Source: Glandiceps talaboti
Lineage: Eukaryota > Hemichordata > Enteropneusta > Spengelidae
Assembly: GCF_964340395.1 (NCBI RefSeq)
Contig: NC_135555.1
Span: 8,158,431 to 8,222,430, forward strand
Length of the DNA: 64,000 nt
Reading direction: 5' to 3'
A program made the translations under genes and the position numbers. The notes below the pieces were generated by a model, which worked only from the letters and a program-made list of their open reading frames with translations, had not been told where the DNA came from and ran no database searches. Within the stretch, counting starts at the first letter, position 1, and every line of letters begins with the position of its first letter. Positions 1-64,000 of the stretch are shown one piece after another.

Positions 1-484
1 CTAGCCAAAGTGATAAATTTGAGGGATCTTTCACAATTTATGTATTGCCATCAACAAAATACCCAATAAGGATATAAAAACTGCAATTGCACAAGCAGCA
101 AAACAATCATGTTTATATTTGAAAAATAAATAAAAGTTGATTGTGTACAAATATCTTCCTTCTTTATTCAGACATATATCTAAAGCTGTGCAGGTAGCAA
201 TCTGAAGCTTAGTAGAAACAAATTATTTATTGTGACAGTCAACAGCAGTAATGATAAAAACAGTAGTGTCAGAAATTTTGATAATGAAGTCAAATTATCA
301 TACCATTTCATTTGTAAAGTTCCATGTATTTCATTGAACAGCTTACCAAAATAGTAAAAGTTGAAAACATATTACTCTGGAAAATATAGATTTAGTATCA
401 CTGGACTTATAAAAAGACTTTCAACTACTTCATCAATAATTTTGTCTCATTATACCAATGTGTGTTTACTTATTTTCATTTCAG

Positions 485-612
485 GTGCAAATAACTGTCT
501 AGCTCCAAATCTGGTGAGTGGAATTGTAACTGGGTCGCCAGCATTGGTACCTGCCCCCCAATCTGTATCTCCAGTCCCAATATCAGCGCAAACAACAGGA
601 ACAGCACCTTGA
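485..612 (+). CDS. 3'-terminal coding exon of an unrecognised plus-strand gene
   Basis: A pyrimidine-rich acceptor ending in CAG at 482-484 is followed by an open frame of about 42 codons to a TGA at 610-612. Two bases complete a codon begun in the previous exon (phase 1). The peptide is rich in Pro, Ser, Val and Ala and ends in QTTGTAP, a low-complexity C-terminus like those of transcriptional or RNA-binding regulators. That comparison is only compositional and I do not recognise the family. A 1-kb AT-rich 3' UTR with polyadenylation signals follows, which supports a terminal exon. The rest of the gene lies left of the window; nothing in 1-480 looks coding. Confidence 0.5.
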
Positions 613-1645
613 TTCTAGACAAATAAGTCATTTGTCTAATTCTAAAAGTTTTGTAATAATAAGAAGAATTACATAAATAGTAATTATATTTTGTGTGCTT
701 GACATATTTGAAAACGTAGAAAGGATCAGTTGACTTTGAAGTCCAATTTGGTCCTTGCCAATGTGCTCTGATTTCCTCTGTCAAAAGGCTAATTTCCAGT
801 GATGTCAAGTTGTTGTATACAGCTTCTATGAGTTCTCATAACCTTCACTGTCTACATGATGGACGAGAGCAAACTTAATTTGTCAGTTTATAGTTTCTGT
901 GCATATACAGAAACATGTGCAAGTGTTTAACACTCTTGCCAGCCATTGCAGACTTGTCGTTTCCTGAAGGAATTAATACATATTTTTTTTTTGTTATTTA
1001 CCTTTTCTTTTACATTTATCTCAGGCAACAAATGACCAGTACGAGAAATGTGTTTTTTTTATATTTCTATGTGTGCCCCAACAGAAGGCAAACCATTTTT
1101 TCATGTGTTTTTCCAGACAGGTGACACAAGAAACCATAATATGCACAAACACTTTTCATAAGTTAAAACTTTGCACAGTATAGGAGTGTTTTTGTTTTTT
1201 TTGTAGTAGAATCTTTTACCTGTCTCAAAATATCAATGCAAAGAACTCATTTTTTTGACTCCAAAATTTGTATTCTTGAGACAGTTTACAAAATCAGTGT
1301 TTACGTACACCTGATAATTTTTGTGAGATTAGTAGCTTTGCAATGTGTGTGTTTACCAATGTCTGTAAATGGATGTCGTCCCTGGAGTATAGCTTATGAA
1401 ATATTAATCCACCAGTTGGTAAATGATAGACAGTGTGCTGAAATTAGCAAATTTATTAATCAAGTTTAAGTTCGTTAAAAGAACAGTTTCAATGTAGGAG
1501 CAATGCTTATAGTGGCTAATTTTGTGTGAGAATTGTATTCATATACATATTGTGTATTACAGTAAGCTTTTGTGTACCCATATGCCGACTGTGTACAATG
1601 TTACATTGCTAGCCATAATAAATGCAATATTTGAAAAATAAATAA
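613..1645 (+). other. 3' UTR of the left-edge gene with polyadenylation signals
   Basis: AT-rich sequence without convincing open frames runs from the stop codon to two AATAAA hexamers at 1617-1622 and 1637-1642. I read this as a 3' UTR of about 1 kb. The short frames inside it (915-1124, 1236-1469) have no splice signals or protein-like composition. Confidence 0.45.
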
Positions 1646-2768
1646 CCATGATGTACAACTGAGTAATGAGTGATTTTTACTGCACAAGTGTGTTCGACAT
1701 GAAAGGTTCGGTTTGATTGGGACTACATTAAATAATCCATAAAGGATTATAACACTGTAAGACAGTATCAGCCTGTATTTACTGGGTTATTTCATGCCAT
1801 GAAGTAAATTTAAACCTGCACTAGCTGAAACTGGGTGGTTTCGAAACTGTTTCGATAGATAAATTGACTTGCTGGTAATATTATATACCGTGAACAGTAC
1901 CAAATCAATGATCTATGGGTAAATGATTTTGTGTAACTGTACACATGAAAGTACAATAAACAATCATCTCTGTTGATAGAAAAAATAACACTCCAGTTAC
2001 AGCTAGTTCAGCCTAAAATAATTTTGAAAATTGACGGCTTCTGTGGGTAAACTGATTCATGAAATAAGCAAAATTGAATCCCAGTGAATTTGAGTACTGA
2101 ACCTGTGTTACTGTAAAAACAACAGTTCAAACACTGCTACATAGGACTCCACAAGTATAGTGCTAACTATGGAAATAAAATGTATATTTAAATATAAACA
2201 TGGATTCCAGGTTATCCACTTGTACTGTAGTCTGAAAGGTACTAGGTCCAGCCATTAGTCCATTTATGTAACCACTTGATACCACAGTGCTTTATATTAG
2301 CGGAAGGAACACCTAGATCTTTCTACTTGTACAGGAGACACAAGGAAAGGCATTGCCTTATTATTGCATATATTCAAGACTGTCCTGGACTATATTGCAT
2401 ATTATAATTTATATGACATGGAATGTCCTATAGTAAGTATGGATGCCATGTCCTGTTCTACACTACAGTGTACGAAATTAAATGCTCTAGTTGTACCGGC
2501 ATAGTACTCAGTTTGTATGACTAGATGAAGTGATTTTGAAAATATAAAGCCCAAAGTAACAAACACATGACACTGGCTATCCATTACCACTTCTGTCTAA
2601 TGATGTAGCACATTCTTTAAATAACATGGCTAAGTACTAAATGCCACCATAGACCCTCCACCTATGTAGCAGTGGGTGGAGGGTTCTATGATGCCACCAA
2701 CCATGCAGAAAACATTTTTTTTACACACACAAAAACCCACAAACTATATAAATGTGTCACTAGTGCAT
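1646..2768. other. intergenic tract between convergent 3' ends
   Basis: This lies between the polyadenylation site of the left plus-strand gene and that of the minus-strand gene starting at 4327. I see no gene. A short hairpin near 2650-2690 (ACCCTCCACC / GGTGGAGGGT) is the only structure noticed. Confidence 0.4.
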
Positions 2769-2769
2769 C

Positions 2770-2775
2770 TTTATT
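2770..2775 (-). terminator. candidate polyadenylation signal (AATAAA on minus strand)
   Basis: TTTATT on the plus strand reads AATAAA on the minus strand, about 175 bases past the TGA at 2949-2951 of the unknown minus-strand gene. The position suits its poly(A) signal. Confidence 0.45.
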
Positions 2776-2948
2776 ATATTTACTCTTGTATAATACATTT
2801 TTTTGCCCCAATTGAAATAATACAACATCTTGCATAGTTTTCCCAGAAAGGACGGATCTTCGTAAATCATAAATCTGACAAAAATTTGTACAAATAAATA
2901 TCTCTAATATTGAAATGCACAGTATCTGTTACCACACTAAACCGGTTT

Positions 2949-4327
2949 TCAAATACTAGTATCATATTTCAGCTTGATCTCATCAGGTACAACAATTTTC
3001 ATTGGTAAAATGACATAATTATTCTCACCAAATTCTTTAATTTCGATATTTGGGCAAATAAATTCCTTCTCTCCTTTTGTGCCATCTTCAAACTTTGTAT
3101 AACCATTACCTTGGAATAATTCAAGCAGTCGTAGTTCACAGTAAAGAAATAGTCGTGTCTGCCAGGATTTCACTGGTTTCTCCAGTGATACATATTTGTC
3201 ATAACTCATATAGTTATCATCCGGTGGTTCTTTGATTGCATCTATAAACTTCATACCAGCTTGCTCTTCATAAAATTCCACTGATTGGATTTTAATCTCA
3301 GGTAAATGTTCCCGTATCGTCTCCTCTGCCTTGGGATAGTAGGTTTTCACTAGATTCAACACACCATCCCATGTTGCTGGGACAACGGTTATATTTTGGG
3401 GAAGAAATAAGACTAGCCAAAAACTACGATTCTCCTTGCATACCTTTGGGTATCAAAAGAAAGAAAAAACATCTTTTTAGAAAAAAAATATAGTGTATGA
3501 CTGTGTCTGCTGTGTTCGTATCTGTGGAGGGGAGGGGGTAGGGGTAGATACTAGTCTAAGAGAACATTTGTTCAATATTTTACATGATAAATTACATCTG
3601 AATTACTAGTATATTGAATGCCATCATTACTTATTCAATCATGGAGGCATAATTAAATCAATAATTCGAAATACAGTAACTCAAACCAAACCAGTCACTC
3701 TGATCAAGGTCTACATTCATGCTCAGATCATACGTCCAGCTTGCGCCCTGCCTATATCTAGACTGAGCTGACCAAGAAATTCCAGGGAAATTCACCTAAG
3801 GCTATATCAATTTTAGCATGAAACAAGAAGTGTCAGATCATTTCGCCTCAATTTCAACTTGTCTCACAATCGGAACACAGTCGTCGTGACTTTTATGATG
3901 GTCGAACTCCTAATGTATACTAGTTATATTTTCTCGTTAACATTTCACTAAATAGCTCAGTTTTAATATGATGACGTCATACCTTAAGGTGAATATATTC
4001 TGGTAGGTAACCAAGCTGTGTTAACATGTGGTATGGCTCCCTTGACAACAACGAATTGGTTATTGTTTCCGGACCAAACACAAAAGCTGTCTTTCGTCCA
4101 GGTATGAAAGAGAGCTTATTTGGCATTTCCGTGTCCATGGTAGTACAGATCCGTCCGTACACTTCGTCAGCGAGAGTCGGAATGTTGTTGTCAAGACCCG
4201 CTGTGCCACTCTGTAAAGATTTCGTGAAGATCTGTACGAGAGAATCGAAAGACATGACTGAGTTCTCAGACGGTTTTACGACATCCGATCTCCGGCTCCG
4301 TGTCTCGCTAGCGCTGTTCGTAGCCAT
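2949..4327 (-). CDS. two-exon (or more) gene of unknown function
   Basis: Two exons are visible. The first is 3983-4327, starting at an ATG in good context (A at -3, G at +4) and ending at an AAG|GTATG donor. The last is about 2949-3376, following a CCCAG acceptor and ending in TGA at 2949-2951. Together they encode about 255 residues with no signal peptide or membrane segment. The first exon is Ser/Arg-rich at its start and then globular (FVFGPETI, LGYLPEYIHLK). The second is charged and globular (YYPKAEETI, PMKIVVPDEIKLKYD). I do not recognise the family. The first exon ends in phase 0 while the CCCAG acceptor needs phase 1, so a small middle exon (perhaps between 3440 and 3960) or another splice site is missing. 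An ATG nine codons upstream (4354) is less likely. Confidence 0.55.
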
Positions 4328-4379
4328 ATTGTGTGTTACAGTACAACCCATCAATCAGCAGTGTAGCTAATCAATTCGA

Positions 4380-5620
4380 CAGTCTCTGTTTTTACATTCG
4401 AAAGTTGTTCAGCCATTTCGAGCCACTTCCCTGGGAGTGTTTCGTTTACTGACATGACTGTCAACAGTCTCCGAATGGTAGCGAGGCAAAGCTATTATGT
4501 AATATCCTAGGGCTAATCAGTTTGAAAACACGTCACATGTGTAAACAATGTATGGTATTGATCACGCTCTACGTGTCCTGGCGATGTCGGAGGTACCGGT
4601 GGGTTTTTATTGTAATTTCCATGTCAACTCCTCCATTGAAAAACAGTTGGAAGGTACTACATGTACCACGATTTGCTTCAGGTCGATACAAACGCAGGTC
4701 AGGTCATATCCAGGGGTCATATCAGGTCAGGCCAGGATAGACGTCGATATTTTTCTTTTTTTGGATTCAGATTCAGATCCGAATTTACAATTGCAATTGT
4801 ATCGGTAAGGGGCACACCATTTGATTTCTGGGGGGGGGGAGGGGCAGGGGGCTGTTGGATTGAAAAAATATGTTGCCAGCCAAGAGCAGGAAAGAAATTT
4901 TGCCGACCATCTCAAGACAAAACAATTAGGCATTCATCATATTCAATATAATTTGGTAAACACGTTAATCCTTACAAAGCACACATGTCCTATACTGTTT
5001 GCTGATGCAGCCTATTCATTGTAGAATGAATGACATGCATAATTAAGGGTTTTTAGTAATGGAGCTAAATTCGTAAAGAATGTACAAATCAAATTCCGCA
5101 CATAAGTCTACCATAATTAAGCGCACGTCTGATAAAACCAGTTGACATAGTTTTTAGTGTTAATGAGTAATTTACATAATACTATAAATTATTTTCACTC
5201 AGTAAGCCATATGTAAAGAATGCACACTACAAATTCCACAAAATTTGGTACATACATCAACCATACATTCGATATTCATGCATTGATAATCAGCAGCATT
5301 CTCGAAGCCATCTAGCGACGAGATTGGACCGGAGCCCTGAGAGCCCAGTCTAATACTCATGCTACACTGCACTAGGGAGTACAATGCACTGGTTTGACCC
5401 CAGGTTTGACATTTATCCTTCCACCCTCGCCCATGCTGAGCTTCTCCAGACTCCAGATCTGCTACGGATGCAGTGCCTACCAGCCCAGGAGGGTTGGTTT
5501 TTTCACCCTGTAGCATTAGGCCGGTATTGTTTAAACTACTAGTATGAGCTTATGGTTAAAGTCGGATTGTCCCTTTAGTAGCTAAAATATCGTGTTGCAT
5601 ACACGTTAATAATGGAAGGG
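4380..5620. other. intergenic tract upstream of the unknown minus-strand gene
   Basis: This holds the promoter side of the minus-strand gene and otherwise unremarkable sequence. There is a G-run at 4831-4840 and no supported gene. Short frames here (4548-4808, 4727-4933, 5199-5516) lack splice signals or recognisable domains. Confidence 0.35.
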
Positions 5621-5628
5621 TAAAACAA

Positions 5629-5728
5629 ATGTCGAATTTGCGAGGGGAGATTCTCTACAAATCGTCCCCGGGATGAATATCCGAAACTCGTACATTTCTT
5701 ACGAGGTGGAACGCCAGCATTTCTAAAG
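5629..5728 (+). pseudogene. relic first exon of a third GLYAT-like copy
   Basis: This stretch aligns base for base with exon 1 of the two intact acyltransferase genes (7173-7274 and 11826-11933), including the upstream leader (GGAAGGGTAAAACAA) and the AAAGGT donor. It has lost one base in the CCCC(A)GGGATGAATATCC segment, so the frame opened by its ATG runs into TGA at that point. Exons 2 to 5 were not found between here and 7.1 kb. It is a truncated, frameshifted copy from the same tandem duplication series. Confidence 0.75.
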
Positions 5729-5739
5729 GTACGTGTCTC

Positions 5740-7100
5740 TAACCCAGTGTGGAGGTATGTAAAATATCACCAGATTCAATCCGGTATGCTTATGGAAAAA
5801 AACTGCAAAGGTATATTGCAGCTACGATGCAAATTTCGTCGGTTAGGATGACGGGCTGGAGGTTGGGTTGATTTAGCTGCAATATTAGTAGCGTTATTAT
5901 TTGTCTCTACATTTTATCGTTCCTACGAACATTTGAGTGCATTCCTGGAACAATGAAACGCTCAGAAACAAACCATAACGCTGCAATTATTGCAGGTAGT
6001 GAGTCCGAAGTGATCTCATAGTTTAGGAGGTGATGAATTTTCATCAACATTTTAAACGGTTCATGTTTGAATGGGTCTACTTTTTACAGTTATAATCCTC
6101 AAATCTGAATTTTGATGAAAGAATGTCACCTTTATCTTCGTATTCCGGCACACGGAACGAGTACCCGTACAATTACCCCCAGTGGTGATGAATTCTCAAT
6201 GCGTTGACTGATTGGAGCCGTGTCATTGACAGAGTTTTGTTTGGGACAAAATGACAGTGTTCACCTCTGTAAAACATACCAATATATTCTGTAAGGAAAA
6301 AAGAGAAAAAAGATCCTGTACGTCTTGCTATTTTGAATATTCAGCTCGTTGCCGATTGCAACTCCACCTATGTTAAGAAAGCCACTGGAAACAGTCACTA
6401 CTTTATGGGGCACCAAAAGTGAAATCAATTCCAGTGTACATAGATTGACAGTTTGACACAATAAAATGCAGTTGTATTCGAATGTCGAGAACTTTTTGCG
6501 ATCCATGGTACCGGGTTTAGTGATGAACGTGCTTCTGATTTTGAAATGCAGCGGTCAACTGACGTCATCACTGAGCCGACGCCTCTTTCTCAGGCAATCA
6601 GCAGTGAAAATTTGACGGTAATACGTCACTTGACTTGCCTCTGACATACAGAGGATTTTATACAGCGCTCGCTTATTATAAAAGGTCAATTTTTCTCGTT
6701 ACAAAAAGCATTTTTTGCCCCCAGTGATAGTGTATAACTTTATTTGCCACCTATTCTTAATGCAGGTATGTTTTTGTTAAAAGCAAATGTGCATGTTTTG
6801 TTCATATTTGAAAGGTTAACGAAATAAGATGTCTGCCCTTCTTTTTTCCTTACAGGTTGGAATATATAGTCAAAAGGTTGTTATATTTAGTTTGTAGACC
6901 AGGAAAACAACAATCTATGAAATATCACACGCCCCTATGGTTGTATGTGGTAGATCCCGGGTTATTGCAACGTAGCCTTTGCCCATGCGCACATGTGCCG
7001 CAACAACAGCGTCAATCAACCCGGAAATGCAAGGTCGTCCTACACACCACAGAAGAAGTTGTACAAACATAGGAGGCTGGTGCCTTGTGAAATCCATGGC
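5740..7100. other. intergenic and promoter region upstream of the first GLYAT-like gene
   Basis: The beginning, as far as about 5800, still resembles intron 1 of the intact genes, so the relic extends beyond its exon. From about 6900 the sequence is shared with the region upstream of the second gene (about 11520 onward), which marks the 5' part of the duplicated unit. No further gene is seen. The frame at 6261-6506 on the minus strand has no family signal. Confidence 0.4.
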
Positions 7101-7172
7101 ATGCTTAAAAGTTACATTGTCCTTCTAACAAGACCGAGTTACATACGCGTTATTACTGGAAGGATAAAACAA

Positions 7173-10010
7173 ATGTCGACTAGTACGAGCGGAGACTCTC
7201 TACAAATCGTCCCCAGGGATGAATATCCGAAACTCGTAGATTTCTTACGAGGTCAAACGCCATCATCTCTAAAGGTAAGTATTAGGGTCGTTTTACAGTT
7301 TCCAGTCAGGTTTGTAAAAATGTCACCAGATTCAAGGGCATGAGTATTTCTTGGAAGTATTGAATTCAACAGTTTCTATGTGACTGTCAAACTTCACCGA
7401 CCGCAATTGGGCTTGGGGCGGGGTTAAATTCGTCACTATACAATAACATAACTCTGGAGTCGAGTAAGTCTCACAGTTACTACGAGGCGACCACCGTTTG
7501 CATCAACCGTTCATGTTTTTACGACTTCTTCTCGCCAAGTTGTTGAGCAAGTTGAGGAGTAAACGGGCGCGAGAGGGCGTGGGTTGGTGGGTTTTAAGAA
7601 AGGGTAACTATTTTCTTCATTCGCAATGTATGATACCCAACTGTGGTACTAAACTGTGAGTGGACGTTTAATGGTAACAATACTGTGTAGGAACTAGACT
7701 ACATATACCTGTCATCTCAATAAAAACATTGCCAGGGAATGAAATTGCAGCAGAATGTATCAACATATTCTGTTGTTTCAACACAAAAACAGGACTCACA
7801 ATGTGCCATTCAGCACTGGAGATTGGCATTGTCGAAATTTGGTTGATTGGTCCATTTACCCATTCATCCATTACACCAGTATACTGAGTATGTCGACTTA
7901 TGGGGCCACGTGATTTGCAAAGTTATTTCTATTGAAAAATGACGTGTTCACACGGTAAATCACACGAAGGATTCCAATGCGCATTATTTTGTGTCGGATT
8001 TTTTGATATCATGGCTGACAGTGACGCCATTCAAATAATACACCTTCAGAGCGTGGCAGTTTTTAGCCACACTTGCAAATTGATTGATGAGTTTATTCAT
8101 CATATATAATGGGGTCAAAGAATGCTTTGTCTGGTTGGTTCTTTGCTGGTCCTCTCACAAATGTCCCAGTGTATGTATAACAAATAGTTATTTATTTATT
8201 GCCAGGTCATAGGTCACCTCAACTCTAATATCAAGAGTGAGAAATGGACAATGTCAACGTATGTTGACAGCTGGCCGAATCCATCGGTCGTTGTTTGTGT
8301 AATTCCCACAGCAGAAGGAGTAACTGTGAGTAAATCACGATCATGTATCACGTAGCAATACAAATATGAACGCAAGTATCTAACTTTAAAGGAACCAATG
8401 TCTAAACTAAAAATTATTTTACAAAGTTCGATTAAGTTTTTAAGTACATTGCAAGACTTACCTACTGCATATCGTTACACAGAACTTGTTACTTATATTC
8501 ATGAAGGTAACATCCTTGAAAAACAACAGCATGCCTTTCAAATTATGAAAATAGATAAAAATAAACATTTTATTTATTTTTCTGTATCAGGAAGGAGACC
8601 TTGAACTCACTTTCCATTCCAATGATGCTGATAAGCTTAAACATGTACTGTCCACCTCAAATTTGTTAAACTGGAGATCATCAATGGTAATGAAAGGTAT
8701 GTATGTAAATCAGTGCTTTCGGTTACTATGGCTACAGGTACATCACGAGATTTCTCAGTATCGATTGCCACTACAGACAGGTACAAATGAATATGAAAAC
8801 ATGTGGTATCTCGTTTTTGTTGTCGCTTGTCTTGCCTGTATTTCTTTGATTATGTATTTGTCGGTCTGTTTTGATTTTAGTAAACACACGTCAAAAGTTT
8901 TTCGTCGTCGTCGTAATTTTGAAACCTAGACTATCAGTTCTTTGCCCACGAGTTGCCTACAGTGTTTTGTCTATGTTTGTAACTTTTGTACAGGAATCGA
9001 TGGTTCATTCCTTCCCGTTCTTAAAGAAATCAGCCCAAATTACTCGGCAGTTATTGAGGAAGTGCGTGCAGACGTTTATACATGTACAGATGACAGCAAT
9101 TTATATCGAGGGTAAGTGACCAACAAATTATCAGTGTTTATTTGAGTAGTTGCACAATGTCCAAATATGGTATTGCTGTGCACTTTGAAACACCTTTATG
9201 CAAATTCATAGCTTATATTGCCATTGATGGAGTTGCACATTTTAAAGTCTTCAAAATTTAAATATTAACTCCCTTTCTCTCGGAGCTGAGGGAGCCCTCA
9301 TTAATTATAGGGGCGGGGATGAATTCGAGCCCATATCTGTTCCATAAAATATGACCCTCCCCCACTTCCATTTGGCTAAAAAGCGAAGTTAGATACCACA
9401 AATAGTCAAATTAATCAAAATGGAACCCTTCCATTATTCTATTTTCTAAAATACATCTCTCCCCCAAGAACAAATTTGTAACAAGTGAACCCATATACGC
9501 ACCCCCCCCCCCCCCCCATTTACTGAAGGCTTCCTAAATCGACCTCTCCACTTCTACACAACAAACATTTCACTTTTCTCTGTTACCATGTGCAGAGTGG
9601 TACCGGATGGATATCAGCTTTCAAGTCTAAAGAAAAGTGATATTGACAGTGTCATGAAAGTATGGAAGTTTGGAAGCGACCGTTTTCGACAGAGATTTCT
9701 AACGCAATTTGATACACATTTTAACGTCGGTGTTTTCAGTAACCAAACAGGTGAATTGGTATCATGCGCTTTGCAGCAATACTTTGGATCAATCGGGACG
9801 GTAAATACGGTTGAACCTCATCGACGTAAAGGGTTGGCGAAGATAACGCTCTCAGATGTGACTCGCAAGGTTCTCGACTCTGGCGAGACCGCATGGTGTC
9901 ACGTACAAGTCGTGAAAGGCAAAGAAGTATCGGAGAATATGATGAAATCAGTGGGGTATCAGAAAACAGATTTACAACATGTCTGGTTGATTTGCAAACC
10001 ACAAACATGA
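7173..10010 (+). CDS. glycine N-acyltransferase-like protein, copy 1
   Basis: Five exons join in frame: 7173-7274, 8206-8325, 8591-8696, 8994-9111 and 9596-10010 (286 codons plus TGA). The product resembles the GLYAT/GLYATL family, which conjugates acyl-CoA to glycine or related amino acids in vertebrate mitochondria. An N-terminal GLYAT domain covers about residues 1-148 (DSWPNPSVVVCV is typical). A C-terminal GNAT/FR47-like domain covers about 150-286, with the acyl-CoA pyrophosphate-binding motif RRKGLA at 225-230 and a Glu at 222 near where the GLYAT catalytic glutamate lies (my alignment by eye). Length is close to the roughly 296 residues usual for the family. I chose the ATG at 7173 on family length. 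The frame stays open upstream, and an ATG at 7101 would add a basic, Ser/Thr-rich 24-residue presequence. A near-identical gene follows in tandem. Confidence 0.85.
9286..9540. mobile_element. TIR (MITE-like) element in intron 4 of GLYAT-like copy 1
   Basis: The left end reads GAGGGAGCCCTCATTAATTA followed by G-rich sequence. The right end is a C-run followed by TTTACTGAAGGCTTCC, which is its imperfect inverted complement. The same element sits at the same intron position in copy 2 (14680-14886), and a longer relative occupies 39868-40645. It is non-coding and non-autonomous. Confidence 0.6.
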
Positions 10011-10169
10011 GTCAGAAGGCTGAAATATACAATGCACTGACATTTTTATCTGTTACTGTTTTAGTGTAGTAGCGCACATTTGTGATCTTCAGGCTTCCAT
10101 TAAACTGAATATGTAGCATTAAATCTGGCAACTATGAATGAATATTCTTTTCTTTGTCTAGTATTTGTT

Positions 10170-10175
10170 AATAAA
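10170..10175 (+). terminator. candidate polyadenylation signal of GLYAT-like copy 1
   Basis: AATAAA lies 160 bases after the stop codon, with a second AATAAA near 10190. The corresponding region of copy 2 (about 15540-15565) holds the same pair in slightly changed form. Confidence 0.5.
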
Positions 10176-10710
10176 ATCGGTAAAGTGTGAATAAATTGTC
10201 AAATCCGTTTGCTCACCAGAGTCATAATGTTGACATTGCAGTAATGTTGAAAGCTAATAAAAATGAACGAAAACTTTTGACATCTTTGTTGTTTGCAAAA
10301 TGTCTGTACTGATTTGTTAAAGGTGTTAAATATTGTTTGCCCTTTCTTTGTCTCTTTTGTTACGAAGAGAAGAAAATCCGAGACTTCAGGTTGAACATAG
10401 TGGAAATATCTGTAAGGGGCATGGAGTGGTCCAAAAATAGTTATCAATCGCGGCGAATCTATCAAACTAACCAGCCTTGGAAATATTCGTCTCTACGCCA
10501 GTTTCTGACACAAACTATGTTTCTTCTTAATTTCTGTGTGTATTTGTTATAATGAAGAAGTATATTTTTTAACAAGAAGTGCAATGCAAAGTGTTATTAC
10601 TTTACATTACAAGTTAGTGCAGAACCTCCGCGACATTTCTCCTAAAGTTTTTGAAACACTCGCTTTCCCACTTTTCTCCAGGTGACACCAATATAATAAA
10701 CTAAGTATAT

Positions 10711-10800
10711 CAAGAAGTATCGGAGAATATGATGACGTCACAAAACAGATTTACAACATGTCTGGTTGTTTTGCAAACCACCAAATTGAATAAGAGTCAG
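10711..10800 (+). pseudogene. relic of the GLYAT-like last exon
   Basis: The stretch matches the end of exon 5 (GAAGTATCGGAGAATATGA, then ACAACATGTCTGGTTG), including bases past the stop. It has lost about nine bases of the GTGGGGTATC segment and has no upstream exons. It shares GATGACGTCA and the CCACCAA ending with copy 2 rather than copy 1, so it is a fragment of a copy-2-type gene left between the two intact genes. Confidence 0.7.
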
Positions 10801-11189
10801 TAGGCTGGAATAAATTATTCATTCATGAGAAATTTATTACTGTATTTTTTTTATTTAGTAATACAAACTTACAAACAACCGGTAGAAATCAAGAGGCTGT
10901 GAATGTCGGGAAAGTTTATTTTTGCAAATAAAACCGTATTTTATTACTCAGTAGAGTCTAGGGGTTAATAACACGAGACTTACCTATAAGTTGACATGTT
11001 GATGAATACTGTATTGAAGCATGGACTAGTACGAAGGGATCACGTGTAATGAGATACAATATGAACTCTTTGTTGAAAAGTTTCGAAATGAGATCTAGAC
11101 ACGATTGCTAGGTATCTGCCCGCGGTATAGCTGTACATACTAAAAGATGAATGGAGAAAATTTGTCAAAAGTGCTTAGTTAACTTGGCC

Positions 11190-11190
<1 letters not shown>

Positions 11191-11235
<45 letters not shown>

Positions 11236-11297
11236 GGTGGTGATGATGATGGTGGTGGTGGTGGTGGTGGTGGTGGTGGTGGTGGTGGTGGTGGTGG

Positions 11298-11377
<80 letters not shown>

Positions 11378-11396
11378 ATGGTGGTGGTGGTGGTGA
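11191..11396. repeat. compound trinucleotide microsatellite (GAT)n/(GGT)n
   Basis: About 205 bases alternate between blocks of GAT/TGA and GGT/TGG triplets. The array is open in several frames and produces spurious homopolymer-type ORFs on both strands. It lies in the spacer between the two GLYAT-like genes. Confidence 0.95.
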
Positions 11397-11825
11397 TGAC
11401 ATGTATCATTTCAAATAACTGTTATAAAAATTAGCCCCCAACACCCGTTTTCAACAAGTTGTTAAAGGCTCGAATTCAATCATTTTAGTGGCGATCATAT
11501 GTAACGCCTCACAGTTGGCTATAGCTGTATGTGGTAGATCCCGAGTTCAACATCACTATCTGATCTCTATCTATTGTTGCAGCATATCCTTTGCCCATGC
11601 GCACTTGTGGCGCACATCAGCTCCAATCAACCCGGAAGTGTTCTTTCGTCCTGCAAACCACAGAAGTACGAAGTCTTGTACATACAAACCACAGTCCCAG
11701 ATAGAGGGTCGGTGTACAAACATAGGAGGCTGGTGCCTTGTGAAATTCATGGTATGCTTAAAAGTTACATTGTCCTTCTAACAAGACCGAGTTGCATACG
11801 CGTTGTTACTGGAAGGATAAAACAA

Positions 11826-13395
11826 ATGTCGACTAGTACGAGCAGAGACTCAGACTCTCTACAAATCGTCCCCAGGGATGATTATCCGAAACTCGTAGAT
11901 TTCTTACGAGGTCAAACGCCATCATCTCTAAAGGTAAGTATTAGGGTCGTTTTACAGTCTCCAGCCAGGTTTTTAAAAATGTCACCAGATTCAAGTGCAG
12001 GAGTATTTCTTGGAGCTGACAGTGTGTCAAATCTCACCGACCGCAATGGTGGTGGTGGTGGTGGTGGTGGTGGTGGGGGGGGGGGTAAATTTCGTCACTA
12101 TACATACAATAACGTAACTCTGGAGTAAGTCTCACACCCGGGGTCTCACATTTATGAGGCAACCACTTTTCATTAACCGTTCATGTTTTTACGACTTCGT
12201 TGAGTGATGTGAGGTTGAGTGAGTGTAACGAGTAAACGAGCAAATGAGAGGATGGGCGGTTGGTAAGAAAAGGAACTGTATTTTTCATTTTCGCAGGGTA
12301 CGATACATGCCTGACATCTCAATAAAAACATTGCCAGGAAATGAAATTGCGGCAGAATAAGCTCTTGATGGACAGTATATGCTACGACGTTCGAGACGAA
12401 CCTCGTACCATACATCCAGAGCTACGGCAGAATGTACCAAAGTCATTGTTTCAAAACAAAACTGAAGACTATTATGTTCAACAAAGCCCACAATGTACTA
12501 TAGGCATTCAGCGCTACTGAACTGAAAATTGCTCTGGAGATTGGCGCAGTAGAAATTTGATTGATTAATTAATTGATTGGTTCATTCATGCATCCATCCA
12601 TCCATTCACTCATTCATTCATTCATTACCCAGAGTATACTAACTTAAAGTATATAAACTAGTGGAGCCCATGTGATTTGCAAAATTATTTCTATTGAAAA
12701 AATGACGTGTTCAAACGGTAAATCATACGAAGGATTGTAATGCGGGTTACTTTGTGTTGTAATTTAATATAATTGCTACTTCCTGGCTGACAGTGTTCAT
12801 GTGCGCACCATTCCAAAGAAATAATACACCTTCAAACCGTGACAGTTTTAGGCCACGCTAGCAAATTAATGAGTTTATTAATCATATGTAATGGTCCAAG
12901 GTTACATCCTCTCACAAGTGTATGTATAACAAATAGTAAATTATTTATTGCCAGGTCATAGGTCACATCAACTCGAGTATCAAGAGTGAGAAATGGACAA
13001 TCTCAACGTATGTTGACAGCTGGCCGAATCCATCGGTCGTTGTTTGTGTAATCCCCAGGGCAGAAACAGCAATTGTGAGTAGATATCATGTAGTACTAGT
13101 ATGTAGAAATACAAAAATATGAACACCACTTTTATAGTACACAATGCTGCTTCTTAGATTCTTAGTGTAATAGTTAGTCTGAAGGCTATGAGATTGAAGA
13201 GTTTCAGATTATCAAATGAAATTGTATATTGTTGATATCCCTATGGCTAAAATTATATTATATCAGAAATCAGATAATCAAACATACCAAAGGATTCGAG
13301 AATCAGTCGAAATCAATCAGTTTATTTCTGCCAATCTATCTAATCGATGCATCCCTTGCATTGTCTTAGTCCTGTTTGCTGGGACATTATCAGAA

Positions 13396-13444
<49 letters not shown>

Positions 13445-15364
13445 AACTTAAAATACTCCATATGCAAGTAGGTCCAGCCTTGCCATAGATTGTATGTTGG
13501 TTGGTTGGTAATGACAGTTTAGACACAAAACAGTGTTCATCTAGTGTGTATAAACCACCATGTGTTACAATAGAGGAAGAGGGTGGCGAGTGGTGGTGAC
13601 GACGACGTCACAAAGGAGAAAGAAGCTTTAATGAAGGTGATGACGACGATGAAAAAATGGGAAGAATGAAACTAAGGAGATAGTGGATAATGGGAAAAGA
13701 TATGGGGATATAAAGGGAGGGGAACAGTTACAGGAAGGGAGGAATAACAGGAATAAAAAGAATTTAGTTGGAAAGTCACCAGTATTTCATGACAATTTGA
13801 ACTTATCTAACCTTCAAGGAATCATCAATGTCCAACCTCACTTTACAATGTTCGATAAAGTCTTGAAGCACACTACAAAAGTTGCATATTGTTACATAGA
13901 ACTCACTTGTTATATTTATGAAGGTAACATCCCTGAAAACAACACCATGACTTTCACTCAACTTAAAATTGTGAAAAAAAAATCTGATAAAAGCCATAGC
14001 CAACATCTTATTTATATTCTTATCAGGAAGGAGACCTTGAACTCACTTTCCATTCCAATGATGCTGATAAACTTAAACATGTACTGTCCACCTCAAACTT
14101 GTTAAACTGGAGATCACGTATGATGATCAAAGGTATGTATGTAAATCAGTGCTTTCGGTTACTATGGCTACATGTACATCGTGTCTTTTCGTAGTATCGA
14201 TGACCACTACAGACACGTACAGATGAATATATGAAAAAATTGTCGTATCTCGTTTTTGCTGTTGTTTGTCATATCAGTATTTCTTTGATTATGTATTTGT
14301 CGGTCTGTTTTTATTTTAGTAAACACACGTCAAACGTTTTTCGTCGTCGTCGTTGTAATTTTGAAAGCTAGACTATCAGTTCTTTGCCCACGAATTGCCT
14401 ACAGTTTTTTGCTATGTTTGTAACTTTTGTACAGGATTCGATCGTTCATTCCTTCCCATTCTTGAAGAAATCAACCCAAATTACTCTGCACTTATTGAGG
14501 ATTTGCGTGGAGACGTTTATACATGTACAGATGACAGCAATTTATATCGAGGGTAAGTGACCAAATATGGTATTGTATGCACCTTGAAACACATTTATGT
14601 AAATGCTGACCTTATATCGCCAGTAGTTTTTACACACTTGAAGGCGGTCAAAATTTCAACCATACTCTTTATTCTGGAGCTAAGGGATCCCTCATTAATT
14701 ACAGGGGGAGGGAGGGGGGGGACAAGCCTAGCCTGTTGCATAAAATGTGACCCTTCCCCAATTACGTTAAGCTAAAAAGCAAAGTTAGATACCACAACTT
14801 GTCAAATTATGTGACCCTATTTCTAAAGTATACCTCTCCCAAAGAACAAAGTGACACACCCTGTAATTACTGAAGGCTCCCTAAGTGCACCTCCCCTGAA
14901 AGACCATTTCCACACAACAAACATGTCACTTTTCTCTATTACCATGCAGGGTGGTACCGGACGGATACAAACTTTCAAGTCTAAAGAAAGGTGACATTGA
15001 CACCATCATGAAAGTATGGAAGTTTGGAAACGACCGTCTTCGACAGGCATTTCTAACGCAAGTGGATACACATTTTAACGCCGGTGTTTTCAGTAACAAA
15101 ACAGGTGAATTGGTATCGTGGGCTGTGCAGCAATACTTTGGAGTAATCGGGGCGGTAAACACGATTGAACCTCATCGACGTAAAGGGTTGGCGAAGATAA
15201 CGCTCTCAGATGTGACTCGCAAGGTTCTCGACTCCGGCGAGACTGCATGGTGTTACGTAGAGGACGTGAAAGGCAAAGAAGTATCGGAGAATATGATGAC
15301 GTCAGTGGGGTATCACAAAACAGATTTACAACATGTCTGGTTGATTTGCAAACCACCAACATGA
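11826..15364 (+). CDS. glycine N-acyltransferase-like protein, copy 2
   Basis: Five exons join in frame with the same phases as copy 1: 11826-11933, 12955-13074, 14027-14132, 14435-14552 and 14950-15364 (288 codons plus TGA). Exon 1 has two extra codons (RDSDSLQ against GDSLQ in copy 1). The GNAT domain keeps the RRKGLA acyl-CoA motif and the VEPHRR context. Intron 2 is about 950 bases against 265 in copy 1, because of inserted sequence that carries a (GTTCGT)n array. Substitutions against copy 1 are scattered and leave the frame intact, so both genes look functional. As in copy 1, an in-frame ATG 72 bases upstream (11754) would add a basic presequence. The role is inferred as acyl-CoA:amino acid N-acylation; the substrate cannot be read from sequence. 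Confidence 0.85.
12046..12086. repeat. (GGT)n followed by a G-run
   Basis: A short low-complexity tract in intron 1 of GLYAT-like copy 2: about ten GGT units and then ten G. Confidence 0.85.
13396..13444. repeat. hexanucleotide array (GTTCGT)n
   Basis: About eight tandem copies of a six-base unit lie within the extra part of intron 2 that distinguishes copy 2 from copy 1. Confidence 0.9.
14680..14886. mobile_element. TIR (MITE-like) element in intron 4 of GLYAT-like copy 2
   Basis: The left end, TAAGGGATCCCTCATTAATT plus G-rich sequence, is the inverted complement of the right end, CCTGTAATTACTGAAGGCTC. It is at the same intron position as the element in copy 1, and 20-25% of its interior has been lost or changed. 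Confidence 0.6.
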
Positions 15365-16165
15365 GTCAGAAGGCTGAAATATACAATGCACAGAAATTTG
15401 TGTCATTTTGACAGTCAGACCTTTAATATAGCAGAGCACATTTGTGATCTTCAGGCTTTCAAAAGACCGAACTACCATTAAATCAGGAAGCTATGAATGA
15501 ATATCTTGGGGTATGTTTATTTTATTTGTTTAGTATTTGTAAATAAATTCGGTAAAGTATGAATAAATTGTCAAATCCAATTGCTCACCAGAGTCATAAT
15601 GTTGACATTGCATTAATGTTGAAAGCTAATAAAAATGAACGAAAACTTTTGAAACGCGATCTAGACATCAGGACATCTTTGTTGTTTGCAAACTGTCTGT
15701 ACTGTTTGTTAAAGGTGTTTAATATTGTTTGCCCTTTCAGTCTTTGTCTCTTGTTACGAAGAGAAGAAAATCTGAGACTTCAGGCTGGACATACTGGAAA
15801 TATCGGTAATGGAGTAAGGGCCATGGAATGGTCCAAAATAAATATCAACATATAGGCGAATCTGACAAGCTAACCGGCCTCGATAATATTCATCTCTACA
15901 CCGGTATCGAGTGAAAGTAAATCCTCGCTGCCTATTTGACAAATTTCCATTGTGCATGCGACAGCTATCTACTACCAAAACACGGTCAGAAACAACGAAA
16001 CATTGAACACGTGGCAGTTAAATGAGGATAGCACACTATCTATTTTACTTCAAGACAGTTTTGTCTTTAAACTACCAAAAGTTAACAGCAATAATATATA
16101 TTCCACAACATGTAGAACCCCAAAACCTAAATTCTATGAAGAAGGCAAGTTTAAGCGTTTAATTC
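15365..16165. other. 3' flank of GLYAT-like copy 2
   Basis: The first 500 bases match the 3' flank of copy 1 (10011-10470), with AATAAA-type signals near 15540-15565, which marks the 3' part of the duplicated unit. After about 15850 the similarity stops and no gene is seen. Confidence 0.45.
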
Positions 16166-16169
16166 GGTA

Positions 16170-16656
16170 TTGAAATGTTATTTCTATGGCATAACCAAGG
16201 TCTCTCTTCAACGTGTCCAAAATACAGCAGCTACGATTGTGTCACGTACAAAGAAAACAGATCACATCACACTCGTTCTTTCTGCTCTACACTGGGTACC
16301 AGCCCAGTACAGGATGATTCAATACAAAGTACTATTGATTACCTACAAGGCACTCAATAACATTACTCCTGGTTACATAGCTGACTTGATTAATACTAAA
16401 CCCTCAACTCAATCTCTTCGTTCAAACAACAAGTCTACCTTCATGTACCCCGTTGTAATACAAAGCCACAGGGTGAGCATGCGTTCTCGCGAACAGCGCC
16501 AATCTTATGGAGCAGTAACTTCGTTCATCACACTGTTGATGAATTCAAGGGTATCAAGACGCGTCTGTTTGCAAGAGCTTTCTGACTTTGTACTACGATC
16601 TACAGCGCCATAAGCTGATAGAACATTACTTCACATTGGATTTTGGTGCTATACAA

Positions 16657-16694
<38 letters not shown>

Positions 16695-16700
16695 AGATAG
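16170..16700 (+). mobile_element. 3' fragment of a CR1/L2-like non-LTR retrotransposon
   Basis: The frame at 16170-16613 encodes the typical C-terminal end of CR1/L2-type LINE reverse transcriptases: LQRVQNTAATIVSRTKKTDH, LHWVPAQYRMIQYKVLLITY and YKALNNITPGYIADL. The upstream reverse transcriptase and endonuclease are missing, so this is a 5'-truncated copy, the usual product of target-primed reverse transcription. It ends in a (GATT)n array at 16662-16696, as expected for the microsatellite-type tails of this clade. The C-terminal part has several divergent positions, so the copy is old and not active. Confidence 0.8.
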
Positions 16701-16770
16701 CCGTATAGTTTCAGAAACTGTCTAATACTGCATCAAATCATGTCATATGATCTGTTTAGACAATATTCTT

Positions 16771-16791
16771 TTCGTTCGTTCGTTCGTTCGC
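16771..16791. repeat. (TTCG)n microsatellite
   Basis: Five tandem tetranucleotide copies just downstream of the LINE fragment. Confidence 0.85.
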
Positions 16792-16799
16792 TAACAAGC

Positions 16800-18166
16800 A
16801 AAACTACCACCTGCCAACTATGCGCACAATCATACCATGTATAGATGAAGTGGGGAATAATTGATCGATGAGGGCGCTCAACTCTCGGACCGCAACAACT
16901 TTGTTCGACCCTGTGAACAACAACAACAACCTGTTGATTCTCAGGAGTCGGCGCTCGCGTTCTGATGTTACAAAATTCGAGACTCGATCAAAGTTGAGGA
17001 CGGGATAACATTGTCCAAACTTAAAGAACAAACTGTCAGGTTTTTGTGACAGTTCTATACATTGAAGCTTATTTTTTCGTGAACTTTATTTAAAATGATT
17101 ATGCTGTAAAGACTCAAACATTTTAAAAGTCAACCTCTCTATCTTCAACCCCTGTAATTCTCTTCCTCTTCCCAATCGTCTTGCGTCTGTCAGCAGTGAC
17201 AAACATATTGTTGGCCATGTTTCCTTTGCTGTTAAAAAGACACGTTACGACGGGACTTAAAAGTTTCAAGTCTTGTCGTTACCGGGAGTCGTTACCTTAC
17301 TAGTGAGTGGTACACCGTAAATAAGCCACATTGCAAAATGCAGATTGAACCCGTTGTCTAACTTTACTTTAAAAAATATTGCAGATAATGATGTTGTTGC
17401 CATTGGTATGTCCGTTATTGTGTCACTGTCCGGGTTCCGGGTTATGGTTGTTGGCGGCTGCAGTTTCACAGAACGCTTAAATTGTTATACGAGGATATTT
17501 GTTTTTTCCCTGGGCGTACGAGTTGTCGTCCATCACCTAGTACAAGGTAAAAAATACATACAGCGGAGACTATGTGGACATCTAACATATTACTATCATA
17601 CTATTTAATAATGCAGAGTGATACATATTGCTGATTCAATTCTAATACATTTGACCGACATTGAGAAAGACTCGAGTACATTACTATGGAATCATAACAG
17701 ATGGAATTCAGATTAGGGTGTGGCCCCGGGGTGTGATTGTGTATTGCGATTTGTAAAAATCATACGCGCCTCACTGTATGCATGAATTGTGATTCGCATT
17801 CGCTACATACAAAAATTAAGTCATTTCAGAATGCGAATGCGATAACCCCGGCCTTTACTCGGATTAAGAAGTGTGGCTACGAGTTTGCTCACAAGTTGTA
17901 GACCCGTTCGTACAGTGTGTGTACAGGTACGTCAGCGACTATTCGGGTACGAGTGTCTTGAAAAGGAAAGTAACTGTTTTTACCAGTATACACCTCAATG
18001 TGACCTAAACCAGTGCTGCCAACCAATCGCTGTATTTGTAAATATACGGAGTACGTATGGCACGAAAAACCAAAATGTTTGATTTTTCGCTTCTCTATTT
18101 CCTTGTTCATCATCAACGATAACTTTTCAGAGGTGAAAACCATTCACACAACCCAAACATCGCATC
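16800..18166. other. intergenic region and 5' flank of gene A
   Basis: No convincing gene was found. The open frames at 16804-17031 (minus), 17345-17608 and 17889-18143 (minus) have neither domain signatures nor matching splice sites. The last part must hold the promoter and 5' UTR of the VWA/laminin/FN3 gene whose ATG is at 18167. I did not identify a TATA box. Confidence 0.35.
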
Positions 18167-18893
18167 ATGTCAGGAACAGTCGTGCGAACGTTCGTATATT
18201 TATTCATCTCTTTAGCCATATTGACAGATTTTGTTGAGTCGAGCGCTGTGACCGATGTCGACCTTATCAGGCACATTATAAAGGACAGTTTCATAATACC
18301 ACACACGGAAACAGAATCCAAACTTGACGTTGTATTTGTTATTGATCGATCGAAGAATACCCCAGGTGTCATGGACAATATTTTTGCTTTCCTAAAAAGT
18401 TTGCTGGTACGCCTTCACGTAGGTGAAAACAACACTAGAGTTACTATTATCACATACAGTACAGCGAAAATGGTTGAATTCGATTCGATAAACATTGCAA
18501 ACAGAGATGTCACCAACATATTCGATAAATGCGAATTATTCTTACAGATTGACGGGATACAAAGAGATTCGTACGGTTACACCGCTACAATTGATGCTGC
18601 ATTACGAAAAGCTAGGAGCGTGTTGATAAATTCGCGACCTGACGTCAGGAAAATAATGTTTCTGATAACAACCGGAAAATCTAACATTGGAGAACATACG
18701 GTAGTTGTTCGACGCGAAATACAGTCTTTGATGTGGGACGAAAGTTGGAATTCTCAGCTAGACGTGTTCGCTCTTGGTATCGGAGAAGAAGTAGATACCG
18801 ACGATTTAGAATCAATCGCTTCTAATTCTAGATTCGCCTTATATATCGACACGGTTGATAAGTTTAAAGATCTTACCTTGTCATTGAATGAAG
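18167..18893 (+). other. gene A exon 1: signal peptide and VWA domain
   Basis: A single exon encodes a hydrophobic leader (VRTFVYLFISLAILT) and then a VWA fold starting LDVVFVIDRSKN. The metal-ion-dependent adhesion site looks degenerate. The DxSxS motif reads DRSKN (residues 60-64), and the second-strand TDG position reads TTGKS (168-172). The conserved Thr region reads SYGYTATIDAAL. Ligand binding through a divalent ion is therefore doubtful. The exon ends in phase 1. Confidence 0.8.
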
Positions 18894-21800
18894 GTAAGTG
18901 AAATGTGGATTTTTGTTCAGAGATCTCTTAGAATAACTGTTGTATTTTCAAGTTTCAAGGTGCTTTTCGAAATGTATATTTTGGTCTCTAAAAACCCGAT
19001 TACAGGACCAGTGTTGTTCCAGATGTACATGTTAACTTTGTGTCACGATTTTCCAGTAAATTTTGAAAACCGCCCACCCACTTGACGGTGTTCAACTTTT
19101 ATTTAGTAAACATCTTATATTATTTGTTTATTTGTTTTCAGATAAAGTAGAAATTCACTGGGAAGTAGTGGAATCAGAGAAGTGTTTACCACTATGCAGC
19201 AACACAGATACTTGTATGTGTTGCTTAGACACAGGAAATTACCAATGTGTTGGTGATATGGGTTACCAAGGCAACAGAATACAGCGTGATGGTAAGAAGT
19301 GAAATCTTCCATTCCATATGTTCATCACTTTTCTGTATTATTATTGCAGATGTACTAGTCATGTCAATTTGAAACTTTAGTCGACTAGTAACTGCTGGAT
19401 ACTGGTACTTATTGTACACCTATTGGTAGGTATAATGAACACATATTGCCTGGCCATGAGGGCTATAGCACCCGTTTATTACACCCTAGGGACTGTGAGT
19501 TACCAGAATCACATGCTATTTCCCGAGGCCAAAGGCCGAGGGAAATAGCATGTGATTCTGGTAACTCACAGTCACAAGGGGGTAATGAACGGGTGCTATA
19601 GCCTGAATATAGGACAGGCAATATGTGTTTTATAATATACCTCATGCTGTGAACTCGCAGTGGCATACAACATCGTCAGAAGCTGCCATTTTGACCTGCT
19701 GTGAACGCGCGGTGGTCACGTGACCATGTAAAAGTTGATGGAACTATTTCCCTAGGGAAATAGTCATTCTATTTTCCTATCACGTGACCAATTCTAGCGA
19801 ATCATGGCACAGCATTATCACTAGGTATATTTTAATGTACTATATTACATGTACAGTGGATGAGAAATTGTTGATTTTGAATTTATGCATAGTTTATGAA
19901 CTCTGCTGTATGTTTTTTTCTACTTTTACAAAATAATATGAAATATCATTGACCACGTCTGTGTCTATAACTCAATACTTTGAGAAAAAAAATGTGTAAA
20001 ATGTATATTGTGGTACATGCAGAAAATGTATGGTATAGTTAGTACACAGGGGAAGTGGTTTCCAACCAAACTGGGCAAATACAAGTAATCACTACATCTC
20101 ATATACCAGTGCATGCTGCTGTCTCTCCCCAGTACATGGTGACATTTCAATATACAATATTGTGGAAGCAACATACACATATGCAGACTGGAGGTGATGA
20201 TATAGTAATTACTTGTGATTGTTTTTATTTATAAATCATTTCATGCACTTGCAGTAACATACATTTTCCAATTTTCTCTCTTGATTTTTTTGCAATGTAG
20301 TTGAATTTAAAATACAGACTTGGCCTATGTTGTTTCATATTGTTTTTTAAGTACAAAATATAGTTATGTTGTTGATTAAAAGCCCCAAATAAATACCCAT
20401 TTCCCATCAATATGGTCATTTTAACTACCAGTTTATTTCCATAAAATAGCTTTCATGTATCAGTAATTCAAAGAGGAGATGGAACAGCTGTCACCTCACA
20501 TGTAAACATTAAATATGATTGCTTATGTTGGGCGATGACTATTGTATCTAGTGCATTCTATCTATGTGATTTAGCATAAAGAACAAATTTACATTTAAAT
20601 TTACCAGATTTTTTTCTGTCATGTTACATTTTATTTGAATTAAATGTAATATGGCAGAAAAAAATCTGGTAAATTTAATTTCTCCAATATACACAGGATT
20701 TTAAAAATGTAAAACATAAATCTATTGAAATGGTTAGTGTTGAAAAAATGACAATAAATAGAGACGGCGTGGTAAAATGTACAGAACAGGGAAAAATAAA
20801 AATGATTAAAACCCTTACACATTGAGCTTTTTGGTAAAAACTGTGTTTAAGCACTGACAGTGATTGAAAGGTAATATTACTACAAAGAGAATAAAGGTTG
20901 TTCAAGCATACACAATTGAACATATACAGTGGCTCTCCAGCTATGCTGAACAGATCGAGGTCAAAGGTCAAATCATCTTTTGTTATCTATGCCATATGTG
21001 GAAATAACATTAGGTTGTGTAATTATTTTGAGCTCCTTCTCAACCTAGCAGGTCATAGATTTTGTAACATTTAATTAAAAATTAAAATTGAAAAACACCC
21101 ACATCAGTTTTTTTGCCTACCAGTCCTTGGTCCTGCAATGGTGTAATGTAATGATAGGATATTACAATTACCAAAACCAGAATCAGTTATAAAAAAAACC
21201 TCAATTCAGTCAATGGTTTCATTGTCTTTATTACAGAAAAAATTGTAGATAATTTTGTCTTCATTGCTTAATAAGTATCTTGTCATTGTATGCAATTATT
21301 ATATTTTTGGTCATCATTATTTAGGTAGATGATTCGTTTATTGACTTTTGAGATGATGTATCACTACATACATTGCTTCATGTTGTAACTAGTAGTAGAC
21401 GTTATTCCCCAATATTTTTCTTCATCCCTGAGCCAAGGAAAATATGAGTGACCTAAGGGGCTTTGTCACTATGAGTCACTAGACACGTAGTGACATAATT
21501 ATATCAGCGCCAGTAATATCAAAGAAAATTGGGGAAAGTAATGACAATTTTGAACATTTTGATGTGACTCATGTTGTACATATCCTTTACGTAATTATTC
21601 CTTAAAATTGTATTTATGATTAGCAAGAGTGCCAACAACAATGAAACGTTTAGTGTAAGTTTTATCAAGATAATTTAGATATGGATTACATGGGATTAAT
21701 AATAATAATAATAATATATTTTATTCCATTTGTATAAAAATGCATTGGAAATTGGTTTTTCATGTGCACTCACAAAGAGAATTGAATAAATATATCTGAT

Positions 21801-24800
21801 TAGGTACTCATTCGATACCCATAAGTGCAGTTGCATCAATCATAGTCACATTTTTTCCCTTATCCATTGTTGGGGACCAGCTTTATAACTAATAGATTTC
21901 TTTTTCTATCATTTCAGTATGCCAGTGCAACCTGTTAGGTACTGTGAATGCCAGTAATGTTTGTGAGAATGACAATAGCCAGTGTCCATGTAAACCAAAC
22001 ACATACACCAGAGACTGTAGTCAGTGTAGGGATGAAACCTACATGTTTCCTACAAATGCTGATGAGGTAAGTTTTCAGAAGAAAACTCCCAATTCAGTGT
22101 CTGTTCATGGACTCTTGTCACGTTATAAAGACTTGCTTTTTTATCATAAGGTTTGATTGCATCATTGTTGTTGGAACAGTGTTTTTAACATGTGAAAATA
22201 CAGTACGTCACCTTCCTTGAATATAACATTTTGTTTGTATACTTTTGAAATGCTTGAACTTCTTCATGTGTGTATTTGTCAGCTTGTCTTTTTAAAGTTC
22301 TACTTGTTTTATGATGCTGTTTTTGTGCGTGTTTTATCTTTTTTCTGTCTGTTTTAGCTATGGGATGCCTTGAGCACTGTTGCAGGTTTTTTCTTTTCCC
22401 AAATAAAGTTTAGTAATAATAATGTCTGCTTAAAAAATCATTTCATAGGTTATAATTGAAAGCATGTTAATCTTTCCAGGATTGTTTACCATGTGGTTGT
22501 GATTATGGTGGATCAGCATCATTTAACTGTGATAAAGTGTCTGGTTTATGTGATTGTCGACCAAATGTGACTGGACAATATTGTAACCAAGTAGATGAAG
22601 GATTCTATTACACTGTATTGGATTCAAATAGGTAAATGTAGATAAGTATTGTTGGATGAGTCTATTACCTATGTAAGAACATTATTTTACAGTTTTAGAT
22701 ATAAAGTATAGAGAGGTTGTTGAATAGAAATTGATACTTGACTCCATTATTAAGTTACCTTTTTAGAATCTACCATTGAAATAACTATGTAGCTTTCATC
22801 TAATTTCTGAGATGTCGTCAGCCTGATGTCATCTAGATTGGGAGGTCACCCAACCAAACAGCATAAGTTGATGTCTGAGAGATTCAGATTTGAGTTACAA
22901 ACATGGACTGGGCTGTTTCATATTGTTTTATTCAAGTACAAAAATATAGTTGAGTTGTTGTTTAAATTAAAAAATCCAAAATATACCTATTATCATCCAT
23001 ATTACCACTTTGATAAACTAGCTGAAGTTGGTCAATATGCAAATTAAGGCTTTATTTGGGATTTCTATAAACAAAGTGTTCTGTTTGACACAAGGTAGAA
23101 GACCATCATGCCTTTTATAACAGGTAAACACCAGCTTGCCATTTCTATTTTCAGCTATGATGCGTGGGAAGCTCAGACCAACTGTGAACAATCATCTTCC
23201 TCACCTGTAGATTATACAGGTGCTGGTTATTTGAGATGTTTTGAAGGACAGTACGTACAGTTTGATAATGTCATGGCTTTCTCACAGAAGTCAGATGCTC
23301 TGTAAGTATACCGGTTAACTTTATTAGTATACACAATCATAGGTATGTACATTTACAAGTATGACTTCACCTCATTATTTACAATAGAAAAAAAGTATGA
23401 TCGTTTGTACTGAATTTCAGGACTATTTATCATTGACGACAATAAATTTCTACAACCAAAACTGTTGTTTTCTTGCTCTGGAATAGTCAGATAGAGCGTA
23501 AATAATTTACCTAGTATATTTGAGCTATTAAGTCAGCTTCAGCTGTTATTGGGTATGGTTCGACGACATATTCGACTTGTCATATTGCAATAAATCTTTA
23601 GACTTATATCAAAAGAATGACCGTTAGAAGATATTTTACTTCTTAATTATCACAAAAATCTTCCCTCTTTACATTTTATAATGACCTACAGGAATTTCCG
23701 TCCAGTGCTGAGATACTCGTACAACTCCAGTGAAGACTGGTTTGTAGCTGGTTTGTCAATATCTGTAACTGGAAACACATTACAACAGGACAAACTGCAA
23801 GAGTTGGTAGATTACATGGTACGCGATGATCAGCCAAGTGATAATGCAACAACAAACCAACCACCAACCTTTCAAACCTTGTGTACACAACCTATTGATG
23901 TCGTGCAAACTTTTACTGTTACATTCACACCTGGTGAGGGCGTTTCATGGACCCCGTCTACAGGTGGAGTGTTGAATATTGACAGACTATGTAACTACCA
24001 TGCTAGACTTGAATTGACTTCAGCAGGCAATGCTAGTAAAGATATTATCATTCACACTTTGCTTCTAATGCCAGTTTTATCTGACTATCAAGTTTTTCAG
24101 ATGGGAGGTTAGTAAAACCTTTCAGTTCACTACTTTATCAATACATATGATAATATATATTTATTATATACATACATCATTATTGTTTTATTGAAGTCAC
24201 AGAAAAATTCAAGGAAGGTCCAATATATGTTGGAATTTCTCAACAAAAATGAATATGCCTATGATGACAGAGATTGGGGAAGCATGACAATAATGTTATT
24301 CAAATGCGAGTTCTATGCATATCATATAGCTCTATTTGCATAATCTCATGCATTTTGACTTTCATTATTATTCCAAATATTATCATTCATATCATTCATT
24401 ATCATTCATATCAAGTGAGCTAAAGGGCCACATGTCACAGGCATTTCCCAGCTGAATGAATAAAAATATTGGAGAATAAAATAATCATACCTTTGCAAGT
24501 GTAATGTAAGAAAAAAAATTCTGAATGTGAAATTGGCTTATACATATTTTGAGCACCACAACGGCAAGGACTTGGCTTATGTGTGGTATAATGTTTTAAA
24601 CTTATAATTTCAGATGCAGAGCAGCAAGTCCTGTATGATGAATGTGTACATAATTTTAGTAGTATTTCAACCTTGCAATATGCCAATCAAGATAAGACAT
24701 GTCAAGAATTGTCTTTCTCTGTGTCAGCTGAAATCAATAATGGAGGCATTGGTAAGTCAACTTCTGCAATTTCTTCCAACCCAAGTTTTGGTGTGCATGT

Positions 24801-27800
24801 TAATCATGTCATCCACATCATAGAAGCAAGTTGTATGTGGACATTGTAAATATTTGTAAGATTACTTGAATTATAAACATGTTTATTCTATCAATTCTTC
24901 AGCTCATAAGTTTCTGACACTACATAAGATTTTGTTTCTAATTTTAGAGATCAATGCTCCTGGAGAGGTGACTGTTACAGGATACACTTCTAATCAAGTA
25001 ACACTTACCTGGGTAGCACCAGCATCAGATGATCAATTCGATGCCTATGAATTGGTCTATTCACCAGTTGATGAAACTCAGCACGAGACTCTGACACTCA
25101 CAAACAACATAACATCTCACATGTACACTGAACTCCAACCAGGTGTAATGTACACATTTAAAGTGTATACAACAGTCGAAGGATGGAGAAGTTTACCATC
25201 TACTGTACACCAGAGAACAGGTTTGTAAAACACAGTTTTATGCATAACATTTGATTATCTAACTTTTCCCTCTCAAGAATATTAAACTGAAACATCAGTT
25301 GCTTACCAATTATACCCAGTATGCATAAAATAATTATAATTAAGGCACAATTGTTCCATTTCTTTTCAATGTTGCATAATTGTACAACAGTGGCATCTAT
25401 ACTAAACTTTTGGAGAGAAGTAGTTTTACTCTCAACTCACTTTAATTTAGGTCTCAAATTCATTGAAGTTTCTGTTTTTATACCTATCATCCAAACCTCA
25501 GATATTTATGTGAATTTGTTTATGTCTAAAACATTCTGTATTAATAATTGCACTCATAGAGTCAAAATATGTTCAGAGAATTGATTCTCAATTCTCGATG
25601 CTATCTTGCCAGGATCATCAGTATAAATTCTACAACTTAAATTAAAATCAGGATTGAGTGAATTGATCCATTTGCTTCCATGTTTTATCAAAGATGTGGT
25701 GAGATATAGATGATGGAAAGAGATCTCTCCAACGTCTATGGTTTTATCAAAATATAATGTCAATTTATTGTAATTGATCATGATAACTAATTTGATTTAC
25801 TAGTTTTGCCTGTAGCTTGCCAAGTAAAAAACTTTGAGTTTTGGGTGAAAGTTGATCATCTTTACAGTATTACAACTTTTTTTCTCAATTCACTCCTTAA
25901 TTTATGCATTTTACCATCAATAAAGAATTATTTGGCAACATCACATAAATATACTTTGCAGTTTTTCACAGAATGTTTTTCTCATTAAGTGCCAAAAAAC
26001 ATACTCCTATCAATTTCTTGTTTGGGTGTAAGTCAGGAGATGTTAATTGTACCGGGGTAATTGCAAAGATTGAGTAAATCAAGTATTTAAGTAGAAATAT
26101 GATTATGTTCAAACTATTATTCATTTCAGTACCTGAGTTACCTGGTGAGATCACTGTGGGTATAGTAGGTACAGTTACCATACAACTGAGTTGGGGATAT
26201 CCCAGTGGTACTTTTAGTAACTATGAGATCACCTACACTCCTGCTGGTGGTGTGACTGCAATACCTATCTTGGTTTCCAACAGCACTGACTCTTACACTT
26301 TGCTAGGCCTGACACCTGGTACTGTTTATAGCATTGATTTCCGGACTGTGAGTGGAACTGAAAAGAGTGACCCAAGGAGCATTGAACAAGCCACACGTAA
26401 ATTATTGATTCATATTTCTATAATTATGTCTCGTTATTCTCAGGGTTATTCTATTTTAATCTTCTCACTATTTATTGAAATGAAAGTAATGTCAAAATAT
26501 AGCACTTATAAGTATCAAAACTGGTAAAAATCATGTTGATCATTTTGTGCTCAATCGATAGTTAAGGTTAGGCATTGCAAATTGTCTTTTTGTATAGATG
26601 TATGTGAATCTTTTTGGAAAATTAAATTATGTGACTAAAGTCAAGGAAACGTACTAGGCAACTAATTTGCACATTGGTCTGAAATATGTGGGTATGTTAT
26701 TTTCATGTCTAGATAATGAATCCCCCCTCCTATATTAATGCAAATTATATCATGGTCAGAAGACAATTTCTCTAATAAGAAATTGTTTTGATATGCAAAG
26801 TAGGTAAGACAGTTATGAGTTTAGCCAAAATCATGAACTCCAGAATTACATATCAGATTGGTCTGAAATTTTGGTAGGCATGTTTCTTGTGACATGCTAA
26901 TTTACAATTGTTCGTAATGATACTTAGAAAGCAAGCAGCAGAATTGTTTGGTATTTAGAAGTTCCTATGGGTATCAATTTAATAATGATTCAACACAAGG
27001 TGATCTGATCCTGTACATAAAAATAAGGGGCAAAAAATATAATTTTTGGTCAAAAACATTCAAGATGCATGAGTTTATAAGTTTTTTTACTCACATGCAA
27101 ACCTTTTATTCATAATCCTCAAATTCTGAAGTCTGACCAAAAATTGCATATATTATACCCAATTTGCATAGAGTGGCAGGTGATTTTGCTTATTAAATAT
27201 CCCAAACAAAGTTTCTATGTGTGCGTATGGTATCTACTTTATTAAACATTGAAGTAATTACATGCTATTGGCAGAACTCATGCTTGCTTTATAGGCATGA
27301 AACACATTTAAACGATTGAAATGACATAATTATAATGTATATTGTTGGAAACAATCCATCAAGTATATTAACAACATGTGAACTGAAGATGATTTTTAGT
27401 TCCATTGAAGACAAGCATCAACTACAGAAACTTAAATTTAGAAAACATTTGCCAAATAGGTAACAGTGGGTAGCAGCGTCCCAAGGGATATGGTGGCTAC
27501 ACTGTAGATAGTGATATGATAAATCATTAATCATTTCAGGAAAGATGATCTGATTCATGTTGGAATGTACACACTGTCTTAATTGTTTTTTATGAAGTGT
27601 ATTCAATTTATGTTAAACCCTTATTAGTTTGGAAACGATAATGTAAAAGTACACTAATTTAAACTCCGTAATTTCTTTTTGCATATGTATTTCATCCAAA
27701 CCATCAGATATGTTCAAAAAGCCCTTACTCAACAACATGGCCAATGACTATACAAGTTGTAATGCAAAGTAAATTGTGATAAAAATTTTAATTACTATTA

Positions 27801-30800
27801 GTACGTATCTTTAGAACAAGATGACATGCATTAGTATATCTTACTATAAAAATGTTATGATTTTGTTTTTTAGTTGAACAAATGCAAGGAACAATTTCAA
27901 TGGCACAGTATTCAACGACAACCATCACAATTTCATGGGTACAAGCCACTGGTCTGTTTGATCAATATGTTGTGACATATACACCATCTGATGGTAATCG
28001 TGCACAAGAGACTCTCGTATCAGAAGCTATTTTCGAATTAGAATTTCATGATCTGACTCCAGGACAAGAGTATAAATTCAGTGTGGCTACCAAGGCAGGT
28101 GATACAAAGGGTTCACCTTCTACCAAGACACTGAGAACTAGTAAGTGTCCAATGCTCATTTAGTTCTGTCAGTACAATCATGTTACCAATTTTAATGTAT
28201 GATTGTATAATTTCAACAGGGTATAACAGTTCATTTTCTTTGCACATACAGAACCAATGTCTGTATCCTCTCTGACATTCAATGCAGCTACAACAACAGA
28301 ACTGTCATTCTTGTGGACAGCACCCTCTGGTGGCATTATAGATAGTTACGAGATTAAATACGATCCAGCTAATGGTTTTAATCCATCCCCAATCATCGTG
28401 GATGAATCCATTTCATCATACACATTGGCTGGATTGATACCTGATACTTTGTACACAGTTCAAATTTTCACACTCAGTGGTAGTGAGAGAAGTGGTGTAC
28501 AGAGTAGTGTCCAGCGCACAAGTGAGTATATTATGATGATATTCAAGTTTGGCCATGTAATCTAGAAATGTTCCCATGGTTAAAACATGTAATTATTCAA
28601 TATAATCACACTGGTGAAATGCCTAGAGAAGTCAAGTAGATTTTATCTTGCACTTCATGTCTTTTATCCAAAACACCAAGCCTTCATTTTAGTTCATCCT
28701 GGATGGTATAACAATATTCAAAAAACTTTTTCTTTTAATTTGTAAATTTCTCATTGCACTATAGTTGTATAATTTCTCATTGTCATGTTACGCAAGTGAA
28801 TGAATATTGTACGGTAAATCAACCAGTTTCATATGAAAATGTTTGAATAGAATATAATATACCAACATTAGCATATTATGCAAATGAACCAATTTTATAT
28901 GCAAGTAGATGAAGTGTATGCAAATAAGCAACCAAGTACTACAGATCCATGAAAATTTAGTTCTTGTACAACAGACTACACAAGTCATTTTAGATGTTTT
29001 CAATCAAAGCGTTACAAACATTGAAGGAATGGTCCATTTAAGCTGTTGTAATAAGAGATAATATAGCCATTTCTCATCTATATTAAATATCTTTGAGGCC
29101 TTTTTGTCTGTCCAAATATTGACAGTTCTTTGTCCTATTACTATAAGAGATCAAAGTTTGCTATTTGAATTAATTTTCTTCACCAATCAGGTCAAATAAA
29201 TGGACTGGATTTGTTCTTCACTGACATCCAGACCAATAGATTGACAGTGCAAGTGACACCATCCACAGAGGCATTCAGCCACTACACTGTGACATACACT
29301 CCACTGGGTAGTACTGTCAGTCCTACTAACCTTTACTCTGGTGATGGCACAGAGCTTGTGTTGACAGGGTTGACTGGTGGCAGACTGTACACCGTTGTTG
29401 TCAGTGCCTACACAGACCAAGGTGTTGTTGTTGGTGAAAACGTACAGAAATCACAGAGAACATGTACGTTTTAAATCTTTCAGTCACCTGCTATTTTTAA
29501 TATGGTAGTACCATTATATGTTAAAGTTTTGGTACTAATATTAGTCATTCACATTTTCTAAGATTATTGTGTTTTTCCTGTGATGTACAACCATAAATTG
29601 TTGATCAATTTTAAACCCCTTATTAACGTCTATGTAATTACAGCCTAAAATACAGTGTCAGCCTTTGAAGTGTTAACTACTTTAATACCAATAAAGACCA
29701 GTGTACCAGTTTAGAGAAGTCATACCTCAAGCCATATACATAATTTATGGATTCTGCTATTTTGAGATGAACACCTACATAAAGAATCACATACACTACA
29801 AGGCATTGAATGTCAATTTCAACCAATCAGATTTGCCAATCACAATGTGGTATACGGAATACATCTGATTGTCTTTCTACTCACTCAAAATGAAGTTGAA
29901 TATCAAGGGCATTATATAAAACCTGTCAGCTTGACTTAAGAAGTTATTTATATGTCAATTCCATGATGAATATGTTATTAGTCTTAATTACAATTGTGCA
30001 AATGACATGTAATATGAAATTCAATGTACTTCAATGGCATTAGAAATTCTCTACATAAATTAGTTGAAAATTCATTGCTAAAACATTTCCTTGCTAGAGG
30101 GGTAGTTGTTGATAGAGGGAGCACTTGCAATAGATGTAACAGTGCACTCATACCTTCAACATTTATCACAGGTTATCTAGCATATAATATGCATACAATG
30201 ATCAACAATTAACAAACCAGGCGGCTTTCTAGATTTTACGAGTGAGTAATATTTTGCACACTTTTTGATATCAAATTCTTGCAAATATACACTAACAGAA
30301 ACTGTAGCATATCTGCTTTGTAAGCTCAATAATTTAACGTAAGGATATCTAAGCATTAGTGTATCATTCACTAATTGGAAGCGTTTTTGACATTTAATAT
30401 TGTATACTGGTGTGGAAATCTCCCAGTTAAAGACAGGACAAAGTGGACACGAGTTGTGCTATTGTGATGGTCCTGCCCGTCACAATAACATGTCAAGGAA
30501 TGATTGTAGTCAATAAGAATGCACAGTACAAGGATATAAAAACAATACAAGTATGCCCTAGATATTGGCAATGCAAAACAGCTGTTCTCTGCTAATGGCA
30601 CTCTAACGGCTGTGTGTGAGTGAGTCTAAGTCTGTGGATAGGTTTTATTTGTATATTGGGATTTCTGTGATGCCAAAAAGAAATTTTTAATCTTGTTTTC
30701 ATTTAATTGAAAATACCATGAGGGGAACATCCCCTTTACCAGCAAAATGCAATTATTGCACTTTCTTATCAATCCTTATCAGCTCATTACCATAACTAAG

Positions 30801-33800
30801 TGTTTGCTTTTTGTAATTACATCTTATAAGCCTGAGTCATCGCTGGTACAGATGCTAAGTCAAGACTGAAATGCTGTCGACCGAATGTGTCAAGTACTAG
30901 TGAGAGTGTGTTACTCCGCCGCGAGGCACAACTGGCTTGGGTGAAAGGTCACGATTTGGCTTGGGTGAAAGGTCATGATCCGAGGGTTACTTTCAAGGAG
31001 TGAATCGTTTGAGTCAAGGGACGTTATCAGCTGTTACAACTTTTATAATCCTATTACAGTTGACATTGCAAACAGATTTAGAGATTGTCAACAACCCGAC
31101 TTGCTTATTGATGAACTCGGGTTATCCGTAGTTTGGTTTTACCAAGGTGTTTCTGACATGATTTTTAATTTAATTGTTTATAATTTTATGACTTTTCTAC
31201 AGTGCCAAATCCACCATTGAACCTAACAATTAGTAACTACACAAGTACCTCCATTCCTATCAGCTGGACACAACCCAGTATTGGTGACTATGATGGTTAT
31301 AATATCTACTACTCCCCAGCTGATGGTGCATCTAGTGCTGTCATGAACATTGGCCCATCAATTACATCATATTCATTATCTGGACTTACACCTGGTAGAG
31401 AGTACTTTATATCTGTGGTGACTAGAAGTGCCAATATGAGGAGTATTAGAGTGAGTGAGACTCAGATTACAAGTAAGTAAATTTGAAAGGGGAACATCAT
31501 TATTTTCAATAAATGAAGAATGTGAAGAATGTGAAGAATGATTTCATGGTTTACATGACTTACATTACATGCAATTCAATGAAACATCAAATTGAAGTTG
31601 TCCCTCATTTGGGGATCTTTGGCCACATTGCATCATACGTGCCTGTATAAATGTTTATGCAATAGGTGAACAATGAATATTCATGACTTCTAAGTGCCTG
31701 TTACCTTTAGTGAAAACATCATGAATTGTTCACCTATTGCATATACATTTCTGCTGACTCCCTTGAGGCAGTGTGGCCCATGGCAAAGATCTCCAAATGA
31801 AGGACAACTTTATAATAAACTAACCGAATGTTTCTCTGAAATCATATGAAATGTATAGGCAATGTAAAACCATGAAATTGTGAATCTCCAGAACCAAAAG
31901 TTCATGAAAATGCTTTAATTTTATGTTTGTTTCGAACCACATTGTACAATCCACCAGATTGATGTTTTAGCTATTATGTGTTAACCCTGCAGATGTGTGC
32001 ACGAGTAAGTAACTTAGTAAGTGTGTATGGAGTCATGTCTCTTTTTCTGTATTTGTCTGAATAATATTTATTATAATATTACATGCAAAGAGCATGTGCA
32101 GGTCGACATGATTTAGATGATTTCTATTCTTACAGACATGGCTGATTATGGCACCTATCTAAGGTAATAGTATGTGTTGTGTAACTAATTCTGTTTTTTA
32201 TTAGTTGCTTACCAATTCCTTTATCAATAGTCTCAAATGTTCTATTTTCTTTTGTCAGAACCAAGTGCTGTACATATTATGAATGTTGTTGAAGTAGTGT
32301 TTGATAGCATATCCATCACATGGGAAACTCCTGATGGTGACCATGATGGTTTTGATGTATCATATGGCCAGCTTGGTGAAACACCAGCAGTAGAGAGATA
32401 TGAATTGGATGATGATAGAGAACTGCTAATGAGTGGTTTGGTCTCTGGCACCTCCTACCAGATTGTCATAGTAACAACAAGTGGTGATGAACAAAGTGAT
32501 GCTGCCACATGGAATATCACAACAAGCTCAATAAGTAATTCAGATCTCAATATTAAAGTTTCCAAATGAGTGCAGTGTATGGGGAAGGGAGATTATGTAT
32601 GGGTTAAGCAACATTTGACATGAATGTATATCACATTGATGAGTATATGAGGCAGAATTAATTAATCAAAAACTTCGACCATCTTGTCTTTACAGAAGGC
32701 GCCTTCGGTTTAATCTCACAGCAATTGTTTTATCATTACAGTTGATACTTTAACTAAGCACAGTTTTATGATATTTTATTAAATATGAATTTCAATGCTC
32801 TCTCATGTTGCTTTTTTCATTCATTTTTCTGACTGTTGAAATAGGAGCAGCTAGCTTTACACAGTGTCCAGAAGGAGAAGTGTTGTCTTTCAATGTACCA
32901 CCAGATAGTGATACTGTTCAAATTGATGTTGATATTGAAGCTGTTGATGGGAATGGAAACACCATTAATCATGACATTATTGGTGGTAATATAGATATTC
33001 CTGGAACTTTACAATTCAGTGAAACTTCCAAGAATGGAATAGTTGTCAATGTCAGGGCTGTAGATGATAATCATGAAATTTGGTGTCAATTTACAGTAAA
33101 AGTGCTTGGTAAGTGTACTACAACCATTTGCATTCTAACAAATAAACATCAAGAAGTCATTTCTTCACTAAATTCTCCTGTCTACATATCCATATCTACC
33201 AACTTTCACTTTCTGTTAGAAATTGTGTTTATATTCATCCAGTCCATCTAATCAAATGGAGTGATTAACACTATAATTTAGTCACTGACTCATAGTCATG
33301 TTTTCTTACTTTCCTGTCATTTAGATCCCCATCCACCAATTATCACATTATGTCCATCTGATCAGTCACAATTGACATCACATGATTCAGTGTTAGTTGA
33401 GTGGGATGATGCAGTTGCTACTGACAACACAGAGCTTTTATCAGTCACAACAGACCGTGTGAGTGGAAGTGTCTTTCCTGTTGGCACCAGTACAGTAACT
33501 GTAACAGCTATGGATACATCTGGGAATACAGCTACCTGTACTTTCGTTATTACAATTACTCATGGCTTAGGTAGGCAGAGTATTATGATTGATGTCAGTT
33601 AATAATAATTACATGATTTATTTGCGATGCGTACTTGTTTCAAGTGTCCAAAATGGTTCACGGACATGTCATTTCAAGTTTTTTATTTAAAATAGAGACA
33701 GAGATAGAGAGATAGATAGATAGATGACTTGAGCAAGTCTTGATGCATTCCTATTTACCCAGTTGAACAATATATAGGATTTTTCTCTGTCAATTTCAAA

Positions 33801-36569
33801 AGGATTTTTTAAAAAATTAAAGTGATTGTCATGTAAACCTATCATGTGTCCTTCTACTTTTCTTTAGAAAAATGTTCTGATTTGCAAGTTCCTTGGTATG
33901 GAGCTTTGTCCTGTGCTGCAACAGAAACTGCCTTTCAGTGTGTGCTAAATTGCAAGGAAAGATATCAGCCATTTCGTGGCAGAGATGTTTATACTTGTAT
34001 TAGTAAGATATGGAATCCAACTCAACCACCTCGATGTGTTCGTAAGTAAATGGATAACCAAAAAATGAATAATTAAAAATATGGCTGTTGTTATATGTTG
34101 ATAATGGAATTTGTTTGTACAATTTTGAAAACCAGAAAACTACACAACAATGTGTTTGGTTTAAATATTCTACCAGATATCTATTTGGCTTTTGTGAGAT
34201 ATGTCTTTTTCATGACTGTATTTCCTCAACAATTTCATCTTGATGATGGCAAGTTAAACTTGCAGTGCAGATGAGATATCAGTGTGCATTTCAGATTTTT
34301 AATTAAAGCAAGTTTAATATAACTATTTGTTAACTTGTAAAAACATATACCAAGTATTTTTGAATACAGTAAATAGCAAAAACCTGAAAGTGATATAAAT
34401 GGGTGTTACAGGTTTTAAATAATTAATTTTACATGCATGTGGTGTGGTTTCATTTTTGTAGGGCTTGCACCTGGTCATGATGTGGGATTGGCTGCAGAAT
34501 TCACCTATCCAGGTGTGTGTGAATCATTCACTGACATGCAAAAGATCATTGACAACTTTCATGCCCGCATAGATGATCATGACTTGTGCACTCGTGGAGA
34601 AAACAGAGTATGCAATGAAAACAGTTTCATATTCACATGTGGAAAAGACAGCAAAAGACGGAAGCGACAGGCAGATGATTTAGTTGTCACAGTTGAGGTC
34701 AAACTGTCTAATACTGCTAACAATTCTGAACTTGAAGAAGAATCATTCTTTGATATCCTTGATACAATGCAGAAAGACTTGAATGAAACAATGAAGAGTA
34801 TTGAATACCTGGTGAAAAATGGATCCTTCAGTTTGGAAATCAACAATCAAACTATCCTCTGTGATCCAAACTCATTTAGAATTGGTGAACCAGTTTGGAC
34901 TTGTTTTAAAGGTTATGTTTCTACATCTGTTGGATGTGGTAAGTTTTTTTTTTAAGTTTTAACTTATAGTCCTAAATTAATATTTAGCTTGTACATGCAT
35001 TTAACTGTAATTGCTATTATGTAACAAAATATAGTTTTATACATACAAAGGGAAACATAGACTCAGCCTTACATTACTTGATGGTATTCTTCTGATTACA
35101 TTTGTTACCAGCAGTGGAACTATACTGGTGTATATTTTAAATGTTCTTTTAAATTTTTAGATAGGTGGCAGTATGGTTAAAGTATATATGTAAAAAAAAA
35201 ACTTAACAAACACAATCACATGACTTTTAAATTTGAAAGAGAACATATATGCCAGTATTGAAAGACTGGACAGTGTACTAGCATTAGTCTAGGGGAGTAG
35301 TTACAAGCTGTGATGGACAGCAACTGATTTGCATATAGATCTTTGCATAATTCATGTTGAAATTATTGTTACATTTTCAGTGGCCTGTCCAGTGGGTTCA
35401 TACTATGATCCATCAATAACTGATTGTATATTCTGTCCCGTCAATGAGTTCCAGAAAGAGGAAGCACAATTGGAGTGTGAACAATGCAAAGATGGCAAAT
35501 ATACAAAAGGCATTGGCAGCTTCAGGGAATCACATTGTAAGTTCAATGTTACGATAATATAGCGATACAAACTCAATAAGTGTCACCATCACCATATGTA
35601 ACAGTATACTGTAAGTGTACTGTAATATTTGTTCAGATTATGGAAAAGTTATTCACACAGACATAGATCAAATGTCACGATCATATTAATATCATGCTGT
35701 ATGAAAAAAATATTGTTCATGGTTCCAAGAATCAATAGGACAGTATTGTGTGATCAATGTCCGTAGTAGATGGATAAAATTTTACATTTTTTCCAAAGTT
35801 ATTGTTCCTAATATCATAATTAGTGTGGTCCATACTTTTTTTAACAGTTGATGATCACAAATATTTGTTATGTGTATGTTATCAACTTGTAGGGCTAAGG
35901 TCTGAATGTGAATGCATGGTCTAGGTGAGAATGAGTGTTTTCCCCACTAAGCTTAAAAAGTGTTGGTTTACCTTGGAATATTCACCCATTTGGATCATCT
36001 ATTATTTACATCTTCCTATAGTGTACATAGAAGGTTCCATTGGTAACAAACACATAAGTCTAGCATGGATTGCTGAAATTACAATGTAATATTTTTAATT
36101 TTTAGGTAATTTTTGTCTCGTGCTGAAATATTGAATTCTTTTTTTTCTTCTAGGTTTTACTTTGGCAAGTCCTAATTTCAACAACCTGATTGTGATTGTT
36201 GTTTTCACAGTTATAGTAGTTCTCATTATTATAGCTGTGGTGATAATGGTAGTTGTTACATTAAGAAAGAAAAGAAGGGCCAAAAATAGAAGGGATGAAG
36301 TGGCCTATTCCTGCAGGAACCAAGGATATTATGATGAAATGGATGAAGGAAAACTAAAACGAGATAACACAAAGAAACTTGGAAAGGCTATGTATGATGG
36401 AGAAGTTGAGGACATTGCTCCCACAGCATTAGGAGTGAAATCAAGTGATGATGAATTAGTGCAAGTGAACAATGAAAATTTGAATGAGGACATTGAATTT
36501 AAAGGCATTGATCTTGCATCAGTCAATACCTTCATGGAATCAAAGCAGACTGCTGAAGAAATAGTGTAA
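18167..36569 (+). CDS. gene A: VWA / laminin IV-B / FN3 / HYR / CCP single-pass membrane protein
   Basis: Twenty exons join without a phase conflict into 1835 codons: 18167-18893, 19142-19291, 21918-22066, 22480-22631, 23155-23301, 23692-24107, 24614-24751, 24948-25220, 26130-26396, 27874-28140, 28252-28521, 29191-29463, 31203-31472, 32259-32534, 32845-33108, 33325-33570, 33868-34041, 34462-34938, 35381-35536 and 36154-36569. Order of parts: signal peptide 1-27, VWA about 53-235, Cys-rich 243-292, laminin EGF 293-393, laminin beta IV-B 393-626, seven FN3 627-1258, two HYR 1259-1428, CCP 1429-1486, a module with RRKRQ 1487-1645, GCC2/Eph-receptor-like Cys module 1646-1697, transmembrane helix about 1709-1734, cytoplasmic tail to 1835. 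The HYR-HYR-CCP-Cys order recalls SVEP1/polydom, but the laminin block and the membrane anchor do not. I infer a cell-surface adhesion or matrix receptor. No vertebrate orthologue is recognised. The start has A at -3. Confidence 0.85.
19438..19630. repeat. long near-perfect foldback (MITE-like) in gene A intron 2
   Basis: The arms begin CACATATTGCCTGGCC on the left and end GGACAGGCAATATGTG on the right. They pair through GGGCTATAGCACCCGTT and TGTGAGTTACCAGAATCACA to a small GGCCAAAGGCC apex. A second, shorter inverted repeat with CACGTGACC ends follows at about 19712-19792. Confidence 0.8.
20595..20677. repeat. hairpin-forming inverted repeat
   Basis: TTAAATTTACCAGATTTTTT on the left is matched by AAAAAATCTGGTAAATTTAA on the right, with a short AT-rich loop. 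It lies in gene A intron 2 and is non-coding. Confidence 0.75.
21400..21545. repeat. imperfect inverted repeat, probable degenerate foldback element
   Basis: The left arm TTATTCCCCAATATTTTTCTT pairs imperfectly with AAAGAAAATTGGGGAAAGTAA at the right. Inside, GAGTGACC and GTCACTATGAGTCACT motifs also pair. It lies in gene A intron 2. Confidence 0.5.
21918..24751 (+). other. gene A exons 3-7: laminin EGF modules and laminin beta IV (type B) domain
   Basis: Five exons encode two laminin-type EGF modules and then a globular segment that follows laminin beta chains through the whole region before and across domain IV (LF). The order of landmarks is the same: a last EGF module ending CDCRPNVTGQYCNQVDEGFY, then TGAGYL...EGQYVQF, a LRYSY segment, RLELTSAG, LLLMPVLSDYQVFQMGG, and YDEC...CQELSFSVSAEI at the end. 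In laminins the domain is followed by more EGF modules; here the reading frame passes straight into FN3 modules. The comparison rests on remembered laminin beta features and was not run as a search. Confidence 0.75.
26640..27240. repeat. dispersed intronic repeat (ATGCAAAT / TGGTCTGAAAT family)
   Basis: Intron 9 of gene A carries phrases such as CAGATTGGTCTGAAATTT and ATGCAAATTA that recur in the gene B intron at 49080-49560. It is a diverged copy of a dispersed family with no open frame. Confidence 0.45.
31595..31810. mobile_element. foldback MITE-like element in gene A intron 13
   Basis: A 216-bp imperfect palindrome. The left arm AAGTTGTCCCTCATTTGGGG pairs with the right end CTCCAAATGAAGGACAACTT. 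An inner pair, ATGCAATAGGTGAACAAT and ATTGTTCACCTATTGCAT, is perfect. It is missing from the matching intron of gene B (43508-44042), so it inserted in A after the duplication or was lost from B. Confidence 0.7.
32845..34041 (+). other. gene A exons 15-17: two HYR modules and one CCP/sushi module
   Basis: Exon 15 (QCPEGEVLSFNVP ... WCQFTVKVLG) is a divergent HYR module. Exon 16 (PPIITLCPSDQ ... FPVGTSTVTVTAMDTSGNTA) is a clear HYR module. Exon 17 has six cysteines in 58 residues and a CCP-like ending (CISKIWNPTQPPRC). All are phase 1-1. The HYR-HYR-CCP order is that of SVEP1/polydom. Confidence 0.75.
34462..36569 (+). other. gene A exons 18-20: cleavage-site module, Cys-rich module, transmembrane helix and tail
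   Basis: Exon 18 encodes a 159-residue module with KRRKRQ at about 1551-1556, a furin-type site, followed by acidic N-glycosylatable sequence. Exon 19 has the C-P-x-G-(S/T)-Y-Y spacing of GCC2/GCC3 or Eph-receptor-like repeats (ACPVGSYYD ... CEQCKDGKYTKG). Exon 20 has 26 uncharged residues, then RKKRRAKNRR as stop-transfer and a tail of about 100 residues with two tyrosines in a GYYDEMDEG context. The stop is TAA at 36567. Confidence 0.8.
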
Positions 36570-37385
36570 TTGCCACTGATAATATTTGACGCTAAATGCA
36601 TACTTATATGTGTCTTCAAGTTATCATATCTTATCAAAATGGGAAAGTGTTTAAATCAAAACGAGTGTTATAAACTTATTATTAGTATTTGAATTTGGAC
36701 TAAACAAGTGATGTTTGGTTAAACCATTTTTAAGCCAATACGTGTTAGGCAGATTAATTTGGTTTGAATGCTTTAAGTGATGTCTAGAAAAATTGTTCTG
36801 TTGTAGACTAGTTGATCAGAGTATTGATAATACAAATTATTTCTACAAATAGGCCAGTGGGTCTAAAGAACCAACATGGCTTTCAGCAACTCAGTTGTGT
36901 CACATAATATCATTGGTACAGCATTTTTTTTAAAGAATAGCACATTTCATCTATGTGTTCATCAACTCAAGAATTTATTATCAAAAAAGTTGTCTTGGTT
37001 ATATTTAAATATTTTCATCTTTCAGGTAGGATTTTATGTGATGTTTTTCAAGATATAAAATATTGGCATTTGTATTTAGTGTTTTATGATAATGACAACA
37101 CTCTTCATTTATTCTGGACAGTTCTTAAATATAAACCTTTCACCTAAGACACCCAGTATCAACTGATCCTCATGGGTTCTGTGTTAGCACAAGAGGAAAC
37201 CAAGGTGACCATTATAAGAAAAAAAACCTGTGTGTTGTACTTACAGAGTGGCTATAATTCAATAAATCTCAGACGAACTGCTTTGTTAAGACGCTAGTGT
37301 ATTGGCCATTCAATGGCCATCGACAACCCACATGTATTTACTTATTTATCAAATATATATTTAATAAACAATTCATTTAAATTGA
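36570..37385 (+). other. 3' UTR of gene A
   Basis: AT-rich sequence after the TAA, with AATAAA at 37261-37266 and again at 37363-37368. No coding frame is supported. Confidence 0.45.
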
Positions 37386-39215
37386 CACATTTGTAATTTT
37401 GTAGATTTTTCTTTAAATACTGTAAATGTTCCAGGCAGGAAGAACAAAAATGTCAGTACTGGTGCATGTTATGTGTTTTATTATTAAAAATGAAGGTTAG
37501 GCAGAAAGACCAGATAACCAGAATTAATAATGCCCTCATATGCTTGGGTTGACATCTGTTCGACACAAGTATATTGTAAATATGTTTCAAAGGACTATTA
37601 TAAATAATAATAATAGCAATTACAATTTATGTTGGAAATCGGTGAAATAGATGATGGCATTAATGTAAGACACGACTACAGTATTTAGCTGATTTGTATG
37701 CGAGTAACTTTTAACTGAATGGAGAAATATTTCTAGAAATAGTATAATTATACATGCACAGACTTAATTTAAGAAAACATGGGGAGAGTAATGGTGATTT
37801 TGAATGTCCTGACCCATAGTTTGTGTCCTGTAGACCCAGTGAAGTAGAAGTGCCAGTAAGACACGCTGAGGTTTTTGCGCACAAGCACTGGGAGGTGCTA
37901 CTACTGCAATGGATTTCACATCTGTGAATCTGTCCGTAATATGTCATTTCAATCTCTCATTTAAACTTGGCACATAGATATGCACATCACTTTTATTCAT
38001 GACATATGTAAATTTGACCAAATTATGCAAATTATACATGAACACTGAAAACTACACCAACTGGCTTTATACTAGTATAGGACATGTGCACTTTGTTATG
38101 GTAGAATTTGAGTTTCTTTAGGTATAGCTGAATAACAGAAAATCATTAATTATGCAAATTCTTCATTATAACTACTATATTGAAGCTACATTAACAAACA
38201 TTGTTATGGTTAACCAAATTGTATTGAATTTGAAGTATGCATTCTTAAGATATAGCCTAATTACTATAAACCATCAGTTATGCTAATAACTAATTAATAT
38301 TCATTTGATGTTAACCATGAAAACCTATTCGGTTCTTGTTATTAGCATATGGAAAAATTAAATGTGTAGCAAGTTTCATTAGCATCAATGCAATGGTTCT
38401 TGAGATATCATCGCCACGCACATACACACACACACACAAACAGAGACAGTTTCTATCTACTTATTTACCAAATTTTATTAAATTTGAAGGTTGACTTTTT
38501 AAGTTACTGCACAAATACCCAGTATCACTACATCAGCAGGCTTTATAGGGCAAAAATTCAGGTTTTTGTTATCGAGAAATGCAATGTATACACCAAATTA
38601 TATTTGCATGAGGAAATGAATCGTGTAGTATATGACTTTAGCTATGCAAACCTCTTCAACAATGGCTGCACTTTCAGATGCATGCAGTCCCTATATGTGA
38701 TAGGTTGACAGTGATTTATGGTAACCCCAGGCAAGAGTTCCATTGTGTAAGGTATCATGATCTGGCCTGACCTAAAGTAAAACAGTGACCTGTGACAATG
38801 TAAAAATCTTGACAACCAGGTACAAGACGACATATTGCTACCAGTGTAGAAGGAAGAGATCAGGTGAGCGAACTTTGAATGTGTAACTTGTAAACATGTA
38901 CCGTACTATAAAATCAGTTTGGCGATAGGTTTTACTTTTACCAAAATATGTTGTGTTGTGAATTAAACAAGGGGATTTTGCAAGATAATTCCAGGGTTAT
39001 ATTCATTAAATCATTGGAAACAACAAGCTGGTGAGGCATAGATATATCTCACAAGTAAACAGTGTTACCATCAACATATTGATATTCTACAAGTTATAAA
39101 TAGATATCTTCAAGGTGGTAATTATGGACAAAATGTGTTTATTCAGTCAATAAAGAGAGCCAAATTCAGTCAGAAGGGAAGACTAAAGTTATCATTTACT
39201 TTGTGACTTGACCAG
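37386..39215. other. spacer between gene A and gene B with dispersed repeats
   Basis: The part at about 37930-38445 has the look of the same low-copy intronic repeat family (AAATTATGCAAAT, GGTTCTTGAGATATCAT) and ends in a short (CA)n at 38421-38438. No gene was found. Confidence 0.4.
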
Positions 39216-39405
39216 CCCTTACGGAAATGGTCTATAGTATTCCTAAAAGATTATTCCTATAAGATCTTATAGTATTTTGGCCCCTTTCTTAAAGGAAGAC
39301 TTTACAATTCCTATAGGAATTAGGATAGTCCTAAAGGAATCTTTTAGGACAGTCCTATAGGAATCCTATAAGAATACTACATTGTATAGACCATTTCCGT
39401 AAGGG
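39216..39405. mobile_element. TIR MITE upstream of gene B
   Basis: The element begins CCCTTACGGAAATGGTCTAT and ends with the inverted complement, ATAGACCATTTCCGTAAGGG. The interior consists of further CCTATAGGAAT-type inverted units. It is 190 bp, non-coding, and about 230 bases upstream of the gene B start codon. Confidence 0.8.
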
Positions 39406-39631
39406 AGGGAAGAAAGTAAACAATGGAAAATCAGATTTATTCCACCACAAAAATAAAATAAATAAATTATCGACTATGCATGCTTGCTGCACTCTTTGGT
39501 TAAGTATCAGTGAGACCAACAAAGTGACATTCATCTTGTCAAGTTGAGAATCAACACAGACTTTACTTGTTGTATAGCCAGTTTAGGGCAAGGAGAGTGT
39601 TGGATTGTTCAATTTACTTGGATACTTCAGA

Positions 39632-42600
39632 ATGATGACGTCTAACCAGCGACAGACAAACTTTCCGCACCTGGGAATGACAACAGTCGTGGTTGTTCTA
39701 CAAATAGTCACAATGGTAAGTAATCACAATGTCATCTAAATTGTTATGTGTACTTTGATTCCACTACACCTATGACTCACACCCTTACAACTATTTTCAT
39801 AAGCTTTTAAAGCCTATCTGATAAGTATATTCTCGGAATCTGTTTTTGAAATATCACTATTACTGTGTTCACTAAGGGAGCCTTCAGTATTTACAAGGAG
39901 GGGGGGGGGGGTAATTGGGTGTCACGTTTTACAAATTCAATTTGGTTCTTTGGGGGAGGCCCTCATTTCAGAAAATGGGAGAAGGGAATCAAGGAGGGTC
40001 ACATTTTACTTTGCCTCATTACAGCATCTGATTTTTCATTATTGTTGTGATTTTGGCATCTCATTGCTGCCACATACCTTAAAGTTAAGGTTAGGTACCT
40101 TAATATCAGACCATACATCAATCAAATTGCTGACAACCATGTAGTTAATTGTTAGTTGTGTTGTAAGGAAAGAAGTGAGTCTCACGGGGGTAAAATGGGA
40201 ACAGTTGGGTAAGATATCAGGATTATGTTGTGGAGATTGACCTCAATCCTGACAATGTCGGAAGTGTGCCCATCTAGTGTTTGGGAGTTAATGTTCTGGC
40301 CTTCAACTCAGCCATTGAGATTCAAACACCAGTATTGATTAATACAGAGCCAATTTTACACAACTTCACTATTGAGGTAGTAGTTGGGAAATAACCAATA
40401 TCTTTAAAACTTACAACGTGTTGGCATTTATGGAATTATATCCTTTAAACCTGGGATCTGTCCCTTTCCATGTTTGACAGCATTGAAAACCAGTTTTTTA
40501 AATATTTCTACAGGTTTTTGAGAAAGGAAATTGAAGGAGGATCACTTGTTAGCACAATATAATCAGGGAGGGTCATGTTTTATGCAACAGGCCTGGTTCC
40601 ATACCCCCCCCCCCTCCCTGTAATTGCTGAAGGCTTCCTAAGGTGATGAAGTATCATCAGTTACAGGTGCTCTAGGTGTTACAGATTGTGATTATTAACG
40701 ATGCTACATTTTGTTGCCTGGCTCAAACTTACCAAGAGAAGTATTTTACTTGTGACCCATTATATGTTCCAGAATGTATATAGTAAATAATATAGGGGAT
40801 TACTTGATCTTGAAATCTTTCAAGTTATCCTAACAGCTATAATGTATAAATCTGAGCATATTTATAACATCAGTGGAGTCTTAAGAATTATGTAAGACTT
40901 AGAGATTATCATTATATAAAAACTGAGGTGGTAGCTACTGTGTTTATGTAATGATCATGACTGATGGATATGAACTTTGGCACTGTGGGATATCCTCATA
41001 AACTGTGCTTCATTATCATAGTTCAATTATAGTGGTCATAATATGTTGTTCTAATGCAGCCGAGTGAGTGTGATGCATGTGTATATAAAGAACATTTGTT
41101 ATGTATATATTTATTATTATTTATTTTGTCCCTAGACGTACATTTTTTACTCTCTTTCATTTCTATATATTTATTCAATATCTGTATAATCTGTATAAGT
41201 TCTGGTGAAATAAATTTCAATTCAATTCAATTCAATTCAATTCAATTCAATTCAATTCAATTCAGAAATCAATAAACTAAACTAATAACATTTTGCTAAG
41301 AGCTCTTCTATACAAACAGTCCAAGCCAACCATTCAACTATCATCACTTGAAAGTAAAAACAAAACATATCAAATTTATTTCTCTTCAGCTTACAGATGA
41401 TGCTTATGCAGACTACTGCTTTCAGCCAAAAATGCAGAACAGCACTGTACTAAACCTGGATTGTTCAAGTTGTACCAGACCTCCAGACTTGTGTGATCTA
41501 CTACCTTGTCCACCTAATAGTACCAACTGTGACTGTCAGCCAACAATCCCTGCAACAAACATGAGTAAGTTATATCAGACACCTGAAATTGAACCAGACA
41601 AGTTTTAATTCACACCAGATATAAATTGAATGCCTCCCGTAATGGAGTCTGTAGTAATTGCACGGGGTTACATTTTATAAATTGATCCTCAAGGGAGAGT
41701 CTAAATTTTAGAAAATGAAATTTTGGGGAGGGTCACAATTTTTTTTATCTAACTTTGCATTATGTTGTGATTTTGGCATGATCCCACCACTACCACCATT
41801 GTAAAGTAATATCATAATATATCTTTGAAATGCAGTGTTGGTTTAGGTCTTGAGGTTGCCAATTGTGCACTCATCTAGTCTTTGGGAGTTCTGGTCATGA
41901 CATTTTAACTAAGTAAAGAATGAGGATGAAAAATAGCCTGTGCAACAACCTTAAGCTCAGCATATATATATCCATACACAGGTATTGAATTAATACAAAC
42001 ACAAACTCACTGTGGTGGTAATAGTGGGAAACAACAAATGCCTTCAAAACTATCAATGTTGTGGGATCTTACTACAGAAACATTTCCTGTCTCTAGTGGG
42101 CAGAATCACCTGACTACTGATCTTGAGCTCTAACAACTATGCCACAATGAAGCAATATGTGTTTAAAATGTTTTTCATTAAAATATTTGAGCAGGGAGAG
42201 GGTAATATATTTTAAAGAACAGGAAATTGAGGGTCACTTGTTCACATAACGTACTAGATTTGGCATGATTTAAAAGTTTGTACCTATTTTTATTTATTTC
42301 CTTTCTCCAATCAGGTAGATTGGATTTGTTCTTCACTGACATACAGACCAATAGATTGACAGTACAGTGGACACCATCGACTGAGACATTCAGCAGTTAC
42401 CAAGTGATGTACATCCCACAGGGTAGCATACCTAGTCCATCTAACTTCAACTCTAATACCAAAGAGCTTGAGTTGACAGGGTTAATTAGTGGCCGATTGT
42501 ACACCATTGCAATCAACGCCTTTACAGACCAAGGCGTTCTTGATGGTCAAATGAAATCACAGAGAACATGTAAGTTCTTATTCTTTCAGTCGGCTGCCAT

Positions 42601-45600
42601 GTTGTAAAGTGATAGGATTGTCTGGAACTGTTTTGGTTCTAATATTGAAGTACTTCTAATTCTAAGATTGTTGCATTATTCCTAACGTACATGGTCATAA
42701 ATTGTAACTTTTCCACCAATTTTAAACTATCTTAATATGGTACCAATAAAAACCAGTATCATTTGGTTCTAGCTCAATCCATGAACACAATTTATGGATT
42801 CCGCTATTTTGAAATGGAAACCTACGTAACACATCACACTGGACATTGTAGGTCAATTTCTGCGTATCAGATTTGTCAAGTAGTATGTGCTATGTAAAAT
42901 TAAGTCCAACTGGCTTGTAGTTGATCAGAATCAAAAACCATCAGCTTCATTTAAGAAGTTAGTTATATGCCAGATCCATGATGAATATGTTACTGGTCTT
43001 ATTAACAATAATTGTTCAAATGACATGTAATATGAAATTCAATATACTTTGATGGCATTTTCAAATTCTTTAATTCATATAATGTCTCAGGCTTTCTAGC
43101 ATATATAATGATATGTGATTATTATAACAAACTGCTTTCTAGGTTTTACGAGTGAGTAATATTTTGTACACTTTCTGACATCAAATTCTTGCAAATAAAC
43201 ACTAACAATAACTGTAACATACTGTGGTTTTCAAAAGTGCCAAGTCCACCATTGAGCCTGATTATTGGTAGCTACACAAACACCTCCATTCCTATCAGCT
43301 GGACACAACCCAGTGTTGGTGACTATGATGGTTACAGTATCTACTACTCCCCAGCTGATGGTGCATCTAGTGCTGTTACTAATGTTTGCCCATCAGTTAC
43401 ATCATATTCACTATCAGGACTTACACCTAGTAGAGAGTACTTTATATCTGTGGTGACTGTAAGTGCCAACATGAGGAGTACTAGTGTGAGTCAAACTCAG
43501 ATTACAAGTAAGGAAATTTGAAAGGGGATTGTCACTTTTCAATAACTTGTGGAGAATGATTTCATGGTTTACATCACTTTACATTATATGCAACTTAAAA
43601 ACTAAAGACATCACCTCGCTCCGATCCAGAGCAATACTATAACTGTGTACTGATTATTTAGCAACATCACAGCAAGTGCCTATTGCACTCGCAGTTTCAT
43701 ATCAGTACATGTTAGTATTCAGTGCTACAGAGTGACGTGAGCACTTTGTTTTAGATGAAACATAGCAAAAAAGGCATGAATGACTGTCGACAGTCTAAGT
43801 GTATGTGTGCAAGAGTGTATGGAGTCTTGTATTTATTTGTATTTGTCTGAATAATTTTTGTTATAATACATATTACAAAGATCAAAATTGTGCAGGTCGA
43901 CATGATTTTGATTATTTCTATTGTTACAGATGGGGCACCTATCTAAGGTAATAGTATGTGTTGTGTAACAGATTCCGATTTAATTTGTTGCTTTAACAAT
44001 TCCTTTATCAATAGTCTCAAATGTTCTATTTTCTTTTGTCAGAACCAAGTGCTGTACATATTATGAATGTTGTGGAAATAACGTTTGATAGTATATTCGT
44101 CACATGGGAAACTCCTGATGGTGACCATGATGGTTTTGATGTATCATATGGCCAGCTTGGTGAAACACCAGCAGTAGAGAGATATGAATTGGATGATGCT
44201 AGAGAACTGCTAATGAGTGGTTTGGTCTCTGGCACCTCCTACCAGATTGTCATAGTAACAACAAGTGGTGATGAACAAAGTGATGCTGCCACATGGAATA
44301 TCACAACAAGCTCAATAAGTAATTCAGATCTCACTAAGTTTCCAAATGAGTGCAGTGTATGGGAAGGGAGATTATGTATGGGTTTAAGCAACATTTGACA
44401 TGAATGAAATTGTGGTGTTGGTGTGTCAGGGAATTCATGGATCCATGTTTGCAAGTTTATTTAGAAAGCATATGGGCATGGTTGTAAGTATCTCAGGACA
44501 TATCAAGAGAGTCTTGCTGACCATACAACCATTCCTAAAAGAATTTGTCTGTCTTGTACTTTCCAACATTCATTCATTCAACAACTCATAAGGACAAGTA
44601 AGCTTTTCTGTTGTAGCTTTTAACTAATTACATGTGCAATTTGCATAATTTATGATTTTCAGTAAAGCAATTATCCTGATATGAAACTTCAAGTGTCATC
44701 TAATTTTGTATATATATGTTCATCATTGATAACAAAGAACAAGTATCTTATGCAGTGGCCTTCAGTTTGATACAGAATTTAATTTTAATGAATTATATGT
44801 ATAATTGGTGAAATATACCAATCACGGGATTGGATATACTATGTATGGTAGCTTCAAAAGGATTTCGCATTTGATAAGGATGTTGTAACTAATAAAAAAC
44901 TTTTACTTTCTTTTCTTTACAGAAGGCATTCAGTTTAATCTCGTTGCAATTGTTTTATCATTACAATTGATACTTTTAAGTACAGTTATCATAGTTTCTT
45001 AAAATTAAATTTCAATGCTTTCTCATGGTGCTTTCCATTCATTTTTATGACCTCCAAATGTAGCTGGCTTCATACAGTGTCCAGAAGGAGAAGTGTTGTC
45101 TTTCAATGTACCACCAGATAGTGATACTGCTCAAATTGATGTTGATATTGACGCTGTTGATGGGAATGGAAACACCATTAATCATGACATTATTGGTGGT
45201 AATATAGATATTCCTGGAACCTTACAATTCAGTGAAACTTCCAAGAATGGAATAGTTGTCAATGTCAGGGCTGTAGATGATAATCATGAAATTTGGTGTC
45301 AATTTACTGTAAAAGTGCTTGGTAAGTGAACTACAACCATTCGCATTCTAACAAATAAACATCAAGAAGTCATTTCTTCATTAAATTCTCCTGTACATAT
45401 CTATATCTACCAACTTTCTGTGTTAAAGTTCATCCTGACCACATGGTCAAATGGAGTGATTAACACTATAATTTAGTAACTGATAAATAAAGTTCATACA
45501 TGGTAATTTTCATAGTCATCTGTTTTCTTACTTTCCTGTCATTTAGATCCCCATCCACCAATTATCACATTTTGTCCATCTGATCAGTCACAAACGACAT

Positions 45601-48600
45601 CAGACAACTCAGTGTTAGCTGAATGGGATGATGCAGTTGCTACTGACAACACAGAGCTTTTATCAGTCACAACAAACCGTGTGAGCAGAAGTGACTTTCC
45701 TGTTGGCACCAGTACTGTAACTGTAACAGCTATTGATACATCTGGGAATACAGCAACCTGTACTTTCGATATTGTAATTGTTCATGGCTTAGGTATGCAG
45801 AGTATAGTCTTTCGGTCAAATTATGATCAAGTCACCTAACCTGATGTGGTAAATTCAAAGAATATACAAACATTTGCAGAAGAATGATGATAAGCCAGCA
45901 AACTTTAAAGACAAATAAAAAATGTTAGATTTTTGATTTTGAAATTCAGTAAAAATGGTTATCATTTAATTCTTGTATTTGAAATACTATCAATTGGTAC
46001 TTTATTCTCACATTGTGCATTTGAGACTGGCACCAGTCCCTCTAAAAAAATTTTCAGAATTTTTTTAAAGCCTTGTATTCTTCAAATGTTCTGAGTTTGT
46101 TATTCATTTCAGTAAGTCCTCAACTGTTACTAGTAGTAATTGGGCTTATGCATTCACCCGACTGTTCGCAATCACTCACTCAGGTCACCTTATTTCAAAC
46201 AAAAGAAGATGCTTGTGTTAAAAACTCGGTCACTTGAACAAGTCTTGGTGCATTTCTATTTATCTAGTACAACTACATGGTAACATATAGGATCTGGGAT
46301 CTGTCTTGCTCAATTTTAAAGGGAATTACAATTATTGTCATGTAAACATAGACCTTTTATTCTTTTACTTTTTAAATAGAACACTGTCCTGATTTGCATC
46401 TTCCTCAGTATGGAGCTTTGTCCTGTGGTGCAACAGAAACTGCCTTTCAGTGTGTGCTAAATTGCAAGGAAAGATATCAGCCATTTCGTGGCAGAGATGT
46501 TTATACTTGTATTAGTAAGATATGGAATCCAACTCAACCACCTCGATGTGTTCGTGAGTAAATAGATAACCAAAAACTGAATTATTAATAGTAATGCTGT
46601 AATGTTATCATGAACACCCGTTCATTTACTTTGGGTTTTGCTCATTTATATATTCACTTAGCATATCTGGAAAAAATGTGTTTTATGAGACCTTATAGAA
46701 TAAGAATTTGAAAGTTGCATTTATATGAGAAAATTGTAATGTGATGTCTACATTTACTTGGCACTGTCCAACTTTAATAGACAATGGAATTTTAAGAAAA
46801 AAAAGTAAATGAGCAAAACCCAAAATAAATGAGCGGGTGTTCATAACAGACTCTCTTCTTTCAATTTGATATCGAGGAAAGTACATTATTCAGTATATTT
46901 CAAACAAACAAATCAATGTGTTTGGTTTTAATATTCTGCCAGATATATCTATTTGGCTTTTGTGAGAAATGTCTTTTTCATGATTGTATTTCCTAAACAA
47001 TTTCATGATGATGATGATGATGATGATGATGATGGCAAGTTAAACTTGCAATATGTGGACGAGATATCAGTATGCATTTTGGATTTTAATTAATACAAGT
47101 TTACTATATTTCTCTACTTGAAAAAAAGCATCATAGACCACAGACCAAGCCAGTAAATTGCATAAAAAACTGAAATGTATGTTAAACTCTGCCCATATAA
47201 ATTCTAACTGAATATTGATGATGGTAATTGGAAAGAGACAGTTACAGTAGTCCTTTGAATATTACAGATAGTATAATTACAAATTTCAAATAATCAATTT
47301 TACATTTCTGTCATATGGATTCATTTTTGCAGGGCTTGCACCTGGTCATGATGTGGAATTGGTTGCAGAATTCACCTATCCAGGTGTGTGTGCTTCACTC
47401 ACTGACATGCAAGAGATCATTGACAACCTTCATGCCCGCATAGATGATCATGACTTGTGCATTCATGGAGAAAACAGAGTATGCAATGAAAACAGTTTCA
47501 CATTCACGTGTGGAGAAGACAGCAAAAGACGTAAGCGACAGGCAGATGATTTAGTTGTCACAGTTGAGGTCAAACTCTCTAATACTGCTAACAATTCTGA
47601 ACTTGACGAATCATTCTTTGATATCCTTGATACAATGCAGAAAGACTTGAATGAAATGATGAACAGTATTGAATACCTGGTGAAAAATGGATCCTTCAGT
47701 TTGGAAATCAACAATCAAACTATCCTCTGTGATCCAAACTCATTTAGAATTGGTGAACCAGTTTGGACTTGTTTTAAAGGTTATATTTCTACATCTGCTG
47801 GATGTGGTAAGTTTTCTTTTGTTTTTTTTGAGTTTTGAGTTTTGACCTTTAGTCCTACATTAACATTCAGTTGTACATGCATGTATTTATATGGAAGGTG
47901 CTGTACATTAGTACAGAAATAAAGTATGCTTGCTGTATGTTGAGGGCTATATAGACTTACATAACCTATTTTGGTATTTATCAACAGAAACAGTGAAACG
48001 TAAGCATAGCTTTCAATGTTCACGAGATTGTATGTGGTGTATACAGAACAAATATATTTTCTGTCAAAAAACAAGTAGCCAACACAATCACATGACTTGT
48101 GAATTTGAAAGAAAAAACGCATGCCAGTAATGAAACAATACAAAGTCCTCAGTTGACTAGCATTAGTCCAGGGGAGTAGTTACAAGTTGTGATGGACAGC
48201 AATTGATTTGCATATAGATCTTTGCATAATTCATGTTGAAATTATTGTTACATTTTCAGTGGCCTGTCCAGTGGGTTCATACTATGATCCATCAATAAAT
48301 GATTGTATATTCTGTTCCGTCAATGAGTTTCAAACAGAGGAAGCACAGTTGGAGTGTGAACAATGCAAAGATGGAAAATATACAAAAGGCATTGGCAGCT
48401 TCAGGGAATCACATTGTAAGTTCAATGTTATGATAATATAGAGATACAAACTCAATTAGTGTCACCATCACCACATGTAACAGCATACTGTAGTGTACTG
48501 TATTATTGAATATGGTCAGATTATGGAAAAGTTATTCACACAGACACAGATCAAACGTCACGATCAGATTAATATCATGCTGTATGGAAAAAAATATTGT

Positions 48601-49030
48601 TTATGGTTCCAAGAATCAATAGGACAGTATTGTGTGATCAAAAGTTGTCCATAGTAGATGGATCAAAACTTTGCTTCTATTAGTTACCGTTCCAAAGTAA
48701 AGTTATATTTTACTGTGCAATATCATACATATACGTAATCATAATCATAATCTTTATTTCTTATAAAGTGCATTACATTGAAAATAATCACAATGTGCTG
48801 TACAACTTACAGGAAAAACAAACAAACATAAAAGACAACAAAAAATACACTAGCGAAAAACTGTTAAAAATGTCCCAATATTAGAAAAATACTAATAAAA
48901 TGGTAAAACATACAAAATGACTAATGATAAAATGACCTAAAAAGGAAAATTTTCAAACTGTTTTTAGCACAACTGAACTGATAAGGTTCAGTAGATCTAT
49001 AGGAATGGTGTGGTGTCTGTCTGTGCACAC

Positions 49031-49065
<35 letters not shown>

Positions 49066-50758
49066 GACGACTAAACTCAAAAACGGACAGGACTGTTTGC
49101 TTTGGTATTTGATGGGGACATTGTTTAAAGCAAAATGATCACATCACAGGTGTGATTTGGTTTTAAAAATGTCAACTCAAAAACTACCGGACAGATTGCT
49201 AGTCTGAAATTTCATGGGAACGTTCTTAGGGATGTGTAGATTAAGATTTGTTAATGATATGATAATCCCATCAGTGATATGCAAATAAAGGCTAACAATG
49301 TATCTTTTCGGTCAAAAATCTACAATTCCAAAACTACTCACCAGATTGGGCTGAAATTTAATGGGGATGCATTTGGGGATGTATAGATGAAGAAATATTA
49401 AGCATATAATGATCTCATCAGCAATATGCAAATTAGGTGTAAAATGCGAATTTTGGTCAAAAACTTTTATCTCAAAAAGTACTTCGTCAATGAGACTGAA
49501 ATTTGGTGAGATGTTCCTAGCAGTGTTATATATTCTGCAGATTTTGTTCAAAACATTTTGACACAACTGGCCCTAGAAACCATGACCATGCCTTAGCAAC
49601 AACCAAATGCCCGTATATTAGGCTAAAATAACATCAGGAACGCAAATTAGTAAACATTCAAAAATGTATGCAAATATCCCTAGCAACCATAACCACGCCC
49701 ATAGCAACAGCCATATGATGTATATCACAAAGATACCATCAGGGATTCATAGAAAAGTGAACATTCAAAAAGTGTATGCAAATATGTCTAGCAACATGAC
49801 CACACCCATAGCAACAGCCAAATGATCATGTGTATTGCAAAGATAACAACAGGGCTGGATAGGCAACTGGATAGTCAGGCAGCAATGAAAACCTATACCT
49901 AGCATGGATCAGCATGTGGAGAAATATTTTTAAAACTGTACAGTAGTGCTACAGTGCCATTGGCTTTATTTTTAAAAATTGTCGACTGAAGAACCAGCTC
50001 GGATCTGTGATGGCAAGGCATTCAATAAACAAGGGGCACAGATTAAACAATCTTTATTACCATAATACATAGTACTGCCCATAGGCTGATATAAATTAAT
50101 GGTACCATTGGACTGAGAATGAAGGGTACCATACTTTTTAATACTTTACTTTTTTTTAACACTTGACAATCACAAACATTTGTTATGTGTATGTTATCAA
50201 CTCATATGTCTGAATGTGGATGCATGGTCTAAGTGAGAATGAGTATGTTGTTTTCAATATATAGCTAAGCTTAAAAAGTGGTGGTTTACTTTGGAACATT
50301 CACCTATTTGGATGATCTTATTTACCAATTCCTGTACTATAGTGTACATAGAAAGTGCCAAAGGTAACAAACATATATAAGTTTAGCATGGATTGCTGAA
50401 ATTAATATTTTTCACTTCCTTTAATAGGTAATCTTTGTGCCCGAGGTAAAAAAGTAATTTTTAAAATTTTTTTGCAGGTCTTAGTTTCATAAGTCCTAAA
50501 TACAACCATGTACTCGTGATTGTTGTTACTGTGGTTATAGTACTCCTTGTTATCGTATCTGCAGTGGTATTGGTGATTGTTGTTTTCCAACTTAAAAGAA
50601 AGACCCAAAATATAAAGGATCAAGTGGCCTATTCCTGCAGGAACGAAGGAAATTATGAAGAAATAGATGAAGGAAAACTGAAACGAGATAACACAAACAA
50701 ACTTGGAAAGGCTATGTATGATGGAGATGTTGAGGATATTATGCTCACACAGTTTTAG
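39632..50758 (+). CDS. gene B: FN3 / HYR / CCP single-pass membrane protein, truncated paralogue of gene A
   Basis: Eleven exons join without a phase conflict into 882 codons: 39632-39715, 41390-41564, 42315-42569, 43238-43507, 44043-44318, 45064-45321, 45547-45792, 46380-46553, 47333-47806, 48260-48415 and 50478-50758. Exon 1 gives a signal peptide (GMTTVVVVLQIVTM core) and exon 2 a Cys-rich segment with no match in gene A. Exons 3-11 match gene A exons 12-20 one for one: three FN3 (about 87-353), two HYR (354-521), CCP (522-579), the furin-site module (KRRKRQ kept), the Cys-rich module, a transmembrane helix at about 801-826 and a short tail. VWA, laminin and the first four FN3 modules are absent. 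The tail ends early because of a frameshift after GDVEDI. Protein identity to A is high, and introns also align, so the duplication is fairly recent. The role is presumably adhesion-like, as for A. Confidence 0.82.
39868..40645. mobile_element. TIR element in intron 1 of gene B
   Basis: The left end, CTAAGGGAGCCTTCAGTATTT followed by a G-run, is the inverted complement of the right end, a C-run followed by TAATTGCTGAAGGCTTCC. The interior (GGAGGGTCACATTTTACTTT, TTTGGGAGTT) is non-coding. The ends match the shorter elements in the GLYAT-like introns. Confidence 0.65.
41030..41264 (+). mobile_element. probable LINE 3' end with (TTCAA)n tail
   Basis: TGGTGAAATAAATTTCAA leads into about nine TTCAA/AATTC units (41216-41264), the kind of 3' terminus and microsatellite tail found on many non-LTR retrotransposons. 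No reverse transcriptase remains. It lies 125 bases upstream of exon 2 of gene B. Confidence 0.5.
41625..42250. mobile_element. second, degenerate copy of the gene B intron TIR element
   Basis: It shares with 39868-40645 the order GGTTACATTTTATA, GGGGAGGGTCACA, TTTTGGCAT, GTGCACTCATCTAG and TTTGGGAGTT. The right terminus is not recognisable. With the first copy it brackets exon 2 of gene B. Confidence 0.5.
48725..50135. mobile_element. 1.4-kb repeat insertion in the last intron of gene B
   Basis: The flanks (up to about 48720 and from about 50140) align with the gene A intron near 35800-35850, but this block is missing there. It contains CTTTATTTCTTATAAAGTGC-type sequence at its left end, a (GT)n at 49037-49065, two or three diverged internal units with CAGATTGGGCTGAAATTT and GGGGATGTATAGAT, and three copies of an ACCATAGCAACAGCCA-like phrase. 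It has no coding frame. The exact class is unknown. Confidence 0.55.
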
Positions 50759-51830
50759 AGTGAAATCAAGTGATTCATGAAATGGAATCAAAGCTTACTG
50801 CTGAAGAAATATTATAACTGTTACTGTATTTGGAGTAGAATTCATACTTACAAGTGTCTTCAGTACATCTTATTGGATACTTAACTAATTGTGATTGCAA
50901 TTTATGCTAGAAAGCCTTGTTTAATTTGAACTGGAAATAATTAGTAAAAATCACTAATAATACCAAATGGGATCACCCCAGATCTTGTACCATCCCAAGG
51001 ACAAACCTCTGGCGTAAATATGAAAATATACTCTTTCTAATAGTAATACCCAGTTACCTGAGGGCAATGAAAATGGACCCCTTTCACATGGATCCTACTT
51101 ATAATCTATGGTATGCAATTTTGGTGTCATTGGTAGTTCTGAACTTCTGTTTTGGTTAGATTTCTTGAATTTAAAGTCAAAACCGTGTCACTGAAAACCA
51201 TGGTAGATTGCAGGGCTGGTGATATTTTGTTTTCTCAACCCCTCCTACCTATGCAGTGATGAATTCTGAATGTTCTAAAATTGCTAATTACACAATTATT
51301 TCATACTTAGTACACCCATGGATAGAATCTTAGCTCACATGTGACCATCTGTGAAAGGACAACCCTTCTAGATCAAAAGCTAAATAATTCTTAACTAAGT
51401 TGAAGTACTGACAGGCTACTTTGCAAAGTCAATTGATTCATCAAGCTAATACGGTAAATATTTGTGATTCATACATCTTTTGACAATAACTTTATTACAT
51501 TGTAAGTTAGCAGTTTTCAAAACATTTTTACATCTAATTTGCATGTTGATTTAATTATCAGATCAGATCAAATGGATTAAAATAATTTGTCATCTAGTCA
51601 CACTTCTAGGAACATCACTCCAAACTATCAAGCCTCACCAATGGGAGTATTTGTGATGTAAAATGATCCACTTTGAATAGTGACATAATCATAATATTAA
51701 TAAACAGCACCATCTATCATTGAGTGAACATTGACACTGATAGTGGTGTGTTGTTGAATGCTCTCAAATTATTATTGAATCTCAACTATCAAACCTATTT
51801 ACAAGAGCATTTTCTGAGGTTTTAATAAAA
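50759..51830 (+). other. 3' UTR of gene B, with remnant of the lost tail
   Basis: Just after the stop, sequence homologous to the gene A tail continues out of frame (GAATCAAAG..ACTGCTGAAGAAAT at about 50790-50815). AATAAA-type signals occur near 51699 and 51822. No other gene is seen. Confidence 0.45.
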
Positions 51831-54175
51831 AATTTAATATTTTACCTGATATGCATTTCAAGGATAATTAATTGCCTTGATCAACCTCTCATTCTAATCT
51901 AATCTGTAACATTTATAACACTCCAGACTCCAGAACTATAGTGCAATGGCGTCGCGTTAATAAGAGTTGATAGATATTAAATGCTTTTTTGTCATGTTCT
52001 AGAAAGTGTTCACATTTGATGATTGCTATGTATATATATATATATTACATCCAATGGTAAAGAATTTGAAAGTCTAGGCATGCAATTTGAAAATGTGCGG
52101 CTATGACATGTCACTCTGACTTTCCTAGGATCCTCTCGAACACATCAAACAAATCTCTTAATCTGTGAAGAACTCCTAAATTTGACCAAAATTACATTTT
52201 TGTACCTAACTTTATTTGTGTATCAAGGATAAAATGTCGAATTGAACTTTGTTCCGAAGACAAACTTGAATATTGTACCTGAAGTTTAATAAAATTACCT
52301 TGTATTGAAGTATAAATATCTCTAGAAATATACCTGGACTATATTTTGGACCAGTCTGCCTAGTAGTTCTGGAGTTCAATTTTTGGACTCAATTTACATG
52401 GAATCCTTATGTCTGGGTTAATGAATAGTTCATTTACATATCCCCCAAAAAATCAACCAGTATGTGTATAGTTTTAAAACATTATTTGGATCACGTTGGA
52501 CGTCAATAAGGCCATCACCGTATCATGCACATTTCTCCATCTATTCAACCAACCCTAATCTAGTATAAGCCTCCAACCCTAAACATATTTTTTAAACATT
52601 TGAAACAAAAAGATAAAGAAATTCTTTCAATTTGGCTTCTTGACCTTCATACACGTCAGTTTTCTTTCCCCAGTGATGCCTGTACATATTTCATCAAACT
52701 ATTACAAAGGGAGCCGACATTTTGTTTGTTTTTTGGGTTGAAACCCTTTTCAAAACTAAAAACAATTACATTGTAAAAGATAAAGATAAAAAAATTAAAT
52801 GAAACAAAATCCCAACCTACTTACTTCTGAGGCCATATTATCAGACACACATTTTTTCGCCTTAAAAATAGAACCACGCATGTGACAGATCCCCACAAAA
52901 TTTCACATCAATCTGCTCTAACTTTTCAGTTTAATTTTTTGACTATTAAATTTCCTTTTTTTTCTCACCAAAATTTCACATGTATCATTTGAACTATTTC
53001 CAAACTAGATACTCTAGGTAACATCCTCACCTACCTATTTTTATCTTTTTTAACTCTGTCATTCTACAAAACACAGGCCCAAACACTTCACCATAGTTGT
53101 GGAAATGGCGACTTCAGATCGATGATGATGTATGCAACTACTTGTCTTTTATAAAAGGACATTTCTGATTGGTCAATAAGTAGCTGGCAATTTGCACTTT
53201 TTTGGCCGTATGGGGGCGTGCTTCAAGGAAGAGAATACAGTATCTTCAATGCTTCAAGGTTTGCAATGGCTACTATTAAAGCAAAGTGGCGAAATGTCGA
53301 TAGTTCCAGATATTTTTTGAAACTGGTTGGTAAATACAACATCACGACACAATAAATAGTTTTCAACATAGAAAAACTTTAATAATATTAATAATAATAA
53401 TATTAATAATAATAATAATAATAATAACAATAGTTCTTTCTCTGTTTCTCTGATAAAAGGTACCCCTATAAAGTTGACTGGTATCAATCAGGCCCTCATA
53501 TTTAAAGCTTAGTAATAGTCTACACTACACAATACAATGGCTGAATGAATACTCACAATAAATAAGACAATAATATATAAGAGAAAATATTTCCACAGTC
53601 CACGACATAAACTCTTCTGACCACCAGAACATCTAGTTAAAGTGTGAAAATGTCTATAGCTTTCTATTTAGAAGGATTCATATCAAATAGCAAATGACCT
53701 TGAATAGTGTTTTCTATCCTGTAATTATTCACATACAAGTTGCTTCCTTTAAACTTCTTGTATTGCTCCTAAACTTAGCACAGTTCTAAAATTTCAAAAA
53801 AACCAAAAAACCTCTCTGATTCCAAGACAAGAAATACATAGAATTTATACAGCCCAGAGTCTCATAATCAGAAGTCTCCTCGAACTATTCTGCATTATTT
53901 TATAATTTAATTGGTTTTAAAAAGGTGAAATTTTTTGTGTGGCCCCGTTGTGACTCTAAATTAGCTTTTAAACAGTGCAAAATTTTATACACATGATAGA
54001 CATTATGGTAATTTATTTATTTTCTATTTCAGCCGGTTTGCAATGTGCAGCATTGTCAAAGAGTAAAAGGTTTGTGACTTTTATATTTTAACAGGATAAT
54101 TTTTGTTGTTGTTTTTTTTTACAGTCAACTTTGCACTGGTTTCTCATGTTTTCTCTGTAACTAAATTCTCAAATC
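51831..54175. other. intergenic tract between gene B and the GSE1 3' end
   Basis: AT-rich sequence with a (TA)n near 52030-52046 and (AAT)n at 53380-53428. A conventional gene was not found. Confidence 0.4.
53380..53428. repeat. (AAT)n microsatellite
   Basis: About sixteen AAT/ATT-type triplets, slightly interrupted. Confidence 0.85.
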
Positions 54176-54177
54176 AT

Positions 54178-54655
54178 TAGGGCGGCCAGTATCTCTATCA
54201 AAAACTGATTTCTCTAGTAGCAAATTCATGTCTTTATTTGCAGGCTGGTGTATCTAGAGCTGGCTCTTTCTCTGTCAGCAAGCTGAATTCACAATTTGCA
54301 AGCTGGTGTCTCTACAAACAGGCTTAGTTCTCTACTTGTAGGCCAGTGTCTCTATCACCAGGCTGGTATCTCTATTAATCAACTGCCTCTCTATTTGCCA
54401 GCTGGTATGTTTATCAGCAAGTCCCTTTTCTATCTGCAGGCTGAATTCACACAATTTGCAAGCTGGCTTCTCTACAAACAGGCTCAGTTCTCTATTTGCA
54501 GGTTGGTACCTCTACTGGCAGGTTGGTATCTCCCATCATGGCCATTTCTCTATCACCCTGCTTGTATATCTATTAGCAGGTTGATATCTCCATCATGGTT
54601 GTTTCTCTATCACTCGGCTTGTATATCTATTAGCAGGTCTTTTCTCTATCAGAAG
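54178..54655. repeat. degenerate short tandem repeat array (GCAGGCTGGTxTCTCTAT units)
   Basis: About twenty imperfect units of 20-24 bases with the core GGCTGGTATCTCTATC. A higher-order repeat of about 155 bases is also visible: AAGCTGAATTCACAATTTGC at about 54280 returns as GGCTGAATTCACACAATTTGC at about 54437. It is downstream of the GSE1 stop on the minus strand, so it may lie in the 3' UTR. It creates a spurious 145-codon plus-strand ORF. Confidence 0.75.
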
Positions 54656-54775
54656 ATGTGTATTTCCATTTCAAAATGCATTTGGTATGGTTTTTTTTTC
54701 CTGACAAGTGATAGCGATCAAATAAAATACTGATGGCAGCATATTAGCTTTCTGTGTCCCTAATATTATCTCTCC

Positions 54776-57700
54776 TTATGCCAACTGTTTGACACATTTC
54801 CTCAAAGTGTCTAGTGCAGTCCGACATCTTACATTTTCTTCATCCAGTGAATGCCTTGATGTATTAAGGTCCTGCAGGAAGAAATAACACATAAAGGTTA
54901 GTTTTGTTCGATTTAAATCTCACCGATATTTCCCACATGTACAAGCAGACATTGATATATTGTGTATTATTTCGGTAAGAATTCCATTGATTCGACTAGA
55001 TTATAAACAACTATTGTTTCTAAAGTATGGACACCAAATTGATGCATTACACCATGCCAAAAATCTACCAATAATGGCCTAATGGCAATTTCACCAGGTC
55101 ATCCTTTGCAACTCTTTTAGGTGTTAAAAACACACAACTTAATGGAGTTGTGCATTCAAAGTTTATATCATATCCAAACAAATATATTTAATCATTTTAT
55201 GAAATACAGCAAAAATTAGATCAATGATCAAAAACACTAAGAGCAACCAAGTTGCTACAAAAATTAGATTGCAATCCACTTTGATGAACAGCGCCACCAA
55301 GTGGTCAAAAATTATCATGGTTACTTATAGAAGAGCGCCACCAAGTGGCCACAACAAAATAACCCACCATATGGTAAGCACCAAAAAAGTAACAAAGGAT
55401 GAACAAAGTTCCCATTCAAAAGAAGCACAATAAAATAACACACAAGAATAAACACATTACAGTCTACTTATTAGAAAAAATGTACAAAGTTTGACCAGTC
55501 AGTGCCTATGTACCAGGAGGGGGGATGGGATGACTAGACGGGGGAATACCAATGAAAAATGAATGATAAAAATATGACATGAATGGCTGAGAAGCAGAGA
55601 GTAGTAGGAGTATATGAAAGACACACTTTGAAGAAACCACACAGAGATCAAAGCATTGCCACTTCTAAGGACAGAATTTATAACCAGAGTTTCCATCAGA
55701 TGACAACTTAAACAAATGTATTTAAAAAAATGAAAACTGATTTGTCCCAGACATAGTGATTATTTGGTACGTGTGTACTTTTGCTCCATACCTTCTCTCT
55801 GCTTCTAAGATACTGGCTAGCTTGCTGTCAGTAGTAGAAATACTGCAAAAGTAAAATGGTAGCAAAGAATATAGACATGATATAAATAGCACATTTTCAC
55901 ACACAATACGAAGTAGTAGCATGGTTGCAAGAAAGAAAGAAACTACCCTCTAGCTACCCACTATTGCAATTTGAAACAGTTTACATAGGTTTTAGGACCC
56001 CGGTACTAGAGAAGGGTAAACTGGTAAAATTTACATAGTTTAATTGGTACGAATTCAGAAATTTACGAAGATTGTTGGACTCGGGTAAACTGGTGAAATT
56101 TACATGGTGTTCTATAGAGATTTACTAAGGTTTTCGAACACAGAGATAGGTAAACTGGTAATATTTACACAGTTTTCTCCATATTCATAGAATTTAATAC
56201 TCAGATCCAAGCAACCAAGAAGGCTTAACTGGTAAAATTTCCATTTTGCAAAGGATTTAGAACCCCAAGGTTTGGGAAAGGGATAAAACTGGAAGAATTT
56301 AAACATTTTCCCCATAGATTCAGTGTTTATATAAATAGAACTTTTCAATGTCATAAAATTTCAGTGTTTAGATATAAATAACACTGAATGAAACCTATAG
56401 TGTGAAAAAGCTGATGAGATAAGCACAATGTTCAAATTGAACAATAAAGAATTCTTTGACGAAATAGAACATGGATGACCTTTTTTTTTTGAGTTTCTAT
56501 GTTACATAGTGGAGATGCAAAAGCACACAATATATAGCACAAGGACTTGGAGGAGGGGAAGGTATGTAATCTAATAACCCAGATGAAGCATATCAGACAG
56601 ATACCGACAAGATAAACCATCTGTCAACAATCCATCACCCTCGTATCCACAACAACACAACAAAGTATGCAAGAGTCACTGTATCAAAAAAAACAAAAAC
56701 AAAAACAACAGGAGCAAGGACCAGAAATAAATACACTGCAGTAAACCACAAACATAGTGACAAAGCATGGGTGATAAAACAACCACAAAGCATTGTTTTT
56801 TTTAAACATATTAAAGTTGCCTGAAGGAAAATAATTGAATCACTAAGTACCCATCTGCCTACAGTTAGGGAGGGGACCCATCTCTCACTTAAGTACAGGG
56901 CTGTCATATATGCCACGGAAACACTAAATGGTACATATCGGTGTGTTCAAAGACAGCCTATTTTGTGAAAACACGTGGGAATAATATATAGCACAGTCTT
57001 CATTAAATGGAAGTAAATGAACTGTATTATTAAGTTACTATAACATTTCCTGGTTGATGTCTGTGGCCATGACATTTTAAATATTTCATTTATTATTTTT
57101 ATCTTTCTCCCCACGGTGAATACACAACTACACTTTATGGTAATGATATTTTGTGTCTCTTGATTCTGTCTATCAAAATGTATATTTACGACAAGGCTTC
57201 ATTTCCTTGTGGTTATTTTCCTTTTAATACCATTTTTCATTTCATTCTAGATTGTGAAAGCACATACTTTCAAGACCAGCAAAATTTAACTTAGTACACA
57301 ATTTTTTATCAGTGAAGCAAGCAAGCAGCCAAACACTTGTCAGTTTTTTTTCTATTTAGAGCTTGTGAAGAAAATTTTCATTTTTAATATTAATATTTTA
57401 CTGAAGACAAAAACCCAATCAAGATGCAATATTAAAATGATGGAAAGATAGCTGGAGGGCAAATGAGACTATGGTTAGATCTGTTACGGCCTCTAAGTTG
57501 AATAAAACACTGAGAAAATGCACGACAACAACAACAGAACAATGTGCAGGTTATGATATGTAGTCAGAAAAGACTGCTTTCATGTCAGACTATTAATTAA
57601 TTAATGTATTGAAATAAAGAGTGGAAAACAATCAGGCTTTGATAAGTCAGTCAGTCAGTCTAGTCATGTCTAAATAATTGCTAATTAGTCACATGCAATA

Positions 57701-60700
57701 CCATTGATACATTAACAAGGTGACTGTAAGCTGCCCCGAGAGATCTGACCCTTGACCTCCAAGCTATCCCAGAGTGCTACTGCCACTTCTGTACCTCACA
57801 CATGATTACATTTCATTAATTATTCAGTGATTTCAAAGCTGTTTAGCAATCCTCATTACCACTCAGTTCTCATCAATCAAGGGGCAATCTGACATCGTGT
57901 TGGAAACACACCGTCTAGGGAATTATAGCTTTCTATTTCATATTACATTAAATAAATTGGTTTATTTGTAGAGCAGACCTCTACATATCATGTCTTCCTC
58001 TCTGTACATCTCATTTCCTATCACAACAGTTGAATCTGAAAAATCCATGTCAGATTGTCACTTTTGTTTCATAAATTCATGAGATAATACTTGAAGCTAT
58101 CTATATTTCATGTCATACGCTGTCACCTTTGTTTCATAAATTCATGAGATATTTACTTGAAATCCATCTAGATTTAACACCACATGGTGTCACTTTCATT
58201 CACCAATATGTAATCCATGATTAGGAATGTATGTTTGAAATGAAACACAACAAATTGTAGTCACAGCTTATATGTAGAGTTCACAAGAATGGATGGATTA
58301 CTTGAAGGCAGACAATATAGATGAAAGATTTCTGGAAACAATTACACAGTATAATCATAGGATGATTTCAGTTTGTGAGTATACATACTCATCATATCAG
58401 ATTCTGATGATGAAATACAATTCTAATATTGATGATTAAAAACATAGGAGATCAGATACAAACAACTGATTCTAGTATAAATCATCAAATTATAATTTCA
58501 TGTGTCGGTCAAAAAAATATCATACTAAATCACGCCAGGCTACAATTACAATACCGGTGATAGAAACATCTTGATACCTCCAACGGATCTGACATAAGCC
58601 ATAAAATAACGATGTAATACCGATGATAGAAATGTCTTGATACCAACGATGGAGCTGACGTAAAGCCACAAAATAACAACGTAATACTGATGAATAATTG
58701 GTATTTACTGCGTTATTTTGTGGCTCATGATAGAAATGTCTTGATACCAACATTGGATCTGACGTAAAGCCACAACATAAGGACGTAATCATCGCATAAT
58801 ACCGATGATAGAAACATCTTGATGCCAACATTGGGTCTGACATAAAGCCACAAAATAACGATTCAATCGTAACACTGATGATAGAAATGTCTTGATACCA
58901 CATTAAGCCACCAAATAATGATTTGATATTGACAGCAGCTGTCCAAAGGAGTTTCTTATCTTGCTGCATCATGCTAGATTAGATTTGAACACCCTCGTGA
59001 GATTTGTCAATTAATTGCTTTGAACTCCAGTCATCTACAGAATACTAATACTTTCCGACCACAATGTACTCCAAATAAACTAAAACCCAATTTACAATAG
59101 TAAAAAGTAAACAGATGTAGTGATCGCTGTGCTAAGTAATTTGAAATACGACCCCGCGGACAATTTCTTTGAAGTCCTTTCATTTACAGAACAATAGAGA
59201 GTTAAAGATATAACAACAAAATAGCATGAGTTTTAGAATGGTAAGCACAAACAGATGTAGTGTTATATTATTGTTTTAAAATTTGACCCAACGGAAAATG
59301 CATTATGGTGATTTTTACTTTTGCATGATATTGCAAGGAAGCCGAGAGTATGTTTCTTCATGTTAATGTGTTTTAATCTATGCCTAGGGGTGACTACAGA
59401 TCAAAGAAAACCTCTTATGTGTGCACATCTGTTTGTGCTGGAACTCTCTGGCTATACTTTCTCTCTGACTCTACTACTGTCTTTATATATTGCAGTTGTT
59501 CGTTTAATCACATGTTAAACACCTATCCCCCCATCCCACCCCCCATCCCACCCTCACCACCACCCTCACCACCATCACCCACTCAAAGTTCTTCAACGTA
59601 CATAAACTAGGGAGTCAAGGAAAGCAAGTATGCATGTACTAAATGATTGGTTGTTGCCATAGTGATATACTTACTGCCATTCTCATTCTTAGTTGATCAG
59701 CCACTCTACTCAAATCCCGGTTCTGGTTCTGAAACCTCATCATCTGTTCTCTCAAAATTTCCCTTTCCATGTTTTGCTCTGTTGAACAAATCACACACAG
59801 TAAATATACATATGTTGTACTCTGTAAATACACCTCAATTTGAAAATCACATGAGAACCATAGATGTTACAAGTAACTGTTCAGATTGTAATATAAGGAA
59901 TGACTGATCCTTCAGGAAAAATCTTTGTACAGGTATTACAACTTAACTTGAATTTACAATTACCATATAGGTGACATAATTACTTTCTACAGTACAGGCA
60001 TCAGTTTCTGTATCTGACTTTGAGATATGGAGGATTTATATTCGTTAACAGAAACAAAAAACCTCATACTAGTATATGGTTCTGAGACAGACTTTCACAA
60101 TATTAGGAAAAAGTAGGAACATTTGACAAAAAGTAAGTTACTTATAAATATATAGAAAGGAACACTGCAACTTGCACATGGATGTCAACATGCTGGAAAT
60201 CACATACAGTTAGTCATGTTCGTTCACAAAATACATAGTATATGGTGTTAAGTTGAGATTTCCCAGGAACAATAATATTCTAAAGATATGAACATGAATA
60301 GCATTGTTTTCACCATTAATATGTCAAGTCTGTTAAGACTGAAGAAGTAGAGCATATAACGTATCATCATAGAAATTGATACTATAACGTCTTAGTATAT
60401 GTGATAGCATATAATGTGTTACCTGAAATAAATCAAAAAGCTGTTAAAACTGAACAAAAGAAGTCCCAAAATGCCTTACCTGAAACATGTCTGTGATAGG
60501 CTTCCATCAAAACCTCTAAACCAGGCCATCTGTACATCTGATCTCTGTGGTTCTCCCTCAATGCCATCATATGACCCTCCCTAATTGCTAGAGGTACATG
60601 GTTTCCATCTCTTATGGTTAAACTATCTCTGCCTATCATACTGTCCCTCTCTAACTGTTGTAACCTTTCTATAGAACTGGAATGCATTGATGACAGTAAA

Positions 60701-63700
60701 GATGACGATGATGATGACGCCGATGAAGATGACAACGACGACGATGTAGATGACGGTAATTGTTTTGGCAATTCTCTGTGATGTTTATTCCTCTTCTCAC
60801 CTCTTCCTTTGTGATGTACATTATTGGAAATTGTATTGTTTGTGTTTTCACCTACAAGTTGTAGAAAGTACAGTTTTTAAAAATAACATGACAACAAGTC
60901 AGGTTTAAGAGAATATATTTCATTTCTTCATTTCCACCCCAGCTACAACAGTCAGTTGACGAGGCCATATACTCTATATGAAAGTATATCTGTTTAACCT
61001 TTATGTACTCAATATAATCAATAACAAAATAATAGCCAATATATGAAAAGCCTCTGTAATGAAGGGATAATTTAAAAGCCTCTGACTCCCCCCCCCCCCC
61101 CTTTCCATTTTCTAGACACATGTAATGTTCCATATCAAAGACATACAGTAGGACTATACCAATTACTGTGATTGTGAAGGGATGTTGTATTTGTTGGTTA
61201 CACTTTTCATAACTTTTTGGCATTTTTTAGACTCATGCATGGACTATGCTACCAGGAAGAAAACAAATAAGATTTTACACCTCATCTAAGGTATTTTAGG
61301 TTTGCTACAACTTCACCCCATTTCTAGACACTGGGAATAGTCATCATACAATACAATAGGGTTATACCAATGTGCTAAACAAAATAGTGGTGTTATACTG
61401 ACCTGCAGTATCATTTGTATGATTGCTAGCCATAGATTGCTGAGTTGACTGTAAGACTGACTCATGAAATTCCTGAGCAAAAGTACTTGTATTGAAAGGT
61501 GACTTTCTTTTAGACGTAGTTGGTACTGATATGACAGAGTCTCTACTAATAGTTCTATTATCATGCTCCATAGCTTTATCATTGTCTTTCTGCAGTGTGG
61601 GTTGCACTTCTGCCTGTGAGTGTCCACCTGTATGCCGGGCAGCTTGCAATCCCTGCACTTCTGCCTGTGAGTGTCCACCTGTATGCCGGGCAGCTTGCAA
61701 TCCCTGCACTTCTGCCTGTGAATGTCCACTCTTATGCCGGGCAGCTGGCAATCCTTGGATTTCTGATTGTGAGTGTCCACCTGTATGCCGAGAAGCTGGC
61801 AACCCCTGGATTTCTGACTGTGAATGTCCACTTTTATGCCGGGCAGCTTGCAATCCCTGGACTTCTGACTGCGAGTGTCCACCTGTATGCCGGGCAGCTT
61901 GTAATGCTTGGGTTTCTGACTGTGAGTGTCCACTCGTATGCCGGGCAGCTTGCAATCCTTGGACTTCTGACTGTGGATGTCCACTTGCATGCCTGGGAGC
62001 TTGTGACGGATGTACTGGTACTGCTACAACAGGATGGGGGTGATGGGATGCGGGGTGACTGCTAGGATGGTGGGGATGGGGATGATGATGGTGATTATGG
62101 TGGGAGGGATGGTGGGCAGGATTGTGGTTGGCAGCAAAATGCCTTCCATCATTGAACACTTGATTAATCTTGTCATCTCTTGGAGGGGGTACTTCATATT
62201 TCTCAATCTCATGTTGCTTGAGTTGTGCAATGCTTGGTGAAATTCCTACAAATGACAGACAGAGAGATATTTATAAATAGTGTGGTATGAGAGCTTTGCC
62301 ATACTTGACAGATTCATGACAAATAAAAAGATGCAGTACCGGGTATGTCCTATGTTTAACTTGAAATACACAATATCAAACTGACTCATAAGCTGATATC
62401 AACTCACTGTCAAACAAGATAAAGTAATTACCTGTTTCTTCATTGGCTGTTCCTTCTACTTTCAATCCAAGTCGCCTCCTTCTCTCTGATTCCACTAAAC
62501 GTCTTTGTCTAGCCAACTCTAAAACAAGACAAATGCCAATCAGAATTGTCACACAATGTGATGCTGTACAAATCTCATTTAAAGTTCTGATTTAGCTGTG
62601 GGTTGTTACACTTACATGTTCCTGTCACTCAATCATTCACTGACAATTTTTTTCTTAACCTGTCATGGCAAGCTATGTCAGCAGTCTGCCATCTTGGGTT
62701 TAACTCATAGATGCAAATTCTGGGATCACATAGGTCATGAAAATGGCCTATTTGAGGTCATCAAATTCACCTATTGAGGCCTTGAAAGTGGCATATTGAG
62801 GCCTTGAAAGTCAGATATTGATGTCTGCTAGTGGCCTCTCGAGGTCAAGAAACTGACCTACCAAGGTCTTGAAAGTGGCAAATTGCAGTCTTAGAGGTCA
62901 TGAAATTGACCTATTGGGGTATTTTGAAAGTGGCAAATTGATGTCAACACTTTCTTACAATTGTACTCACAATCCTATACTGACAGAATCATGTCATGAT
63001 GTAAAATGAAACAGATTATCAAACCAAAAACATACCTTTTCTTTTAGCCGGGTGTACTACTTCTAAACCAATACCAGCCAAGAAAAATCTTTTACGTTCA
63101 TAATCAGGTTGTCTTTCAAACTCTTCAGCAGGAATCCGAGATGAAGACAAGACTGTCTTTGGTGATGGAGTTTTTCTCTTGGGTGGTGGTGATGTACTAG
63201 GCTCACGGAACAGTCTCCTCTTTTTATGCCGCCTTTGTTTTTCTTTATCTGTGACAATAAAAGTTTGGTTTCAGTAACTTAACTACACAGATAACATTAA
63301 TATTTCAAGAAATTAATTATTGATAGGGGTTTAGTATTGTCCCAGATGTGAGTTAATACTTGGAGACGTAGTGATTATTACAGCAGTTGGGTGTAGTAAG
63401 TCTTTGTTGTATGCTTGTAGCCAGAAGCATATAAAACTGGAATGTACTCGTCTCTACTATCATAAAGACGTATACTTATTAATATTTCATATTTTGCATA
63501 AATAGATCCAGTTTTGGGTGATTGATTTTCAGTGTTTTTTATCTACATATGAAGAAAGCATGAACCTACTGTAAATAAGGAAAATGAGGATGTTTGAATC
63601 ATTATGATGTAATGACATGATTTTTGTTTTTAAAGACAACGGTTGACATTTATATTCTGGTTCGATAGTATCATATTACTTGTCAATTTGTATCTGTTTT

Positions 63701-64000
63701 CATCAAGTAATGGCTATGTCATAATGACACAGGCAGTAACATGTAAGCCAATACAAAATTTTTTTGCTACATACCTTTCTTTTCGTCCTGTGTGCTCAAT
63801 CCAAGACACCTCAAGACATCCATCTTTTTCTCTGTAGTATCTAATCTCATTGGAGGTCGGGATGTGATGGTTACCATCCGTCGTCGATACCTTGCTCGTC
63901 TCATCTCCTCGTCTTCATCACTATCACTCTCCTCACTTTCACTCGAGAAGTAGGTTCCGTTCATCCTAGCTTCGTGTCTCTTTCTCTCCTCTATGTCTAA
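54776..64000 (-). CDS. GSE1: GSE1 (genetic suppressor element 1) orthologue, C-terminal 646 codons, 5' incomplete
   Basis: Seven minus-strand exons join in phase: 63775-64000 (continues beyond the window), 63036-63248, 62432-62518, 61403-62245, 60480-60851, 59675-59778 and 54776-54871, with TAA at 54776-54778. Vertebrate GSE1 landmarks occur in order: LDIEERKRHEARM and an acidic run, LDTTEKKMDVLRCLGLST, the basic KRKTPSPK segment, PDYERKRFFLAGIGL, EFHESVLQSTQQ, RWPGLEVLMEAYHRHV, the coiled coil EQNMEREILREQMMRFQ and the ending LDTLRKC. The acidic-to-RKRFF part is the DUF3736-type region. Vertebrate GSE1 is a nuclear proline-rich coiled-coil protein found with LSD1/CoREST/HDAC corepressor complexes. 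Peculiar here are a His-rich run (about 62070-62130) and eight in-frame 17-residue repeats, neither of which I know from vertebrate GSE1. The coiled-coil exon joins the last exon with no gap against human GSE1, across a 4.8-kb intron. Confidence 0.9.
55968..56330. repeat. minisatellite of about 65-70 bp units in a GSE1 intron
   Basis: Five diverged units carry GGTAAACTGGTAAAATTTACA followed by variable sequence and TTTACGAAG/TTTACTAAGG or TTAGAACCCC. It lies in the long last intron of GSE1 and is non-coding. Confidence 0.7.
58540..58925. repeat. minisatellite of about 70-75 bp units in a GSE1 intron
   Basis: Five to six units of the form TACCGATGATAGAAATGTC, TTGATACCAACATTGG, TCTGACGTAAAGCCACAAAA, TAACGACGTAA. 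It causes the open frame on the minus strand at 58520-58972. Confidence 0.8.
59520..59583. repeat. C-rich low-complexity tract
   Basis: CCCCATCCCACC and CACCACCCTCACC units just downstream (minus-strand sense) of the GSE1 coiled-coil exon, within the intron. Confidence 0.8.
61604..62011 (-). repeat. eight in-frame 51-bp tandem repeats in GSE1
   Basis: Units start at 61604, 61655, 61706, 61757, 61808, 61859, 61910 and 61961, with constant length and no indel. Each encodes a 17-residue block of the type GLQAARHTGGHSQSEVQ in the GSE1 frame. The last (62011) end of the array is the most degenerate. Because the unit is a multiple of three, other frames on both strands are also open. Confidence 0.95.
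62725..62950. repeat. degenerate repeat of about 30-45 bp units in a GSE1 intron
   Basis: Repeated phrases AGGTCATGAAATTGACCTA and TTGAGGCCTTGAAAGTGGCA alternate for about 225 bases between the exons at 62432-62518 and 63036-63248. Confidence 0.7.

Follow-up and report, generated by a model that had tools for sequence, protein, structure and literature searches.

A five-exon laminin block, made up of laminin EGF (LE) modules and a laminin IV-B (LF) domain, is located within gene A, which is predicted from its gene model to encode a single-pass membrane receptor, and this laminin LE-LF block was very probably brought into the receptor gene by exon shuffling and retained there under selection. 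The window analysed here is a stretch of DNA of 64,000 nucleotides; coordinates given without a contig are positions within it, and exon borders are those of the gene A model. A preliminary description had proposed a laminin IV-B block at 21918..24751, and these two ends are exactly the start of exon 3 and the end of exon 7 of gene A. It had also placed the block between the VWA domain and the FN3 repeats of a non-laminin protein, where exons 3-7 (hereafter the cassette) do lie in frame in the gene A model.

The gene A model extends from 18167 to 36569 on the plus strand and comprises 20 exons encoding 1835 residues, with GT-AG borders at all 19 introns. Exon 1 (18167..18893) encodes a signal-peptide-like start, recognized by eye, and a VWA domain (Pfam, 70.1 bits, residues 54-236). 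Exon 2 (19142..19291) is short, Cys-rich, and of phase 1-1; it is EGF-like by eye and has a counterpart beside a VWA paralogue on contig C8, and no Pfam family was found over it in either the 806-aa 5' product or the full gene A protein. Behind the cassette, exons 8-14 (24948..32534) encode seven FN3 domains, one phase 1-1 exon each (Pfam fn3, seven stretches, 271.9 bits), followed by exons 15-16 (32845..33570), the former HYR-like by eye and the latter with a HYR match (49.5 bits, one stretch, residues 1347-1424). Exon 17 (33868..34041) is Sushi/CCP-like by its Cys pattern, seen by eye only; no Sushi match was returned, even with the exon alone at E<=1, and LCCL (14.1 bits) stayed below its cut-off. 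No domain was assigned to exon 18 (34462..34938), the structure model of which is of low confidence (mean pLDDT 42.4); it carries a basic RRKR site, also present in the gene B copy described below, which we take to be a putative cleavage motif of a furin-type protease. Exon 19 (35381..35536) encodes an ephrin-receptor-like Cys-rich domain (Pfam Ephrin_rec_like, 35.5 bits), and exon 20 (36154..36569) encodes a hydrophobic membrane span (by eye), a cytoplasmic tail, and the stop. Pfam detected in the gene A protein neither Laminin_N nor any laminin family besides EGF_laminin and LAMININ_IV_B. Dispersed repeats are present in introns 2 and 6 of gene A; since the intron 6 repeat lies within the cassette, no transposon route is claimed. 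Intron 2 also contains an inverted repeat (19461-19603) with 70-base arms, 91% complementary, and a 3-base gap.

All five cassette exons are on the plus strand, each preceded by AG and trailed by GT. Exon 3 (21918..22066, 149 nt) encodes an eight-Cys laminin EGF module similar to LE4 (EGF_laminin match); exon 4 (22480..22631, 152 nt) encodes a truncated, LE5-like module and the start of LF, matched by EGF_laminin and by LE5 of the laminin beta-2 structure 5lf2; the N-terminal, middle, and C-terminal parts of LF are encoded by exon 5 (23155..23301, 147 nt), exon 6 (23692..24107, 416 nt), and exon 7 (24614..24751, 138 nt, phase 1 out), all matched by LAMININ_IV_B and exon 6 by 5lf2 as well. Joined together, they give 334 aa with the module order full LE, truncated LE, and LF, after which FN3 follows, not LE. 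The LE module before LF is truncated, without the 7-8 disulphide: the EGF_laminin profile ends at 40 of 49, and no Cys lies between cassette residues 85 and 111, in a region aligned with LE5 of 5lf2. The landmark FQMGG listed in the preliminary description is present, but its last letters had been read into the splice donor, and the spliced form is FQMG-DAEQQ.

In a Pfam profile search, the exon 3-7 translation matched LAMININ_IV_B at 35.8 bits (two stretches, cut-off 27) and EGF_laminin at 60.6 bits (two stretches, cut-off 21), which bears out the laminin assignment made earlier. The IV-B match reached 32.4 bits in the 806-aa 5' product, covering profile positions 22-210 of 210, and 29.9 bits in the full 1835-aa gene A model. 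According to phmmer, 17 distinct PDB sequences matched the cassette at E<=1; the top one was 5lf2 (E 2.5e-22), and laminin beta-1, agrin, and netrins followed, mainly via EGF modules. The laminin IV-B match of the cassette is not explicable by chance. When the IV-B profile was run exon by exon across the genome (E<=0.001), it gave four matches, all on contig C1, and none at the window or at the related locus on contig C11. Single exons are weak IV-B matches, so the profile score depends on the joined exons, and since this search missed both the window and C11, absence in it carries little weight. The structure model of exon 6 alone was also of low confidence (mean pLDDT 33.0).

Only three of the 19 gene A introns are not in phase 1, and all three are inside the cassette, which is the pattern expected of a foreign block. 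The intron between exons 7 and 8 has 196 bases, GT-AG borders, and matching phase 1, and it is here that a gene boundary error would have to lie, with VWA and LE-LF belonging to a secreted protein and the FN3-membrane part to another gene. The unspliced frame of exon 7 (24592-24849) does continue to a stop at 24849, but the splice borders and the agreeing phase of this intron argue for one gene, and we regard a boundary error as improbable. From splice sites, phase, and the selection described below, we infer that exons 2-3 and 7-8 are joined in the mRNA of gene A.

With the cassette as query, a protein search of the genome to which the window belongs (590 Mb in 47 contigs) yielded 43 matches at E<=10, and beyond the window all five exons were matched only at C11:4239524-4235728, on the minus strand. 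The exon lengths are identical in the two loci (149/152/147/416/138), and no indel separates them; 274 of 334 residues are identical, 141 nucleotides differ, and all 20 Cys of the cassette are common to both. In gene A and in the C11 gene alike, the introns that flank the cassette are of phase 1, so that it shows both features of a shuffled block, symmetric phase and a likely source of identical exon structure. The introns of the two loci differ in length, and their alignment fades a few bases beyond the exons; because the introns hardly align, a single copying event cannot be demonstrated.

The C11 locus also gave matches to LN (154.9 bits), LE modules, and Laminin_B/IV-A (46.5 bits). Across C11:4258675-4222791 (minus strand), the order is LN, LE, IV-B, LE, IV-A, LE, and then frames that are coiled-coil-like by composition only; for one of these frames, Pfam returned neither a laminin family nor any match above cut-off. 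To judge from these domains, the locus looks like one predicted laminin-type chain that combines LF with L4 (IV-A). None of the 59 Laminin_G_2 matches was near the locus, which counts against a laminin alpha chain as far as this one profile goes. A likely donor type of the cassette, going by exon structure and sequence, is therefore to be seen in a chain of the same genome.

Relatives of gene A were also compared. The VWA search of the genome returned five matches, namely two in gene A, two in the paralogue at C8:7031464 and its second exon, and a weak one on C11. In the C8 paralogue (62%), the VWA leads on to an EGF-like exon and then to an ephrin-receptor-like exon (33.7 bits), not to FN3, and the cassette was absent in the 8 kb read there (best match E 3.9); since its architecture differs, it provides no clean empty site for cassette insertion. 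Exons 12-20 of gene A recur as a tandem copy, gene B (42273-50862), with 69-91% identity over the aligned blocks, including the introns. Neither VWA nor cassette was found in gene B, which holds only the 3' half of gene A and was for this reason rejected as a clean empty site. The dS between gene A and gene B ranges from 0.03 to 0.46 over exons 12-16 and gives no date for the copy. The 3' half of gene A has additional relatives at C8:7008101-7014900 and on C23.

The preliminary description had proposed shuffling from a laminin beta gene; a laminin-type locus with the same exon structure does occur in this genome, but the close relative of the cassette is the C11 chain rather than the canonical beta-like gene of C1. 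That the cassette came from a canonical laminin beta gene, or was an ancient part of the receptor family, rather than from a later C11-related transfer, appears to us improbable. IV-B marks laminin beta chains, and the C1 gene is beta-like, with LN and IV-B matches; however, the C11 exons are 72-90% identical to those of the window, whereas the C1 matches fall in the LE part with 34-44% identity, and the LF intron positions of C1 are unlike those of the window, so that this gene is not the close relative. The LF exons were matched only at the window and C11 among the 43 cassette matches, and none were present in the C8 VWA paralogue or gene B (the relatives at C8:7008101-7014900 and C23 being left out of this comparison).

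The cassette has been under coding constraint since the split of the window and C11 copies. Between them, dS is 0.373 and dN 0.103 (NG86), giving a dN/dS of 0.275 (95% of 500 bootstraps within 0.19-0.40), and at this dS the cassette has no stop and no indel. In a neutral-branch simulation, which splits dS between branches, models no indels, and used 1000 branches per distance, a branch at 0.187 (half of dS) acquired a mean of 7.2 stops and 112 residue changes; none of the 1000 was stop-free, and none had as few as the 60 residue changes observed in total, or fewer. Branches of 0.15 substitutions per site behaved likewise (0/1000 stop-free). At 0.10, 1.1% of the branches remained free of stops and 20.8% had no more than 60 changes, so that at this distance only the missing stops argue against neutrality. 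It is improbable that the copy evolved neutrally over most of the period after the split, though recent silencing is possible. These results bear on the reading of exons 3-7 as a decaying laminin gene fragment in a gene A intron, skipped or unexpressed. Partial copies do occur at this locus, as the adjoining 5'-truncated tandem copy of gene A demonstrates, but the intact frame, the dN/dS, and the stops gained by every neutral branch at 0.15 and 0.187 speak against decay, as do the splice sites and phases of exons 3-7, which suit both neighbours; we give this reading little credence.

Under exon shuffling, a genomic block of five exons with phase 1-1 borders (LE4-like, truncated LE5-like, and LF) would have been copied together with its introns; the donor would be the gene of a laminin-type chain like the present one on C11; and the landing site would be a phase-1 intron in the gene of a VWA/FN3/HYR/ephrin-receptor-like single-pass membrane protein. 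The direction of copying, from laminin gene to gene A, is presumed because the laminin context is the usual one.

According to PMC5338690, which describes rat laminin beta-2 in crystals, LF packs firmly on LE5 and barely on LE6. As LE5-LF packs as one body, the cassette could plausibly fold with no laminin EGF module behind it, and by analogy LE4-LE5-LF could be a self-contained unit ahead of FN3. The same source predicts Glu, Glu, and Asp as calcium side-chain ligands for all LF domains. The calcium and Cys positions were compared in a four-row alignment of window, C11, C1, and beta-2, of which the C1 row was hand-joined from open frames and is approximate. The calcium side-chain positions are D/W/H in the window, D/W/D in C11, and E/E/D in both C1 and beta-2; the Glu/Glu/Asp set is thus not found in the window cassette. 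Furthermore, no Cys of the window or C11 aligns with the Cys657-Cys685 beta-sandwich disulphide of beta-2. The calcium positions and the unaligned disulphide count against a simple retention of LF chemistry. The 657-685 pair may nevertheless have its counterparts in two other cassette residues, Cys 214 and Cys 250, and Cys 111 and 129, which are common to C11, absent in C1, and near the ion loop, may form a disulphide that replaces the LF ion.

In the receptor, LE-LF would form a globular module that faces outward beneath the VWA tip and serves in adhesion or as a spacer, and the chance that its role is adhesive seems to us about even. The VWA, FN3, HYR, and ephrin-receptor-like neighbours, together with a likeness to polydom/SVEP1 (PMC12549020), suggest cell-matrix contact by analogy. 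As LF has no assigned function (PMC5338690), contact of the basement-membrane type, as proposed earlier, is a conjecture.

Several other features were observed in the window and the genome. Two similar open frames at 9489-10010 and 14900-15364 matched an FR47-like acetyltransferase family (49.2 and 49.8 bits, cut-off 22.1) and may be two glycine N-acyltransferase-like genes in tandem. The open frame at 16155-16613 resembles, by eye, the reverse transcriptase end of a non-LTR retrotransposon, a reading for which Pfam gave no support. A tandem array of a 51-base unit (7.8 copies) at 61606-62003 sits in a 302-aa minus-strand frame (61362-62270) and would be a 17-residue repeat if coding. The mitochondrial contig C40 (51222 bases) carries COX1 three times at a spacing of 15435 bases, and the mitochondrial circle seems to have been assembled as a tandem concatemer. 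In its cox1 and the stretches read as nad2, cox2, and atp6, the codons AAA, AGA, and AGG are absent, and ATA stands at positions where Ile is expected from conservation. According to PMC2697986, ATA encodes Ile in echinoderms and hemichordates, and AAA is absent in Balanoglossus carnosus. The codon usage of C40 agrees with an ambulacrarian host, likely an enteropneust hemichordate. Two hemichordates described in PMC11175523 have 23 chromosomes, and in this genome contigs as far as C24 are 15 Mb or longer.

LF is conserved, yet according to PMC5338690 it has no assigned function, and its internal position in laminin chains makes a clean excision hard to design. A transplant of LF that arose in nature and was maintained by selection, in a genome that also contains a gene of the source type, suggests that LE5-LF can move as a unit, and gene A would be a simpler protein in which to seek an LF partner. 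We tentatively suggest, at somewhat less than even confidence, that LF left the laminins for a membrane receptor in which it was selected for, that a chain of the source type (LF and L4, without LG) is present in the genome, and that both may share an LF partner. If so, the pair of receptor and C11 chain would allow the job of LF to be probed outside the laminin trimer. It is also a case of exon shuffling in which each target exon can still be paired with its source counterpart.

The cassette shares with LE5-LF of laminin beta-1 and beta-2 (5lf2) the order LE, truncated LE, and LF, and a sequence match over most of the unit. Unlike in these chains, FN3 instead of LE6 follows LF in gene A, the calcium ligand positions differ, no LN was matched by Pfam, and the host protein is not a laminin. 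The nearest named family to the gene A receptor is polydom/SVEP1, with which it shares VWA, HYR, and ephrin-receptor-like domains (Pfam) and an EGF-like exon (by eye), whereas the seven FN3 domains, the membrane span, and the LE-LF cassette set it apart; pentraxin and Sushi were without a match in the full gene A protein (Pfam; Sushi at E<=0.05). The architecture of cnidarian polydom/SVEP1 relatives itself varies (PMC12549020). Among the laminin-domain literature matches listed, none described LF in a receptor with VWA and FN3. The cassette is a case of domain shuffling among matrix and adhesion proteins, itself a known process. Perlecan is a secreted proteoglycan that resembles gene A in having a laminin short-arm globular domain within a non-laminin protein. 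According to PMC4224354, it combines Laminin B domains (L4, IV-A) with laminin EGF modules, and it thus has L4 where gene A has LF. Finally, weak LF homology is described in PMC5338690 for the first ~200 residues of the first insert of laminin alpha3 and alpha5, which, like the non-canonical C11 chain, makes the earlier statement that IV-B is confined to beta chains too strong; this insert differs from the cassette in being much longer and in belonging to a laminin alpha chain.
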